This document shows positions 1-64,000 of a stretch of DNA of 64,000 nt, piece by piece. Both the position numbers and the translations under genes were made by a program. A model generated the notes under the pieces. It was not told the origin of the DNA, ran no database searches, and was given only the letters and a program-made list of their open reading frames with translations. Every line of letters begins with the position of its first letter. The stretch's first letter is position 1. Source of the stretch: Phormidium tenue FACHB-886 (GTDB lineage Bacteria; Cyanobacteriota; Cyanobacteriia; Elainellales; Elainellaceae); contig NZ_JACXWX010000027.1 of the NCBI RefSeq assembly GCF_014764505.1, positions 1-64,000 on the forward strand, read 5' to 3'.

Positions 1-605
1 ATCGGATTCCCTCGGCAATTTCTGACCTCGTGTTCAACCCCTTTTCCCAGTTCTTCCTCGATCGCTCTGGGATAGCTCCTGTGTCCATCCGTCGCTACTT
101 GTTGTGGGAAGTGTTGGGCGACCTCATGGGCTTGAGCAAAAAACGCTTTTGCCGCTTCCATGTCCCGTTTCTCGCTCAACCTCACATCGACTAAATCTCC
201 GTTCTCATCAATGCCTCGGTACAAGTAACACCACTGACCTTTGACACGGATGTACGTCTCATCCACAAACCAGATTCTGCCTACTTTCCCTCGGCGTTTG
301 GCACGCAACTGCTGAGCAAATAGAGGAGTAAAGCGTTCTTCCCAGTCGCGCACGGTTTCATGGGTGAACTCAAACCCTCGCAGCAGGAAGAATTCGGCAA
401 TATCTCGAAAGCTCAGCTTGTAGCGCAACCGGCACAGCAGAACTTGGAACACGATATCGGTGGGCACCTCGATAAAGTTGAAGGGTGTGCCAGTCCGTTC
501 GTTGAAGGTGCGACGACAACCCCTGCAGCGAAACATGGCATAACCCAGGTTTGTCGTACGTTGCAAGCAGGTGATGCGGGCTGAGCCACAATCAGGGCAG
601 TTCAT
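1..605 (-). CDS. IS6-family transposase, type A (C-terminus outside window)
   Basis: DDE transposase that would cut and join IS ends. The reading frame is open from the ATG at 605 to the window edge, about 201 codons. An N-terminal CPDC...CRGC four-cysteine knuckle is followed by the FNERTGTPF motif. The first catalytic Asp lies in WFVDETYI and the second in VATDGHRSYP; the Glu (IEQSHRG in the full copy) falls beyond position 1. It is closely related to the 272-residue protein at 49087-49905. No stop or frameshift was found in the part translated here, so this copy may be active. Confidence 0.85.
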   Translation of the reverse strand, partial: MNCPDCGSARITCLQRTTNLGYAMFRCRGCRRTFNERTGTPFNFIEVPTDIVFQVLLCRLRYKLSFRDIAEFFLLRGFEFTHETVRDWEERFTPLFAQQLRAKRRGKVGRIWFVDETYIRVKGQWCYLYRGIDENGDLVDVRLSEKRDMEAAKAFFAQAHEVAQHFPQQVATDGHRSYPRAIEEELGKGVEHEVRNCRGNP

Positions 606-696
606 AGAGCGTTCATGGAGCAGAGATTGGGGTAGTAGCCAGTCTATCAAGTCAGGGCTTCTGCCCTCAAGTCGGCTACCCAGTTCTGACAGTTTC
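1..696 (-). mobile_element. IS6-family element type A, copy 1 (runs off window start)
   Basis: This is the transposase-proximal part of an IS whose complete copy lies at 49005-49997. The terminal inverted repeat is read in the plus direction as CCCAGTTCTGACAGTTTC and ends at 696, matching the end of the full copy. By the length of that copy, about 300 bp lie left of the window. The missing end means a target duplication cannot be assessed. Confidence 0.85.
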
Positions 697-760
697 GGTT
701 GAACGGCATTTCCCACCCATCACAGCTATCTATTTACCGGCTCCCTGATGAATTTGCGAT

Positions 761-824
761 CTACTGAGTCTATCAAGTAGGGGCAGCTGCCCTCAAGTTG
801 AATACTCAGTCCTGACAGTTTTTC
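761..824. mobile_element. Decayed solo end of IS6 type A
   Basis: About 64 bp repeat the outer end of the type A element: a TCTATCAAGTAGGGGC block, then CTGCCCTCAAGTTGA, then TCAGTCCTGACAGTTTTTC. Only the end survives, 65 bp beyond the end of copy 1 and pointing the same way, as expected after an IS-mediated deletion. The rest of 606-854 holds no gene that I recognise. Confidence 0.65.
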
Positions 825-854
825 ACATCCAGGTCGATACTGCCCGCTCAATGT

Positions 855-1055
855 TTAGCTGCACAGCAGTGCATCAAAATTATCTAGAACCAGCAGGCAG
901 CGTGAAGCGCGGAGATAGCCTGTTGACTCTGAAACTTGTGCGTCAATGTTTTTAGAGATATCTGCCTCAGTCAAGAGTTCTCTAGACAGTAACTGGCTTC
1001 GCCTACTTCCCATCACAAAATGCATAAGTCCTAAATTGAGTTTTGTTTCAGCCAA
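855..1055 (-). pseudogene. NB-ARC/STAND ATPase fragment
   Basis: A 66-codon open stretch whose C-terminal half (LRASRCLLVLDNFDALL) looks like the Walker B strand of cyanobacterial NB-ARC proteins. The intact protein at 34526-38197 has LRKQRCLLILDNAEAIL at the equivalent place. Neither a P-loop nor a downstream domain is present, and the fragment ends close to the decayed IS end at 761-824. It is probably a remnant of a larger gene removed by IS activity. The identification rests on one motif. Confidence 0.4.
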
Positions 1056-1225
1056 GGCACTGTAAGACCTGCATCTGGCTTAGATAATCTTAGATAGACC
1101 ATGCACCTTTAACGGATGGACAGGAATCGTATAGAAGCCAAGGGAATTGCGCATAAAATGAGGATTGCATAGACCTGGTGTCTCCAGAAGTAGGAAAGGA
1201 AAGACAGCGAGGAAAAACTGCGCCT

Positions 1226-2659
1226 ATGGGATCTCCATCACGCTATTGGCGGCTTGTCAAACTGGATGTAACCGGGCAGCGCCGGGTGGAAGAAGTTGCC
1301 GACGCCAAGCGCTTCTTTCAGCAGCAGTTTGCTGAATTTATCGGGCAATTCGACGTTCCTGACCTATTGATTCAGCGTCAGTGTATTGAATGGATGCGGC
1401 AGGTTGGCAGCGACTTGAAAGATCGCACGGACTATCTGGCAGAAATTTGTTTGCGGTGCTATATTTCTCATCAAATTGATGCCGTCTGTCAGCAGCTAGC
1501 GGCTCAGTTCGGCAGTCAGCATGGCTTCAGCCACAGGGATCTATTGCCCTATGTCCTGGATGACGTGGGGCTACGGGACTTGTCTTCCCATCGTTCATCC
1601 AGCACTTATCGATCGCTTGCCACCAAAATTCTCGACAATTATGACCCCAGCAAAGCTGCACTGAGTACTTGGGTGAATCGCTTAGTCAGACAACAGGATG
1701 AACTAGAGCAATTTCTGCTAGAACAAGGTGTCTATCTAATTAGCGATTGGGCGATTCTGAATGACACCCAGCCCAAGCAGCTGACTCGAATTCTCAGCGA
1801 ATTTTATTCACTCTCTAAGGTCGAAATTGAGCAAGCGATGAACTTGCTCCAAAGCTATCATGCTATCTACCGTCGCGCGCGAATCCTACAACGCCAAACT
1901 CAAGCTGCAGGACGCTGTCAGCCTCCAACTCTAGAGCAGCTGATTCAAATTGCTCAGACTTTAGCACAGCTTCAGCCTGCTTCTAGCCCTTCGCTCCAGC
2001 CAGAAGCTGTCCTGGAGCAACTGCAAACCTTAGCAACCCAACTGCGTCAGTATCGCATTGCTGTTCGCAAAGGTGGCACCCCGCAGTTTACCTCAATTGA
2101 AGATCCTGCCCTACAAACCAGGGTAAACCAGATGCAGGCTCCTGACCTCACTGAGGACACAGAGGCTCAGAATGATTTAATGCAGCGCTATCGAGAGATA
2201 TTTCTGAACAGTCTGGATACAAATATCGAGCTGGTTACGGGCGATCGCCTGACAACGCTGCCCCGTAAACGAACTCCTAGCCAGTTTTTGACTGCTTTGC
2301 ATCTGCTGCACTGCCGTGGGTTCTCAATGACCGAAATTGCGCCTCGGGTCGGCTTGGGTGGACAGTCCCAAGTGAGCCGCCTGCTGCAGCTCCCCGAGTT
2401 CCGCACCGATATTCGTCAGCGTTGGTTAGCGGCTCTGTGCAAGCATGTGCCGGAGTTGGTGAGGGAATTTGAGAGCCTCGACCGCCTCCAAGGATGGGAT
2501 CAACGGTTGGAGCAAGTGCTGCAAGAGGAGGTGGAAACTGTGATCCAAGCAACCGTTGCTGAAGTCAGCGCAGTTCGTCATCGACCTCTGACCAGCCTAT
2601 TTGCACTGAGACTTTGCCATTTTTTAGATGCGCTAGGAGAACAAATCAATCATGGCTGA
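1226..2659 (+). CDS. Sigma/HTH-like protein heading a CHAT-CHASE2 operon
   Basis: About 477 residues and largely helical. The N-terminal half carries YDPSKAALSTWVNRLVRQ, reminiscent of the start of sigma-70-type proteins in cyanobacteria. Near residues 360-400 there is a probable helix-turn-helix (FSMTEIAPRVGLGGQSQVSR). This suggests a DNA-binding regulator or degenerate sigma factor, but I cannot place it firmly in a family. The stop overlaps the next gene by 8 bp, so translation is probably coupled. An in-frame GTG at 1178 would add 16 residues; both starts have an AGGA about 13 nt upstream, so the start is uncertain. It is first in a four-gene operon ending at 7301. Confidence 0.6.
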   Translation: MGSPSRYWRLVKLDVTGQRRVEEVADAKRFFQQQFAEFIGQFDVPDLLIQRQCIEWMRQVGSDLKDRTDYLAEICLRCYISHQIDAVCQQLAAQFGSQHGFSHRDLLPYVLDDVGLRDLSSHRSSSTYRSLATKILDNYDPSKAALSTWVNRLVRQQDELEQFLLEQGVYLISDWAILNDTQPKQLTRILSEFYSLSKVEIEQAMNLLQSYHAIYRRARILQRQTQAAGRCQPPTLEQLIQIAQTLAQLQPASSPSLQPEAVLEQLQTLATQLRQYRIAVRKGGTPQFTSIEDPALQTRVNQMQAPDLTEDTEAQNDLMQRYREIFLNSLDTNIELVTGDRLTTLPRKRTPSQFLTALHLLHCRGFSMTEIAPRVGLGGQSQVSRLLQLPEFRTDIRQRWLAALCKHVPELVREFESLDRLQGWDQRLEQVLQEEVETVIQATVAEVSAVRHRPLTSLFALRLCHFLDALGEQINHG

Positions 2660-3959
2660 CCCTATCACCTCAGAATTTTTAGAGCCGCTGGATTGGGAAT
2701 CTCAGCCGTCCGGACTCATTTCCCTCTCGTCAGCCCAGATCCAACAAGCAATGGCTTGGAGTCAGCCCATTGCAAATCTGGAGCAGCAGTGGCAGACTTA
2801 TCTGAATGCCTTGGCGCTGCTCAGCGTGGAGCAATGGCTGCATCAACGTGCACCCGAACTGGTGCTCACAGACGAGCAATGTTCCATTCGATCTCCCATC
2901 TACGCTAGCTTAATCAATGCGGTGTCTAATCTGCAAGTCGGTGAGTTTAAGCTCTGTATTCTGTCAATTGGCAGTCTCACCGATTCTCAAATCAGCGTTC
3001 CCAGAGCTGTACTTGATTTGCCTGAATTCGCTGCCCATTGGTATGTATTAGTTGAGGTGTTGGAAGAGAATGAGCAGGCGCGCGTCTGGGGTTGCTTCAG
3101 CCACGATAGCATCACTCAGCAGTCTGATTCACTACCTATAGAGCCAGATTGGAATTATACGGTGCCGCTACGGTGGTTTAGGCTGGAACCAGATGGGCTG
3201 CTGCTGAGCTTGCGCTGTCTCGATCCGCGGGCGATCGCTCTGCCGTTTGCTACTCCATCTGCTCCTGCCGCTGAGACGATACTTGCCTTGAAAAAAAAAA
3301 TTACCGCTGTCCTTCCCCAACTCCGAAGTCAACAACGCACCCTGTGGCAGGTGCTCACTTGGGATGAAGGCGCAAGGCTTTTAAAGAGTCGAGACCTAAT
3401 GAACTGGCTATCTTCAGAGCTAATCGTGCAGTCTGCTGCTAGCCAAGCAGTGATTAACGCAGCGTTCTGGCTGCGTGACCAGTTGGATACTGCGGCTCAG
3501 GCGCTCTCCCTGATGCTGATGCCGAACGCTGTTTCTGCTTTTCGGAGTTTGAGGGGCTTGGAGGGAATCAGAGCAGATTTGGCTGCAGGAGGCATCCAAA
3601 TTCCCCCTGAGGCGCAGGGAACGTATCAAGACCTACAGTGGGAAAATCTAGATTTACGGTTACACACCTTTGTTTGGACTATCCCAGCTTCAGCTTCTGA
3701 TTCAGCGGCAGAGTGGGTTTTATTGATCGTCTTAGGTGCCCAACCCAATGCTCGTCCTCCGTTTGGCATCAAACTTGAGGTAAGAGATACGGCTCAGATT
3801 CTAGTTGAGGAAACTTTAGAAGAACGGAGTAACAACAGTTATCTCTATGCACAGGTAATCGATCAATGGAATGAGCAATTTCAGATTACGATCAGCCTGA
3901 ATCAAGCGATCATCAGTAGCCTCATATATGAATTTAATCCAGAACCAGAGCTTCTTTAG
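2652..3959 (+). CDS. DUF1822 family protein
   Basis: 435 residues. The opening (FLEPLDWESQPSGLISLS, then IQQAMAWS and WQTYLNALALL) and the central barrel-like region are typical of DUF1822, a cyanobacterial family of unknown function often encoded next to CHAT/CHASE2 genes. No signal peptide, membrane segment or catalytic motif was recognised, so the protein is probably cytoplasmic. The start overlaps the preceding gene by 8 bp and the next gene begins 26 bp downstream, so it is inside one operon. A partner or scaffold role for the CHAT-CHASE2 protein is an inference from position only. Confidence 0.8.
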   Translation: MADPITSEFLEPLDWESQPSGLISLSSAQIQQAMAWSQPIANLEQQWQTYLNALALLSVEQWLHQRAPELVLTDEQCSIRSPIYASLINAVSNLQVGEFKLCILSIGSLTDSQISVPRAVLDLPEFAAHWYVLVEVLEENEQARVWGCFSHDSITQQSDSLPIEPDWNYTVPLRWFRLEPDGLLLSLRCLDPRAIALPFATPSAPAAETILALKKKITAVLPQLRSQQRTLWQVLTWDEGARLLKSRDLMNWLSSELIVQSAASQAVINAAFWLRDQLDTAAQALSLMLMPNAVSAFRSLRGLEGIRADLAAGGIQIPPEAQGTYQDLQWENLDLRLHTFVWTIPASASDSAAEWVLLIVLGAQPNARPPFGIKLEVRDTAQILVEETLEERSNNSYLYAQVIDQWNEQFQITISLNQAIISSLIYEFNPEPELL

Positions 3960-3985
3960 CTGATCTTTCCCGCGCCTTTGATGCT

Positions 3986-6583
3986 ATGCCTATGCCAATT
4001 ACTCTGCGACTAAAAGTTCAGCTGGTTCAGCAGTCGGTTTGTTTTTTTGAGTTGTCCTGGGGACAAGAACAGCGACGAGATGCCACGTTGAATTACCCAG
4101 CTACGCTAACGGAATGCTATGAAAACTGGCAATGGGCTTATTTAAGCTATTACAAGAATCTACTTTTGCCAGATTACTCTCAGCCTTTACCACCTCAGCC
4201 ACCGCTGCGCGGCCGATCGATCAGTGGCAGCATGGGGTCGATCGATTGGCATGGCCGATTGGTGCGGGCGGAAGCAGAATTAATGTCTGAGTTTCATCAA
4301 TGGCTTGGCAGTGGGGAATTACTCAAAATTCGCACAGAAATTGCTCGTGCGGGTCGGCAAGCCGCCGAACAAGTAGCGGCGGGCGCTTCAGGCGTGCAGG
4401 TGTTTTTGACCTGCAATCCATTGGAATTATCTAGGTTTCCCTGGGAGGCTTGGGAAATCGGGGCAGAATTTGGGGTGGGCGGGATTCAGCTAGTTCGGAC
4501 TCCATCCAACATTCATCAGGAGCGAGTCACTCCTAAACTGCGGCAGGGACGACCCAGAGTATTGCTGATTTTGGGAGATGAGACCGGGCTAAATTTCCAA
4601 GCTGACCGAGAGGCTGTGCAAGCGCTGGCTCGGATTGCAGAGGTGCAGTTTGTCGGGTGGCAGCGGGGACAAAATTCACTGGAAGTTAAAACCGCCATTC
4701 TGGAGGCAATTGCCGATGAGCAAGGATGGGATATTTTGCTGTTCGCGGGGCATAGCAACGAAGCGCAGGTCGGCGGCGGCGAGTTGGGAATTGCTCCCGG
4801 TGTGACGATGTATATCAGCGAAATCGAAGCCCCCCTTAACCTGGCTAGAGTGCGAGGATTGCAGTTTGCATTGTTCAATTCCTGCAAAGGGTTAAATATT
4901 GCTGAATCCCTGATCGATCGCGTGGGGCTGAGCCAAGTTGCCATCATGCGCGAACCGATCCACAACCGAGTTGCACAGGAGTTCTTAGCAGAGTTTTTAC
5001 AGAATCTAGCGCGCTATAAAGATGTGCAGGCATGTCTGCTCGCTGCCTGTCAAATTCTGAAGCTCAACAAAATCAATACTTATCCTTCAGCCTATTTGAT
5101 TCCTTCGCTGTTTTGTCATCCCGGTGCAACTCCGTTCCGTTTTTCGCCTCCTCACTGGAAACGTTGGCTTCCCAAGTTGACGCAGGCGATCGCGTTGGTT
5201 CTGTGTTTACTGCTCAGTCTTTTGCCGCCTGTTCAAAGTGCATTGTTGAATACACGAGTTGCTGTACAGGCTATCTACCGCAACGCTTCTGGGCAGGTGC
5301 CGCCTATCGGGATAGGACAGCAAGCGGTTCCACCGGTTGCGTTGATTCAAATTGATGATCAGTCGGTCAAAGATATTGAAGATCGGTTAAAGAAACCAGC
5401 CCAGCCGATGCCGACCGATTACATGGCTGAACTGATTGACTTGCTTTCCAGCCGCAATGCTCAGCTCCAGATCGTTGGGATTGATTATTTGTTCAAACCT
5501 GAAGATGCACAGCCAGATACCGATGCAATTTTGGCCGAAAAAATGCGGCTTGCTGCTCAAAAACATCAAACCTGGTTTGTGTTTGGAACATTATACCGAA
5601 CAGACAACCCGCAGGAGCAAAAAGTTTATGAGGAAGATGGAGTCTTCACTGCTGCCAAGCGCAATCTGGCGCAACATCACTGGAGTTTGCAGGGATATGC
5701 GGACATTTTACCCGCCTACTTGACGCTTCCCTACCCCGATGAGGACTGCCGCCAATCTTGCCCCTTTGGCTATTTACTGACGCTAGCACACCAAGCCAAG
5801 CGAGAGCTGTCTCTGTCTCTGCCAAAACTAGACTTTACCAACCCTGAAGCGGATCTGCGAATTCAACTGCTTGACTCAATTGACCAACACCTCCAATCTA
5901 GTTCTAAGCTGCAGTTTCTGCGAGAATTGCGCTTCAACCCAATTTCCACCTGGATTTTTAACTGGCTAAACGTATCCACTCTAGAGCCGATTATTGATTA
6001 CTCAGTTCCGCCCGATCGTGTCTACGACCGGATTGCGGCTCACCGATTGCGAGCCGATCCGACTTTGCAGCTCCGCTCTGCCGATCAAATTGTCCTGATT
6101 GGCTCTGGAGGCTATGCAGAGGCAGGCCATGTCACTGAGGACCATCGAGACTACCATGACCTGCCGCTGGCGATGCAGTTTTGGCAAAGTCAGCTGCGGC
6201 GGGATAATAGTGCAGCCGTGTTTCCGTTGGGAACCAGCCGCAATGAACCCGATTATTTAGATCACCTAACCGGCAGTGAAATTCATGCTTATGCGATCTA
6301 CCAGTTCCTGAACCAGCGTGTCGTCATGCCGATTCCTAGTCTATGGTTGGTGCTTTCAGTTGCTCCTTTAGGATTGGCAACGGTATCGCTGCTGAAACGC
6401 GCTCGGCGAAAACGACATCAGCAGCGATGGCAATACACACTTGGTTTAGCGGCTGCTGTTCTAGGATATGGTCTATTGGCATTGCAGCTCTATATCAGTG
6501 CGGGGATCTTGCTGCCTTGGGCGCTCCCCTCAATTCTGTTTCTGGCTTATGTACTACCAACGCTGTGGAGTAAACATGCTTGA
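3986..6583 (+). CDS. CHAT protease-CHASE2 membrane sensor
   Basis: 865 residues. An N-terminal cytoplasmic CHAT (caspase-like) domain at about residues 130-375 keeps the His-Cys dyad: His256 in FAGHS and Cys300 in FNSCKG. A membrane segment follows (ALVLCLLLSLLPPV, about 395-415), then an extracytoplasmic CHASE2 domain (VALIQIDDQSV onward, about 440-760) and two to three C-terminal membrane helices. CHASE2 usually feeds an external signal to a kinase or cyclase. Here no such output domain follows, so the N-terminal CHAT domain is the likely output. It overlaps the DUF928 gene by 8 bp. A second ATG lies two codons downstream at 3992. Confidence 0.85.
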   Translation: MPMPITLRLKVQLVQQSVCFFELSWGQEQRRDATLNYPATLTECYENWQWAYLSYYKNLLLPDYSQPLPPQPPLRGRSISGSMGSIDWHGRLVRAEAELMSEFHQWLGSGELLKIRTEIARAGRQAAEQVAAGASGVQVFLTCNPLELSRFPWEAWEIGAEFGVGGIQLVRTPSNIHQERVTPKLRQGRPRVLLILGDETGLNFQADREAVQALARIAEVQFVGWQRGQNSLEVKTAILEAIADEQGWDILLFAGHSNEAQVGGGELGIAPGVTMYISEIEAPLNLARVRGLQFALFNSCKGLNIAESLIDRVGLSQVAIMREPIHNRVAQEFLAEFLQNLARYKDVQACLLAACQILKLNKINTYPSAYLIPSLFCHPGATPFRFSPPHWKRWLPKLTQAIALVLCLLLSLLPPVQSALLNTRVAVQAIYRNASGQVPPIGIGQQAVPPVALIQIDDQSVKDIEDRLKKPAQPMPTDYMAELIDLLSSRNAQLQIVGIDYLFKPEDAQPDTDAILAEKMRLAAQKHQTWFVFGTLYRTDNPQEQKVYEEDGVFTAAKRNLAQHHWSLQGYADILPAYLTLPYPDEDCRQSCPFGYLLTLAHQAKRELSLSLPKLDFTNPEADLRIQLLDSIDQHLQSSSKLQFLRELRFNPISTWIFNWLNVSTLEPIIDYSVPPDRVYDRIAAHRLRADPTLQLRSADQIVLIGSGGYAEAGHVTEDHRDYHDLPLAMQFWQSQLRRDNSAAVFPLGTSRNEPDYLDHLTGSEIHAYAIYQFLNQRVVMPIPSLWLVLSVAPLGLATVSLLKRARRKRHQQRWQYTLGLAAAVLGYGLLALQLYISAGILLPWALPSILFLAYVLPTLWSKHA

Positions 6584-7301
6584 TTTTCAACGTGCTCTTT
6601 TGGGTGGCATGATGATTGCTACCATCGGTATCGCTAGCTATCCTGTTTCGGCTAGCCCCGTTCCAACCACGCCCGTCTTAGCACAGCAGCCTTCGCCTCC
6701 GCGTTCTCGCATGCCGGATATCTCGACTGAAACTGCGATTGACACGTTTATTAGCACCTTTAACAGACGACGCACCAGAAGTCCGGGGCTATCTCGAAGT
6801 GGTGGATTCTGCCCCATCTCACCAGGATTAGTTGAAACTGATACCATCTGGAGCGATCGTCCTCTGTTCATCTGGCAGGGCGCTGTTGAGCAAATTCAAC
6901 TGCGTGTATTAGGCGGTCAGGATATTTTGTGGAGACAGACACTCAATCCGCAACAGCACAGCGTTGTTTATAGCGGTCCTGCGCTGCTGCCTGGACAAAT
7001 TTATCAGTGGGAGCTACTGGGACAGTCTAATGCTAATGTGTCGTTTGTATTTCAGGTGATGGAGCTTGATCAGCGGGTGCCGATCGCTGCTCAGATCCAG
7101 GAGATTGAAGCTGAGGCTAGTGCAGATAGGGCTAGCAAGGAGGGGATTGCGATGGAGCAAGCTCAGTATTTTGCAAACCAAAACTTATGGTCGGATGCTC
7201 TGCAAGTGCTGTATTCGATTGATCCGCCCTCCCCTAAGATAACTCAAGCGATTCAACAGATTGAAGTGTCTTTGTGCAGCGGTCGAGCTCAGTCTCAGTA
7301 A
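6576..7301 (+). CDS. DUF928 family secreted protein
   Basis: 241 residues from the ATG at 6576, which overlaps the CHASE2 gene by 8 bp. A signal peptide is visible (LLGGMMIATIGIASYPVSAS, cleaved near SAS-PVP). The mature part carries CPISPGLVETDTIWSDRPLF, WQGAVEQIQLRV and a later beta-rich stretch typical of DUF928, followed by a short helical repeat (AMEQAQYFANQNLWSDALQVLY). The family is common in cyanobacteria beside CHAT and CHASE2 genes, and its function is unknown. An upstream in-frame start at 6468 would destroy the signal peptide and is less likely. Confidence 0.8.
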   Translation: MLDFQRALLGGMMIATIGIASYPVSASPVPTTPVLAQQPSPPRSRMPDISTETAIDTFISTFNRRRTRSPGLSRSGGFCPISPGLVETDTIWSDRPLFIWQGAVEQIQLRVLGGQDILWRQTLNPQQHSVVYSGPALLPGQIYQWELLGQSNANVSFVFQVMELDQRVPIAAQIQEIEAEASADRASKEGIAMEQAQYFANQNLWSDALQVLYSIDPPSPKITQAIQQIEVSLCSGRAQSQ

Positions 7302-7454
7302 AGGGCTAAATTTCTCATATCTAGATACGTTTATGGTGAAACGAAGCACATTCTACCGGAAAATGGCTGTGATGCTCTCTCTGCTTTTAAAGAGAATCTA
7401 AATTTTAACATTCAGAAACTTCTAGTGCAAAGGTTGCTTTTAAAGAAGGGAATC

Positions 7455-9497
7455 ATGGCTCAAGAATCTGGTAATACTTTAGGTGAAGCAAAGCAAATTT
7501 TAATCTCAAGTGGAAGGCGAGTCTTAAAAGAAGCAATTGGAGGAAAAGATCGGCAAGATATTTACCAGTTTCGTCAAGCTAGTCAAAGCAGCTTTGACCT
7601 CCATTTAAGTCATTTAAAAACCAATGCATCTGTAGCACTCTTAAACGCACAGGGAAGCATGATTGCTAGGTCAAAGCGTCTTGGACTAAATAACGAACAG
7701 ATAAATAGAACGCTCCGTCCGGGAACGTATTATGTAGCGGTTTCTTCTCGTAGTCGTCAAAGCACGAGCTATCAGCTCCAGCTCTTTTCACGGTCAAACA
7801 TTTCTCCGTTGTTGAATACGGGTTTGAGTTTGAGGCAAGGAAAAACAGCTGCACTCTCTCGGAAAATGCTTAGGTTCTCCAGCACAGGGCAGCCCAATAA
7901 GATTACATATACCTTGACTCGTTTACCGGAAGCAGGAAGACTAACACTGAAGGGAAAACCGTTAAGGGTCAATGCTCAATTTACTCAGGCAGATATTGAT
8001 AGTAGGCGATTAAGCTACACCCATACAGTAAGGCGTAAGCAGCTGAATCAAAGGAACGTTCGTGGCTTCGAGCGATCGGAATCAACGATTGTGTGGGAGG
8101 AGTTTGACGGAAATGATTACGAAATCTTTCTGTATGATGATCTCACCCAATCAGTCAGACAACTCTCTAACAACAAAACAGACGACAAGTTAGAGATTGT
8201 TGCAGATGCAGGCGTTGTTTGGCAGAGTGTAGCTGGAAATATCAGTACGCTATTTTTCTATAACCGATCTCAAAAAAATGCAACGCAGCTAGCAACAGAC
8301 GATACTACCGATCTGATTGAAAACACAGTTCAGTCGGTCACAGCAATTGGGGTCGTTTGGAGTCGAAGCAGATTTTTTAGTTCGGGTCAGCTATTCTTCT
8401 ACAATCCTGCGGTCAATCAAACGGTTCAATTAACCGATCTGGGGCTGTTTGAGGCAGTGAACGATGACAAAATCTTCTGGGAAAATGGCGTTGTAGGAGA
8501 ATTGTCTCAGCTTTTGTTCTACGATGTGAGCAGAGCGACTACTACGCCGATCTCTGGAGTTGGTGATAGCAATAGCTTCGAGCCGATTTTTGATTCAGCT
8601 GTTGTCTGGAGAGATGGAATGCTGTTTGGAGAAAATCAGCTTTTTCTCTATAGTTTTACGACAGGAATGAATACAGCTTTAACCGATGTTGGAAGTCATG
8701 GCATTGTAAAATCTGAAAACTCTAAAATTGTCTGGCAGCGTTCTGTTGGGAATGATAATGAGCTATTTCTATACGATCAATCTACGGGTTTAACGACTCA
8801 GATTACCGATGATAATTTGAATAACTCGTTTGAAGGTTGGTTGGATAATGGTTTGGTTTGGTCTGGTTTTCCCTCATCAATCCAGAGAAAACAGCTATTT
8901 ATCTATGATTTTGCTACAAGAGTTTCACGTCCTTTCACAGAACTTGGCTTTAATAATTTCCAAAATATATCTGACGCCAATATCTTTTGGAGTAGCTTCG
9001 ATGGTGTTGATGCTGAACTGTATTCCTACAACAGCAAAACGACCGCCAAAGTTCAACTAACTGCAGATGATGTATACAATCAATCAGACTCTAGATTCGA
9101 TAGTGTCGCAAACGCAAACGCAGCCTGGAAAACGTTCGATGGTAATGATCATGAAATATTTTTCTTCAATGCCAGTCGCAATTCGGTGCAACAGCTGACT
9201 GATAATTCATTAGATGATACCGATGCAAAAATTGCAAATTCCTTAATTATATGGCAGCAGTTTGATGACAATGATGATGAAATTCTTCTACATAACACAG
9301 TGAATAATACGACTATCCAAATAACGCAGAACCTCACCAATGATTTCTTTGAGGCATTCTGGAACTCCAAATTATTCTGGAGAAATAAGGATGGAATTTA
9401 TTTGGGCAGTTTTGTAAAATCCGATCGCTTTGAATTTAAAGTCTCTGATCGATTGGGCAAGTTAACCAGAGGAAGCTTTAATATCTTGTTGCGCTAG
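7455..9497 (+). CDS. PPC-like plus propeller nested in a cadherin-like repeat
   Basis: 680 residues from the ATG at 7455 (AAGGG four bases upstream); a GTG at 7425 is an alternative. Residues about 10-115 resemble a bacterial pre-peptidase C-terminal (PPC) domain (DIYQF...LRPGTYYVAV). A CSPG4/cadherin-like repeat begins next (GRLTLKG, FTQADIDSRRLSYTH). It is interrupted by ten to eleven propeller units of about 42 residues (pattern xVWxxFDGNDxEIFLY...QLT), then resumes as DRFEFKVSDRLGKL at the end. No signal peptide was seen. Its position before two exoproteins suggests a surface or calcium-dependent adhesive role, an inference only. Confidence 0.7.
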   Translation: MAQESGNTLGEAKQILISSGRRVLKEAIGGKDRQDIYQFRQASQSSFDLHLSHLKTNASVALLNAQGSMIARSKRLGLNNEQINRTLRPGTYYVAVSSRSRQSTSYQLQLFSRSNISPLLNTGLSLRQGKTAALSRKMLRFSSTGQPNKITYTLTRLPEAGRLTLKGKPLRVNAQFTQADIDSRRLSYTHTVRRKQLNQRNVRGFERSESTIVWEEFDGNDYEIFLYDDLTQSVRQLSNNKTDDKLEIVADAGVVWQSVAGNISTLFFYNRSQKNATQLATDDTTDLIENTVQSVTAIGVVWSRSRFFSSGQLFFYNPAVNQTVQLTDLGLFEAVNDDKIFWENGVVGELSQLLFYDVSRATTTPISGVGDSNSFEPIFDSAVVWRDGMLFGENQLFLYSFTTGMNTALTDVGSHGIVKSENSKIVWQRSVGNDNELFLYDQSTGLTTQITDDNLNNSFEGWLDNGLVWSGFPSSIQRKQLFIYDFATRVSRPFTELGFNNFQNISDANIFWSSFDGVDAELYSYNSKTTAKVQLTADDVYNQSDSRFDSVANANAAWKTFDGNDHEIFFFNASRNSVQQLTDNSLDDTDAKIANSLIIWQQFDDNDDEILLHNTVNNTTIQITQNLTNDFFEAFWNSKLFWRNKDGIYLGSFVKSDRFEFKVSDRLGKLTRGSFNILLR

Positions 9498-9553
9498 AAC
9501 TATGACTAGATTTGCGCTCTAAACTGTTCTAAGCCTTTGGGTGGTATGTTTAC

Positions 9554-12500
9554 ATGAATCAAGACTGGAAGCGTCTCGATATGATTCGCAATCTGACTCA
9601 GCTTGCTGGCTTCTCTTTAATTCTAAAATTGGGATTTACTACCGTTCCTGTTCGCGCCCAAGTGATGCCCGATGAGACCCTTGGCAACGAGCGTTCTCGC
9701 GTTACGTCTGATGTGCTAATCAATGGGAGTAGAGCCGATCGGCTTGAAGGTGGAGCCAGTCGAGGTTCTAATTTATTTCACAGCTTTCGGGAATTCAATG
9801 TTGGCGAGGGACAGCGGCTTTATTTCCACAATCCAGCTGGAATCACCAATATTTTTAGCCGCGTCACAGGCACAACTCCCTCTCAGATTTCTGGGATGTT
9901 AGGCGTAGATGGAGCAGCCAATCTGTTTTTGTTGAATCCTAACGGCATTGTGTTTGGTCCCAATGCGCGTTTAGACGTCAGCGGTTCCTTTTTGGCAACC
10001 ACTGCCAATGCGTTTCAGTTCGGCAGCCATGGCTTTTTTAGCGCTACATCCCCAGAGCAGAGCAGCCTGCTAGCAATTGATCCGAGTGCCCTTCTGTTCA
10101 ACCAGATTGCCGCACAAACGGGGACAATTACTAACGCTGGCCGCTTGCAAGTTGGACAAGATTTGACCCTGACAGGGCGAAATTTGGAGCTACAGGGACA
10201 ACTCTGGGCAGGCAACCATTTAACGCTGCAAGCGCAGGACACGGTCCGAATTCAAGATAGTTTGACGGCTCCTGTGATCGCCGCAGCCCGCGGCGAACTG
10301 TGGGTGCAGGGAAATCAAGTCATTGATATCTTTGCCTTAAATCATTCGCAGAGCGGGTTGTTTTCGGGTGGAGATATGATTTTACGATCGGCCCATCCGG
10401 TTGGTGGAGATGCTCACTATTGGAGCGGTGGCAACTTTCGGATTGAGCAGCTGAACGGTGAATTGGGCAATCTATTCAGTCCTTTTGATCCTGTGATTAG
10501 ATCGCTGGGTGATGTAAGTTTTAATAACTACGAGGGGGCTTCTCTGCACATTATTGCGGGTGGCTCGGTGAATCTCGGGACTGCTGTGATCAGCGAACCT
10601 GAAACCTCGCTCGATCGGGCTGGATATCTGCGAGAAACCCTTGCGTTATCCAACGGGACACCTTTGTCCATTGATGGCAGTCGGCAAGCAACGCTGGATA
10701 TCCGAGCGGGCGTATCCCCCGAGAAGATCGCATCCTCCGAGTTAGCCCGGCTAACTCCAGAGCTAGACGTCTTTTTTGATAATGCTTTTCTGCCGGACTC
10801 GGCAACGCTCACCCCTCAGCCCACCCGCGCCGAAATTGTGATTGGCGATGTTTTCATGGTGCCGCCAGACGGACTAGTGTATTTAACCAATCAATACAGT
10901 CCCCAAGCAAACTTGCCGCCCGACTCGATCACCATCACAGGTCAGGGACTGCTTCGGCGCGGGAACCTGGTTGGCAATGGGATTGACGCTCGTGGTTTTG
11001 CAGGCAATGGCAGCACAGTCATCGTGGATGCCCGAGGCGATATTCTCTTGTCCAGTAGCTTCATCGATACCTCGTCTGATACAGAAAATGCGGGCCGGAT
11101 CGCTTTAATCGCCGGACGGGATATAATTCTCAATCCTTTTGGATCGGTCGATAGTTCTATTAAAGCTTCAGCAGAGGCAGGACAGGGCGGAACTCTAACC
11201 CTAACATCTGGGCGAAACATCGTTTTGGACTCAAGCAGGGTTGATGTGAGCAGCGCGCGAGGCGGTAGTCTCAGCGTCAACGCTGAAAACATTTATCTGT
11301 TTGGCAGTACCCTGAATGCAGAGATCACGGGAACCGGAAATGGCTCCCCGCAGAGCATTGCTTTAAATGCCAGCGGCAATATTCGTCTGGAGGATAGCAG
11401 CATTCTGGCTGGATTAGATGAGCAAGCAGAGGGAAATTCAGGCAGTATTGTGATTAATACCAATACTCTAACAGCGACAAGGTCTAGTGTGCTGCATGCC
11501 AGCACTGCTGGGCAAGGCAATGCCGGGAATATTGCAATTTATGCCAGTGGACGCGTCTCGTTTGATCGAGGAGATCTCTTTGCGGGGGGCAGTCCCAGTG
11601 TTGCCCGCAGCAATGTCAGCAGTGGAGCCATCGGAAATGGTGGTGATATTGTGATCCGGGCAGACTCGCTTTATCTGGTGAACGGCGGCAGATTGGAGAC
11701 GAATGTTGAAGCACCCATCGAATTTTTGAATGGTGACGTTACTCCGGCAGCTCAGGGAAATGCGGGCAATATTGACGTGGCCGTTCAGAATGAAATCGTC
11801 ATTTCGGGGCAGCTCGATCGCATCTCTGGCAGGGCTCCCAGCATCACAGGCAGTAATGCTGGGGTTTTTCCCAATTCTCGCTCAAGCGGTATTTTCAACC
11901 TGGTTGATCGAGAAGCCATAGGGAACGGTGGCACCGTGCGAATTGACGGCGGATCGCTATCGTTAGTAGATGGGGGACAAATTGCGGCTAGCAGCTATGG
12001 TCAAGGCGATGCGGGTGAAATTAATCTCGACATTCAGGGGGCTATTACGCTAGGCGGCACTGATGTGTTGAGACGCATTGACGGCAATCGGGAAACAACT
12101 TACCTGGTCACGAGTGCGATTCTAAACCAGATCGGTCAAGCAGCACAGGGGAATAGCGGTGGGATGACGATTCGAGCTGGCTCGCTGGCAATGACTGATG
12201 TCTCTGAACTCTCTGCTTCTACATTTGGGCGGGGGAATGCCGGCAATCTTTCCCTGCAAATCGATGGAGATCTGGCGCTAGCGAATCTCAGCAACATTCG
12301 CAGCGTGATTGAACCTGGTGCGATTGGTAAGGGAGGCAATATTGAGATTCAAACCGAGTCGTTGTCTCTGACCAATGGTGCTCAGATCGTTGCAGGCGTA
12401 TTTAGAGCAACTGATACCCTTCCCGGTGGACAAGGCATTGGAGGCCGGATTGACATTGATGCATCTGAGTCAGTCAACCTCTCTGGTGTGAGTGCAATTG

Positions 12501-14221
12501 AACTGCCATTTCCAGCAGTTAATCCGCTGAATTTCTCATCTGATGCTCCTTTGGTTCCGACTACTAGTCAAGATCGATTACAAACAGCCGGTATCTCTAG
12601 CGGCATCTTAACGATTACCGAAGTTGGGGCGACTGGGCAAGCCAGGGATATTTCAGTCGATACTGGGAGGCTACGCATTACCGATGGCGGTGTGATCACC
12701 GCTCAAACTGAAAACCGGGGCAATGGTGGCAATATTTGGATTACAGCAAATGCTCTGGAAGCGCTGGCAGGAGGACAGATCATTACAAATACGTCTAACG
12801 CTGGCAGAGCCGGAAATATTGTCTTAAATGTCCGCGATTCCATTACTCTGTCAGGAACAGATCCCGCCTACACCCAGCGGCTGAGAGAATTTGGCAGAGG
12901 TCCGATCGCCAATGTCAACGCGAGCAGTGGTCTGTTTGCCAATACAGAAACCAATTCTACAGGAGATGGCGGTAGAATTGCGCTGTACACCGATCGTCTG
13001 CGTTTAACCGATCGCGCTCAAATTACCTCCAGCACTTCAGGGCAAGGCAACACTGGCAGCATTGAGATACGCTCAAACGAGCGTATCTCTTTGACCCAGC
13101 GCAGCGGTATCAACAGCACCGTCAATCGTGGGGCGGCTGGCAATTCTCAGCAAATTAGCTTACAAGCTCCCACACTAACGCTTAGCGGCGGCTCTCAAAT
13201 TTCTGCGGCAACCAACGGCACCGGCAGGGCAGGCGACATCTTGATTCGAGGTGCCGAACGCCTTTCCCTGTCCAATAGCACTATCTCCGCTTCCGCTCGC
13301 ACCGAACGAGCCGGTAGCCTCACAGTTGACGCAACAAACTTTGTGCAGCTAGAGGATGGAAGCAGCATTTCAGTAGAAGCTACCAACGGCGGAACCGCAG
13401 GCGATTTAAGCATCACCACCGGACAGCTCACGCTCACAGAGGGTTCACGCGTGACGGTCAGCAGTCCAACTGGCAGAGCTGGCAATCTGACGACGACCGC
13501 TGCTGTAGTGGCGCTAAACAATGGGGAACTATCTGCTACCACTGGTATTAGCCGGGGCAACCGAGGCGCAAACATCCGACTGAACGATCTCGACTTGCTG
13601 CTGCTGGGTCATCAAAGCCAAATTCAAACCAACGCAACTCGATCGGCCACGGGGGGAAACATCAGCATTGATTCCGAGTTCATTGTGGCTGCTCCAGTTG
13701 AAAACAGCGATATCACGGCTAACGCAGGGGCAGGAGATGGGGGCAGGGTTAACATCACCGCTCAAGGTGTTTTTGGCATTGATGCACAGCCCGAACTCAC
13801 GCCTGGCAGCGATATTACGGCGACTTCGGAGCAGGGTGTACAAGGGATTGTCACTATCAATCAACCTGATACGGACCCTAGTCGGGGATTAACCGAACTA
13901 CCCGCGGTGCCGATTGATGCTGCGAACCAAATCGCCTCGGTCTGTCCCACGAATGTCCGACAAGCCGATCGCTTCGACTCTTTCATCGTCAGCGGTCGCG
14001 GTGGTCTGCCTCTCAGCCCGACTGACCTATTGAGCGACGAGAACACGCTCAGCGAATGGGTCACAGCCAGCGAACCGGGCAGCGTCAACGCTGAAGCGTC
14101 TGCCCCAGTCCAACCGATTGTTGAAGCCCAAGGTTGGGTGGTGGATGCTCAAGGCAAAGTCGTGTTGGTGTCTCAGTCTGCTCCACGGGCTGTCACACCT
14201 CCGCACTGTCAGCAGCGCTAA
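9554..14221 (+). CDS. Filamentous-haemagglutinin-type TPS exoprotein 1
   Basis: 1,555 residues. A signal peptide ends near VPVRAQ. It is followed by a two-partner-secretion (TpsA) domain at about residues 35-270, with the hallmark LLNPNGIVFG and GSFLATTANA. The rest is a long beta-helix of GNIxI...SLSL-type repeats rich in Gly, Asn and Ser. The C-terminal module has ASVCPTN, SGRGGLP and EAQGWVVDAQGKVVL, with a final Cys five residues from the end. Such proteins cross the outer membrane through a TpsB pore; none is encoded in the window. A 16-bp stem hairpin follows 30 bp after the stop. Confidence 0.9.
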   Translation: MNQDWKRLDMIRNLTQLAGFSLILKLGFTTVPVRAQVMPDETLGNERSRVTSDVLINGSRADRLEGGASRGSNLFHSFREFNVGEGQRLYFHNPAGITNIFSRVTGTTPSQISGMLGVDGAANLFLLNPNGIVFGPNARLDVSGSFLATTANAFQFGSHGFFSATSPEQSSLLAIDPSALLFNQIAAQTGTITNAGRLQVGQDLTLTGRNLELQGQLWAGNHLTLQAQDTVRIQDSLTAPVIAAARGELWVQGNQVIDIFALNHSQSGLFSGGDMILRSAHPVGGDAHYWSGGNFRIEQLNGELGNLFSPFDPVIRSLGDVSFNNYEGASLHIIAGGSVNLGTAVISEPETSLDRAGYLRETLALSNGTPLSIDGSRQATLDIRAGVSPEKIASSELARLTPELDVFFDNAFLPDSATLTPQPTRAEIVIGDVFMVPPDGLVYLTNQYSPQANLPPDSITITGQGLLRRGNLVGNGIDARGFAGNGSTVIVDARGDILLSSSFIDTSSDTENAGRIALIAGRDIILNPFGSVDSSIKASAEAGQGGTLTLTSGRNIVLDSSRVDVSSARGGSLSVNAENIYLFGSTLNAEITGTGNGSPQSIALNASGNIRLEDSSILAGLDEQAEGNSGSIVINTNTLTATRSSVLHASTAGQGNAGNIAIYASGRVSFDRGDLFAGGSPSVARSNVSSGAIGNGGDIVIRADSLYLVNGGRLETNVEAPIEFLNGDVTPAAQGNAGNIDVAVQNEIVISGQLDRISGRAPSITGSNAGVFPNSRSSGIFNLVDREAIGNGGTVRIDGGSLSLVDGGQIAASSYGQGDAGEINLDIQGAITLGGTDVLRRIDGNRETTYLVTSAILNQIGQAAQGNSGGMTIRAGSLAMTDVSELSASTFGRGNAGNLSLQIDGDLALANLSNIRSVIEPGAIGKGGNIEIQTESLSLTNGAQIVAGVFRATDTLPGGQGIGGRIDIDASESVNLSGVSAIELPFPAVNPLNFSSDAPLVPTTSQDRLQTAGISSGILTITEVGATGQARDISVDTGRLRITDGGVITAQTENRGNGGNIWITANALEALAGGQIITNTSNAGRAGNIVLNVRDSITLSGTDPAYTQRLREFGRGPIANVNASSGLFANTETNSTGDGGRIALYTDRLRLTDRAQITSSTSGQGNTGSIEIRSNERISLTQRSGINSTVNRGAAGNSQQISLQAPTLTLSGGSQISAATNGTGRAGDILIRGAERLSLSNSTISASARTERAGSLTVDATNFVQLEDGSSISVEATNGGTAGDLSITTGQLTLTEGSRVTVSSPTGRAGNLTTTAAVVALNNGELSATTGISRGNRGANIRLNDLDLLLLGHQSQIQTNATRSATGGNISIDSEFIVAAPVENSDITANAGAGDGGRVNITAQGVFGIDAQPELTPGSDITATSEQGVQGIVTINQPDTDPSRGLTELPAVPIDAANQIASVCPTNVRQADRFDSFIVSGRGGLPLSPTDLLSDENTLSEWVTASEPGSVNAEASAPVQPIVEAQGWVVDAQGKVVLVSQSAPRAVTPPHCQQR

Positions 14222-14251
14222 GCGTCAGGAGGTTTCACTTGAATAAACTTC

Positions 14252-14298
14252 AATGATTATGTGGAAACAGCGCGTCTCACCATTTCCACACAATCATT
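14252..14298 (+). terminator. Hairpin after exoprotein 1
   Basis: AATGATTATGTGGAAA pairs with TTTCCACACAATCATT across a 15-base loop, with one mismatch. There is no strong T-run, so it may be a terminator or an RNA-stabilising end. It lies between the plus-strand exoprotein gene and the convergent gene at 14389-15090. Confidence 0.5.
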
Positions 14299-14388
14299 TA
14301 GCGCCAGCTCAGCGCAAAGTGCTGATAGAAGTCCCGATTGGGATTGAGGCACAAATGCACACCTAATTCAACGACGTCTCGAAGTTGT

Positions 14389-15090
14389 TTAATCCTGCGT
14401 CATATGAGGCGGATGGATACCAGCTGGATGAGGCGGATGAGCGCCACGCGGCGAGTGAATGCCTGCTGGATGGGGCGGATGAGCGCCAATGGGATGAGCG
14501 GGATGAGCATCCGTCGTTTCAGCAGCCAGATGGGGTGGATGAGCACCCAGCGGATGTGGGGGATAACCGTTTGCGATCTCAGCAGCTAACTGTTGGTTTG
14601 CTTCACCAGTCGGATAGCCCGCATTTTGCAGAATTTGCTGAGCTTGTCTGATCTCTTCATGACTACCCGATACCAGCAACACAAACTGACCTGCTCTAAT
14701 TTCAGTCTCGTACTTGAGGGCTTTGTGCTGTGGAATGCCTAATGCTCTCGACAGTCCACTGAGAAGTGAAATCGGGGCTGGGTCAATGCCACTCGCCATC
14801 ATTGCTTCTACCCAGCTCACCAGTTTCCCAGCGATGGAGCCAGCAATCATAATCGGACCAGTCCCTGGATCAAACAAAACTCCAGCTTCTGTCGCCCCGA
14901 TTAATGACACTCCGGTTGCCGTAGGCGGCATTCTGTATAGGAAGCAGTTAGACTCTATCCCTGAGGGTAACGTTGTTTTTGCCAGTGATAGCTTGCAAAT
15001 ATCAAAGCCCTGCTCTTGCAGCTCTAAAACCCCACGATTTGCCTCTGTGTTGAAGGGAAACACGCCAGCGATGCCGTGATGCTCAGTCAT
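14389..15090 (-). CDS. General-stress YflT-like protein with His/Pro repeat tail
   Basis: 233 residues; the ATG at 15090 is preceded by GGAGA eight bases upstream. Residues about 5-165 resemble YflT/DUF1269-like stress proteins. These features are GVFPFNTEANRGVLELQEQG, then a Gly-rich segment (GTGPIMIAGSIAGKLVSWV), then SRALGIPQHKALKYE and FVLLVSGSHEEIRQAQQIL. The last 55 residues are low-complexity repeats of the AHPPHPAGIH type, made by tandem DNA repeats. The His/Pro tail could bind metal. It is convergent with exoprotein 1 and breaks the plus-strand block, so it may be a later arrival. Confidence 0.6.
   Translation of the reverse strand: MTEHHGIAGVFPFNTEANRGVLELQEQGFDICKLSLAKTTLPSGIESNCFLYRMPPTATGVSLIGATEAGVLFDPGTGPIMIAGSIAGKLVSWVEAMMASGIDPAPISLLSGLSRALGIPQHKALKYETEIRAGQFVLLVSGSHEEIRQAQQILQNAGYPTGEANQQLAAEIANGYPPHPLGAHPPHLAAETTDAHPAHPIGAHPPHPAGIHSPRGAHPPHPAGIHPPHMTQD
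14405..14570. repeat. Degenerate GCGGATGAGC tandem repeat in coding sequence
   Basis: Variants of GGATGAGCGCC, GGCGGATGAG and TGGGGCGGATGAGCG recur along this stretch. On the minus strand they encode the His/Pro-rich tail of the YflT-like protein. Period and phase are irregular, which suggests slippage followed by point changes. Confidence 0.6.
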
Positions 15091-15603
15091 GAATTTGTCT
15101 CCATTTGCCTTTAAGCGTTGACACGTTCTTGGAAACGATCGTTGTTCTGTGAGGTTCTACCGCTGAGACAGAGGGGCTATGCAGAAGCAATCTGTTTTTG
15201 GGTTTCTATCAGGGTGGGGATGCGGTGGAGCAAATGGGAATCGATGTGCTGTGTTTGAGATGGGGGCAATAGGCTGCTATGGAAGTCAATTAGTATTTGA
15301 TATTGTCCGGAGAGGGTTTGAGACGCTCCGATGAGCCTTTGAGCTAGTCCACCTTGACGACTATCTCGAGCGTGGTGGGGATAGGTTGAAGCATCTCAAA
15401 GGCTCTCGGTTAAGTATTGAGTTGACCTTGAGGCATCTTTGAGCTTGCTCAGGCTTGCTTTTGGGCGACTGCCATCGCTGTTTTCTACCGGGCTGCAATC
15501 CTGTTAGCTTTGTTAAAAGTTTTAATGGGTTTGCAATCTCTGCAGAAGAATCGCGCTACTGTGCTAGCAGTTTTTAACATGCATTCTATTGACCTGTTTG
15601 AGT
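15091..15603. other. Intergenic stretch without recognised gene
   Basis: About 510 bp between the divergent YflT-like gene and exoprotein 2. I see no open frame with a family signature, no IS end and no strong hairpin. It must contain the promoters of both flanking genes, but no convincing -35/-10 pair could be singled out. Confidence 0.5.
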
Positions 15604-18600
15604 ATGCTGCATCACAACCGTGGATGGGCGGGGACGATCGCCCGCAGTGGAGCTGTGGCAATGGGACTGATAATCGGGCTGATGGATGTGGCAGCAGCGC
15701 AAATTGTGCCGGATAGAACGCTGCGGGCTGAAGGGTCGCGTGTGGCACCCGGAACGGTAAACGGTCAAACCGTTGATCGAATTGAGGGAGGAGCCCAGCG
15801 GGGACAGAATTTGTTTCACAGCTTTCAAGAGTTCAATATTGGGGAGGGACAGCGGGTTTATTTTGCGAATCCTGCGAACGTAAGAAATATTCTGACGCGG
15901 GTAACGGGGAATAATCTGACGGATATTCAAGGGACATTAGGGGTAGAAGGTGGGGCGAATCTGTTTCTGATGAATCCGCATGGGATTGTGTTTGGGCGGA
16001 ATGCTCGATTAGATATCCGAGGTTCTTTTCTCGCCACAACTGCTAACAGTTTTCACTTTTCCGATGGCAACCAATTTAGTGCTATTAACCCTCAGGGAAC
16101 ATTTCTGCTATCAATTAGTGTTCCAACGGGCTTGCAGTATGGAATGCAACCAGCAGGACCTATTCGTAGTCAAGCTGCTCTAGTGGTGAATGCAGGACGG
16201 AGCTTAGTTTTAGCAGGTGGAGACATCACACTAGACGATACCCTATTAGCTGTAGATTCTGTAGAAGAAGGAGGACGGATTGAACTAGGAGCAACAGCAG
16301 GAACAGGAATTGTTGAGCTAACTGCAACAGGTAATTTGCTAAGTTTGAATTTTCCAAATAAGCTAGCACGGGCAAACGTTTCTCTTGTGGGAAGCGCGTT
16401 ACTAGTGAGTGCCGCAAACAGTGGCAGTATTGCGATTAGTGCTAACAATTTAGACATTCTGGGTGAAAGTGAACTCAGAGCGGGTATTGCGCCAGGGTTA
16501 GGCTCTGTTAGTAGTCAGGCAGGAGATATTGCAATCAATGCAACTGGAGCAGTAAGGATTGCAGAGAGTAATATTCTCAATAGCGTGCGATCTGGAGCAG
16601 TCGGTAGAGCTGGGAATATTGATATTACAGCTAATTCTCTTTCATTGACTAATAGTGCTCGATTGCAAACCAGTACCTTTGGGCAGGGTGATGCTGGAAA
16701 TGTCCGTGTGGCAGCTAATGATTTTATCTCTCTTGCGGACGGGGCAATTTTTAGTACTGTGGAACAGGGAGCAGTTGGTAATAGTGGCAACATCAACATC
16801 ACGTCTAGCTCCCTTTCGGCAGTGGATGGTAGTCAGTTTCTCACCCTAGTCCGTCCAGCCTCTGATACACTGCCAGGAGGACGTGGAAATGGTGGTAACG
16901 TAGATATTAATGTTCATAATGCTGTTGTTTTTGCTGGGGCAGGTAGTGAATTCTTTACGGGAGTTTCCAGTGTTTTGGACAGAGGAACTACCGGGAGTAG
17001 CGGTAACATTCATATCAGGGCTGGATCACTCTCCTTAACAGAAGGTGCCAGACTGCGAACCAATACTAGCGGTCAGGGTGACGCAGGTACCATAACGCTT
17101 GAAGTGAATGGCTCAGTTACTATCGATGGGTTGGATCAAGATGGATCTGCTGGTGGTGTATTTAGTAGTGTACAGCCTGCAGGAATAGGCAACGCAGGCG
17201 ATATCACGATTACGTCTGGCTCCTTTTCTTTAAGCAATGGTGATCAACTCATTGCTGGTACTCGTGGACAAGGAAATGCTGGAAACATATTTCTACAAGC
17301 TGATAACTTTATTTCTCTAGCAGGCAGTCGCACTAACATATTCAGCAATGTAGATATCTCTAGTGCAGTTGGCAACGGTGGCAGTATTGATCTAAGAGCG
17401 GGTTCGCTTTCCATAACGGGTGGTGCTCAATTGCTTACCAATACTCGTGGTCGAGGGAGTGCAGGCGATATAGTAATTCAAGTTAGGGGACCAGTCTCGC
17501 TAGACGGAGTGGATAGCCGCGGTTTTTCTAGCGTCATTACCAGTAGTGTAGACCCTGGCGCTACCGGTAATGGAGGTGGCATTAATATTGAAGCTGGCTC
17601 ACTTTCATTGACCAATGGTGCTCAGTTAAATTCGAGCACTAAAGGACAAGGCAGCGCAGGTAACGTATTGATTCGAGCCGATAGAATCATTTCTTTAGAT
17701 GGAGTGAGTAGTAATAGAAATAGAATATCTAGCATATTTAGTGACGTAGATACAAATATTAGGGGTGATGGTGGCAACATTAATATTGAAGCTGAATCGC
17801 TTTCTTTAACTGATCGTGCTCAGTTGAGGGCTAGTTCAAGAGGACAAGGCGACGCGGGGAATATTATCATCAACACCCAGGAGCGCGTCTCCTTTGACAA
17901 CAGTAATGTCCTCAGCAATTTAAGTAATGGCGGTATTGGACAGGGTGGAGATATCCGAATTACAACTAGATTTTTCTCTCTTACCAATGGCTCTCAAGTA
18001 GGTGCTGTAACGCAAGGGCAAGGTAATGCAGGTAACGTTTTCATCCATGCTCGTGATCAGGTTTCCTCTGACGGCAGTAATATCTTCAGTAGTGTGGAAG
18101 AAACCGGTATCGGGCAAGGTGGAGATATTCGCATTACAACTGGTTCATTCCTACTCAATAACGGCTCTCAGCTGTCTGCTGCAACGCAGGGGCGGGGCGA
18201 TGCAGGTAATGTTGGTATCCAAGCTCGTGGTCGGATTTTCTTTAATGGAGAAAGTGCTGCTTTCAGCGTAGTAGATGAAACAGGTATCGGAAAGGGTGGA
18301 ACTATCCGCATCACTGCTGGCTCCCTCTTTCTAACCAATGGCTCTCAACTTACTGCCAGTACTTTCGGACAGGGTAATGCAGGCAATGTCATCATTAATG
18401 CTCGTGATATTGTTGCCCTAGATGGAGTGGGAAGAAATGGATTCTCCAGTGGCATTTCTACGAGTACCGGAAGTCAGAGAGGACAAGGTGGTGGGATTAG
18501 AGTCAATACAGTTTCTTTCCAAATAACAAACGGAGCCATTGTAGATGCCCGCACTACTAGCCGCAGAGCTGGTGGTCGCATCAATATCAACGCCAACAGC

Positions 18601-19950
18601 ATTGAAGTAACGAATGGCGGACAAGTAATTACAACCACCCGTAGCAGTGGACGAGCAGGTGATATTGATCTTAATGTTGCAGGTAGTATTATTCTTTCTG
18701 GCAATGGCTCAACTTATGGAGAGCGATTAGAGCGATTTGGTAGGGATGTTGTCTTCAATGAAGGAGCTTCTAGCGGGTTGTTTGCTAGCACAGCTTCTAA
18801 TACAACAGGAAGGGGAGGTGATATCAGCATTGTTGCAAGAGAATTAAATATTCAAGATCAGGCACGAATTGCAGTAAATAGTCAGGGAACTGGACAAGCA
18901 GGTAATTTACAGGTAATGGCTGATTCAGTCTCCCTCAATCAAGGAAGACTTAGAGCTGATACGCTTTTTAGTCAAGGCGGTAATATCAGATTGAACATCG
19001 CGGACTCCTTACAACTCAATCAAGGGAGTCAAATCACAGCTTCCACCCGAACAGGACGGGGCGGCGATGTGAGAGTTAGCTCTGGCAACGTCATAGAGTT
19101 GAGAAATAGAGGTCAAATTTCTGCTGAAGCTACAGGCAATGGCACAGCTGGAAGCCTCGATATCAATACAGCTGAGCTGAACCTGAACAATGCGGATGCC
19201 ACTGTCTCAAGCGAGCAGGGACGAGCCGGAAACTTAACAGTTACAGCAGACACAGTGCGATTGAATCATGCTCGTTTGACAGCAACCACTCGCAGGAATG
19301 GCGATGGAGCGAACATCCAGCTGCGCGATCTCGACTTGCTGTTGATGGAGAATGACAGTCGCATTAATTCTGATGCTGGGAGTCAAGCCAACGGCGGGAA
19401 CATCGGCATTGAGAGTCAATTTATTGCTGCAACGCCTCTAGAAGACAATGACATTACTGCTAATGCTGGGGCAGGAGATGGAGGCAGAGTCAACATTACG
19501 ACTGAGGGCGTTTTTGGGATTGAGATACAGCCTGAACTCACTCCTCGCAGTGATATCACCGCAACCTCAGAGCAAGGAGTCCAAGGAATCGTGGCAATCG
19601 ATCAACCCGAAACTGACCCCGCTCGTGGACTCACCTCACTCCCCACCATTCCCCTCGACGCCACCACCCAAATCGCCTCTGTCTGCCCCACCAACACGCA
19701 ACAAGCCGACCGCCTCGGCTCCTTCATCGTCAGTGGACGCGGTGGCTTACCTGCTAACCCGGTCGATCTGCTCAGCGAAGACAATGTTCTCACTGAATGG
19801 GTTACAACCAGCGAACCGGGCAACGTCCGCGCCGAACCACCTGCTCCAGCACCACCGATCGTCGAGGCGCAGGGCTGGGTGGTTAACCCACAAGGCAAAG
19901 TTACCTTAGTGGCTCCTGCCACCCCCTCTGCAGCCGTCCAGTGTCAATAA
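15604..19950 (+). CDS. Filamentous-haemagglutinin-type TPS exoprotein 2
   Basis: 1,448 residues from the ATG at 15604; a TTG at 15589 is less likely. A signal peptide ends near DVAAAQ. The TPS domain follows with LMNPHGIVFG and GSFLATTANS. The middle is about eleven beta-helix units of roughly 70 residues (GNIDITA.SLSLTN.AQL..STxGQGNAGN). The C-terminal module (ASVCPTN, SGRGGLP, EAQGWVVNPQGKVTL, final Cys next to last) is nearly identical in layout to exoprotein 1. Codons turn strongly C-rich from about 19600, unlike the A/T-rich centre, suggesting a mosaic gene. The CHAT gene begins 32 bp downstream, so the two are likely co-transcribed. Confidence 0.9.
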   Translation: MLHHNRGWAGTIARSGAVAMGLIIGLMDVAAAQIVPDRTLRAEGSRVAPGTVNGQTVDRIEGGAQRGQNLFHSFQEFNIGEGQRVYFANPANVRNILTRVTGNNLTDIQGTLGVEGGANLFLMNPHGIVFGRNARLDIRGSFLATTANSFHFSDGNQFSAINPQGTFLLSISVPTGLQYGMQPAGPIRSQAALVVNAGRSLVLAGGDITLDDTLLAVDSVEEGGRIELGATAGTGIVELTATGNLLSLNFPNKLARANVSLVGSALLVSAANSGSIAISANNLDILGESELRAGIAPGLGSVSSQAGDIAINATGAVRIAESNILNSVRSGAVGRAGNIDITANSLSLTNSARLQTSTFGQGDAGNVRVAANDFISLADGAIFSTVEQGAVGNSGNINITSSSLSAVDGSQFLTLVRPASDTLPGGRGNGGNVDINVHNAVVFAGAGSEFFTGVSSVLDRGTTGSSGNIHIRAGSLSLTEGARLRTNTSGQGDAGTITLEVNGSVTIDGLDQDGSAGGVFSSVQPAGIGNAGDITITSGSFSLSNGDQLIAGTRGQGNAGNIFLQADNFISLAGSRTNIFSNVDISSAVGNGGSIDLRAGSLSITGGAQLLTNTRGRGSAGDIVIQVRGPVSLDGVDSRGFSSVITSSVDPGATGNGGGINIEAGSLSLTNGAQLNSSTKGQGSAGNVLIRADRIISLDGVSSNRNRISSIFSDVDTNIRGDGGNINIEAESLSLTDRAQLRASSRGQGDAGNIIINTQERVSFDNSNVLSNLSNGGIGQGGDIRITTRFFSLTNGSQVGAVTQGQGNAGNVFIHARDQVSSDGSNIFSSVEETGIGQGGDIRITTGSFLLNNGSQLSAATQGRGDAGNVGIQARGRIFFNGESAAFSVVDETGIGKGGTIRITAGSLFLTNGSQLTASTFGQGNAGNVIINARDIVALDGVGRNGFSSGISTSTGSQRGQGGGIRVNTVSFQITNGAIVDARTTSRRAGGRININANSIEVTNGGQVITTTRSSGRAGDIDLNVAGSIILSGNGSTYGERLERFGRDVVFNEGASSGLFASTASNTTGRGGDISIVARELNIQDQARIAVNSQGTGQAGNLQVMADSVSLNQGRLRADTLFSQGGNIRLNIADSLQLNQGSQITASTRTGRGGDVRVSSGNVIELRNRGQISAEATGNGTAGSLDINTAELNLNNADATVSSEQGRAGNLTVTADTVRLNHARLTATTRRNGDGANIQLRDLDLLLMENDSRINSDAGSQANGGNIGIESQFIAATPLEDNDITANAGAGDGGRVNITTEGVFGIEIQPELTPRSDITATSEQGVQGIVAIDQPETDPARGLTSLPTIPLDATTQIASVCPTNTQQADRLGSFIVSGRGGLPANPVDLLSEDNVLTEWVTTSEPGNVRAEPPAPAPPIVEAQGWVVNPQGKVTLVAPATPSAAVQCQ

Positions 19951-19982
19951 ATCTCCGTTTTCTACTGCTGCCCGGAAAGCAT

Positions 19983-22625
19983 ATGATCCGCAATCAGTTC
20001 AAAGCTTTTCACCGTTTATTCACCTTCAGTCCATTCAGAGGACGCCGATCGCCCATTGCCTATAGCATCCTCACCCTCCTCACTGCCCTATTGTGCAGCC
20101 TTCTCACACCTGCATTCGCCATTCCCTCCACCTCAGCTTCAACCCTAACCGCACAAATCACACCATCTCTCGAACAAGGCAAATCTCTCTACGAATCCGG
20201 AAACTTTGCCGAAGCGGCAGCCGTGCTGCATCAGGCCGCCGCTGCCGCCCGATCGCAAAACGACCCGCTGACAGAAGCGATTGCCCTCAGCAACCTCTCC
20301 CTTGTACAGCAGCAGTTGGGCAACTGGACAGAAGCCACCCAAGCCATTGAGCAGGCGATCTCGCTGCTGCAAGCCATCCCCGATCGGGATGCCGTCCTCG
20401 CCCAAGCCCTCGAAGTCCAAGGTCGGCTCCAGTTCTCCCGTGGCGATGCCGAAGCGGCTCTCAATACTTGGAAGCAAGCCGGAACCTATTATGACCGCCT
20501 CAGAGACCCGAATGGCGTGATTCGCAGCCGCATCAACCAAGCACAGGCCCTACAAGCCCTGGGCATGTATCGTCGGGCCATTACAACGCTCGAACAACTT
20601 GTAAACTCATTCTCCGCTCAACCGCCTACTGCAGCGCAGGTGGTTGCACTCCGTAGCTTGGGCGATGCACTGCGGGTAGCAGGGACCTTAGATCAGTCCA
20701 CTCCCGTTTTGATCCGCAGCCTGACGCTGGCTCAACAGCTCAACCTGCCCCAACAGATCGCCGCCACCCAGCTCAGCTTGGGAAATGCTTACACGAGTCA
20801 AGACATTTCTAAAGCACTAGAGTTCTACCAGCAAGTGATCAACGGTTCTGGCACAGCCATGACCCAAATCCAAGCGCAGCTCAACCGCCTCAAGCTACTG
20901 ATTGACGCACAGCAGAAGCAATCCAGCCCACCGGAAATTGCTGCCCAAATCAGCAGCATTCCGACGCTAGTCTCAGAGGCAACGGCGCAAATCGATCGCT
21001 TGCCTCCCAGCCGTCCAGCCATCTACGCTCGGATTAACCTGGCCCATAACTTGACCACCTGGAAAGATCTAGACCAGCAAGAAGAAATTATCCCGCAGCT
21101 CTTAGCAACCGCAGCTCAGCAGGCCCAAAGCTTACAGGACGTGCGAGCCGAATCGTTTGCTCAGGGAAATTTGGGTAACCTCTATGAGCAGCGGGGTCAG
21201 TGGATCGAGGCACAGCAGGTGACAACGACTGCCCTAAATTTAGCCAAACAGATCAGCGCCGATGATATGACTTATCGCTGGCAGTGGCAGCTCGGACGGG
21301 TACTCAATCAACAGCAGCAGCGAGAACCCGCGATTGCCGCCTATGCCGAAGCGATTGATACACTGCGATTGCTCCGTAGCGACCTAACCGCAACCAATCC
21401 AGATGTTCAGTTTTCGTTTCGAGAGAGCGTGGAACCCGTCTATCGTCAGTTTGTGGGGCTGCTGCTGCAACCCTACGTGGAATCCACCCAAACCGATCTA
21501 GAACAAGCCCGCAAAACAATTGAATCCCTGCAACTGGCAGAACTGGATAACTTTTTTAGAACCGCTTGTTTAAATGCTCAAGAACAGCAGATTGATGAGA
21601 TCGATCGCAAAGCCGCCGTTCTCTACCCAATTATTTTGGACGATCGCTTAGAAGTGATTCTGAGTCTTCCTGGTGGACAATTGCGTCGATATACTGCACT
21701 TGATGCAGGTCAGTCACAGGTTGAATCGCGTGCTATTGCACTAGCCGCATTTCTGAAGCAGTTGACTGCGAACGATCGAGTCTTGCCGCTGGCACAACAG
21801 TTTTATGATTGGCTGATTCGACCCGCCGAAGTGGACTTGGAAAACAGCGGCGTTGAAACGCTCGTATTTGTGCTAGATGGTGTACTGCGAAACATTCCAA
21901 TGGCCGTTTTGCACGATGGCATCGAATATCTGATTGAGAAGCCCTACAGTTTAGCACTCACTCCTGGTCTCCAACTGCTAGAATCTCAGCCGCTGGAACC
22001 GCGACGGCTGAATGTGCTTCTAGGTGGACTGAGCGAAGCCCGTCCACCCAATTTTCCACCCCTCAACAATGTGACGAGCGAGTTTGATGGCATTCAGTCG
22101 GAAGTCCGCGAGAGTCAAGAACTCTTAAACGATCGCTTTACCACGGAGGAGATTCAGCAGGCGATCGGTGCGGTTCCGTATCCAGTTGTGCATCTGGCAA
22201 CGCACGGTGTCTTTGACTCAGATCGCGAAAAGACCTTCATTTTGACCTGGAACGGCGAACTCGATATTGATCAGCTGAGAAGCCTGCTCCAGGCTACAGA
22301 AGTGGGTCGGCAGCGCCCAATTGAGCTCCTGGTGCTTAGCGCTTGCGAAACGGCAGAAGGAGACGATCGGGCTGCCTTGGGATTGGCGGGTGTTGCCGTC
22401 CGAGCAGGTGCTCGCAGTACGGTAGCAACACTGTGGCAGGTCAACGATGAAGCGATGTCGCTGCTCATGAAGCAGTTTTATCAGGAGTTGGTTAAGCCGA
22501 ACGTGACCAAAGCCGAAGCCCTGCGTCAGGCTCAGCGAGCCATTCTAAAAGATGCCAACAACCCAGATTATGCCCAGCCCTATTACTGGAGTCCAGTGGT
22601 GCTCATTGGCAATTGGCAATCTTGA
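19983..22625 (+). CDS. Secreted TPR-CHAT caspase-like protease
   Basis: 880 residues from the ATG at 19983, with GGAA seven bases upstream. A GTG at 19941 would overlap the exoprotein gene and add 14 residues. A signal peptide or membrane anchor is visible (AYSILTLLTALLCSLLTPA). About ten TPR-type helical hairpins fill residues 45-500. A CHAT protease domain lies at about 590-880 with the dyad His741 (HLATHG) and Cys788 (LSACET), plus the GVAVRAGARSTVATLWQV and YYWSPVVLIGNW signatures. TPR-CHAT proteins are caspase-like peptidases. The partner gene suggests that it acts on, or is guided by, the exoprotein outside the cytoplasm. Confidence 0.9.
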   Translation: MIRNQFKAFHRLFTFSPFRGRRSPIAYSILTLLTALLCSLLTPAFAIPSTSASTLTAQITPSLEQGKSLYESGNFAEAAAVLHQAAAAARSQNDPLTEAIALSNLSLVQQQLGNWTEATQAIEQAISLLQAIPDRDAVLAQALEVQGRLQFSRGDAEAALNTWKQAGTYYDRLRDPNGVIRSRINQAQALQALGMYRRAITTLEQLVNSFSAQPPTAAQVVALRSLGDALRVAGTLDQSTPVLIRSLTLAQQLNLPQQIAATQLSLGNAYTSQDISKALEFYQQVINGSGTAMTQIQAQLNRLKLLIDAQQKQSSPPEIAAQISSIPTLVSEATAQIDRLPPSRPAIYARINLAHNLTTWKDLDQQEEIIPQLLATAAQQAQSLQDVRAESFAQGNLGNLYEQRGQWIEAQQVTTTALNLAKQISADDMTYRWQWQLGRVLNQQQQREPAIAAYAEAIDTLRLLRSDLTATNPDVQFSFRESVEPVYRQFVGLLLQPYVESTQTDLEQARKTIESLQLAELDNFFRTACLNAQEQQIDEIDRKAAVLYPIILDDRLEVILSLPGGQLRRYTALDAGQSQVESRAIALAAFLKQLTANDRVLPLAQQFYDWLIRPAEVDLENSGVETLVFVLDGVLRNIPMAVLHDGIEYLIEKPYSLALTPGLQLLESQPLEPRRLNVLLGGLSEARPPNFPPLNNVTSEFDGIQSEVRESQELLNDRFTTEEIQQAIGAVPYPVVHLATHGVFDSDREKTFILTWNGELDIDQLRSLLQATEVGRQRPIELLVLSACETAEGDDRAALGLAGVAVRAGARSTVATLWQVNDEAMSLLMKQFYQELVKPNVTKAEALRQAQRAILKDANNPDYAQPYYWSPVVLIGNWQS

Positions 22626-22784
22626 GTGTTTGGCGCAGCTTTCATTACTCTGCAACGAATTGTTTGCAAATAGTAGATCGTCTGCTCCAGCGGCTAACAT
22701 CGGGCAATTCGTTCTGGGCAAATGTTTGTTGAACACTTGGCATAGACTTGCCGTGCTTCTACGTCGTCAGAACAGTTAGGACAG

Positions 22785-22825
22785 GGACATTTTTTGGGTG
22801 CGCTCCGCGCACCCAAAAAATGTCC
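22785..22825. terminator. Perfect 19-bp bidirectional terminator hairpin
   Basis: GGACATTTTTTGGGTGCGC and its exact reverse complement are separated by only TCC. T/A runs inside the stem give a U-tract in either direction. It sits between the convergent CHAT gene (ends 22625) and the PPC-like gene (ends 22892), so it can serve both. The rest of 22626-22891 holds nothing recognisable. Confidence 0.75.
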
Positions 22826-22891
22826 TAAGCTACTTGACGACAGCTACAGTTGGAGCTAGATTTATGCGTCATTCACAACCTCATTGAATTT

Positions 22892-23272
22892 CTAAAGTGA
22901 CGTTAACTTGAACTGATATTTAAGGTTCTGAGTTGGCTTATCAAAGGCAATGTAGCAGTCAAGCGGTGGTGCACCTGCTGGAATAGTCTGAACGGGAATA
23001 TCGCTAGAGCTTTTGCTAGAACTTTTTTTAGAACCTGCCAATTTTGTAATTTGACCGCTTAGCGGATTTTTTACAAAGAACGAGAAACTCATTTTTCCGC
23101 TTTGAGTTTGGAATGAACTTCTCACCTTGAAGGCAGCACCAGGTTGAATCGTAAATTTGTAAACATCAGTGCGATCGGAACCTGCAAGCGAATCTTTACC
23201 TTGAATCGTTCGGACCCCTCCACGCTCTAGAAAACCAAGATTGCGAGCAGTTGCAAAAGTATTGTCAGCCAT
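22892..23272 (-). CDS. Small PPC-like domain protein
   Basis: 126 residues from the ATG at 23272, chosen because AGGAG lies nine bases upstream; an upstream in-frame start at 23299 is weaker. The whole protein resembles one PPC-type beta-sandwich: TDVYKFTIQPGAAFKVRSSF, then FFVKNPLSGQ, and a final YQFKLTSL strand. No signal peptide is visible. It has the same fold type as the N-terminal domain of the propeller protein at 7455-9497. It lies 13 bp after the ABC ATPase gene and is probably the last gene of that operon; its role is unknown. Confidence 0.6.
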   Translation of the reverse strand: MADNTFATARNLGFLERGGVRTIQGKDSLAGSDRTDVYKFTIQPGAAFKVRSSFQTQSGKMSFSFFVKNPLSGQITKLAGSKKSSSKSSSDIPVQTIPAGAPPLDCYIAFDKPTQNLKYQFKLTSL

Positions 23273-23285
23273 TGTTTTTCTCCTG

Positions 23286-23960
23286 TTATTGATGAACAAT
23301 TAAACCGTCTTGAACGCGAATCACCCGTTTCGTTTGAGCTGCAACTTCCGAATCATGGGTGACGATGACGACCGTTATGCCCTGCTGATTAAGCTGATTG
23401 AGTAACTTCATCACCTCTTGAGATGTTTCAGTGTCGAGTGCGCCTGTGGGTTCATCGGCTAAAACGAGTGCTGGTCGATTTACCAATGCCCGCGCGATCG
23501 CCACTCGCTGTTGTTGTCCACCAGAAAGCTGACTCGGTCGGTTAAATAGGTGATCACCTAATCCCACCTGCCGCAATGCCGAGATTGCTTTTTGGCGACG
23601 CTTCTGACGAGGAACGTTGGCGTAAATCATTGGCAGCATGACATTCTCAAGTGCGGTGGAGCGCGGCAGTAGATTGAATTGCTGAAAGACAAATCCAATG
23701 CGTTGATTGCGGATATAGGCCAGTTCATTGGGGTTAAGCACTGTTAAGTTTTTGCCTGCTAGAACGTAATGTCCAGTAGTGGGGCGATCCAAGCAGCCGA
23801 TCAGATTCATCAATGTAGATTTACCTGAGCCAGATGCACCCATAATTGCGACTAGCTCTCCTTGCTCGACGGAAAGATCAATTCGCTTGAGAACGGGTAT
23901 ATTTACTTCCCCCAACTGGTAAGTTTTAGTAACAGACTGCATCCAAATCATGGTAGCCAT
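23286..23960 (-). CDS. MacB/LolD-type ABC exporter ATPase
   Basis: 224 residues from the ATG at 23960; a GTG at 23969 and an ATG at 23951 are alternatives. The Walker A (GASGSGKST), signature ([15 protein letters not shown]) and Walker B with D-loop ([10 protein letters not shown]) are all intact. It is the ATP-hydrolysing partner of the permease encoded just upstream, whose stop it nearly touches. The closest family is the MacB/LolD/DevA group, which drives type I-like export through the periplasm with an HlyD-type adaptor. The adaptor is at 25268-26692. Confidence 0.9.
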
Positions 23961-23961
23961 G

Positions 23962-25233
23962 TTAATCACTCCGTAAAGCAGTAATCGGATCTAATCGAGC
24001 TGCATTGCGTGCTGGAATGACGCCAGCTAAAAGCCCTACAGCGAATGACAGCCCTAACCCACATAAGATTGACCAGATGGAAACGATAAAGGGAAGCTGT
24101 AGCAATGTGGCAGTACCCAGTGCAATCAGAATGCCAAGCCCCATGCCTATACAACCACCTGCAATTGAAATCACAGTCGCTTCGGTTAGGAACTGGTACA
24201 GAATGGTAGAATTCGTTGCTCCAACCGCTTTGCGAATGCCAATCTCTCTGGTTCGTTCCACCACTGAAACCAGCATGATATTTGCGATGCCAATGCCACC
24301 TACGACCAGCGAGATACTGGCGATCGCTACAACCATTACGGTAAATAAACCCACCACGGTTGTGAATGTATTCGCGACATCTGTTTGATTACGGATACTG
24401 AAATCATCGGCTTGAGTGGAAGCAAGATTGTGACGTAAACGCAGTAAATTAGTGACCTGAAACTCAACGGCTTTGAGTTGATTTTGATCGCTGGCTTTGA
24501 CATAGATACCATTGACCGAAACACCTTTTATTGCATTGTTGCCGACAATCCGGGAAGACATATTGCTCAGGGGAATAAAGACCTGATCGTCTCGATCAAT
24601 TGAGCCTTCTGACCCCTTCGGCTCAAACGTGCCAATAATTTCGTAGCTGTTTCCTTGAATGCGGAGTTGCTGACCGAGCGCATCTCCATCGCTGAAGAGT
24701 GACTTTTCTACCGTAGAACCTAAAATTGCGACTGGTGTAGCTTGATCCATTTCTTCTTGGCTGAAAAATCGACCTTGAGTGAGATGGGTATTTCTCGCCT
24801 CCAAGTAGTTCATGTCAATGCCGACAATATTGGTAGAGTGATTGTCCTGCCCAGCAACAACCTGACCTGGACGCTGAAGATAGGCAGAGACGATTTGAAC
24901 GAGAGGCTGCTCTTGAATCGCTTTGGCATCTTGCCAGGTTAGCGTTGAACTGGAACCCAATCCTTGGCTGATGCCGCCTGTTCTGGCAGCACTAGGAAAG
25001 ATTTGCAGTACGTCTGTGCCTAAAGCCTGAATTTGCTGTTCGGTTGCTTTTTGTACACCCTGCCCCACTGAGGTAATCGCAATGACAGAGGCAATGCCAA
25101 TAATCACACCCAGCATGGTTAATCCGGTACGAAGTTTGTTGTTCCACAATGCCTCAACCGCCATTGACAGGATTTCAATGACCGCGACCGACTGAGCACG
25201 GTGAGACAAGGTCCGAGGTAAAGTAATCGTCAT
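23962..25233 (-). CDS. MacB-type ABC exporter permease (FtsX fold)
   Basis: 423 residues. An N-terminal membrane helix follows AVEALWNNKLRTGLTMLGVI. A large periplasmic MacB_PCD domain (residues about 50-280) has the GQGVQKATEQQIQALGTDVL motif. Three further helices form the FtsX domain, with GGIGIANIMLVSVVERTREI and IGIRKAVGAT between them, and the end is VIPARNAARLDPITALR. The gene order HlyD adaptor, permease, ATPase matches MacAB or cyanobacterial DevBCA systems. The substrate cannot be read from sequence; the neighbours suggest a lipid or polyketide product. Confidence 0.9.
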   Translation of the reverse strand: MTITLPRTLSHRAQSVAVIEILSMAVEALWNNKLRTGLTMLGVIIGIASVIAITSVGQGVQKATEQQIQALGTDVLQIFPSAARTGGISQGLGSSSTLTWQDAKAIQEQPLVQIVSAYLQRPGQVVAGQDNHSTNIVGIDMNYLEARNTHLTQGRFFSQEEMDQATPVAILGSTVEKSLFSDGDALGQQLRIQGNSYEIIGTFEPKGSEGSIDRDDQVFIPLSNMSSRIVGNNAIKGVSVNGIYVKASDQNQLKAVEFQVTNLLRLRHNLASTQADDFSIRNQTDVANTFTTVVGLFTVMVVAIASISLVVGGIGIANIMLVSVVERTREIGIRKAVGATNSTILYQFLTEATVISIAGGCIGMGLGILIALGTATLLQLPFIVSIWSILCGLGLSFAVGLLAGVIPARNAARLDPITALRSD

Positions 25234-25267
25234 AGGTTGTCTTTGGGAATGAATGGTTTAAGCGCGT

Positions 25268-26692
25268 TCACTGCCTGGGTGGACCTCCGGGTGGACCTCC
25301 GGGTGGACCTCCTTGTGGTCCTCCCTGGGGTCCAGAACCCCCAAACAGATTTGGCAGCGAGAACCCTGATGGTGGCGCTTCAGTCGGGACATTTAGTAGA
25401 ACATGTTCTGAGCCGTTTAGCCCGGTTTTAACTTCCGTCCGATTTTCGATCGTTGCGCCGGTTGTGATGGGAACAAATTTGGGTGGTTGATTGGGAGCAC
25501 CCACAAATACACCGTTGGCGCTCTCTTGACGAGTCACAGCAGCAGTTGGCACGGTAAGTACATTTTGCAACTGCCCTACTTTGAACTGAGCAGAGACATT
25601 CATACCCGATCGCAACTGCTGGGCTGCTTCCCCGATTAGTGTGACTTTCACTTCAAAACTGGTGACGTTCTGCTCGACGATGGCCTGAGTGGCAATTTGT
25701 GAGACTCGCCCCTGAAATGTTTTGCCAGGATAAGCGTCTGCCGTAATTTCGACTGATTGACCTACCCGAATTTGAGCCACGCTGCTCTCTGCTACATTTG
25801 CAACAACGCGATTCGTCGCGGCTAACGACAGAATGGAGGATGAGGTGGCAGAAGACACCGAACTGCCTGCCGTGGTGGGCGCCACAAATGCACCTGGATC
25901 AGCATATTTACGGCTAACCGTGCCGCTAAAGGGAGCGCGGATCACTGTGTCGTTAAGTTGAGCCTGGATAGTTTGTAATGATCCTTTGGCAGCTTCGACT
26001 TGGGCGCGAGCGGCTGCAATTTCCTCTTGGCGCGATCCAGCCTGGGAGAGAGCCAGCGCCTGTTGAACCTCTGCCAGTTTTGCTTCTGCAGTGTCACGAG
26101 CGGTACTAGCTTTGTTGTAGACTTGGCGAGAAATTGCTCCCGCTTCAAACAGTTCGCCATTGCGGCTTAGGTCGTCTTCGGCTTGTCTCAAATCAGCCTC
26201 AGCGCTCTCGACACGAGCTTGCGCTTGGGCAATTTCTTCTGTACGATTACCGGCTACCGATTTATCTAGATCGGCTTCTGCCTTGGCGAGCTGCGCCTGT
26301 GCTTGGGTTAATTGCCCCTGCAAATTGGAGTCGTCCATGTAAGCGATAACCTGCCCTTCCCGGACAAAGGCTCCTTCCTCAACCAGCAGCTTGGTTAAAA
26401 CTCCCGCTGTTTTAGGACTGACGTTAACCACCTGCTCTGGTTCAACGGTGCCATTGGCTGAAACTGTAACCGATAAATTTGTTCGCTCTACACGTACTAC
26501 GAGGGGACGCGGAGCCTGCTGTTGAGATAGCATCAGCCGTTGATATACCAGATAGCTGCCACCGGCAATCAGAAATAGGGAAAGCAATCCCAGCAACCAT
26601 TTTCCGAGCCTCAGCTTGCTGACAGGTTGGGGTGAAGACGCGGACTCCGGTAGGTCTGAATAATTGGTCGGATCAAGAGAATTAAATGCCAT
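25268..26692 (-). CDS. MacA/HlyD-type periplasmic adaptor
   Basis: 474 residues from the ATG at 26692; a TTG at 26725 is possible. A short cytoplasmic start and one membrane helix (WLLGLLSLFLIAGGSYLVY) precede a lipoyl half-motif (VNVSPKTAGVLTKLLVEEGA). A coiled-coil hairpin follows (residues about 110-240, many AQAQA/EAK heptads), then the second lipoyl half (VIRAPFSGTVS) and beta-barrel domains. The C-terminus is a GPQGGPPGGPP tail made by a 12-bp tandem repeat, unusual for this family. It links the MacB-type permease to an outer-membrane channel not encoded here. Confidence 0.88.
   Translation of the reverse strand: MAFNSLDPTNYSDLPESASSPQPVSKLRLGKWLLGLLSLFLIAGGSYLVYQRLMLSQQQAPRPLVVRVERTNLSVTVSANGTVEPEQVVNVSPKTAGVLTKLLVEEGAFVREGQVIAYMDDSNLQGQLTQAQAQLAKAEADLDKSVAGNRTEEIAQAQARVESAEADLRQAEDDLSRNGELFEAGAISRQVYNKASTARDTAEAKLAEVQQALALSQAGSRQEEIAAARAQVEAAKGSLQTIQAQLNDTVIRAPFSGTVSRKYADPGAFVAPTTAGSSVSSATSSSILSLAATNRVVANVAESSVAQIRVGQSVEITADAYPGKTFQGRVSQIATQAIVEQNVTSFEVKVTLIGEAAQQLRSGMNVSAQFKVGQLQNVLTVPTAAVTRQESANGVFVGAPNQPPKFVPITTGATIENRTEVKTGLNGSEHVLLNVPTEAPPSGFSLPNLFGGSGPQGGPQGGPPGGPPGGPPRQ
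25277..25324. repeat. 12-bp tandem repeat, four units
   Basis: Three exact GGGTGGACCTCC units and one variant (TTGTGGTCCTCC) lie in phase with the reading frame. They encode the GGPP repeats at the C-terminus of the HlyD-type adaptor. In-frame unit gain or loss would change tail length without breaking the protein. Confidence 0.75.
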
Positions 26693-26767
26693 GATCGTTC
26701 TTTGAATAGAAACTGAATGGGGCAAGGTGTCATTGACAATAGAGCAGAGCGTAAGCTGTTTAAGCGG

Positions 26768-26962
26768 CTAAGCGTATCTACCTTTAAAGCGCTCCAGAAG
26801 CTGTTTAGTGGCTGCAATCTTTTGCTGCACTTCTTCTTGTTTTTCTAGCTCGATCTTGCTGCCTGCCTGCTCAAACACCCGTTGCAGAGCAGATTCTAAA
26901 TCGACTTGCAGCTGAGTTATGTCGTTGTAGATTTTTTGTTTGATGTCTTCAGTAATATTCAT
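26768..26962 (-). CDS. Small helical protein in exporter operon
   Basis: 64 residues from the ATG at 26962, preceded by GGAG; a longer frame from 27004 lacks such support. The sequence is charged and helical throughout (DIKQKIYNDITQLQVDLESA, EVQQKIAATKQLLERF) and has no Cys or membrane segment. It lies between the two exporter gene sets on the same strand. I do not recognise a family. A helical carrier, chaperone or substrate-like peptide are all possible. Confidence 0.5.
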   Translation of the reverse strand: MNITEDIKQKIYNDITQLQVDLESALQRVFEQAGSKIELEKQEEVQQKIAATKQLLERFKGRYA

Positions 26963-27023
26963 AGTGTGACTCCAAATAGGTTTTGCATCAGAACATAAAA
27001 CCAATCTGTCAGCCTTTGAAGTG

Positions 27024-28793
27024 CTACTTTAAGTAACTTGTCGTGGAAACTGAATTGGATTCAATCTTGCCGTAGTCGAGCTTAATAATGCGATCGGCTA
27101 GGTGAAAGTAGCGATCGTCATGCGTGATGACTAGAACAACCTTGCCTCGCTCTTTAAGCTTGACCAAAATTTGCTTGTAGAACAGATCCCGAAAGAGCGG
27201 TTCTTGATCAGAAGCCCACTCATCAAATAAATAGATGGGGCGATCTTCTAAATAGGCAGTTAGCAATGCCAGACGTTTGCGCTGTCCTTGAGAAAGACGT
27301 GTCGTAGATAGAACTCCATCCTTGACCTGTACCTTGTGGTCGAGCTGTAGCTGTCTTAGATAACGTTCAACATCTTGATCTAGATCCATGTGATTAAATC
27401 CTAAATACGTGTCAAACAAGTGAAAGTCAGTGAAGATGGCGGAAAAATGCTGGCGGTACCATTCTCGGTTGTAATCAGTGATTGGAACTCCATCCAGTTC
27501 AATTGCGCCGGATTGAGGGATATACAGACCTGCGATTAATTTGGCTAAAGTTGATTTACCGCTACCGTTACCGCCCACAATGTAGGTGATCTCTCCGGGT
27601 TGCAGAGACAAGCTGAGGGGTCCTAGAAGGAATCCTTTCTCTTCGCCGCCTATGAGATGATGCAGAGGTCTACCGCCGTTGCCTCGATCGCCATGCGGGG
27701 GGCGGAAGGTCTTCTTCTCATCTGCTGCATTAGGTGGTTCGCCCTGTGCTTCGTGCGGTGGTGGGGGAAAGCCTGCATCTCCACCTTCTGGGTGATACAG
27801 GTAAGTTACCTGGTCGAGTTTGAGATAGCAAGATGAGCTGACCGGATCGAGAATGTCTGTTTCAACTTCAGAGTGACTTGCCAGCGACAGCTTCATCCGC
27901 TCAATTTTTTGTAAAGCGATATTGCCTCGTAGAATATCAGGCAGGCGGTTTAACAGGTTCTGCATTGGCATCGCTAGAAAAGTGCTAGTCAGAACGTAGG
28001 TAGACAGCATTGGTAGCGGAATGTGCATAAACCAGGGCAACACGAACAGAATGAATCCCAAACTGGTGAGCTGTGAGAGCTGCCCTAATCCATTGGCAAT
28101 TGCAAAGCTTTTCATCGCCGTTGTATTTTTTTGGCGTAAGCTTGTGGCGCTGCGCTGCAAGTTCTTGGATACAAAATCATTTCGTCTCGATCGGTGCAGC
28201 TTTAGCTCTTTTGTTCCCTTTGTGATAGCTTGAAAATGCTGGAGCAGTGTATCTTCCTCTTCTCTAGCCGCAGAGAACAAACGCCGTGCTTTTCCCAGTC
28301 GGTTTTGCACGCACCAAATGGCAAGCGATGTGAAGGCAATGGTCAGCGCAAAGATGGTGTTAGAGAGCCAGGCTAAATACACCAAGCAGCCTAAAACTGT
28401 AGCCAAATCAATGCAGATGTTTGGGATGGCAGATACAGCATGCGCTAGCGATCGTACATCATCGGTCATGGTGGCAATGAGTCGATGTTCGCCCAGTCTT
28501 TCCAAGTGATGCAGCGGAGAAGACAAAATATTTTGGCTGAGCTTCAGTCGCAGCTGATAAATGGCGCTCTGCGAAAGGCGAATCAGCATGAACTGTGAGA
28601 GCGTGCTTGTAACCAGAATGAATACCGCCAGTCCTGCGAAATAGAGTAGTGCGTTGGGTAAAGAAGCTTGGTTGACTGAACGATTGATTAATGAGATAAG
28701 TAAAGCATTGCCGCAGCCGCTCACCAATCCTGTTGTTGCGGCAATTACGATGTTGCGCCAGGATACCTCTAGAAGAAATCGAATGAATCGCAT
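27024..28793 (-). CDS. Cyclic-peptide-type ABC exporter (SyrD/PvdE-like)
   Basis: 589 residues; SD AAGG eight bases before the ATG. An N-terminal six-helix membrane domain (residues about 10-300) is fused to an ATPase domain with Walker A (GGNGSGKST), signature (LSQGQRKRLALL) and Walker B (IYLFDEWASDQ). The DEWASDQ form is typical of exporters next to non-ribosomal peptide or siderophore genes. A foreign-looking, Pro/Gly-rich stretch of about 45 residues interrupts the first ATPase strand at YLYHPEGGDAG...HHLIGGEEKG, without breaking the frame. It is likely the exporter of the type III PKS product made by the neighbouring gene. Confidence 0.85.
   Translation of the reverse strand: MRFIRFLLEVSWRNIVIAATTGLVSGCGNALLISLINRSVNQASLPNALLYFAGLAVFILVTSTLSQFMLIRLSQSAIYQLRLKLSQNILSSPLHHLERLGEHRLIATMTDDVRSLAHAVSAIPNICIDLATVLGCLVYLAWLSNTIFALTIAFTSLAIWCVQNRLGKARRLFSAAREEEDTLLQHFQAITKGTKELKLHRSRRNDFVSKNLQRSATSLRQKNTTAMKSFAIANGLGQLSQLTSLGFILFVLPWFMHIPLPMLSTYVLTSTFLAMPMQNLLNRLPDILRGNIALQKIERMKLSLASHSEVETDILDPVSSSCYLKLDQVTYLYHPEGGDAGFPPPPHEAQGEPPNAADEKKTFRPPHGDRGNGGRPLHHLIGGEEKGFLLGPLSLSLQPGEITYIVGGNGSGKSTLAKLIAGLYIPQSGAIELDGVPITDYNREWYRQHFSAIFTDFHLFDTYLGFNHMDLDQDVERYLRQLQLDHKVQVKDGVLSTTRLSQGQRKRLALLTAYLEDRPIYLFDEWASDQEPLFRDLFYKQILVKLKERGKVVLVITHDDRYFHLADRIIKLDYGKIESNSVSTTSYLK
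27661..27793 (-). other. In-frame low-complexity insertion in the ATPase domain
   Basis: About 130 bp encode PPPPHEAQGEPPNAADEK and a later FRPPHGDRGNGGRPLHH. They sit where related transporters pass directly from one strand to the next (FLLGPLSLSL). GGD and GGEE flank the insert, hinting at a short duplication. The DNA contains a CGATCG core and G/C runs unlike the rest of the gene, suggesting a small repeat element that happens to stay open. Confidence 0.5.
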
Positions 28794-28866
28794 GTCGTTT
28801 GATCCTTGGTGTGAATGATCGTGATGAGTCCAAACTGTAGAGCTAGGTCAATGTCAGCAGCGTGGG

Positions 28867-30081
28867 CTAAAGCTTCTGGAACAGCAGACCTTCTATACCA
28901 ACTCCAGGAGAGAATGAAAAGGCAAGCCCAGTAAATCTGGCGCTCGTATTGGACTCATATCTCAGCAGCATTCGCTCCATGACAAACAGAACCGAAGAGC
29001 TGAGCATATTTCCGTATTGACGAAGGATCTCCCAGCTATCGGCAACTTGGCTATCGCTAAGTCCAAGAGAACGTTGAGATTTCTCAATAATGCGGGTGCC
29101 ACCCGGATGAACAGCCCATAGATCAATTCCCTCTTTGGTTAAACAATGACTACATAGAAACCGCTCAATAATTGGACCGAGTCCCATCTCGATGTAATCA
29201 GGCAGCTGCCGTGAAAGCTGGCAGGTAATGCCGTTATCTCGAACGCCAAGCGTAATACCATCTTCAGTACCTTCAACTAAATAGCTGAAGTGATCTCGAA
29301 TTACGACTTTATTACTAGCAACGGCCTGCTCGGCTTCGCAAGCTCCAACTACCACGGCGGCACAGCCATCACCAAAAATGCTATGAATGATGACATCATT
29401 GATTTCATCTTCAAACACGGCATTGATTGAGCTGAGTTCCAGGCAAACAACCAAAGCTCTATACGTTGGATTTGCTCGAACGTGATCACAGGCAACCCGC
29501 AGTCCATTCATTGCGGCGGCACAGCCCATAAAGTTTACCGTGACTCGTGCAATGTCTCGCCTTAGTCCCAGGCGCTTAATCAGTTCTGTATCCACTCCTG
29601 GTGCAATGAAGCCTGTGCTTGACACAAAGACGATTAACTTTAGTGATTCTTGAATGTTTGCCGCGTTTACGGATCCAAGTGCTTGTCTAACGACTTTTTC
29701 CGCTAAAGGAACCGCATTTTCTTTGTACAGCTGCATGCGAGTTTGAAGGGTAGCGCGCTGCTTGCTAAAGGCAATCGTCTCCTCTGAGAGTAGATTAACC
29801 GCCAGATGTCTGGTATCAATCCGAGTATTGTCGTAGAGCTTCTCAATCCGGGAGCGATTCTGCTCTAAGGTTGGCAAATTAGCCACAAGTTTAGCGGCAT
29901 CGGATTGCCGAATCGTATGGTCCGGTGTGCCTGTGGCAATGCTCTCGATCATCGGCAGCATTTGCGATCTTAAGCGAATGGCTGAAAGTTCATCCGGGTT
30001 TAGTCTAGAGTTTATCCCAGTGGAATGAGTCAAAGAATGAGTGACCAAATTTCGCAATTGGGGAGATAAGTTGGTGTTCAT
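28867..30081 (-). CDS. Type III polyketide synthase
   Basis: 404 residues. A chalcone/stilbene-synthase-like thiolase fold with the complete triad Cys187 (NFMGCAAAMNG), His325 (AVHPGGTRI) and Asn358 (QYGNMLSSSV), plus FGDGCAAVV. Such enzymes extend a fatty-acyl or aromatic starter with malonyl-CoA and cyclise it to pyrones, resorcinols or phloroglucinols. The length is usual for bacterial members. It lies between a desaturase gene (80 bp upstream) and a cyclic-peptide-type exporter (73 bp downstream) on the same strand. This suggests an alkyl-substituted ring made from a modified fatty acid. Confidence 0.92.
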   Translation of the reverse strand: MNTNLSPQLRNLVTHSLTHSTGINSRLNPDELSAIRLRSQMLPMIESIATGTPDHTIRQSDAAKLVANLPTLEQNRSRIEKLYDNTRIDTRHLAVNLLSEETIAFSKQRATLQTRMQLYKENAVPLAEKVVRQALGSVNAANIQESLKLIVFVSSTGFIAPGVDTELIKRLGLRRDIARVTVNFMGCAAAMNGLRVACDHVRANPTYRALVVCLELSSINAVFEDEINDVIIHSIFGDGCAAVVVGACEAEQAVASNKVVIRDHFSYLVEGTEDGITLGVRDNGITCQLSRQLPDYIEMGLGPIIERFLCSHCLTKEGIDLWAVHPGGTRIIEKSQRSLGLSDSQVADSWEILRQYGNMLSSSVLFVMERMLLRYESNTSARFTGLAFSFSPGVGIEGLLFQKL

Positions 30082-30160
30082 GCAGGTGTTTTCCTTCTTA
30101 CGCTGATAAAGTTTCTGAATGCTTGCAAGGTGCGTAACCGTGTAGTAGCTTGGCTAGTGA

Positions 30161-31828
30161 TTAGATAGAGCCGATACCTGCAAATCCTTTAAGAATGTAG
30201 TCCACCGTGGTCATTAGCGCTTTCGGATGGAAGTGTTCCTTTAACAGTCCAAAGCTGTTGTCTTGCGCCATTCTAGATGGACTGAACAAGTAGTGTTGCA
30301 CCAGAATTGGCAGGCGATCGAGAAAGAAATTCTTGGGTTCTAGCCAGACGATGTTGAATTTTTCAGCTTCTTCTCGAACAATAGTTTCGCTAATAATGTT
30401 GGCAAAACCGCTCTTTTGGTAGGGCAAGGCATGGTGCACTCGGTGCGGACTCAGACCTGCCGATAGAAAACAATCGATGTACTTATTGCCCACCATCGTC
30501 AGATCGTAGGAATTTTTGATTTGCAACACGGCCCAATCTTGGCTCTCATCTCGTTCCGCTTCTGATTCCGCCTCTTCAAAATCGTGGCTGGCCACAATCA
30601 TGAAGGTGCTAATCCAGAGCGTCACCATAAACTGGGCAAACCAAGCCATCAAATCACCCTGCGTCCAGAACAAAACCAGCTCACCCGCTAACAGGACTCG
30701 CATTCCAAAGGTGCCGATGAAGTGAGGGAAACCGCGCTGCCAAGAGCCGTACATGTCTTCTACCCCACATTTAACCGCCAGCACACAGACCTCTATCGTT
30801 CGAGCAAACATGCCCGTAAAAACGTGACCAATTTTGTGAATGGTATGCACCGGAATTCGATAATATCTGGGCAGCTCCAGCATCGCTGTAAACACGTTTT
30901 TCTTGATATCAACCTCGCTTTGGGTGAAAGGATGGTGTAATAAAGAGTGGCCATCTGCAACCACCAAAGCCATTGGCACATAGTTAATATCAAATACATT
31001 GGTGAATATTTTGTTCAGGCGAACCTGCGGACGATGAATTAAGTAATGTCCGACCCCTGCCAGTGAGATTCTCAGCGTTGCCATCAGCAGCACGAAGAAA
31101 GGAAGGGGCATGTACTGGGTAAAATTGAGCCGCAGCACCTGCACAAGCACATAGGCAATAACCAGCAGAACGGTGATTACATCAAAGAGAGAATCCATCT
31201 GAGCCACTTTTTTTCTCATATCTGGCTCGTTTAGTCTTGTTCTGATTCGATTCAGCAGTTGATCTTTATTGTCAAAACTATACTTTGGTGTATCTCGCCA
31301 GCTGTTGAAACTATCACAAAATAGGAAGGCTGGAGCGTTACATTTAGGATGAACATCTTCCGGCTTAGCGATTCGCCCTAAAGCGTACTTTTTAAGGACT
31401 TTTTTGACCCGCTCAGGATTACGGTGAAAAATGTTGACGATTGTTGTAATATCCCGGTTCTTGGTGCGTCCGATAAAGAATTCACCACCCGGATGCTTTT
31501 TAATGAATTCAGTTAAATCGTAAGCTTCACCTGCGTAGATCCAGACGTTGGGTAAGGGGGTGCCATCTAGCGGCGGTGGTGGCGGTTCTTCTCCTTCTGC
31601 AGGCGGCGGTGGCGGTGGCTGATTGCCATTCTGATTGACGGGCGGTGCTGGCTGTTGTCCACTCTGATTGCGAGGTGGTGCAGTTGTGGAGAGCTCTACC
31701 TGCATCTGGCTGTTGCTGGGGTGGAGTTCTGCAGCAATGCCTGTGGCTTCTATCTCAACCGAGGCTTGCTTATTTTCTCGATTCCCGAAGATTTGGGTGT
31801 ACTTAAAAACCTGCGACATTACATCCAT
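30161..31828 (-). CDS. Cytochrome b5-fused fatty acid desaturase-like oxidase
   Basis: 555 residues. A low-complexity N-terminal region (about 40-95, QPPPPPPAEGEEPPPPP) precedes a cytochrome b5 domain (about 98-160) with the heme HPGG motif and a second His (FHRNPERV). A membrane desaturase or hydroxylase domain follows. Its histidine motifs include GHYLIHRP, HSLLHHP, HTIHKIGH and HRVHHALPYQ. Such fusions supply electrons from heme to a di-iron site that oxidises acyl chains. AAGGAG lies 12 bases before the chosen ATG. Position suggests it makes or modifies the starter or product of the type III PKS. Confidence 0.85.
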   Translation of the reverse strand: MDVMSQVFKYTQIFGNRENKQASVEIEATGIAAELHPSNSQMQVELSTTAPPRNQSGQQPAPPVNQNGNQPPPPPPAEGEEPPPPPLDGTPLPNVWIYAGEAYDLTEFIKKHPGGEFFIGRTKNRDITTIVNIFHRNPERVKKVLKKYALGRIAKPEDVHPKCNAPAFLFCDSFNSWRDTPKYSFDNKDQLLNRIRTRLNEPDMRKKVAQMDSLFDVITVLLVIAYVLVQVLRLNFTQYMPLPFFVLLMATLRISLAGVGHYLIHRPQVRLNKIFTNVFDINYVPMALVVADGHSLLHHPFTQSEVDIKKNVFTAMLELPRYYRIPVHTIHKIGHVFTGMFARTIEVCVLAVKCGVEDMYGSWQRGFPHFIGTFGMRVLLAGELVLFWTQGDLMAWFAQFMVTLWISTFMIVASHDFEEAESEAERDESQDWAVLQIKNSYDLTMVGNKYIDCFLSAGLSPHRVHHALPYQKSGFANIISETIVREEAEKFNIVWLEPKNFFLDRLPILVQHYLFSPSRMAQDNSFGLLKEHFHPKALMTTVDYILKGFAGIGSI

Positions 31829-31983
31829 AATGCACTCATGCTCCTTGTGATTGAATGTTCAAGTTTGGAATTTCAGTAGGACCAAGTCACTGTGCTTGGT
31901 GAATTCGCTTTGAGAAAAGTTCCTTTGTTCGCTTCCCCCAATTCGTACTTCTAAAGACAGATCGGCTATGCAAAATTCGCCTT

Positions 31984-32355
31984 TTGTTTTTGGACGATGC
32001 TTTCGGCTTAAGGAATATCGTCTTAAAACAAGCAGTAGGTTTAGTCGCTGCAGCTACTTGCAACCGAGACTTGTTTGAACTGTGGTTGGAGCAATGCCTA
32101 GTGCCGCAATTGCAGCCGAGAGATGTCATCGTCATTGATAATGCCAGTTTTCACCATGGTCAAGCCATCAAGGAGATTGTGGCGCAAGCCGGATGTGAGA
32201 TTTGGTATCTGCCGCCCTATTCGCCCGACTTGAACAAGATTGAGCATTGGTGGGTTGCACTGAAGAACTGGATGCGACAGCGATGGGATGAGTTTGATAA
32301 CTTTCGTGATTGTGTCGATGCTGCCTTCAAAAACTGCCCTAACGTACATGCGTAG
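31984..32355 (+). pseudogene. IS630-family transposase remnant
   Basis: About 123 codons keep the C-terminal half of an IS630 transposase: CNRDLFELW, the catalytic VIVIDNASFHHG, and YLPPYSPDLNKIEHWW with the final Glu. The N-terminal DNA-binding region is missing and a central segment appears deleted between LDDAFG and AAATCNRD. No inverted repeats could be assigned at either side. The fragment separates the desaturase gene from the C39-like protease gene. Confidence 0.8.
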
Positions 32356-32375
32356 CGCTATAACGCTCACATGCA

Positions 32376-32406
32376 AATAGTGGAGCAGCCAAGCCGCTCC
32401 ACTATT
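32376..32406. terminator. Hairpin downstream of the C39-like gene
   Basis: AATAGTGGAGC pairs perfectly with GCTCCACTATT across a nine-base loop. It can end transcripts of the C39-like protease gene (which stops at 32497 on the minus strand) and of the IS630 remnant. It has no long T-run, so termination efficiency is uncertain. Confidence 0.45.
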
Positions 32407-32496
32407 CACCCGCTTAAAAAACAAACTATTGTAACTATGCGTGTAGCGCTATGTTGAAGCGGGCTATGCCGCATGCAACCGCGAAAATACAAAGGT

Positions 32497-33372
32497 TTAA
32501 GTCAAAGGATTATCCGCTATGCTCACAAAGCAGTTGTAGTCTGACCAAGCGTTGTAGAAATCTCGATAGCTAACAACTTCTGACCGACCATAGGAAATAC
32601 CGCTATCATTGAGAATCACATTGTATGAACCATCCGATCGTCGGTCGATGCCCGTTACCCAAACGGCGTGTCCTGCATTAGTTTGCTCAACAGCATTCCC
32701 ATATTGATCTCGCTTTGGGTTCCAAATCTCGTTGGCGTCTACTCCCACAATTGGTTTATCTCCCTCAGATAACGCCACCGCAATATTGTAAAGCGTAGCA
32801 TTATAGCTCTGAGTCGTGGAAATGCCGAGCGTATTAAGAATCTTTCCTACATTATTAGGCAACGTCCCAGTTTGAGGATTGAACCATCCTTGAGATTGGG
32901 CATAGTTACAAGCCGTTTGTTCACTAATATAATTACCGGTTAACGATTGGTAAACGCTAATCTGTGCAACAACCGCACAGGAAGCTTGTCCGCTTTGCTG
33001 ACGCCAATAGTATTGATCGGTCAGGGGATCGCCCCACTCGATCCCGTCATCGTACGATTCAGCCAGTGTCATCGTGTTGACCGATGTGCTGGTCGAATTA
33101 ATGGTGTTCAAATGGAAGAGACTATCTGTATCAGGCGCATCTAAGATATCAAATGAGTCTATATCAAATGAGTCGGTAGTCAGTGAATTAGCATCCAACA
33201 AATCAGCGTTTAATGAGTCAGTATCAAGCCGTTCTGATTCAGTTGACCCATTAAGAGTCAATGTAGTGTTTGATTGATCGGTGGATGTATCCGAAAGTGA
33301 TAATGGATTAAGCGGGTCGACCTCTAATAGCGATAGAGCGATTGCAGTTTTACCAACAGTTTGTGTCAACAT
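32497..33372 (-). CDS. C39-like papain-fold cysteine protease
   Basis: 291 residues; AAGGGATGA precedes the ATG. The C-terminal half is a papain-like fold of the C39-like type. Probable catalytic residues are Cys132 (GQASCAVVAQ), His235 (NAGHAVWVTG) and Asn255 or Asp256 (LNDSGI), with Gln125 as oxyanion candidate. Residues about 25-100 are a Ser/Asp/Thr-rich spacer (DTDSLNADLLDANSL and similar). No signal peptide and no ABC transporter are fused. It could mature a peptide or act after export by another route. It is the most upstream gene of the minus-strand block, cut off from it by the IS630 remnant. Confidence 0.7.
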   Translation of the reverse strand: MLTQTVGKTAIALSLLEVDPLNPLSLSDTSTDQSNTTLTLNGSTESERLDTDSLNADLLDANSLTTDSFDIDSFDILDAPDTDSLFHLNTINSTSTSVNTMTLAESYDDGIEWGDPLTDQYYWRQQSGQASCAVVAQISVYQSLTGNYISEQTACNYAQSQGWFNPQTGTLPNNVGKILNTLGISTTQSYNATLYNIAVALSEGDKPIVGVDANEIWNPKRDQYGNAVEQTNAGHAVWVTGIDRRSDGSYNVILNDSGISYGRSEVVSYRDFYNAWSDYNCFVSIADNPLT

Positions 33373-33556
33373 AAATCATCCCTTTAGATACCTTACATTC
33401 TTTGGCGTGAACGATCGCCTTTGTTCTGGCTCTCTTTACTTCTGCAGGAATGAAAGTTATGCAAAAGTTAAAAATAAGGGATAGAACGCCTCGCACCTGT
33501 GCTAAAACCAACCTTTTTATGTAGCAGTTTTGCAGCGGCAGTAGTAGGCAATTGAC

Positions 33557-33620
33557 GGTGGTGTCGCAAAAACAAACCAATGGTAAGGTGGAAAAGCCAA
33601 CCCCCTCACCCGCAGATGCC
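33557..33620 (+). mobile_element. Decayed left end of IS6 type B
   Basis: GGTGGTGTCGCAAAAAC followed by CCAATGGTAAGG and a degenerate leader down to the start-codon region (GATGCC) repeats the left end of the intact element that begins 10 bp further on. Only about 64 bp remain, so this is a solo end. Confidence 0.6.
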
Positions 33621-33630
33621 ACGAGTTATC

Positions 33631-34459
33631 GGTTGTGTCGCAAAAACCAGCGAATGGTAAGGTAAGCAGGATGACACTCTCCTCCTTGCCCTCTGATGCC
33701 TATTCCTTCTCTGTTTAAGTGGCGGCACTTTCTGCCCGAAATCATCCTGTTGAATGTGCGGTGGTACTGTCGCTATAGCTTGAGCTACCGAGATTTGGAG
33801 GAGATGATGCAGGAACGGGGTGTAGAGGTCGATCATTCCACGATCAATCGTTGGGTGCTGAAGTATGCGCCAGAATTGGATAAACGCATCCGCCCCTACC
33901 TCAAACCGACGAACGATTCATGGCGCGTGGACGAGACTTACATCAAAATCAAGGGTGTGTGGAAGTATCTCTATCGCGCTGTCGATTCAGAAGGTAACAC
34001 TTTGGACTTCATGTTGAGTGCGACACGAGATGGCAAGGCAGCAGCACGCTTCTTTCGCAAAGTCCTAAAAGCTCAGCATACTCAGGCTCCCCGAGTGATT
34101 AACGTGGACAAGAATGCGGCTTACCCAGTGGCAATGGAAACGCTGAAAGGGGATAAGACACTGGCTGAGGCAACCGAATTACGCCAAGTGAAATACTTGA
34201 ATAATAGGGTTGAACAGGATCATAGAACTATCAAGCGAATCACCAGACCGATGATGGGGCTCAAGACGTTTAACAGTGCCAGAAGAACCTTGAGAGGGAT
34301 TGAGGCGATGAACATGATTAGAAAAGGGCAAGTGAAAGGGATAGAACAAAGGGATAGTGTATCTCAAGTCAGGTTTATTCAGGCAATCTTTGAAATCGTT
34401 TCATGAAGCAACGTGAACGATGGGGATCATCCATCATTAAAAATTCTTGCGACAGAACC
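33631..34459 (+). mobile_element. IS6-family element type B, complete
   Basis: 829 bp. The left end is GGTTGTGTCGCAAAAACC at 33631. The right end, read outward, is GGTTCTGTCGCAAGAA at 34459. The flanking 8-mers (gagttatc and ttattttc) do not match, so no target duplication is seen. A partial copy lies at 49998-50429 and the start of another at 63678. Confidence 0.82.
33696..34406 (+). CDS. IS6-family transposase, type B
   Basis: 236 residues, usual for IS6/IS26-like transposases. An N-terminal HTH-type region (YSLSYRDLEEMMQERG, HSTINRWV) is followed by the DDE core: Asp in WRVDETYIKI, Asp in INVDKNAAYP and Glu in NNRVEQDHRTIK. All three catalytic residues are present and the frame is intact, so the element may be active. 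It has no N-terminal cysteine knuckle, unlike type A. Confidence 0.92.
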   Translation: MPIPSLFKWRHFLPEIILLNVRWYCRYSLSYRDLEEMMQERGVEVDHSTINRWVLKYAPELDKRIRPYLKPTNDSWRVDETYIKIKGVWKYLYRAVDSEGNTLDFMLSATRDGKAAARFFRKVLKAQHTQAPRVINVDKNAAYPVAMETLKGDKTLAEATELRQVKYLNNRVEQDHRTIKRITRPMMGLKTFNSARRTLRGIEAMNMIRKGQVKGIEQRDSVSQVRFIQAIFEIVS

Positions 34460-34525
34460 TTATTTTCAGCATGGCGACATCGATTATGCAGCAGCCCAGT
34501 AAGCGCGGTCTCATTCACCGCCGGG

Positions 34526-37500
34526 TTAATATCTTCCTTTACTTGTCGTTGCCCCTAAACCAATCAACATTGCTTGTTGGGCATCCGTCAGTCCTTTAAT
34601 TCCATGAATCTTCATGCCAGCATATAGCTCTGGTAGCTTGAGGACTTTAATACATTGCTCAGTTGCAACGTCCCACAACTGGAGAGTACCGTTGTCGCCG
34701 CCGCTGACCAAGGTTTGACCATCTGGACTGAATGCAACAGAATGCACGATCGAATTGGCTTGAAGAACGGCTTGGCATTGCCAGGATGCCACATCCCAAA
34801 TGCGAATGGTTGTGTCATAGCTGCCGCTTGCAAAGGTTTGACCATCGGGCGAAAAGGCAATGCCCATGACAATATTTTGATGATCGCTGAGGGTGCGATC
34901 GCAGTGTCCCGTTTCCAAAGACCATACTTTCACCGTTGCATCCGAACTGGCAGTGGCGATGAATGGGAGCAGGGGGTGGAATACGATCGTGGTCAACGCA
35001 TTGGTATGACCGCTCAAAACGTGTAAGCATCGTCCAGATTCAACATCCCAGAGGTGCACCGTTTCATCAAAACTGCCGCTAGCGAGAAGCTGACCATCGG
35101 TCGAAAATGCCACACACCAGATGACGGCTTGATGTCCTTGCAGAATCTTCTCAACCTGTTGATGGTTCAGATTGAAAATTTGCACAGCTTTGTCATCGCC
35201 ACCACTGGCAATCAGAGAGCCACTCGGATGAAAACAAACCGAATTTACTTTGCCGATGTGGGCTGGAATCGTGGTTAAACACGTTCCCTGTTGAACATCC
35301 CATACTTTCAAAGTTGAGCGACTGTGCATATTCCCACTCACCAACTGTTGCCCGTTCGGACTGAAAGCGATCGCATGAACTTCAGCCGGATGCTTCAATG
35401 TTTGAATACATTGGTGATCCGCGACTTGCCAAATCCGAATGATTCCATCCAGGCTGCTGCTGGTGACGGTTTGACCATCGGGCGAAAAGGCAACAGACCA
35501 GATGATGTTTTTATATCCCGACCAAGTTCTGGCACAGGCTTTACTTTCTAAATCCCAGTGTTTGATTAACCGATCCATCCCACCACTGGCAAGGGTTTTA
35601 CTATCCGCAGAAAAGGCAACGCTCATCACCATACTGCTATGACCTCGAAAACACGCAGTACATTGTCTGTCCCGCAGGTTCCAAAGTCTGGCGGTTTGAT
35701 CCATGCTGCCGCTGGCAATGGCCTGCCCATCGGGGGAAAACGCAACAGACCAAATTTGCAGCGTGTGTCCTTCAAAGTTTTGCAGACAACGTCCGGTCTG
35801 AATGTCCCAAAGTTTAACTAGAGTGTCATTGCCGCCGCTGACAACATAGCGATCGTCTGGTGAAACATCAACAGCCCAAACCGTTTGAGAATGTCCTTCA
35901 AAGATTTTGATACATCTACCTTGTGTCAGATCCCATAATCTGACCTGACGATCTTCGCCAGCACTGAGTACATGATGCGAGTCGGCAGTAAAGACAACTG
36001 AGCGAATAGAGGATTGATTTGCACTCAATGTTTGCAGGCATTGCCCAGTTTTACAATCCCAAACTTTGATGGAGCCATCCTCACATCCGCTGGCGAACCA
36101 ATTGCCATCTTTTGAGAAGGCGACAGACCAGACAATCTTTTTATGAGCATTGAGACTATATAAACATTGCCCTGTTCTCAGTTCCCAAAACTTAATCGTA
36201 CCGTCCAAGCTGCCACTGACTAAGCGTTGACTGTCGGGTGAAATGGCGATCGTAAAAGTAAAAGATTGATGAGCCTTTAATGTAATCTGGTGTTGTTCTG
36301 CATCGCATGACCAGAGATGAATCGACCCAGCAGTATCTCCCGCTGCCCAATAGTTACCATCTGGGCTGAAAGCGATCGTGGTAATCCAACCAAAGGTTTG
36401 AGAGAATCGAGACTTTGATAAATCCGCTCCAGAGAAATCCACATCATATAAGGTGATTCCCTGCAAATCTGCTTGCCAAACAGTGAGTTGAGAAAAGTCA
36501 TAGCCTGATAGATCGACACCCAATTGACGCAGCAAATTAATTATATTTCCGGTTGCGTATCCCTCCGTATGGGCAGGATCAGTTCGCATCGCCTCAAGTA
36601 TCTGCTGTACGTACAACTCGACAGCTGCGATATTTCCAAACCGGGTCATAATACAGTTGAGAATCGGTTGTAGAATTAATCGAATTTGAGCTTCCCTAAC
36701 ATAATCTTTTGCTTGCACTTGAATCAAAGCATATTGCTGTAAGAGAGAAGAATTATCGATCACATCCTCTACTTGCCAGCGACAAAACTGTTCACTCACT
36801 CGTTCAATTAAGCACTGCGTAATATACTCCATCACTACAGGTTGCTGAGTGAAATTGTTTTCCACCTTCTCAATCAGCGATCGACCCTGAAGAGATGCGA
36901 GAACCTGGAGCAATTGATGGGGTGGTACAGGCTGTACGAAATCCTCAAGTAATTCCAGCAGGCTGACGGGTTCCCGCCGGATTGCAAGCCACATCATCAC
37001 CTCTCGTTCTTGAGTGCTTAACCGCTGGAACTGTTGATCTAACAAATCACGAATATCATCAAAAATGAAAGAAGAACGTCCTAAAATTGCTAAAAACTCG
37101 TATAAATCTCCGTTACAGATGGCGCGGATAAACGAGGCGGCAATCTTGAGAGCTAGTGGATTGCCTGCGTAACGCTCATTGATGAGTTGCCAGGACACTA
37201 AATCGCCTGTAAATTGACCCGTACTGCTGATTAAATCTCGCCCTTCAATGTAAGACAACCCTTTAATCGTGAGAGATCGTACAGGCAAACTCATCCCGAC
37301 CTGGGGAACCAGATCGCGCGGTCGTTCTCGGCTAGTGACCATAAGACAACTCAGGTGCGCGGTTTCACCAATCTGTTGACACAATTGCCCATAATCTTCG
37401 TAACCCGGCTGGTAATAACCATAGCGATCGCCTGCTTGCAAAATGGCTTCTGCATTATCCAGAATCAGCAAACAGCGCTGCTTCCGTAGAGACTGAAGCA

Positions 37501-38197
37501 GTTGTGAAATCCTGGCATCGCTGGTTGGAGGCAGTTCTATATCCTGTTGCTCAGTCAAAAACTTGATTAAATCTGCCAATAAATCCACGAGTGGAGGAGC
37601 ATTCCGCAGGCTGCGCCAGATGACAAACTCAAAGTCTGACTGCACCATTTGACCCACTTTGATAGAGAGTGCCGTTTTGCCGATACCTCCCATGCCCAGC
37701 AGCCAGATGAATCGGCAGCGATCGGAAACCAGCCACTGACTCAAGATCTCCTGTTCTTGAACTCGTCCTAAAAAAGTAGACACATCGATCGCCTCTCCCC
37801 AATCACATCTGGGACGGAAATCGTTGCTTTGGCAAGCTGGTTTTTGAGTTGACGGCTCTTGAGTTGACGGTTTTTGAGTTGACGGCTCCTGAATTGAGAA
37901 AGGCAGCCTGGGTAGCAATTGCCGGTCCAAGGCGAACTTAAAGTTTGTTTTGCTAACGGGTTCTCCCAGAGCTACTGATAAATCGCGCCAAAGTTTGGGC
38001 CCAACATCTTTCCGCAAATAGTTACTGGAGTAGCCTGTTTCTTGAGCAATCTGTTCATAGGTCTTCTGCTCCCAGGCTCCACGCAAAATCAAGGTATCAA
38101 CATCAGTCAGGGGGCGCAGATCCGCCTGGACAAGTAAATTGCTGGCAAGTTGCAACGCTTGTTCAATTTCCATAGGTTGCCTTTCGTTCTCGCTCAC
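34526..38197 (-). CDS. NB-ARC/WD40 STAND signalling protein
   Basis: 1,223 residues. Residues 1-95 resemble the HTH-like module at the start of many cyanobacterial STAND proteins (TYEQIAQETGYSSNYLRKDV). A spacer with a QEPSTQKPST repeat precedes the NB-ARC ATPase (Walker A GMGGIGKT at 168-175; Walker B LLILDN near 243). A short pentapeptide-like stretch (TLYDVDFSGADLSKSRF) leads into fourteen WD40 repeats from about residue 615, enough for two seven-bladed propellers. Such proteins are ATP-driven switches that oligomerise on ligand binding. No effector domain is recognisable. It diverges from the precursor-peptide locus and could regulate it or sense threats; neither is shown. Confidence 0.9.
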   Translation of the reverse strand: MSENERQPMEIEQALQLASNLLVQADLRPLTDVDTLILRGAWEQKTYEQIAQETGYSSNYLRKDVGPKLWRDLSVALGEPVSKTNFKFALDRQLLPRLPFSIQEPSTQKPSTQEPSTQKPACQSNDFRPRCDWGEAIDVSTFLGRVQEQEILSQWLVSDRCRFIWLLGMGGIGKTALSIKVGQMVQSDFEFVIWRSLRNAPPLVDLLADLIKFLTEQQDIELPPTSDARISQLLQSLRKQRCLLILDNAEAILQAGDRYGYYQPGYEDYGQLCQQIGETAHLSCLMVTSRERPRDLVPQVGMSLPVRSLTIKGLSYIEGRDLISSTGQFTGDLVSWQLINERYAGNPLALKIAASFIRAICNGDLYEFLAILGRSSFIFDDIRDLLDQQFQRLSTQEREVMMWLAIRREPVSLLELLEDFVQPVPPHQLLQVLASLQGRSLIEKVENNFTQQPVVMEYITQCLIERVSEQFCRWQVEDVIDNSSLLQQYALIQVQAKDYVREAQIRLILQPILNCIMTRFGNIAAVELYVQQILEAMRTDPAHTEGYATGNIINLLRQLGVDLSGYDFSQLTVWQADLQGITLYDVDFSGADLSKSRFSQTFGWITTIAFSPDGNYWAAGDTAGSIHLWSCDAEQHQITLKAHQSFTFTIAISPDSQRLVSGSLDGTIKFWELRTGQCLYSLNAHKKIVWSVAFSKDGNWFASGCEDGSIKVWDCKTGQCLQTLSANQSSIRSVVFTADSHHVLSAGEDRQVRLWDLTQGRCIKIFEGHSQTVWAVDVSPDDRYVVSGGNDTLVKLWDIQTGRCLQNFEGHTLQIWSVAFSPDGQAIASGSMDQTARLWNLRDRQCTACFRGHSSMVMSVAFSADSKTLASGGMDRLIKHWDLESKACARTWSGYKNIIWSVAFSPDGQTVTSSSLDGIIRIWQVADHQCIQTLKHPAEVHAIAFSPNGQQLVSGNMHSRSTLKVWDVQQGTCLTTIPAHIGKVNSVCFHPSGSLIASGGDDKAVQIFNLNHQQVEKILQGHQAVIWCVAFSTDGQLLASGSFDETVHLWDVESGRCLHVLSGHTNALTTIVFHPLLPFIATASSDATVKVWSLETGHCDRTLSDHQNIVMGIAFSPDGQTFASGSYDTTIRIWDVASWQCQAVLQANSIVHSVAFSPDGQTLVSGGDNGTLQLWDVATEQCIKVLKLPELYAGMKIHGIKGLTDAQQAMLIGLGATTSKGRY
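37841..37898. repeat. 15-bp tandem repeat in STAND gene
   Basis: Alternating 15-bp units TTTTTGAGTTGACGG and CTCTTGAGTTGACGG, about four copies, encode the minus-strand QEPSTQKPST spacer. The unit is a multiple of three, so copy-number change lengthens or shortens only the linker between the HTH and ATPase domains. Confidence 0.75.
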
Positions 38198-38458
38198 CTG
38201 ACATTTCCAGACATTTCCCGGCTGTCTCTGTATTTTCGCCTACAACTGTGTTTTTGCAAATTCCAGCGAGTTTCAGGGAGTTTCGAGGATTTCTCAGCAA
38301 ATTTATTCAGATTAGTTTACCCAACAGGATTAACCCGATCGGGTGAGCCGAACAGTTTTGCAAGTCCTGACATTTTCGGTAACGACAACAACAAAATCAC
38401 TGATTAATCTGGGGAATATCAAGTTCTAAGTCCATCTAGTTCCCTATGGAAAACAATC

Positions 38459-38638
38459 ATGAAACGAATCAAATTGAATGCCAACCTGAACAACCTGAAT
38501 CAACTGTTGCAACCCTTACCAGAGACGACTCAGCAATACATCAACGGTGGTAAAAATTCAAATGGTCGTCGGTGTAGATGGGTTAAGGGCAAAGGCTTGA
38601 TATGCGATGGAGGAGCTTTTGGAACCTTTAATCCTTGA
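38459..38638 (+). CDS. Precursor peptide P1 (CX9C core)
   Basis: 59 residues. The leader is of the MKRIK...NQLLQPLPETTQQ type and ends in INGG, the expected cut site of the C39 exporter at 44313-46454. The core is basic and has two cysteines nine residues apart (CRWVKGKGLIC), the spacing found in P7, P8 and P9. GGAA lies about eight bases before the ATG. It is the first gene of the locus, 261 bp from the divergent STAND gene. It is probably a bacteriocin-like or signalling peptide. Confidence 0.75.
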   Translation: MKRIKLNANLNNLNQLLQPLPETTQQYINGGKNSNGRRCRWVKGKGLICDGGAFGTFNP

Positions 38639-38859
38639 GGCAACTCAGTCCTATAGCCCCATAGCCGCAAAGGGTAGGGTGGGCATCGCTCACAAAGTGC
38701 CATAGTCAAGGCTTTTGGGAAACGTGGGCAGTCCCCACCTTACCGAGAATCGCTATACGGGAGGTGGCGATCTAGAGCCAGGTTGCCGACGCAGGATCAT
38801 CCTTGACGGGATCGCCCCTTCGTCCATTCAGTCCATCCACTCATCTATGGAGAACAACC
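38639..38859. other. Spacer between P1 and P2
   Basis: About 220 bp without an open frame of the leader type. It contains several short GTGGG/CCCAC complementary runs, such as GTGGGCAGTCCCCAC, that can form small hairpins. No complete element could be delimited. Confidence 0.4.
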
Positions 38860-39018
38860 ATGAAACAAATTTCAACTCAAACCAACGTCAATCAATTTCT
38901 GCAACCTCTATCTGAATCGACTCAAGCAACGATTCGAGGTGGTAGTGAAGGCGGAACTGCTACCTGTACTTGCAAGAAGACCGAACCCAAGTTGCGTGAG
39001 AAGAATCCCTATCTGTAA
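38860..39018 (+). CDS. Precursor peptide P2 (CTC core)
   Basis: 52 residues. Leader MKQIS...NQFLQPLSEST ends in TIRGG. The short core has a vicinal-type CTC motif followed by many charged residues (KKTEPKLREKNPYL). TGGAGAACAACC precedes the ATG. P3 starts 10 bp after its stop, so the two are probably co-translated. Confidence 0.7.
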   Translation: MKQISTQTNVNQFLQPLSESTQATIRGGSEGGTATCTCKKTEPKLREKNPYL

Positions 39019-39028
39019 TGAGTAGACA

Positions 39029-39223
39029 ATGAAACGAATCAAACGAAAAGTAAATCTAGAGCAACTGCAATTAATTCCTGAATCTAGCGAAGAAGTTATT
39101 TGTGGGGGTCAAATTAAACTATCTGACTGCCTCATCACAAGTGATTCTTCATCAGGAACAGTAGAAGCAGGAAGAGGAGTCCCAGAAAAAGAGATCGAGG
39201 TGCATTCGTTCTCGTGGGGCTGA
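39029..39223 (+). CDS. Precursor peptide P3
   Basis: 64 residues. Leader MKRIKRKVNLEQLQLIPESS ends in VICGG. The core is acidic and Ser-rich (KLSDCLITSDSSSGTVEAG) with one Cys and an aromatic end (HSFSWG). No good ribosome-binding site is seen and the gene starts 10 bp after P2, so it probably depends on P2 translation. Confidence 0.65.
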   Translation: MKRIKRKVNLEQLQLIPESSEEVICGGQIKLSDCLITSDSSSGTVEAGRGVPEKEIEVHSFSWG

Positions 39224-39384
39224 TGAAGCTGATAGCAACCTTTATGGTTTGTCCTTTTCAGGTTTCTTTCACTTCAAATAAAGCGCGTTCACACATCTCT
39301 GCAAGAGAATTGCCCAGTTAACTTTTTGGGGTGCGATCGCCCTTGCTCAAATCAACATCTATCTATTCCCTCTGGAGAAAAATC

Positions 39385-39564
39385 ATGAAACGAATCAAAT
39401 CGAACGTCAACATTGATCAACTGTTGCAACCCCTACCTGAAACTGTTCAACAAACTGTGCGCGGAGGTGCTTCAGATTACTTTTTAGATCTTGATGGAGT
39501 TAAGGGAGAATCTACATCACGTAGTGAACCTGTTATTCCAGTAAAAATAAAACACAATATCTAG
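39385..39564 (+). CDS. Precursor peptide P4 (VKIKH tail)
   Basis: 59 residues. Leader MKRIKSNVNIDQLLQPLPET ends in TVRGG and is preceded by GGAG seven bases before the ATG. The core has no Cys and ends in VIPVKIKHNI. That ending recurs in P10 and P13 and, more loosely, in P12 and P14, defining a second core class. A HIP1-type GCGATCGC lies about 50 bp upstream. Confidence 0.72.
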   Translation: MKRIKSNVNIDQLLQPLPETVQQTVRGGASDYFLDLDGVKGESTSRSEPVIPVKIKHNI

Positions 39565-39589
39565 CACTGTAATTCACCGAGGAACAACA

Positions 39590-39760
39590 ATGAAACGGAT
39601 TGACGTTACAACCAAAATCAGCAACGAACTATCCTTGAATCTCGTCTCTGCAACTGCATTGCAAGACCTTTCAGATGCTGAGAGCCAAACCATTCAAGGT
39701 GGTTGGTTACTACTACCAGCGGTTCAAGGAGCGAGGGAGGCGGCTCGTAGACATTCCTGA
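39590..39760 (+). CDS. Precursor peptide P5 (LSDAESQ leader)
   Basis: 56 residues. The leader differs from P1-P4: it ends LQDLSDAESQTIQGG, resembling other cyanobacterial double-glycine leaders. The core is short and starts hydrophobic (WLLLPAVQGA), then turns basic (REAARRHS). GAGGA precedes the ATG. It has no Cys. Confidence 0.62.
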   Translation: MKRIDVTTKISNELSLNLVSATALQDLSDAESQTIQGGWLLLPAVQGAREAARRHS

Positions 39761-39791
39761 ATTCCACGAAGTTTAGCTAAAGGAGAATCAA

Positions 39792-39956
39792 ATGAAAACG
39801 AATGAGTCTGCAAAAACATCGATTCAGTCAACAAACAATTCACTCTGGTCAACACTTTCAGATGCTGAAAGCCAAGCTATCAAAGCGGGTGAATTCTGTC
39901 ATGGAGTGACTGTTTTAGCCTGGGCACGAGTCGATGGGGCTAGCCCGCTGCGTTAG
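39792..39956 (+). CDS. Precursor peptide P6 (AG cut site)
   Basis: 54 residues. The leader shares LSDAESQ with P5, but the expected double glycine is AIKAG, so the cut site would be Ala-Gly. The core (EFCHGVTVLAWARVDGASPLR) has one Cys. AAAGGAG precedes the ATG by six bases. An AG site is known to be tolerated by some C39 peptidases; processing here is unproven. Confidence 0.55.
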   Translation: MKTNESAKTSIQSTNNSLWSTLSDAESQAIKAGEFCHGVTVLAWARVDGASPLR

Positions 39957-40063
39957 GCACTCTAGCTTTGAAGAAACACCTTGAACATTCGAGACATAAT
40001 TCTAATTTGCTCAATGTTCACAACTCAAACAGTTCTAAATTCCTACCAAGAGGTTATCTAATC

Positions 40064-40270
40064 ATGTTGAATCTGTTCAATTCTCAAGTCAAGTCTGTCA
40101 ATCAAGTTGAATTGGCTCAATCATCGGTTCAATCATCTGATCGTCTTTGGTCTGATTTATCTGCCAATGAGTCTTCATCCTTTACAGGAGGTGGTGGCAG
40201 AAAACTGCCGCCGGGTTGCCGACGTATGCTCTTTGGCGGAACCGTTTGTAGAGAACCCGGAGTTGATTAA
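40064..40270 (+). CDS. Precursor peptide P7 (CX9C, GVD end)
   Basis: 68 residues from the ATG at 40064; the open frame extends upstream without support. Leader MLNLFNSQVK...LWSDLSANESSS ends in FTGG. The core has CRRMLFGGTVC and ends in GVD. P8 and P9 are tandem paralogues that keep leader and GVD end but differ in between. An AGAGG lies about ten bases upstream of the start. Confidence 0.72.
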   Translation: MLNLFNSQVKSVNQVELAQSSVQSSDRLWSDLSANESSSFTGGGGRKLPPGCRRMLFGGTVCREPGVD

Positions 40271-40334
40271 GCGTCGAAATCTACGAGTTCAAAATGATAG
40301 TTACAGTTCTAAATTCCTACGAGGTTAGCAAGTC

Positions 40335-40538
40335 ATGTTGAATCTGTTCAATTCTCAAGTCAAGTCTGCAAATCAAGTCGAATTGGCTCAATCATCGGTT
40401 CAATCACCCGATCGTCTTTGGACTGATTTATCCGCCAATGAGTCTTCATCTTATACAGGAGGTGCCACTTTTAAGCGGTGCCGACGCGCGCCCGGGGGCT
40501 GGACGATTTGCACAAGACGGGAACCGGGTGTTGATTAA
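40335..40538 (+). CDS. Precursor peptide P8 (CX9C, GVD end)
   Basis: 67 residues, the second of three tandem paralogues. The leader is almost identical to P7 and ends in YTGG. The core has CRRAPGGWTIC and ends in EPGVD. It is strongly basic through Arg and Lys. The spacer to P7 repeats GTTCTAAATTCCTAC, so the whole cassette, not just the gene, was duplicated. Confidence 0.72.
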   Translation: MLNLFNSQVKSANQVELAQSSVQSPDRLWTDLSANESSSYTGGATFKRCRRAPGGWTICTRREPGVD

Positions 40539-40602
40539 TCATTTAGGTTCACGAGATCAGAATGATGGTTACAGTTCTAAATTCCTACAAGGTTATCTAA
40601 TC

Positions 40603-40785
40603 GTGTTCAATCTGTTCAATTCTCGCGTTCAGTCTGCCAATCAAGTCGAATTGACTCAATCATCCGATCGTCTTTGGACTGATTTATCCGCCAATGAGTC
40701 TGCATCTTACACAGGAGGCGGGAAAACGAAGTGTCATTGGAGGCGTGATGGAACGCTTGTTTGCAAGTTAGGTGGTGTTGATTAA
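40603..40785 (+). CDS. Precursor peptide P9 (CX9C, GVD end)
   Basis: 60 residues from a GTG at 40603, placed exactly where P7 and P8 have ATG. The leader lacks four residues relative to P8 and ends in YTGGG. The core has CHWRRDGTLVC and ends in GGVD. It is third of the tandem set. The 12-bp hairpin at 40819-40853 follows. Confidence 0.7.
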   Translation: MFNLFNSRVQSANQVELTQSSDRLWTDLSANESASYTGGGKTKCHWRRDGTLVCKLGGVD

Positions 40786-40818
40786 TTGTCTAAGTTTATG
40801 GTTCAAAAAATCTAAACG

Positions 40819-40853
40819 ATTCCCCGGAAGTTGGCTTAACTCTTCCGGGGAAT
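40819..40853 (+). terminator. Hairpin between P9 and P10
   Basis: ATTCCCCGGAAG pairs perfectly with CTTCCGGGGAAT across an 11-base loop. There is no T-run after it, so it may be an RNA-processing or partial-termination site dividing the peptide genes into two expression blocks. Confidence 0.5.
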
Positions 40854-40910
40854 GCAGCAGAATCGCCCAATTTCGACTCAACCTCGATCCCATTCCAATG
40901 GAGAAAAATC

Positions 40911-41078
40911 ATGAAACCAATCAAATCGAATACCAATCCGAACGACCTGAACACCAACCTGAACCCACTGGTGCAACCTTTAACTGAAACTGCTCAGGAA
41001 ACCATTTGTGGAGGTGCAGCAGCAGCGTCTGGTGGGAGTGGGCTTGTAGTCCCAGTCAAAATAAAACACGGTGTTTGA
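40911..41078 (+). CDS. Precursor peptide P10 (VKIKH tail)
   Basis: 55 residues. Leader MKPIKSNTNPNDL...LVQPLTETAQE ends in TICGG; an extra NLN repeat lengthens its middle. The core is Ala/Gly/Ser-rich and ends in VVPVKIKHGV, almost the same as P4 and P13. GGAG lies seven bases before the ATG. Confidence 0.7.
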   Translation: MKPIKSNTNPNDLNTNLNPLVQPLTETAQETICGGAAAASGGSGLVVPVKIKHGV

Positions 41079-41182
41079 ACCCACTTACGTTCTTCACGTT
41101 AAGGAAAACGCGATCGCCCATTCAATTTTTTGAGGAGCGATCGTCCAACTTAACTCAACCCCTACTCAATTGAAGAATCATC

Positions 41183-41401
41183 ATGAAACGAATCGAACCA
41201 AAAGAAAAATTGAAGCGACTGTTCCAAACTATGACCGAATCAACTGAGGAGACTATCCGTGGCAGTGGTCGCCCTGCGAGTGGTGGTGGAGACTGTCCTC
41301 CTATCTTTGACATTGTTGATTCAGTCGCTGGGGCAGGTTCTGGAACTACGGCGGCTATCAAAGTGAGGCGCTCTGGAGTGTCGGACGGGGGTAATCCCTA
41401 G
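41183..41401 (+). CDS. Precursor peptide P11 (GS cut site)
   Basis: 72 residues. Leader MKRIEPKEKLKRLFQTMTES ends in TIRGSG, so the usual double glycine is Gly-Ser. The core is Gly/Ser-rich with one Cys (GGGDCPPIFDIVDSVAGAG) and a tail (AAIKVRRSGV) weakly like the VKIKH tail of P4. The altered cut site may reduce export. Confidence 0.6.
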   Translation: MKRIEPKEKLKRLFQTMTESTEETIRGSGRPASGGGDCPPIFDIVDSVAGAGSGTTAAIKVRRSGVSDGGNP

Positions 41402-41508
41402 TAGACATAGCACTGTTGCACCTTTTGTTAGGGCATCGTTCTTCCATTCTTTGAGCAGCGCTCGCCCGATTTCAAGTCAACCCCTACCCCATTCCAATGG
41501 AGAGCATT

Positions 41509-41697
41509 ATGAAACGCAGTAAATCCGAAGTCAACATCAACCCACTGCTACACGATCTGCCTGAAACGACTCAGCAATTTATTCGCGGCGGCACTTCTAT
41601 TGAAGCTAATGAAGGAAATTCTACTGAGACCGCTCAGACTCCTGTAATTGGTGGTCATGGCTACATCAAAATTAAAAAGTTGGATTCTGGCGGCTGA
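41509..41697 (+). CDS. Precursor peptide P12 (GYIKIK tail)
   Basis: 62 residues from the ATG at 41509. Leader MKRSKSEVNINPLLHDLPET ends in FIRGG. The core is Thr/Glu/Asn-rich, has no Cys and ends PVIGGHGYIKIKKLDSGG. The same tail, slightly changed, survives as an orphan at 42110-42169. TGGAGAGCATT precedes the start. Confidence 0.7.
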   Translation: MKRSKSEVNINPLLHDLPETTQQFIRGGTSIEANEGNSTETAQTPVIGGHGYIKIKKLDSGG

Positions 41698-41814
41698 TTA
41701 GTTTGGTTAATTTTTCAATGGCTAGTTCAGAAAAACGCGATCGCTCCTTCAACCTTCTGGGATGCGATCGCTCTTTCTCCCGTCCAACTCATCCAAATCC
41801 AATAGAAGAAAACC

Positions 41815-42081
41815 ATGAAACAGGTCAAATCGAACACCAACATTAACCAACTGCTGCAACCCTTACCTGAAACTGCTCAGGAAGTCATTTGTGGAGGTGG
41901 CAGTACATCCATTGCTGTTAGTAACTTAGAGGGTACGTCAGGAGGCACTGAGTTTGTAGCACCAGTAAAAATAGAACATGGGGTAGATGGAACTCGTACT
42001 CCAATAAAAACGTTTTTTTGCCCAAGTCGCCGACAATCAGTCGCAACATCTAACGCCTTCAACAGCCTCGTACTCCAATAA
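41815..42081 (+). CDS. Precursor peptide P13 (VKIEHG, extended by rearrangement)
   Basis: 88 residues, the longest of the set. Leader MKQVKSNTNINQLLQPLPET ends in VICGG. The core reaches VAPVKIEHGV, where P10 stops. Here it runs on into 33-bp repeat DNA (41993-42025 and 42067-42099), giving an unrelated end with one Cys. This looks like fusion of a P10-type gene with rearranged sequence. Confidence 0.65.
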   Translation: MKQVKSNTNINQLLQPLPETAQEVICGGGSTSIAVSNLEGTSGGTEFVAPVKIEHGVDGTRTPIKTFFCPSRRQSVATSNAFNSLVLQ

Positions 42082-42099
42082 AAACGTTTCTTTGCCCAA
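41993..42099. repeat. 33-bp direct repeats flanking 41 bp
   Basis: CTCGTACTCCAATAAAAACG followed by TTTTTTTGCCCAA at 41993-42025 recurs at 42067-42099 with one difference. The first copy lies inside P13 and the second before the orphan tail of a P12-like peptide, consistent with insertion or recombination between cassettes. Confidence 0.75.
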
Positions 42100-42109
42100 A
42101 CACACACAA

Positions 42110-42169
42110 CCTGTTCTAGTTGGTGGTCATGGCTACATCAAAATTAAGGAGTTGAATTCTGGTGACTGA
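42110..42169 (+). pseudogene. Orphan P12-like precursor tail
   Basis: Twenty codons, PVLVGGHGYIKIKELNSGD plus stop, match the end of P12 at all but a few positions. No leader precedes them. This is the remainder of another precursor gene whose front was lost in the rearrangement marked by the 33-bp repeats. Confidence 0.7.
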
Positions 42170-42239
42170 TTAGTTGAGTAAACACAACAAACCTGTCGAT
42201 CGCTCTTCAACTCCTACCTTATTCAAATGGAGAAACACA

Positions 42240-42431
42240 ATGAAACAGATTAAAACTCAACCAAACATCAATTCACTGCTACAAGATTTGCCCGAATCAA
42301 CTCAGCAAGTTATTCGGGGTGGCAGTGACGGAAGTGTGAGATTTTTGAAGTCGTCGCTGAGCAGCAGTGTTGGATCAATCTCTGGTGGAACCCATTACAC
42401 TGGATATGTTAAGGTTTCCGAACATGGTTAA
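42240..42431 (+). CDS. Precursor peptide P14 (GYVKVSEHG tail)
   Basis: 63 residues from the ATG at 42240; the open frame extends upstream to 42174 but the ATG with ATGGAGAAACACA before it fits the other genes. Leader MKQIKTQPNINSLLQDLPES ends in VIRGG. The core is Ser/Gly-rich, has no Cys and ends in TGYVKVSEHG, a variant of the VKIKHG tail. Confidence 0.7.
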   Translation: MKQIKTQPNINSLLQDLPESTQQVIRGGSDGSVRFLKSSLSSSVGSISGGTHYTGYVKVSEHG

Positions 42432-42553
42432 TCTTAACTGCTCAAAGAATTGTCGGAGTAATTAGTAGAAAGTAGCGCGATCAAACTCCGAAAAATTGAA
42501 GGAACGATCGCGCAATCTTGAATTTAGTCAAACCAGTTTGAAGGAGAAAAACA

Positions 42554-42694
42554 ATGGATCAGATCAAATCGAGAGTCATCATCAATCAACTTTTGCAACC
42601 CATATCTGAAGATGCCCAACAAGCGGTGAGGGGCGGTGTTCGCTATAGTCAGGTTCAACCAGAATACAAATATGTTTCTATTAGGAGATATTAG
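42554..42694 (+). CDS. Precursor peptide P15
   Basis: 46 residues, the shortest. Leader MDQIKSRVIINQLLQPISED ends in AVRGG. The core, VRYSQVQPEYKYVSIRRY, is Tyr/Arg-rich with no Cys and fits neither core class. AAGGAG lies seven bases before the ATG. Confidence 0.68.
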   Translation: MDQIKSRVIINQLLQPISEDAQQAVRGGVRYSQVQPEYKYVSIRRY

Positions 42695-42739
42695 GAAATA
42701 GCTATGCCACAACGTCATTTCATCACTCGGAGAAGCAAA

Positions 42740-42931
42740 ATGAACGGCTCTAACGATCGCCTTCCCCGACCCAAATACGTCGAATTGCCAGACGAATTAG
42801 CTGCCCATCTCTGCGGTGGCACTATTCCTGAAGTTCATAAAGTTCCCGATATCACCCTAAAACGAGGGGTGTTCAGCCTCAATTATTTTGATAGTAAATT
42901 ATTAACAGCGGTTGATTTCAAGGATGAATAA
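42740..42931 (+). CDS. Precursor peptide P16, overlapping hlyD
   Basis: 63 residues from the ATG at 42740 (GGAG seven bases upstream); a start at 42704 would add 12 residues. The leader is divergent (YVELPDELAAHLCGG) but ends in a double glycine. The core (TIPEVHKVPDITLKRGVFSL and on) has no Cys. Its end overlaps the HlyD start by 8 bp, which couples peptide and exporter translation. Confidence 0.6.
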   Translation: MNGSNDRLPRPKYVELPDELAAHLCGGTIPEVHKVPDITLKRGVFSLNYFDSKLLTAVDFKDE

Positions 42932-44294
42932 ACTATCATTTAATCTTCTAGATGACGTTAAAGATTCCAATGCCTTCCTCAACCCAGACAGCCTTTCTTC
43001 AGTTCAGGCAAACGAGTTTTTGCCGCCTGTAGGACGATGGACAACCTTTGGAGGTCTTGCAATGTTGGCTATCTTTGGGGGAACGATCGCGCTTGCTGCT
43101 GTGTTGAAATATCCAACGACGGTTGAATCTACAGCAACCATTCGTCCTGTCGGAGATTTGCGAACTGTTCAGGCAGTTACCACTGGTAAAGTCGATCGAA
43201 TTGAGGTGAAACTGCATCAAGTGGTACAACAAGGGCAGACGATCGCCTACCTGGATGACTCTCGCCTACAAACGCAAAAGCGGCAACTTCAAAGTAGTAT
43301 TGAGCAAACTCAGCAGCAACTTGTTCAAGTCGATGCTCAAATTCAGTCGGTACAAACTCAAATTACCGCAGAGGTTCAGGCACTTCAGCGAGGAATTGCT
43401 GCTGGAGAAGGAGAACTGCGCTTAAGTCAACGCCGACACCAGGAACAGCAAACAACCACACAGGCAGAAGCACGAGAAGCACAAGCCGCCGTCAAACTGG
43501 CTCAGGAAGAGTTAACTCGATATCAAACTCTGGCTAATACAGGAGCCGTGAGTCAATCTCAAATAGGTGAGAAAACTGCTTCTCTGGAAGTTGCCCTTGC
43601 CCGCCTGCAACGTACCCAGGCTGCGCTCAATCCCAGTGCAGCACAAGTAGAAATTGCAACAGAAAAGGTGGAACAAGAACGGGCGAGAGGGGCAGCAACG
43701 CTGGCTACTATGCAGAAAGAACAGGAAGCCCTGATTCAGCAGCGAGTGAAGTTGGAAAATGAATCGACTCGCGATCGTCAGGAACTTCAACAGCTTGAAA
43801 CTGATGCAACGCGCACCACAATTCGATCGCCGATCGCGGGCACCATTCAACAGTTAAATCTCCGCAGCACCGAACAGCTAGTACAGCCTGGTGATCTCAT
43901 CGCTCAGATTGCTCCTGGTCAGGTTCCTTTAGTGGTGAAAGCCTACGTGCCAACTCAGGAAATTGGTTGGGTGGAAGTTGGTCAATCTGTGACCATGAAG
44001 GTGTCAGGATGTCCTTATCCTGATTATGGAACACTGGCAGGTGAGGTGATCACCGTCTCGCCGGATGCAGGATCACTCGCCTCAACCGCAAATTCCTCTC
44101 AACCAGATTCTCCTAAGCCGCTGTCACAGTCCTACTACGAAGTCACCATTCAACCTCACGCTCAATTTGTTGGCTCAAATCATTCCTTATGCCATCTTCA
44201 AACTGGTATGGATGGCGTTGCCAATATTGTTACCCGTACCGAGACGGTGTTGGTTTTTTTAATGAGAAAAGCAAGGCTACTGGTTGGAGTTTAA
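42924..44294 (+). CDS. HlyD-type adaptor of the peptide exporter
   Basis: 456 residues from the ATG at 42924; a TTG at 42912 is an alternative. One membrane helix (GLAMLAIFGGTIALAAVL) follows a short cytoplasmic start. The lipoyl half-motifs (VQAVTTGKVDRIEVKLHQVV and TTIRSPIAGTIQQLNL) flank a long coiled coil (residues about 110-295, Gln/Glu/Ala-rich). A beta-barrel end follows. It bridges the inner-membrane ABC exporter to an outer-membrane pore. It is 18 bp from the exporter gene and overlaps P16, so all are one operon. Confidence 0.9.
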   Translation: MNKLSFNLLDDVKDSNAFLNPDSLSSVQANEFLPPVGRWTTFGGLAMLAIFGGTIALAAVLKYPTTVESTATIRPVGDLRTVQAVTTGKVDRIEVKLHQVVQQGQTIAYLDDSRLQTQKRQLQSSIEQTQQQLVQVDAQIQSVQTQITAEVQALQRGIAAGEGELRLSQRRHQEQQTTTQAEAREAQAAVKLAQEELTRYQTLANTGAVSQSQIGEKTASLEVALARLQRTQAALNPSAAQVEIATEKVEQERARGAATLATMQKEQEALIQQRVKLENESTRDRQELQQLETDATRTTIRSPIAGTIQQLNLRSTEQLVQPGDLIAQIAPGQVPLVVKAYVPTQEIGWVEVGQSVTMKVSGCPYPDYGTLAGEVITVSPDAGSLASTANSSQPDSPKPLSQSYYEVTIQPHAQFVGSNHSLCHLQTGMDGVANIVTRTETVLVFLMRKARLLVGV

Positions 44295-44312
44295 AAGTTA
44301 AATGAAAGTTAA

Positions 44313-46454
44313 ATGAAATATCCTATCGTTCTCCAGCACAGTGAAGAAGATTGCGGTGCGGCGTGTCTTGCTACGATCGCCAAAACTCATGGACGAATAT
44401 TTGCTATTTCGCGGATTCGAGAAGCGATCGGCACTGGGCAGTTGGGAACGACGCTGTTAGGCTTACGGCGCGGTGCAGAAACACTCGGATTTAATGCTCG
44501 TTCCGTCAAAGCCACTCCTGAGTTTATTGATCATCTCGATGAATCACCCCTACCCGCCATCATTCACTGGAAAGGCTACCACTGGGTTGTTTTACATGGT
44601 CGCAGGCAAAAGAAGTATGTGATTGCTGATCCAGGCATTGGGATGCGCTATCTTTCCCACGAAGCCTTGCTAGAGTCCTGGAACGGCGTGATGCTGCTGC
44701 TGGTTCCCGATGAAAACCGTTTCTATAAGCAACCCAGCGATCAAATTGCGGGGTTTGGTCGCTTCCTCCGCCGCGTCTGGCATTATCGCAGCTTAGTTGC
44801 CCAGGTGTTGCCGCTGAATTTAGTAATTGGGCTATTGTCCTTAGCGTTTCCGTTGCTGCTCCAGGTCTTGACGGACGATGTGCTGGTGCGAGGTGATTGG
44901 AATTTACTGGTGACAGTGGCGATCGCAGTGACGGCTGTAACTCTGTTTAGTAGCCTGATGCGGCTGATTCAAGCTCATCTGGTCGCTCACTTTGCCCAAC
45001 GGCTGGAACTAGGACTGGCACTGGATTTTGGTCGTCAAATTTTGCATCTGCCATTGAGCTATTACGAATCGCACCGGAGCGGCGAAATTGTTAGCCGTCT
45101 GCACGATATTCGAGAAATTAATTTGCTGGTGTCGCAGGTGGTGATTAGCCTGCCCAGTGAAACTTTTATTGCTCTGGTGTCGCTGGGATTGATGCTGATT
45201 TATAGCTGGAAGTTGACCATAGCAGCAATCGTAGTTGCCATTTTAATGACGTTATCAACTCTGATATTCTTACCTACGTTGCAGCAAAAGACCCGTGATG
45301 TATTGGTAACTGAATCCGAAAATCAAGGATTACTGGTGGAAACGTTCAAAGGAGCGTTAACACTCAAAACTACGAACGCCGCTCCACAAGCTTGGGAAGA
45401 AGTTCAGAGTCGATTTGGCAAGCTCGCCAATGTCACCTTTCACCTGTTGCAAATCAACATTGTGAATCATGTTTTCTCTACCCTGGTGTCTGGTTTAGGA
45501 ATGCTGGCAGTGCTGTGTTTTGGCAGCTTTTTAGTAATTCGCCAGGAACTCTCGATCGGGCAATTGTTAGCATTCAATGCGATGAACCGCAATTTCACGA
45601 CTTTAATTAGCACCGTGATTAACTTTGTCGATGAATTTGCCCGTGCCAAAACTGCCACCCAGCGCATTGGCGATATTATTGATGCCACTCCTGAAGTTCC
45701 CGTTGATGCTTTAAAAGACTGGGCAACAATTCCCGCCGATGCTTCCATTACCTGCACCGATTTGAACTTTCACCATATCGGACGAGTTGCCTTGCTCAAT
45801 AACTTTTCTGTCACCATTCCCGGTGGTAAAGTCACAGCATTAATTGGTAAATCGGGCTGTGGTAAGAGTACGTTAGCAAAACTAATTGCGGGGCTATACC
45901 CATTACAATCTGGCAATATTCGCTTTGGACAGTACAATCAATCAGATTTAGCACTGGAATGTTTGCGACAACAAATTGCTTTAGTGCCCCAAGAAGCCCA
46001 CTTTTGGAGTCGATCGATCATCAACAATTTTCGCTTCAGTTATCCAAATGCCACACTCGAACAGATTGTCCACGCTTGTCAGGTCGCAGGTGCGGATGAG
46101 TTTATTAGCAACTTGCCAGATAAATACCACACGGTGTTGGGTGAGTTTGGCGCAAATTTGTCAGGCGGACAACGGCAACGGTTGGCGATCGCTCGTGCTA
46201 TCCTCACTGATCCGCCCGTGCTGGTTCTGGATGAATCGACAGGTGCCCTCGATCCTGTCACCGAAGCGGAAGTGTTGGACACGCTACTGGCGCATCGTCA
46301 GGGCAAAACCACGATTATGATTAGCCATCGTCCCAGAGTCATTCAACGCGCTGATTGGATTGTGCTGCTCAATCAGGGTGAACTCAAACAAACCGGAACC
46401 CCGGAAATGTTAAGCCAACTGCCGGGGGAACATTTAAATTTCTTGAATCCTTAA
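44313..46454 (+). CDS. C39-peptidase ABC exporter (leader-cleaving)
   Basis: 713 residues, the full length of this class. An N-terminal C39 peptidase (about 1-135) has Gln8, Cys14 (EEDCGAACLA), His90 (GYHWVVLHG) and Asp106 (IADPGIG). A six-helix membrane domain (about 155-450) follows. The ATPase domain has Walker A (GKSGCGKST), signature (LSGGQRQRLAIARA) and Walker B (VLVLDESTGALD). Such proteins cut substrates after a double glycine and pump out the core. Sixteen matching substrates lie directly upstream. No outer-membrane pore gene is present. Confidence 0.95.
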   Translation: MKYPIVLQHSEEDCGAACLATIAKTHGRIFAISRIREAIGTGQLGTTLLGLRRGAETLGFNARSVKATPEFIDHLDESPLPAIIHWKGYHWVVLHGRRQKKYVIADPGIGMRYLSHEALLESWNGVMLLLVPDENRFYKQPSDQIAGFGRFLRRVWHYRSLVAQVLPLNLVIGLLSLAFPLLLQVLTDDVLVRGDWNLLVTVAIAVTAVTLFSSLMRLIQAHLVAHFAQRLELGLALDFGRQILHLPLSYYESHRSGEIVSRLHDIREINLLVSQVVISLPSETFIALVSLGLMLIYSWKLTIAAIVVAILMTLSTLIFLPTLQQKTRDVLVTESENQGLLVETFKGALTLKTTNAAPQAWEEVQSRFGKLANVTFHLLQINIVNHVFSTLVSGLGMLAVLCFGSFLVIRQELSIGQLLAFNAMNRNFTTLISTVINFVDEFARAKTATQRIGDIIDATPEVPVDALKDWATIPADASITCTDLNFHHIGRVALLNNFSVTIPGGKVTALIGKSGCGKSTLAKLIAGLYPLQSGNIRFGQYNQSDLALECLRQQIALVPQEAHFWSRSIINNFRFSYPNATLEQIVHACQVAGADEFISNLPDKYHTVLGEFGANLSGGQRQRLAIARAILTDPPVLVLDESTGALDPVTEAEVLDTLLAHRQGKTTIMISHRPRVIQRADWIVLLNQGELKQTGTPEMLSQLPGEHLNFLNP

Positions 46455-46579
46455 AATTCTTTAGTTTGAACTAACTAGTGGTCTGTCAAGTATCCCTCTT
46501 TGGGGTGTGGCAACGAACCTGACGAAATGTTGCTATCACGCCTTCCAAACCCATAACAGCTAAAGGATTCACGGCTTAC

Positions 46580-46780
46580 TAGGGGTGATTGAAGGGTCGC
46601 TGTCATGAGATGCAATTAGCACTTAACCAAAGCCTGGAATGGCGTAAATTCGTTAACCAGTCAAGGCAACTTAGGGGATACGACAAAATTTTTAGTACAG
46701 ACTTTCTACCCTCAAATCCCTGCTCTGCAATAGTTTCAGCCTAATTGCACTTCATGACAGCGACCCTTCAATCACCCCTA
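46580..46780. mobile_element. TA-flanked MITE candidate with 40-bp inverted repeats
   Basis: The arms 46580-46619 and 46741-46780 are inverse copies with two mismatches, beginning TAGGGGTGATTGAAGGGTCG. Both ends carry TA, the target site of IS630/Tc1-type elements. The 121-bp centre has no open frame. An IS630 transposase remnant lies at 31984-32355, but its ends are unknown, so kinship is not shown. Confidence 0.65.
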
Positions 46781-46914
46781 ATTGAGGCGTGAAGCAACAC
46801 AAGCGCACTTGAAGAAGCGCCCAGATCTATTGTGTACTTGCTGTAATAACAGTAGCCCCAAAGTTCGCTAGAAAACGCAGTTGGGGTGCTTGTAGCCGAA
46901 TTTTTGGAATTCCC

Positions 46915-46968
46915 TTGACACTTTTGTAGTACGTTGTAGTATAGTGTAGTAGAATGAGGCTAAGGAGG
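46915..46968 (+). promoter_or_regulatory. Promoter overlapped by 10-bp phased TTGTAGTA repeats
   Basis: TTGACA at 46915-46920 and TAGTAT at 46937-46942 have a 16-base spacer. TTGTAGTA, TTGTAGTA and GTGTAGTA start at 46924, 46934 and 46944, one helical turn apart, and cover the -10. AAGGAGG follows at 46962. A repressor binding such phased sites would block the promoter. It points towards the CRISPR array. Confidence 0.55.
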
Positions 46969-46976
46969 AAAGCAAA

Positions 46977-47030
46977 TTGATTGCAATAACAACCGATCGC
47001 TCAACCACCCATGTACAAGTTGAACCTTAG
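46977..47030 (+). CDS. 17-codon mini-ORF upstream of the CRISPR array
   Basis: TTG at 46977 lies eight bases after AAGGAGG and opens MIAITTDRSTTHVQVEP, then stops. It may be a translated leader or the truncated start of a lost regulated gene. The strong ribosome site is its only support. Confidence 0.3.
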   Translation: MIAITTDRSTTHVQVEP

Positions 47031-47123
47031 GTAAACCGCTTCTTGCGGGTAACGCTTCTGAACCTTGAAAACTGAAGAAATTTCTTGATCCAAGATCATG
47101 TGTCATTTTGTCTTAGATCCAAG

Positions 47124-49004
47124 ACCATCTGCCCCTCTACACCCTTTCAGGGATTGAAACAATTGAATCAAAGACAGTCGTGTGTATCACTCGGAGCGAT
47201 GATCACTACCAAACCCTTTCAGGGATTGAAACTCACCTGCCTGAAATCTCAGAGTTCAATAGCTGGGCGATGATCACTACCAAACCCTTTCAGGGATTGA
47301 AACTCTATAAAGTTGATCGAGTAATTCATCACGCTTGGCGATGATCACTACCAAACCCTTTCAGGGATTGAAACTCTTCGTTCCGGGCGTAAGCCCCCAG
47401 CAGAGCTGGGCGATGATCACTACCAAACCCTTTCAGGGATTGAAACAGGAGAATTCAAAATTGACATCATCGGGGGTAGTTGCGATGATCACTACCAAAC
47501 CCTTTCAGGGATTGAAACTTGTTTTGAATGTATTTCTGAAGTTCATAGAATCGGCGATGATCACTACCAAACCCTTTCAGGGATTGAAACCTATCGCAGA
47601 AGCGGCGAATCGGATTGAATTCTTAGGCGATGATCACTACCAAACCCTTTCAGGGATTGAAACGTTCATCTTGGAAATCGTACCGTGAAACGTACAAGCG
47701 ATGATCACTACCAAACCCTTTCAGGGATTGAAACCTCCGATGATGGTTCATTCGATGGCTTCAAAGAATGCGATGATCACTACCAAACCCTTTCAGGGAT
47801 TGAAACCAAATAGAAGGGTTGAAACAAGCGCTAGCATCCAGCGATGATCACTACCAAACCCTTTCAGGGATTGAAACGTTTCTCAAAAACCTCTTTAACA
47901 TTAAAACCTAAAGCAATGATCACTACCAAACCCTTTCAGGGATTGAAACTTCTTTTATAGCTAAATTTAGGAAGAAATTAAAAGCGATGATCACTACCAA
48001 ACCCTTTCAGGGATTGAAACGAGTATATTGTCAGGTTTGGAGTTAAGCAGACCAGCGATGATCACTACCAAACCCTTTCAGGGATTGAAACTAACTCGTT
48101 GCTACCTAAAGGAATTACGTACCGGGGCGATGATCACTACCAAACCCTTTCAGGGATTGAAACATTCTGTTACTGGTTGGAGGTATGGCTGCGTTACTGC
48201 GATGATCACTACCAAACCCTTTCAGGGATTGAAACTTGAAAGCGGCATAGTTTCGTCATTCGCATTACAGGCGATGATCACTACCAAACCCTTTCAGGGA
48301 TTGAAACAGTATCGTTGTAACGTCAAGCGAGGCTAAGCCTGTGCGATGATCACTACCAAACCCTTTCAGGGATTGAAACATCTTTTCTATTCCTCCCTCT
48401 TTATCTGGATCTTGCGATGATCACTACCAAACCCTTTCAGGGATTGAAACTCACCATCGTCGCTTTTTGCGTCGATGGATCGAGGCGATGATCACTACCA
48501 AACCCTTTCAGGGATTGAAACAAGACAGAGCGTCCTGAGTCCAAGATTCCGATCATGCGATGATCACTACCAAACCCTTTCAGGGATTGAAACGAGGTGG
48601 AGGAGTTTGACGATATCGAAGAGAAGACGCGATGATCACTACCAAACCCTTTCAGGGATTGAAACATCGTTTGACGTATACGGGGCTGCGCTGACTGAGG
48701 CGATGATCACTACCAAACCCTTTCAGGGATTGAAACCCAGAGGCTTACGGTTAGCCCGTACAGTGAGACAAGCGATGATCACTACCAAACCCTTTCAGGG
48801 ATTGAAACCAATCAACTGCGCGAAAACAAGCCTCCCGAACCTGCGATGATCACTACCAAACCCTTTCAGGGATTGAAACACTTTGCTGCTACATGCTGCG
48901 GGAGGGGTCGGAAGCGATGATCACTACCAAACCCTTTCAGGGATTGAAACGATCACCTACGGACCACGGGCACATAGAAGCGACGGCGATGATCACTACC
49001 AAAC
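47124..49004 (+). CRISPR. Orphan CRISPR array, 26 spacers, truncated by an IS
   Basis: The 37-bp repeat begins GCGATGATCACTACCAAAC and ends CCCTTTCAGGGATTGAAAC. There are 25 full copies (47196 to 48950, one with GCAATG at 47913), a first copy at 47124-47160 whose 5' half differs at about ten positions, and a final 19-bp stub at 48986-49004. Spacers are mostly 34-37 bp. The ATTGAAAC end suggests plus-strand transcription. No cas gene is present in the window. Open frames in the array are only repeat translations. Confidence 0.97.
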
Positions 49005-49997
49005 GAAACTGTCAGATCTGGGTACTCAAATCGCGGCTTTTTTTGCACATTCCTATCATTACAAGCTTTCTCTCTTTTATCTTTAATTAGATGGCTCGAA
49101 AGAGTTCTTGCAATTTATTCACTCGTTTAACAAATTGTTCTCGTTGCTTAGACAGAGACACCAACTCTGCCATTCTCGTTCTCGGTCGCAAAAACTGCTT
49201 CACTTCATCAAATGCTTGACAAAATCGCTTCGCACTCTCAATCGCTCCAAAACCAAGCATCGAATAGTAACGTTGCTTGATCCCTCGATGACTCTGTTCA
49301 ATCAGATTCCCAAAACAACCCCTCACTTTATGTTTAACGTCTGAACCCAATTCTTCGCAAATCGCTCTTGGGTACGAAGTCAGTCCATCCGTTACCACTT
49401 GTTGCGGTGGTTGTCCTGCAACCTCATGTGCCCCAGCAAAGAAGGCTTTTGCCGCTTCCATGTCTCGTCTCTCGCTCAACCTCACATCGACTAAATTTCC
49501 CTCCTCATCGATCGCACGATACAAATAGCACCATCTGCCTTTGACTCGGATGTAAGTTTCGTCCACAAACCAGATCTTGCCCAGCTTGCCTTTGCGTTTC
49601 GCTCTTAACTGCTGGGCAAAGATCCCAGCAAAGCGTTCTTCCCAATCCCGTACCGTCTCATGCGTAAACTCGAACCCCCGGAGTAGAAAGAATTCGGCAA
49701 TGTCGCGAAAGCTCAGCTTGTAGCGGAATCGACACAGCAGCACTTGAAAGATGATATCGGTGGGCACTTCGATGAAGTTGAAGGGAGTGCCTGTCCGTTC
49801 ATTAAAGGTGCGGCAGCACTCCTTGCAGCGAAACATGGCATAGCCCAAGTCAGTTATGCGTTGTAAGCGGGTGGTACGAGCTGAGCAACAACCAGGACAG
49901 TTCATGGAGTGTTTGCTGGGTAGGGATTGGGGGCAGTAGCCAGTCTATCAAGTAGGGGCTTCTGCCCTCAAGTTGAGTACCCAGTTCTGACAGTTTC
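49005..49997 (-). mobile_element. IS6-family element type A, complete copy 2
   Basis: 993 bp bounded by 23-bp inverted repeats with one mismatch (GAAACTGTCAGATCTGGG at the left; its inverse at the right). The left side interrupts the last CRISPR repeat after CCAAAC. The right side abuts a truncated type B element. The flanking 8-mers (taccaaac and gaatggta) differ, so the original insertion has been followed by a deletion or recombination. Confidence 0.9.
49087..49905 (-). CDS. IS6-family transposase, type A, intact
   Basis: 272 residues. It has an N-terminal four-cysteine knuckle (NCPGCCSAR and FRCKECCRTF), then FNERTGTPFNFIEVPTD. The DDE core has Asp in WFVDETYIRV, Asp in VVTDGLTSYP and Glu in LIEQSHRGIKQRYY. 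All elements needed for activity are present. It is the reference for the partial copy at 1-605 and the decayed copy at 57992-58745. Confidence 0.93.
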   Translation of the reverse strand: MNCPGCCSARTTRLQRITDLGYAMFRCKECCRTFNERTGTPFNFIEVPTDIIFQVLLCRFRYKLSFRDIAEFFLLRGFEFTHETVRDWEERFAGIFAQQLRAKRKGKLGKIWFVDETYIRVKGRWCYLYRAIDEEGNLVDVRLSERRDMEAAKAFFAGAHEVAGQPPQQVVTDGLTSYPRAICEELGSDVKHKVRGCFGNLIEQSHRGIKQRYYSMLGFGAIESAKRFCQAFDEVKQFLRPRTRMAELVSLSKQREQFVKRVNKLQELFRAI

Positions 49998-50376
49998 GAA
50001 TGGTAAAGCAGCAGCCCGATTTTTCCGCAAGGTGCTCAAAGCACAGCACACTCAGGCTCCACGAGTCCTTACAGTAGACAAGAATGCGGCTTACCCAGTG
50101 GTAATGGAAGCGCTCAAAGAAGATAAGACGCTGGCTGAAACAACCGAATTACGGCAAATGAAATACTTGAATAACGTGGTTGAACAGGATCACAGAAATA
50201 TCAAGCGAATCACTAGACCGATGATGGGGTTTAAGTCGTTCAATAGTGCGAGAAGCACTTTGAAGGGAATCGAAGCGATGAATATGATTCGGAAAGGACA
50301 AGTGAAAGGAGTCAAACAAGGGGATAGTGTGTCTGAAGTGAAATTTATCGAAGCGATTTTTGGAATTGCTGCTTAA
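49998..50376 (+). pseudogene. IS6 type B transposase, C-terminal fragment
   Basis: About 125 codons match the intact type B transposase from GKAAARFFRKVLKAQHTQAP to the stop. They include the second Asp (TVDKNAAYP) and the catalytic Glu (NNVVEQDHRNIK). The first catalytic Asp and the DNA-binding start are gone. The frame happens to stay open into the type A end, but the product would be inactive. Confidence 0.85.
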
Positions 50377-50429
50377 GGGAATGAAAACGATACCGCTTGT
50401 TTGTCCTTAAACAGTTTTTGCGACACAAC
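49998..50429 (+). mobile_element. Truncated IS6 type B element (right part)
   Basis: It begins inside the transposase gene (AATGGTAAAGCAGCAGCCCG) and ends with the type B terminus TTTTTGCGACACAACC at 50429. Its left half is missing exactly where the type A element ends, so the type A element removed it together with the rest of the CRISPR array. Confidence 0.8.
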
Positions 50430-50546
50430 CGTTAAACCTTCAGTTTAGCTCTTACCAAGTCTAAATCAGCTGTAACGCAGGTAGTCCAGACGGAGAAGAT
50501 TGGTTTAGGGTTCTTTAGCCATCCAGAAGCACTAGAGCTGTTAATA

Positions 50547-53153
50547 CTACTGTGAATTGCACAGAGTGGAGAACAATCCCACATTCGAGGTTGCGATGGG
50601 GACTTGTGTAACCAACATTAGCTCACCTTCCTCATTGACTGCCCATCCTTGCGCTTCCACAATTAGAGATTGGGAATTAGAAGCTGAGGAATGTGGAGCA
50701 GGGGAACGTCTATGAATGGGATCATTCATTTGGCTGATTGCTGGAGCAGGAAAATTCTCTTGAGATCCGAGTGTTGCCCAGCTGGTTAGCACTGCTTCAC
50801 TCTGGCGCTGGTCAGACGGACTGGGGGGGAGACCACCACGTCCTGTGACGACGAACTCATTGAATACCGCAGTCGTACTCTGAGCTGTTGCACAGGTTTG
50901 AGCCACTGACTGAGAAGCATCTACTATAGCGGTCGGCAGCTCAACTAATCCTTGATTTGGATCATCTGCAAGCGTATTAATTTGAACACTGCCGCTAATT
51001 CCAAACTCTGAACTGGCTGTAATATCGCTCAAGGGACTGGGGCGGTCGCGCTGTTCAATGCCGACAATGCCCAGAACATCAATGTTAATTCGCCCACCTG
51101 CACCTGTGAAGGCATTTGCCTCAATATTGCTATCTTCTAACGGTGCAGCAATAAGATAATCAGCATCAATGTGAATGTTGCCTCCGTTTCCGCCTGCACT
51201 TGCAGTTCCGGCAGTAGCCGATATTTGACTGTTATTGTTTAGCAAGAGCAGATTCAATGCTCGTAGGGTAATATTACCGCCATTGCCTGAAGCAGTGGCT
51301 GCTAGCAGGTTTCCTTGATCTTCCAGGCGAATAGTACTAGCCCGAATTCGCAAATTGCCTGCGCCTCTAGCATTCAAATTAGGGTTAAGACTTCCTACTG
51401 CCACAACCGCTCGATCGCGGACGATCAATTGGTTGGTTGATACAACCAAGTTTCCCCCTTGACCTGTGGCGGATGAAACGCCAAGGTCGTCGTAAAGAGT
51501 ACCGGGTATTCCTCCTGAAAAGGTCAACAGCCCCGTAGGGGCCTCCCGACCTCCTATAGCAAAGCCAGCCAGCTCAATAGATTCATTCGCATGAATTTGC
51601 AGGTCTCCAGCATTGCCGCTGCCTGTAGTTGTGATTTGAATGACGGCTCCATCCTGTAGCCTCAATCGTTGCGTCCTCACGTCAATCTCTCCACCTCCGC
51701 TGGAGGAGGGGTAAGCAAAGGCTGACAAGGCACTGGGAGACTGTGGCACTCCAAATACTAACAGGGGTTCACCTTTTGATGATCGAGCGATTCCTGACAG
51801 CGCTATATCTGATGCTCGAACCCTGATGATTCCTACATCTCCTGACCCTTCGTTGTCTGCATTAATTTGTGCGCCTCGTAGAACTCTAATTCGGTTAGCG
51901 GAAATAGAGATGGTTCCAGCTTGACCTACAGCGGCGCTATCGTTACCACGGGCATATAAGCCACTGATGGGAAAATCAACACCGCCTACTAAATCAATGG
52001 AATCTGAGGCACGGATACGAAGATTTCCACCTTGCCCGCCAGCAACCGTATTCACTACAATCTGAGAGCCATTCAATGCAAGCAGCTGATCCGTTTCAAT
52101 TCTGATATCCCCAGCACTACCCAAGCCATAAGTCTCTGCTGTGATTCGAGAGCCATCCAGTCTGAGAGATGCAGCCTCGATCAAGATTCCTTTACCGGGC
52201 AGAGCACCGAATGTGTCGGCAACAATTTCGGACGCTTCTGCCATTGAAAGACGGTCGCCCTGGATCTGAATACCGCCTCCACCCGCCCCGCTCGCATTGA
52301 GAGTCGACTGAAGCAGCTGAATGTTACCCAGATTCGATACAGCGTCATAGCCCAGACGCCACCCCCCAGCAATTGGCGTCAGGCTAACTTGATCAGGACT
52401 TGCAACACTCCCTAGCTCAATGCGTCCGCCTGTAGAGGATAAACCTCCATAAGTATTCAGTGCTCCCGCTTCAAAGCTCAAATTTCCTCCTACAAACGCC
52501 AAGGTGTGACCGGGAGAAACACTTAGCCCTTGAACCGGATCTCCAAAAAAATCTGCCACAGGGTTACCTGCGCTATCTAGTAGAGGAGCAGTAGAGCGGT
52601 TAACAATAGAACCTGGGTGATTGCCAAACTGCAAACCTACAGGAAGGCTTACAGTGAGTAAAGGTGCGTTCTGCGGTTGAACAGCACTGAATTCGCTTCC
52701 ATCGGCAAAGCGGATACTATTAGCCGTTGTAGCTAAAAATGAACCACCAACGTTGAGGGAAGCATTAGGACCGAAAATAATGCCATGAGGATTAATTAGA
52801 AAAAAATTAGCAGTGCTGCGATCGCCCTCAGAATTCAAGATTTCAATCATGCCATTGATTCTAGAAGCAGAAGAGCCCGTGACACGGGTAATAATATTGG
52901 CAGTTTCACGATCGATCTGACGAAATGAAGCAGCACCACCTTCTGGCACAGAAAACTCTCGAAAGCTGTGAAACAGATTGTTACCTTCTTGAGTACCGCC
53001 TGTGATAATAGAAGCGCTACCCTCTTGAGAAACACTAGAAGCATTACGCAAGGTTGTGTCAGGAACAATTTGGGCTTGCACAGAACTCGCTGCCAGGACA
53101 AAGCTGCCCAAGAGTGAAGAGAGCTGATAGAAAGACCGACGGCAGCATTTCAT
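50547..53153 (-). CDS. Filamentous-haemagglutinin-type TPS exoprotein 3
   Basis: 868 residues from the ATG at 53153; the open frame extends to 53261 but then overlaps the upstream gene. A signal peptide ends near SSVQAQ. The TPS domain has LINPHGIIFG and GSFLATTANS. A shorter beta-helix than in exoproteins 1 and 2 follows. The C-terminal module keeps AQTCATA, VTGRGGLPPSPSDQ, EAQGWAVNEEGELML and a Cys four residues from the end. It lies 28 bp after the RTX gene on the same strand. No TpsB pore gene is nearby. Confidence 0.9.
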   Translation of the reverse strand: MKCCRRSFYQLSSLLGSFVLAASSVQAQIVPDTTLRNASSVSQEGSASIITGGTQEGNNLFHSFREFSVPEGGAASFRQIDRETANIITRVTGSSASRINGMIEILNSEGDRSTANFFLINPHGIIFGPNASLNVGGSFLATTANSIRFADGSEFSAVQPQNAPLLTVSLPVGLQFGNHPGSIVNRSTAPLLDSAGNPVADFFGDPVQGLSVSPGHTLAFVGGNLSFEAGALNTYGGLSSTGGRIELGSVASPDQVSLTPIAGGWRLGYDAVSNLGNIQLLQSTLNASGAGGGGIQIQGDRLSMAEASEIVADTFGALPGKGILIEAASLRLDGSRITAETYGLGSAGDIRIETDQLLALNGSQIVVNTVAGGQGGNLRIRASDSIDLVGGVDFPISGLYARGNDSAAVGQAGTISISANRIRVLRGAQINADNEGSGDVGIIRVRASDIALSGIARSSKGEPLLVFGVPQSPSALSAFAYPSSSGGGEIDVRTQRLRLQDGAVIQITTTGSGNAGDLQIHANESIELAGFAIGGREAPTGLLTFSGGIPGTLYDDLGVSSATGQGGNLVVSTNQLIVRDRAVVAVGSLNPNLNARGAGNLRIRASTIRLEDQGNLLAATASGNGGNITLRALNLLLLNNNSQISATAGTASAGGNGGNIHIDADYLIAAPLEDSNIEANAFTGAGGRINIDVLGIVGIEQRDRPSPLSDITASSEFGISGSVQINTLADDPNQGLVELPTAIVDASQSVAQTCATAQSTTAVFNEFVVTGRGGLPPSPSDQRQSEAVLTSWATLGSQENFPAPAISQMNDPIHRRSPAPHSSASNSQSLIVEAQGWAVNEEGELMLVTQVPIATSNVGLFSTLCNSQ

Positions 53154-53181
53154 AGAAGATTTGCAATCATGAGTCAAGCGG

Positions 53182-54837
53182 TTAGACAAAAACGAAGCTT
53201 TGAGCAATGTTAACGTTGTTTGTATCCTGTACAACGCCAATCCGCTCTCTGCCGCCTCCACCTAGATAGTAAATTTCTGTATCCAATGCCGCTCTGCCAA
53301 CGACATTTCTAAACTCTAGCTTGTATTGAGCTGCATTACCCCGGACTTGAATTTTGTCCACTTGTGCGCTCCAATCTCTAATAGTAGCGTAGCCATCGCC
53401 CGTCTCGACGTAAGAAACACCCCAGCTGCCGCCCAGCACAAACTGATCGGCTCCGGCTCCCCCAATTAAGGTGTCGAACTGTGAATCATTGGTCACAGTT
53501 GTGCCATATCCATTGAGGATATCATTGCCTGCATCGCCATTGAGAATGTTGTTGGCTCGATTGCCAATCAGGGTGTTGTTGAGATCGTTGCCCGTACCAT
53601 TAATAGCAGCATTGCCTGTTAAGGTCAGATTATCTAACCCTGTTGCGGTCTCAAAACTATCGTTGGGGCTGCGTTTGCGGAAGTCCCAGCTTACAGAAGC
53701 TAAAACGGTTTCTATCCCGGTCATCGGCGAATCATTAACGCTGTCATCGCTGCTATCTACAATGTAGATATCATTGCCTGTATCACCAAAGAGATTATCA
53801 TTGCCTGTACCCCCGTCGAGCCGATCATCCCCATCGCCCCCGCTCAGGCTATCATTGCCTGCGTCCCCAAACAGCTTGTCGTCGCCTGCCCCACCAAGCA
53901 AGAGATCACTTCCAGTCCCCCCATATACCTCGTCGTTGCCTTCTTCACCATTCAGGTACTGGAGAATCTGAGTGTTACTATTTGCGCCACCTCTGAGAAT
54001 GTCGTTGCCCGCCCCACCCAGCAGCAGGTCTAGCCCATCGCCTCCATCTAAAGCATCATTCCCTAACCCGCCCAGCAGGATGTCTACACCGCCTTCGCCG
54101 TAGAGCGTATCATTTCCAGAACCTCCAATCAGGTAGTCATACCCAATCAGCTGCTCTGGCCCACTAGGAGACTCCGGGTTAGAAATGGTATTGGTGCTAT
54201 TGCCACCCCACAGGATATCGTTTCCTGCTTCCCCTAAAAGCAGGTCATTGCCATCTTCGCCTTTGAGCTGGTCATCGCCTGCCTGTCCAAGAATCGTGTC
54301 ATCACCTGCGCCACCCCTAATTTTGTCATTCCCTCCGCCAGTGTAAATCACATTCGCTCCAGAGAGGGCTGCATCACTACTGCCAAAGTTGTCATCGTCA
54401 CCGTCTCCAAGTTGGTCAGGTGCGGGGCTCTGTGCATCCAAGATAATCGCGATCGCTGCTTTGTTGCTGCTATTTGCTATTAGCTTTGGCGTTTCCAATG
54501 CCGTTGCGCCAGTTCCATTTGCGATATAAGACTCTGACAGAGGCTCCTTAAGCACATAAGTTTCTTGGCTGAACCCAGAAGTATCGCTGCTGTCAACATT
54601 TAGCACAACGACAGTAGAATTAGCAGTAGAACTATCTGATACGCTATCGTTATTGTTAACCTGCAGACGAAGAAACTTACTAGCTTCTCCAGGCAGCAAA
54701 GTGTCAAATTCTAGTAGATCTGCACTATTTGGACTAAAGGGAGAAGTACTCCAATCAAGCGGTTCAACAGCAGATTCCTGCCATTTATCTTCATTACCCC
54801 AGAACCCTGGTTTACTCCAAGCTTTACCCTTGCCCAT
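53182..54837 (-). CDS. RTX calcium-binding repeat protein
   Basis: 551 residues; AAGGAG precedes the ATG. After an acidic, Ser/Asn-rich start (about 1-150) come about twelve glycine-rich nonapeptides ([23 protein letters not shown]) at residues 165-400, forming a Ca2+ beta-roll. A second shorter set lies near 430-460 ([18 protein letters not shown]). The C-terminal 80 residues ([17 protein letters not shown]) resemble the end of type I-secreted RTX proteins. No enzymatic domain is visible. It probably coats the surface or is secreted, together with exoprotein 3. Confidence 0.88.
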
Positions 54838-54964
54838 AGCGTTTCTCCTTTAGTGCAGTTGATGAACAGAATCCTTAGCAAGTCACTTCCATCGAACTGA
54901 GTAATAACCTTTACTCAAGCATTTTTCAGGAGATTTAAAGAGAAATATGCAAAAGACAAAAATA

Positions 54965-55348
54965 TTAAAAATTTTTATTCCACGGCTGAAGCAAGCTGTG
55001 AAAGGTGATTAAAGGGATACCCAGTACCGCTTTAGCGTGTTTGCTACTCCAGTAATATCCCACCAACTCGGTTGTCTTGGGAGCGCTATAGAACTTTTCG
55101 ATCACCGTGTCGTCATCACTCACCACTCCACCCACTCGTTCAATCCAATTGTGGCTGGTGATGAAGTCGAACAAGTCTTTGGGAGTATAGCGTTCGCGTT
55201 GGAGGAAGCGGTTAATGCTGTCGTGGGACACGATTTTGAGGATTTCTGCCATTTCGCTACAGCTTGAGCCTTGCGGTTGAGCCAAGAGGTATCGCACATA
55301 GAGGTCGAGGGTGCAGAGAGCCGTTGAGGGTTTAGTGGGAATTCGCAA
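54965..55348 (-). pseudogene. IS4/IS701-like transposase N-terminal fragment
   Basis: 127 codons keep an N-terminal region (PSTALCTLDLYVRYLLAQPQ) and the first catalytic Asp area (GGVVSDDDTVIEKFYS, then ELVGYYWSSKHAKAVLGI). The protein then derails (SLLQPWNKNF) and stops, well short of a full transposase. The start is a TTG, so even the 5' end may be incomplete. The family call rests on overall resemblance. Confidence 0.6.
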
Positions 55349-55401
55349 GGGAGGTCAGGAGTAACTGCTTTCCTTCTTCAACTCATAAAATAGGCTCCTT
55401 G

Positions 55402-55530
55402 TCAACGCGTAACCCTTGGCTGATTGGACTCATACTCACTTTTGGGGAAGACGAGGGCGATCGTTAAGACCAGTAGCGCAGATCCAACGATCCAGAGGAT
55501 TCCTAAAGCTTGACTTCTCCACATCTGCAT
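55402..55530 (-). CDS. Small single-membrane-helix protein
   Basis: 42 residues. A short start (MQMWRSQA) is followed by one membrane helix (LGILWIVGSALLVLTIALVF) and a polar end (PKSEYESNQPRVTR). AGG lies seven bases before the ATG. It is similar in size to small photosystem-associated peptides, but I do not recognise a family. It lies between the IS fragment and the divergent HLIP gene. The rest of 55349-55765 shows nothing. Confidence 0.4.
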   Translation of the reverse strand: MQMWRSQALGILWIVGSALLVLTIALVFPKSEYESNQPRVTR

Positions 55531-55765
55531 AAGAGCCTAACTAACGTGTTAATCGACACGTGCCAGTAATCCTGAAACTTCATCTGCCCAAACTTTGTAG
55601 ATCGCAAACTGCAGAATATGTTCAGAACTATTAGAAGAACAGCTGTACCAGACAGCCGGCAAGGACTATTTAACCGAATGATTCATGAATACCTCTAAAG
55701 ACAGAGAGCGAAAGCTGAATTTGAAAATATTATGAAAAGTAACAAGAAGTTAAAGAATGTAAACA

Positions 55766-55960
55766 ATGCAAGCTAACAAAACGGCTCTCCCTCCTGTTGC
55801 TAAGGAGTATAACGGGGTCGATCGCAATGCCTTCCTTTTTGGCTTCAATCCTCAGGCAGAACTGTGGAATGGACGCTTGGCTATGATTGGCTTTGCCGCT
55901 TATCTACTTTGGGATTTAGCTGGTTTCAGCGTCTTACGCGATGTTCTACACTTATATTAA
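55766..55960 (+). CDS. High-light-inducible protein (HLIP/SCP)
   Basis: 64 residues with one membrane helix that carries the chlorophyll-binding motif ELWNGRLAMIGF. The N-terminal part (VDRNAFLFGFNPQ) is the usual soluble lead. HLIPs bind chlorophyll and carotenoid at photosystem assembly intermediates in the thylakoid and dissipate energy under stress. The length fits the family. A terminator follows at 56029-56060. This gene is the clearest single marker of a cyanobacterium here. Confidence 0.93.
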   Translation: MQANKTALPPVAKEYNGVDRNAFLFGFNPQAELWNGRLAMIGFAAYLLWDLAGFSVLRDVLHLY

Positions 55961-56028
55961 GTAGCACGCAGCAAGGTTTTTATCTTTAGAAGCCTGCTGA
56001 ATCTCCTGCAACTAAAAAATTATCGAAG

Positions 56029-56060
56029 AAGTCTCGCTCTAGCAATTAGACGAGGCTTTT
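56029..56060 (+). terminator. Terminator after the HLIP gene
   Basis: AAGTCTCG pairs with CGAGGCTT (one G-U) across a loop of about 14 bases and is followed by TTATTTAT. It lies 70 bp after the HLIP stop. The stretch 56061-56264 holds no recognised gene. Confidence 0.6.
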
Positions 56061-56264
56061 ATTTATGGGACTCTCTGCCAAGCTGATGAAGGATGTAACT
56101 AGCGGTTAGGGAAGGACAAGGGACGGGACAAAGAAGCAGATCCAGATTTAACCATCAATTGCCTATATTCGCATCAATCAGGACAGATAGAGCAGTCTGA
56201 GCAAAGGTTGCACCTTCAGCATTCCATTCCTTCGTGTTCCAGGCTCTTGCCCCCTGATAGCCTG

Positions 56265-56690
56265 CTAGCGCAAGATACTGGCATCTCTGCACCAATCTAA
56301 ATCCAGGACGGTTGAAGCCTCAAAATTAAGCGTCGCTACAACATCCTGAGTGTCTGCATCCCAAACCTGAACATACTTAGGATCCTTGCAAATTTAAACT
56401 GCGTTGCCGAAACCTTGTAAGCCTTGTATGGCAACCAAAGTGTTTCAGAAGTTGCTCAAGTTATTTTTGTAAGGATCCTTACCCAAGCTAAAGGCAAGCT
56501 CATAAGTCGTGGGATTCCAACAGAGGCGATCGATCCAGACAGGTTTGTTTTCTAAAGTGGTGATGAGTTCTGGCGCACCTGATTGAGGCGACCAAATCTT
56601 GACCTGCCATCTTGCCCCCCGATCGCCAAAAACTGCCCGTCATGGGAAAAAGCAAGACAATCGACGGAGTATCCTGTTGTACAGTGACTT
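56265..56690 (-). pseudogene. WD40-repeat pseudogene
   Basis: Read on the minus strand in two frames, typical WD40 pieces appear. They are VDCLAFSHDGQFLAIGGQDG, then after a frameshift KIWSPQSGAPELITTLENK, then ELAFSLGKD, and VQVWDADTQDVVATLNFE up to a stop at 56265. The segment between the last two is also broken. No ATPase part is present. It is a remnant of a WD40 protein, not part of the gene at 56895. Confidence 0.65.
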
Positions 56691-56894
56691 TTTATTTGAC
56701 GTGGAGACACATTAGTGTCGTTGAAGAATCAAAGCTAAATCCAGATTGCTTTTTCACCTCCAGCCAATTTGGCAATGCTGATGGTTGGATACTAGATTAC
56801 TGAGTCAACTCTGCCTGTAGTCCTGTCCAAGGGAGGTTTTGCTCGACGACACGAACTTGTCTCGATGTTATTCAATTTGGCACTGTACAAACGT

Positions 56895-57896
56895 CTACAT
56901 CATCTCTACATGGTTCAACGAACACACAACTCGAAATCCAGTACCGTGATATCTGTAATTCATTCCTGTTTGAGAGCGGTGTGCTGAACGGCAATTGTCC
57001 TCATAGTAATCAAATGAACCACCTCTAATTACAACTAGATCTGTATCTTTGCCACTTCTCCATGCACTACCATCATTTGGTGCATTTTTATAGTCATCAT
57101 GCCATTCATCCTGGCAAAACTCGTAAACATTACCATGCATGTCATAAAGTCCAAATGCGTTTGGGAAAAAGCTACCTACTCGTGTGGTTTGAAGGTATTG
57201 CACTCCATTCGGCTTATAAATTGCCATGCATCCTGCTGACAGTGGTTGAGAATCCACAGTTGACTGAACATTTGCATGAACATCCCAGTAGTTAGCAAGC
57301 TGAGTGGTAATCTCTGGTCCAAAACTAAAGGAGGTAGTAGTACCAGCACGACAAGCATATTCCCACTCTGCTTCACTGGGTAATCGATAATGTCTCCCTG
57401 TGATTCTAGAAAGCCTGTTACAGAACTGTACGGCATCACACCAAGAGACATTTTCGACTGGAAGATCTGCACCTTGATTTGCAGACAGATTATGATGCAT
57501 CACTGCTTCCCACTGCTTCTGAGTAATTTCAAATTTACCCATGTGAAATGCAGGAACATTAACCTGATGCTGCGGCACTTCGTAGCCATCCTCCTCTGAA
57601 ACACCCATCATGAAGACACCGCCAGGAATGTAAATCATTTCCAGCGTTATATTCTGCCCTATATCTTCTACAAAATATTTAACTGATTGATGCTTCGTTT
57701 TAATCTCACCATCGTTTAGTGTGGCTGTATCAAACTCAAATGTATGGTATTGAAAATCGGTTCTTAGCGATGCTTGGTGGAGCTGTGGTGGTTCAGGGTA
57801 CACAAATGCCTGCATCGGAAGAATGACATTTTTCATGCGATCGCCCGCAGCCTGAACCAAATCTTTAATATGCTCAGGCAGATTGTTATTTTCCAT
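56895..57896 (-). CDS. SUMF1/formylglycine-generating-enzyme-like protein
   Basis: 333 residues. A short N-terminal extension (about 1-80) precedes a full FGE-sulfatase domain. It has MIYIPGGVFMMG, FHMGKFEITQKQWEAVM, PVENVSWCDAVQFCNRLS, YRLPSEAEWEYACRAG, FGLYDMHGNVYEFCQDEW and VIRGGSFDYYEDNCRSA. The two cysteines used by true FGEs for copper are not clear here, so it may be a non-catalytic or ligand-binding relative, common in cyanobacteria. GAGG precedes the ATG. The IS copy at 57920 lies 24 bp upstream, so its promoter is inside or beyond the IS. Confidence 0.85.
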   Translation of the reverse strand: MENNNLPEHIKDLVQAAGDRMKNVILPMQAFVYPEPPQLHQASLRTDFQYHTFEFDTATLNDGEIKTKHQSVKYFVEDIGQNITLEMIYIPGGVFMMGVSEEDGYEVPQHQVNVPAFHMGKFEITQKQWEAVMHHNLSANQGADLPVENVSWCDAVQFCNRLSRITGRHYRLPSEAEWEYACRAGTTTSFSFGPEITTQLANYWDVHANVQSTVDSQPLSAGCMAIYKPNGVQYLQTTRVGSFFPNAFGLYDMHGNVYEFCQDEWHDDYKNAPNDGSAWRSGKDTDLVVIRGGSFDYYEDNCRSAHRSQTGMNYRYHGTGFRVVCSLNHVEMM

Positions 57897-57919
57897 GAGC
57901 GCCCCTCATTACTCCATTC

Positions 57920-58745
57920 GAAATTGTCAGAACTGAGTATTCACATCTCGTCTCATTTTCATAGATATATCTTCTCTTACCCTCTTCTGTGTTAAGCAGT
58001 TTGGAAGATCGCTTGTAATTCACTGACTCGTTCTATAAATCGTTCTCTTCGCTCAGATAGAGACACTACTTCTGTCATATAGCGCTGTACTCTCATAAAG
58101 TTCCTTACCTCATCATACGCTTGACAAAATCGCCGTGTTGATTCAAACGCTCCAAAGCCTAACATCGAATAATACCGTTGCTTGATCCCTCGATGACTCT
58201 GCTCAATCGGATTTCCCCTGCAATCCCTGATCTCGTGTTCTACCCCTTCTCCCAGTTCTTCTGCTATAGCTCCTATGTCCATCCGTTGCTACTCGTTCGG
58301 GCGGCTGTTCTGCCACCTCATGCGCTTGAGCAGAAAACGCTTTGGTCCCTTCCATGTCTCGCTTCTCGCTCAATCTCACATCGACTCAATCTCCGTTCTC
58401 ATCAATGCCTCGAAACAAGTAACACCACTGACCTTTAACATGGATGTACCTCGTCTACAAACCAGATTCTGCCCACTTTCCCCTGGCGTTTGGCACGCAA
58501 CTGCTGGGCAAAGATGGCAGCAAAGCGTTTTTCCCAGTCCCGTACTGTTTCATGAGTAAACTCGAACCCTCGCAGCAGGAAGAATTCGGCAATGTCACGA
58601 AAGCTCAGCTTGTAGCGGAATCGACACAGTAGAACTTGAAAGACTATATCAGTGGGCACCTCAATAAAGTTGAAGGGCGTACTGGTGCGTTCGTTGAAAG
58701 TGCGATGACAGTTCTTGCAGCGAAACAGAGCATACCCCAAGTTCG
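57920..58745 (-). mobile_element. Decayed IS6 type A element, copy 3
   Basis: The left terminus GAAATTGTCAGAACTGAG begins at 57920 and the transposase gene ends at 57992. The other terminus is absent: homology stops near 58745 inside the N-terminal part of the gene, where macro-domain DNA begins. An adjacent deletion by the element explains the loss. Confidence 0.8.
57992..58745 (-). pseudogene. IS6 type A transposase, frameshifted
   Basis: N-terminal codons (CHRTFNERTSTPFNFIEVPT to WFVDE) and C-terminal codons (NPIEQSHRGIKQRYYSMLGF to the end) are in different frames. Breaks occur near WFVDE and before EELGEG. The start codon and first cysteine pair are missing, replaced by macro-domain sequence. 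It cannot give a working enzyme. Confidence 0.88.
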
Positions 58746-58939
58746 TGCCAAAGCGGTGGCTATAGATCAAATCAATTCCGCCATCCATGAATCCAAAGCT
58801 ATTGGCTGGACTCACCACAGCATCACATTTCACATCTAAAGATGGAACCGTGATATACAGAAACGCCTGGTAGATCGCCACAGAACTTCTCCCAAGCCTC
58901 TGCCAAGTCTAGATCTACCGCTGTCAATACGATTTCCAT
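58742..58939 (-). pseudogene. Macro-domain protein, N-terminal fragment
   Basis: From the ATG at 58939 the frame reads MEIVLTAVDLDLAEAWEKF up to GVSVYHGSI. It then shifts by one base and continues as CDAVVSPANSFGFMDGGIDL and IYSHRFG. The second stretch is the ADP-ribose-binding motif of macro domains. The rest of the protein was replaced by the IS. The intact protein would have bound or removed ADP-ribose. Confidence 0.7.
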
Positions 58940-59069
58940 CTTTGCTATTTACACAATCTCTGAACTATTTCTAAATTTCAAACTAAAGCAGTAGAACGGC
59001 ATAGCTGAGCGGCGATAGGTAACCTTAGCTACACAGCTAGGACAGTTTGCTCGCCGCTTCAACGAAGTG

Positions 59070-60332
59070 TTAGGTGTCGGACAAAAATTTCTGAAAGACA
59101 ACTGTTGTATTATGTCCTCCAAAACCAAAAGCATTGGATAAGGCTACGTTTACCTCACCTGCTTGGGGTTTTGACAACGTATAATCCAAGTCACAATCTG
59201 GACTGAGAGACTCCACATTAATAGTTGGAGGAATCACGTTATATTGAATTGCAAGAATAGTGGCGATCGCCTCAATTGCACCCGCTGCTCCTAGTAAATG
59301 TCCAGTCATACTTTTGGTTGCCGATAGCTTCATCTGAGCCGCAAAAGTTTCAAAGACTTGCTTGATTGCATTTGATTCGGCTACATCTCCCAATTGTGTT
59401 GATGTTGCATGCATATTGATGTAATTCACCTGTCGGGGAGCTACGTTTGCGTCTTGAAGTGCCCGTTGCATGGCTAAGACCACCCCCGCACCTGATGGAT
59501 CAGGGGCTGCATAATGATACGCATCAGAAGAGGCGCCAAAGCCTAACACTTCTGCGTAAATCTTGGCACCTCTTGCTTGAGCGTGGCTGAGTGTCTCAAG
59601 GATAATCGCTCCTGCACCCTCACCGGCTACAAATCCATCACGATTGACATCAAAGGGACGACTCGACGTTTGAGGCTCATCGTTGCGTGCAGAAAGGGCA
59701 CGCATAGCTGCAAATCCACCTATCCCTAATGGTGTAATGGGGGCTTCACTTCCACCACAAACGATCACATCAGCGTAGCCCTGCCGCAGCAGCAGCATCG
59801 CATCTCGAATCGCATCATTCCCAGTTGTACAGGCAGAAGTAACGCCATGATTAGGACCTTTGAGCCCATATCGCATGGCTATCATTGCAGATGCCATATT
59901 ACCGATCATCATCGGAATCGTGAAAGGGGATAGTGCATTGGCTCCCTTTTCCAATAGCACCCTAGCTTGCGTTTCTAGCACTTGCAATCCACCGATGCCT
60001 GAGCCGAAGACCACACCGATGCGATCGCGTTCTTTTTGAGAAGACCCATCCAGATTCAGCCCAGCATCCTCAACGGCTTGTTGAGCGGCTGCCAGTGCAT
60101 ACTGGCAAAACAAATCGAGTCTTCCAGCCTGCTTTCGCTCCATATAGTTCAAAGGGTCAAATCCTTTCACTTCGCAGGCAAAGCGAGTTTTGAAGGCGCT
60201 GGCATCAAAACGGGTAATTGGGGCAGCACCGCTCTCTCCACGCATCATGGCTTTCCAGAAGGTATCCACTGAAAGACCGATTGGGGTTACTGCCCCTAGC
60301 CCCGTCACGACAATCTGTTTGTGAGTTTGCAT
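59070..60332 (-). CDS. fabF: Beta-ketoacyl-ACP synthase II
   Basis: 420 residues, the usual length. The thiolase fold carries Cys168 (TSACTTGNDAI), His308 (NMHATSTQLGD) and His345 (KSMTGHLLGAAG). The N-terminal VVTGLGAVTPIG and C-terminal NAFGFGGHNTTVVF are standard for FabF. It extends acyl-ACP with malonyl-ACP in fatty acid synthesis. It is divergent from a TetR-type gene, and an 18-bp operator lies 46 bp upstream of its start. A housekeeping fabF normally sits beside acpP, so this may be a second, regulated copy. Confidence 0.93.
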   Translation of the reverse strand: MQTHKQIVVTGLGAVTPIGLSVDTFWKAMMRGESGAAPITRFDASAFKTRFACEVKGFDPLNYMERKQAGRLDLFCQYALAAAQQAVEDAGLNLDGSSQKERDRIGVVFGSGIGGLQVLETQARVLLEKGANALSPFTIPMMIGNMASAMIAMRYGLKGPNHGVTSACTTGNDAIRDAMLLLRQGYADVIVCGGSEAPITPLGIGGFAAMRALSARNDEPQTSSRPFDVNRDGFVAGEGAGAIILETLSHAQARGAKIYAEVLGFGASSDAYHYAAPDPSGAGVVLAMQRALQDANVAPRQVNYINMHATSTQLGDVAESNAIKQVFETFAAQMKLSATKSMTGHLLGAAGAIEAIATILAIQYNVIPPTINVESLSPDCDLDYTLSKPQAGEVNVALSNAFGFGGHNTTVVFQKFLSDT

Positions 60333-60377
60333 AGGCGATCAAAAGATTACAAATTTAGCTAGCCTTACCGTAGTATA

Positions 60378-60395
60378 ATACCGACCAATCGGTAT
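60378..60395. promoter_or_regulatory. TetR-type operator with -10 box
   Basis: ATACCGACCAATCGGTAT is a perfect 7-bp inverted repeat around CCAA. A TATAAT lies at 60374-60379 on the plus strand, overlapping the left arm. A bound dimer would block the TetR gene itself (start 60407) and could repress the divergent fabF (start 60332). Confidence 0.8.
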
Positions 60396-60406
60396 TTTTT
60401 AATCTT

Positions 60407-61018
60407 ATGGGTAAAGGCGATAAAACTCGGCAAGAAATTCTTCACAAAGTCGCTGTTCTTTTCAATGAGAAGGGCTATGCGGCAACGTCCATGCACGATA
60501 TTACCCAGGTGACAGGCATTCAACGGGGAGGGATCTACAACCACTTCGCCAGTAAAGAAGAGCTAGCCCTAGAGACATTTGAGTATGCTTGCTCTGTCCT
60601 GGCTCAACAGCTAAGTCAGAGTATCCGTTGCCAGAAAACTGCTTTTGAGCAGTTCAAAGCGATCGCAACCAGCTTTGCCGAACTCTATACCCAAAATTCG
60701 CTATTCCCTTGTGGCTGTCAGGTGCTTAATACGGCTGTTGAGGCAAAGCGGCAAATGCTCCCCCTGCGGCATAAGGCACAAGAGGCTATGAGCCAACTCA
60801 AAAAACTAATTGTGCAAACAATGCTCGAAGCGATCGAGCAAGGTGATTTACCAGATTCGATTGACACTGATGTTGTAGCAGCAATCTTTATATCAACGTT
60901 GGAAGGAGCGATGCTGTTGAGCGTTTTGTATGATGACTCTACCTATCTTCATCATGCGGTCAGGCATCTCCACTGGTATATTGACACCTTGGCGCTAAAT
61001 TCATACTCTTCCATATGA
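60407..61018 (+). CDS. TetR/AcrR-family repressor
   Basis: 203 residues. The N-terminal HTH is complete (TRQEILHKVAVLFNEKGYAA, SMHDITQVTGIQRGGIYNHF, ASKEELALE). The C-terminal ligand domain contains CGCQVLNTAVEA, found in the TetR subgroup with a C-terminal TetR_C-type domain. It faces fabF across a 74-bp gap that holds a perfect operator. Its ligand may be an acyl or xenobiotic compound; this cannot be read from the sequence. Confidence 0.92.
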   Translation: MGKGDKTRQEILHKVAVLFNEKGYAATSMHDITQVTGIQRGGIYNHFASKEELALETFEYACSVLAQQLSQSIRCQKTAFEQFKAIATSFAELYTQNSLFPCGCQVLNTAVEAKRQMLPLRHKAQEAMSQLKKLIVQTMLEAIEQGDLPDSIDTDVVAAIFISTLEGAMLLSVLYDDSTYLHHAVRHLHWYIDTLALNSYSSI

Positions 61019-61070
61019 GTCCTACGCAAGTTGTCCGCTGCCAGAGTTCGGGATCTGGGGGGTTGGCAAC

Positions 61071-61235
61071 GATTCGATACCGTTGGCGAATCAATGAGAG
61101 AAAAATCAGTAATCGCCGAACTCTAGCGACAGTAGGGATTATAGTATTGAGCACTTTGTATACTGAGTTAACCTAAGAACAAAGGTTTCAGAGGCTTTTA
61201 TTTTCCTCTGTCCAATTCGCCAACGGTATCGAATC
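61071..61235. repeat. 21-bp perfect inverted repeat, 165 bp end to end
   Basis: GATTCGATACCGTTGGCGAA plus T at 61071-61091 is exactly inverse to 61215-61235. The 123-bp interior has no open frame. It lies between the convergent TetR and recD2 genes. The loop is too long for a terminator and no flanking duplication is visible; a small non-autonomous element is possible. Nothing else is seen in 61019-61311. Confidence 0.65.
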
Positions 61236-61311
61236 TTGGTCATACACCTATTAATCCTTGACCGCTCCCATTAGTAGCCTCAATCTCTTTTTTCTTGTGC
61301 ATTGCCCACTA

Positions 61312-63537
61312 TCATGCTTTTCGTAAGCGATAGGCTAGCAGGGTGTGGCGTTGCTGGTCCTTGACCTGACTCACAGCCATGCCAATCGCCTGCTGTGCTC
61401 CAACTACGATGGCTAATCGACGGGCACGAGTGATGGCAGTGTAGATCAAATTGCGCGATAGCATCATCTGATGCTGCAGGAATACAGGCAGGATAACAAC
61501 TGGATACTCGCTGCCTTGCGACTTGTGAATGGTGGTGGCAAACGCCAAAGTAATCTCATCTAGGTCAGCATAGTCATAAACAACTGAGCGCTGACCAAAT
61601 GCTGCTTCAACTTCCTGCTCCTCAGGATCAATCGCTGTGATAATCCCCAAGTCCCCATTGAAGACTTCCCGATTGTAGTCATTCTTCTGCTGCAAGATGC
61701 GATCGCCTACCCGCAAGGGCATCCCGCCTCTCATCAACTCTGCCTTCTGGGGATGGGGTGGGTTAATCAACTCCTGCAAGGTTTTGTTCAAGTTGCGGGT
61801 ACCGACTTCACCCCGAGTCATCGGGCAAAGCACCTGGACATCTTTGGCGAGGTCAAAGCCCAATTGACCGATCAACTGCCCCATCACCGCTTGAATCGCA
61901 GCAATCCCCTGCTCCGGCTGCTGAACATTCACCCAGAGACAGTCGGTTTTGGGAGTGTTGGAAACAGCCTCTAGCCTGGGCAACTCCCCTTGATTGATCC
62001 GGTGAGCATTGGTGATGATGGCCGACTGTTGCGCTTGTCGGAAGACTTCAGTGAGTCTAACTACCGGGATGAGTCCACAAGCAATCAGCTCCTGCAGCAC
62101 TGCACCAGGTCCAACGCTCGGCAGTTGGTCCGTATCTCCTACCAGCAGCAGTTGAGCCGTGGGCGAAATAGCCTTGAACAGCGAGTTGGCTAGAAACAGA
62201 TCGAGCATGGACGCTTCATCAACGACGATCGCATCTGCAGCAATAGGGCTTTGCTGATCGCGCTTGAACTGCATGTGTTTGGGGTCAAACTCCAATAGCC
62301 GGTGAATCGTTTTGGCTGTTTCCTGAGTCATCTCACTCAGTCGTTGGGCAGCACGTCCCGTGGGGGAGGCAAGGGCGATTGCTTTGCCCATCGCCTTCCA
62401 GAGTGCCACGATCGTCCGGGTGCAAAAAGTTTTGCCGGTACCCGGTCCACCCGTGAGGATGACCACCCGATGAGCAGCGGCGAGCAACACCGCCTGCCGC
62501 TGCTGCGCCGAGAGCTGGAGTTGCAGCTTCTGGGTAAACCGCTCAAGCCATTGCTCTACCCGGGCAGCATCAGCCGTGACGGGTTGCTTGATTAGCTGCT
62601 GAATGCGATTGACCAGTCCTTGCTCAGCATAAAAGAAGGGGGGAGCGTAGCAGAGAAACTGCCCTTGCAACTTGCCGCCCCCGCCTTGCAGGATCAGCTC
62701 CTCATCAAGGGACATCTCGGTAGTCAAGGCAAAGATATCCGCGGCGGCAATTTGCTGACCTGGGAGCGCTAAGCGACTGATCGTGCGCTCCACTAGTTCG
62801 GGTTGCGGCAAGAAGCAGTGCCCCTCTTCTGCAGCTTCGCTAAGTACATGCAGAATGCCTGCTCGATAACGATATTCAGAATTAGGATGAATGCCCAGAT
62901 TGCGGGCGATCGCATCGGCGGTAACAAAGCCAATGCCATAGACATCGGTGGCTAAACGGTAGGGGTTGTCCGTGACCGTTTGAATCGACTCATCGCCATA
63001 TTGCTTGTAGATCTTGACGGCGTAGGTGGGGGAGACCTGATGCTGTTGCAGAAATAGCATCACGTCTTTGATGGACTTCTGAGTCTCCCAGGCGGATTGG
63101 ATCAGCTTGACCCGCTTTTTGGCAATGCCGGGAACTTCGCTCAATCGCTCAAGGTGATGCTCGATGATGTCGAGGGTTTCTAGTCCGAAGTGCGCCACGA
63201 TCCGCTTGGCGGTGACCGGACCGACCCCTTTGATCAAGCCACTGCCGAGATACTTCTCCATGCCCGTCAGCGTGGCAGGCTTGGTCTCGTGGGACTGCGT
63301 GACCTGGAACTGTTGACCATATTGGGGATGCTCTTTCCAGATTCCCTGCAGCTGCAGCGTCTGTCCCGCCTGAATGTTGGCAAAGCTGCCGACGATGGTG
63401 ACGAGTTCACCTAGTCGAGGGGCTTTGAGCCGCGCCACCGTGTAGCCCGACTCTGGCGAGTGGTAAGTAATGCGTTCTACCACACCTTGCAGGGGTTCGA
63501 GCGGTTGTCCTGAACTGAGGGCGGGCTGTTGCGGCAT
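61312..63537 (-). CDS. recD2: RecD2-type ATP-dependent DNA helicase
   Basis: 741 residues from the ATG at 63537; a TTG at 63573 would add 12. Residues about 25-100 are an OB-type fold (LQGVVERITYHSPESGYTVA). Helix-hairpin-helix units follow (LIKGVGPVTAKRI, SEVPGIAKKRV, VYGIGFVTADAIA). The SF1B motor has Walker A (LTGGPGTGKT), DEAS (VVDEASMLDL), and late motifs (TIHKSQGSEYPVVIL, NLIYTAITRAR). RecD2 unwinds 5' to 3' in RecBC-independent repair. The promoter region ends after about 80 bp in IS sequence. Confidence 0.95.
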   Translation of the reverse strand: MPQQPALSSGQPLEPLQGVVERITYHSPESGYTVARLKAPRLGELVTIVGSFANIQAGQTLQLQGIWKEHPQYGQQFQVTQSHETKPATLTGMEKYLGSGLIKGVGPVTAKRIVAHFGLETLDIIEHHLERLSEVPGIAKKRVKLIQSAWETQKSIKDVMLFLQQHQVSPTYAVKIYKQYGDESIQTVTDNPYRLATDVYGIGFVTADAIARNLGIHPNSEYRYRAGILHVLSEAAEEGHCFLPQPELVERTISRLALPGQQIAAADIFALTTEMSLDEELILQGGGGKLQGQFLCYAPPFFYAEQGLVNRIQQLIKQPVTADAARVEQWLERFTQKLQLQLSAQQRQAVLLAAAHRVVILTGGPGTGKTFCTRTIVALWKAMGKAIALASPTGRAAQRLSEMTQETAKTIHRLLEFDPKHMQFKRDQQSPIAADAIVVDEASMLDLFLANSLFKAISPTAQLLLVGDTDQLPSVGPGAVLQELIACGLIPVVRLTEVFRQAQQSAIITNAHRINQGELPRLEAVSNTPKTDCLWVNVQQPEQGIAAIQAVMGQLIGQLGFDLAKDVQVLCPMTRGEVGTRNLNKTLQELINPPHPQKAELMRGGMPLRVGDRILQQKNDYNREVFNGDLGIITAIDPEEQEVEAAFGQRSVVYDYADLDEITLAFATTIHKSQGSEYPVVILPVFLQHQMMLSRNLIYTAITRARRLAIVVGAQQAIGMAVSQVKDQQRHTLLAYRLRKA

Positions 63538-63619
63538 AGTCCGAATGTACGTCAGTTCTTCACCATCGAGCAAATGTATGGGGCATTTGACGGGACTTTC
63601 ATCCTGGCGTCCCCGACTA

Positions 63620-63677
63620 ACGGCAATAGCCGGTCTATCAAGTCGGAGCTTCTGCCCTCAAGTTGAGTAACCAGTTT
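63620..63677. mobile_element. Solo end of IS6 type A
   Basis: The stretch AGCCGGTCTATCAAGTCGGA to GAGTAACCAGTTT repeats the outer end of type A but stops before the GACAGTTTC terminus, where the type B element begins. One element has inserted into, or recombined at, the end of the other. Confidence 0.65.
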
Positions 63678-63742
63678 GGTTGTGTCGCAAAAACTGATGA
63701 GTGGTCAGGTACATAGTCCTAACCTTGCCTTTTCTTCCTCCG

Positions 63743-64000
63743 ATGTCTACTCCTGCTCTGTTTAAGTGGCGGCACTTCCTGCCAGAAATCATCCTGCTCA
63801 ATGTTCGGTGGTATTGCCCTTCGGGTTCGCCAGTTTCCTACGGCGGGAGACCCGCCTGCAGGACTGGACTCACCGCTATTCCTTGAGCTACCGAGACCTG
63901 GAGGAGATGATGCGCTCTTCGAGGGGTGGAAGTGGATCATTCCACGATCAATCGCTCTTGTGTTGAAGTACGCCCCGGAACTCGACAACCGCATTCGACC
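63743..64000 (+). pseudogene. IS6 type B transposase, broken
   Basis: The frame opens at 63743 like the intact copy (LFKWRHFLPEIILLNVRWY). A 57-bp insertion at 63817-63873 then changes the frame. Matching codons resume as YSLSYRDLEEMM in another frame, with a further shift near 63915. The remaining domain is beyond the window. The copy is inactive. Confidence 0.85.
63817..63873. repeat. Small palindromic element inside the transposase gene
   Basis: The 57 bp contain CCAGT, CCT and GGCGGG arms that pair with CCCGCC, AGG and ACTGG around AGA. They replace a single base of the intact type B sequence. It has the look of the small dispersed repeats known from cyanobacteria. Confidence 0.7.

Follow-up and report, generated by a model that had tools for sequence, protein, structure and literature searches.

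A cyanobacterial array of sixteen double-glycine precursors contains a small family with a fixed CX9C cysteine frame and a predicted hairpin core

Class II microcins, such as microcin V, combine a double-glycine (GG) leader, a C39 exporter with an HlyD-type protein and one C-terminal disulfide; their much longer core and their linked immunity gene set them apart, by description, from the peptides considered here. In cyanobacteria, the group III clusters of Wang, Fewer and Sivonen (2011; PMC3140520) hold one to sixteen precursors per cluster, with very little conservation of the core. The locus described below has the same gene layout, that is, a short C39-ABC exporter, an HlyD protein and densely packed GG precursors, sixteen in this case, with cores that are likewise little conserved, and as a type of cluster it is already known. 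However, the text on group III omits cysteines and disulfides, whereas our locus encodes cores with two Cys residues separated by nine others (CX9C). The novelty lies in a small family of precursors whose Cys frame is fixed in two genera, and in a lookalike core behind a different leader. EbfG1-4 and PteB of Synechococcus elongatus (PMC4997328, PMC9981879) likewise associate GG-motif peptides with a C39 exporter, but EbfG1-4 differ in their larger mature peptides, amyloid formation and role in biofilms, and the accessible parts of these reports describe no Cys pair. Animal bactenecin, thanatin and arenicin (PMC4410394, PMC13001179) are short and cationic, with a single disulfide that closes a hairpin, as is predicted here; they are eukaryotic, have other loop sizes (Cys3-Cys11 in bactenecin) and lack a GG leader, and the likeness is one of form alone and not of homology.

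The window analysed is the whole stretch of 64,000 nucleotides at the start of contig NZ_JACXWX010000027.1 of Phormidium tenue FACHB-886. From 38459 to 42931, sixteen small precursor genes, all on the + strand, form one run that is co-directional with the HlyD and C39-ABC genes:

38459..38638, + strand: P1 precursor, leader family A2 (MKRIK...LPETTQQYINGG), core KNSNGRRCRWVKGKGLICDGGAFGTFNP with CX9C, charge +5
38860..39018, + strand: P2 precursor, A2 leader, core with CXC (TCTCKK) instead of CX9C
39029..39223, + strand: P3 precursor, A2 leader, single core Cys
39385..39564, + strand: P4 precursor, A2 leader, core without Cys, conserved in Elainella saxicola
39590..39760, + strand: P5 precursor, GG type with another leader, core WLLLPAVQGAREAARRHS, conserved in E. 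saxicola
39792..39956, + strand: P6 precursor, GG type with an AG site, single core Cys
40064..40270, + strand: P7 precursor, leader family A3, core GGRKLPPGCRRMLFGGTVCREPGVD with CX9C, charge +3
40335..40538, + strand: P8 precursor, leader family A3, core ATFKRCRRAPGGWTICTRREPGVD with CX9C, charge +4
40603..40785, + strand: P9 precursor, leader family A3, GTG start, core GKTKCHWRRDGTLVCKLGGVD with CX9C, charge +3
40911..42694, + strand: P10-P15, six A2-leader precursors (starts 40911, 41183, 41509, 41815, 42240 and 42554), none with a two-Cys core
42740..42931, + strand: P16, GG precursor, its stop codon overlapping the start of HlyD
42924..44294, + strand: HlyD-type membrane fusion protein (HlyD_3, 8e-21)
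44313..46454, + strand: short-type ABC exporter containing a C39 peptidase (Peptidase_C39 9e-36, ABC_membrane 2e-36, ABC_tran 5e-31)

The start of HlyD was taken as the ATG at 42924, the ORF finder giving TTG at 42912. The exporter is 713 residues long, with the C39 domain at residues 2-134 followed by the transmembrane region and the ATPase, and has no N-terminal extension. The A2 leader (MKRIKSNVNINQLLQPLPETTQQxIRGG) is found in 10 of the 16 precursors, P1 included, while P7-P9 have in common the A3 leader, MFNLFNSQVKSANQV...LWTDLSANESASYTGG. P1, P7, P8 and P9 are genuine GG precursors of this array.

The initial annotation had proposed that these four peptides each contain exactly two core cysteines with nine residues between them, and this was confirmed for all four: CRWVKGKGLIC in P1, CRRMLFGGTVC in P7, CRRAPGGWTIC in P8 and CHWRRDGTLVC in P9. 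The peptides that follow the GG site are 21-28 residues long and, as had also been stated, all basic, with net charges from +3 to +5. The basic pair described after the first Cys is present in P7 and P8 (CRR) but not in P1 (CRW) or P9 (CHW); therefore, what all four share is that loop position 2 is basic. Similarly, the Gly placed in the middle of the loop occupies position 7 in P7-P9, but P1 has Gly at positions 6 and 8. P7-P9 are tandem duplicates, with a 144-nt repeat at spacings of 271 and 268 bp and a protein identity of 67-80%, so they have one origin and not three, and their agreement counts once. Between paralogues the leaders are 77-92% identical and the cores 29-59%, which indicates that the Cys frame stays in place as the remaining sequence changes.

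The search with a profile of P7-P9 covered 390 genomes of the class, and that with a profile including the new homologues covered 36 genomes of the family. Clear relatives (E 7e-28 and 1e-25) were found in one further genome, that of Elainella saxicola E1 (LUGL01000038.1), which belongs to the same GTDB family and to another genus; NCBI places the species in the Oculatellaceae. Its two homologues of P7-P9, ...GGARVIRCRTKLNGIRLCVEREPGVD and ...GGMKCRWRRDGTLVCKAEGVR, both have CX9C, and the counterpart of P9 has ATG at the place of the GTG start. A comparison of homologous loci had been suggested as the check on whether the spacing is fixed: CX9C is present in 5/5 members of the P7-P9 family, from two genera (two genomes), and the loop shows neither insertion nor deletion in these five A3 members. 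In all five, loop position 2 is basic, position 7 is Gly and position 10, where a beta-branched or aliphatic residue had been noted, is aliphatic, while the distance from GG to the first Cys and the length of the tail vary and most core residues change. Positions 3 and 9 are occupied by W and L in P9, its E. saxicola counterpart and P1, by R and T in P7 and P8, and by T and R in the other E. saxicola copy. Such a pattern might reflect the residue pairing expected of a cross-strand pair, the independent cases being few.

Two further matches were rejected. One, in genome G021, is weak (E 0.002); the genes on either side of it are unrelated and its frame contains no precursor. The other, to the core-only profile in G251 (E 2e-4 over the 390 genomes), lies in a frame without a start or GG leader. 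A single-sequence search with P8 in 40 relatives returned chance-level matches only. Relatives were absent from viral contigs and plasmids, a sequence search of the PDB gave nothing similar, and no convincing Pfam or NCBIfam match was obtained for the A2 leader, the A3 leader or the CX9C core. The rarity of the spacing was also apparent from a crude scan of about 44 C39-exporter loci, which yielded 116 candidate GG precursors and undercounts them (P9 and one E. saxicola copy were missed). In this set 90/116 candidates had no core Cys and 9/116 had two; among the two-Cys cores, a spacing of 9 was confined to the window and E. saxicola, and the other spacings were 1, 1, 2, 2 and 31. When 40 other exporter loci were inspected for CX9C beside GG, no leader-bearing case was found outside the window. 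The agreement on CX9C exceeds chance.

P1 deserves separate consideration, since its leader is from another family. Against a profile built from the other five loops, that of P1 reached 16.6 bits, higher than the leave-one-out scores of three of the members (12.4, 12.1 and 10.8). With the Cys residues fixed, 0.5% of shuffles of the nine loop residues of P1 reached this score, and 0.09% did so when the interior was filled with residues from the whole core, which gives P 0.0009-0.005 given CX9C; of whole-core shuffles 0.006% reached it (P 6e-5 overall). Moreover, 0/806 other CX9C segments in the DNA examined scored as high; the best of them outside the family, CNWQVGGAILC, came close at 16.1 bits and was discarded as it lies inside a WD40 protein. 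The resemblance of the P1 loop to those of P7-P9 therefore goes beyond spacing, and it argues against the idea that the CX9C of P1 is a coincidence and that P1 is unrelated to P7-P9 in form or function. We regard this idea as unlikely, in spite of several points in its favour: besides the foreign leader and the displaced Gly residues, CX9C is missing from the other A2-leader peptides, no A2 peptide with a P1-like core was found in the window genome or in E. saxicola, where no counterpart of P1 was found at all, and the chance of a spacing of 9, taken alone, is roughly 5% for two Cys in 28 residues. The claim that the core shape is conserved across leader types is thus upheld as far as a likeness beyond chance behind an unrelated leader is concerned, but not for the Gly at position 7. 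Core architecture that stays constant while sequence and leader change is the case shown here. The likeness may stem either from common descent, through an exchange of cores, or from convergence. An ambitious version, according to which leader and core would be exchangeable modules, with one disulfide-hairpin core behind two unrelated GG leaders and the cluster acting as a shuffling library in which variable residues sit on a stable hairpin scaffold of fixed Cys frame, seems to us decidedly improbable; if true, the exchange of leaders and cores would be comparable to a natural cyclic-peptide display set.

The two-stranded hairpin that had been proposed for these cores was modelled with AlphaFold without templates, P1 being folded without an alignment. 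In the model of P9 the strands are 42-46 and 52-56, with Cys 44 and 54, and in that of P1 they are 38-42 and 46-49, with Cys 39 and 49. Both models pair the two Cys across the strands, as the proposal expects, but the confidence is modest (block pLDDT 72-76, near 75, and pTM 0.23-0.30) and the support is accordingly weak. An odd spacing with Gly at position 7 suits this fold, because a three-residue turn at 5-7 sets C1 opposite C11. In the mitochondrial 'twin CX9C' proteins, two copies of such a motif lie on a helical hairpin; an identity with them was rejected, as here there is one motif, with predicted strands.

We tentatively propose that P1 and P7-P9 are exported, disulfide-closed, cationic beta-hairpins, most likely antagonistic, and consider this reading, taken as a whole, to fall somewhat short of an even chance. 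The C39 domain of the adjacent ABC exporter would cut the precursors after the double glycine, and the mature peptides would leave through the ABC exporter, the HlyD protein and an outer-membrane channel; one dedicated exporter probably trims and exports all sixteen peptides. Outside the cell, the two Cys would be oxidised to give a closed 11-residue loop, and this would fold as a beta-hairpin in which Gly7 allows a turn at 5-7 (type I + G1 bulge) and the pairs are C1-C11, W/R/T3 with L/T/R9, and basic 2 with aliphatic 10.

The simplest end product would be a plain disulfide, since no LanC-like cyclase (PF05147) was found in a search of the whole genome and none of the large ORFs nearby stood out as a modifying enzyme. 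Many cyanobacterial GG precursors do belong to modified RiPPs (PMC3140520), and the Cys residues might instead be modified enzymatically (lanthionine or another thioether) or bind a metal; given these negative results, and cores that are poor in Ser/Thr, we consider this very unlikely. Also very unlikely is a function as protease-inhibitor loops, in which the CX9C disulfide loop would present a basic P1 residue like the amphibian Bowman-Birk-type ranacyclins (CWTKSXPPXPC). The ranacyclin loop has the identical size of 11 residues (PMC7407945) and one E. saxicola loop, CRTKLNGIRLC, has T-K at the P2-P1 places. However, ranacyclins are animal peptides, the T-K occurs in 1/6 loops, and the canonical S-X-P-P that defines the class is absent from 6/6, none of which has the motif CTP1SXPPXC or CWTKSXPPXPC.

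As to the role of the proposed hairpins, they would hit the envelope of competitor bacteria as one set in a sixteen-peptide cocktail. Antagonism appears the most likely role by analogy with cationic single-disulfide hairpins (PMC4410394, PMC13001179) and with GG/C39-exported bacteriocins. Two facts count against it. There is no convincing candidate for a membrane-type immunity gene in the array, where most of the small ORFs with TM-like character run antisense or overlap precursors, and EbfG1-4, the cyanobacterial GG peptides examined by experiment, have their role in biofilms and not in killing. A serious rival, which we judge possible but doubtful, is that the hairpins, exported and disulfide-closed as above, act among the producers in assembling biofilms or in cell-cell signalling and not against competitors, in the manner of EbfG or of what has been proposed for the HetC substrate of Nostoc. 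The accessible parts of the EbfG reports describe C39-exported peptides that are required for biofilms, three of them forming amyloid (PMC4997328, PMC9981879), and HetC is a cyanobacterial C39 exporter required for differentiation (PMC10986499). On the other hand, EbfG1-4 are longer (6-7 kDa when mature), and a compact cationic disulfide loop with a fast-changing core fits antagonism at least equally well. Whichever role applies, if the hairpins form, bacteria would have a gene-encoded family of minimal disulfide beta-hairpins in which one frame carries natural variants, and this family would offer a handle on the cyanobacterial roles of C39-exported peptides, which mostly have no assigned function.

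The A2-leader peptides P4, P10, P12, P13 and P14 (39385-42431) have the C-terminal motif VPVKIKHxx or GYIKIKKLDSGG; the latter motif recurs as a stray copy, GYIKIKELNSGD, at about 42092-42169, and a distant relative in genome G196 ends with YLKVKKLNSGE. The core of P5 (39704-39757) is nearly kept in E. saxicola as GLLLPAVQSAREASR (L137:14008-14166). It gave no match in a Pfam scan and resembles the LLPAVQxAREAAR stretch, which we take to be that of DUF1559 prepilin-like proteins.

Besides the two homologues of P7-P9, the similar locus in E. saxicola contains a P5-like and a P4-like precursor. Its C39-ABC exporter is 61% identical to that of the window, and its HlyD protein, 38% identical, sits after the exporter and not before it as in the window. 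The exporter of the window is nearer to exporters from other families (identity up to 69%), and so, as judged by these identities, the history of the exporter may differ from that of the precursors. Two WD40 proteins are encoded beside the precursors of E. saxicola, and their identities to the large protein at 34526-38197 (- strand) of the window are 66% and 54%. This window protein adjoins the precursor array and has 14 WD40 matches as well as what looks like an NTPase region. Further upstream, the region 27024-31828 (- strand) encodes an ABC exporter, a chalcone-synthase-like type III PKS and a cytochrome b5/fatty-acid desaturase fusion, and resembles a separate biosynthetic cluster. A protein at 32497-33372 (- strand) has a weak Peptidase_C39_2-like match (E 0.005), under the curated cut-off. 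Immediately downstream of the exporter, a CRISPR-like array (47196-49004) comprises at least 25 repeats (GCGATGATCACTACCAAACCCTTTCAGGGATTGAAAC) with a period of 71-73 bp.
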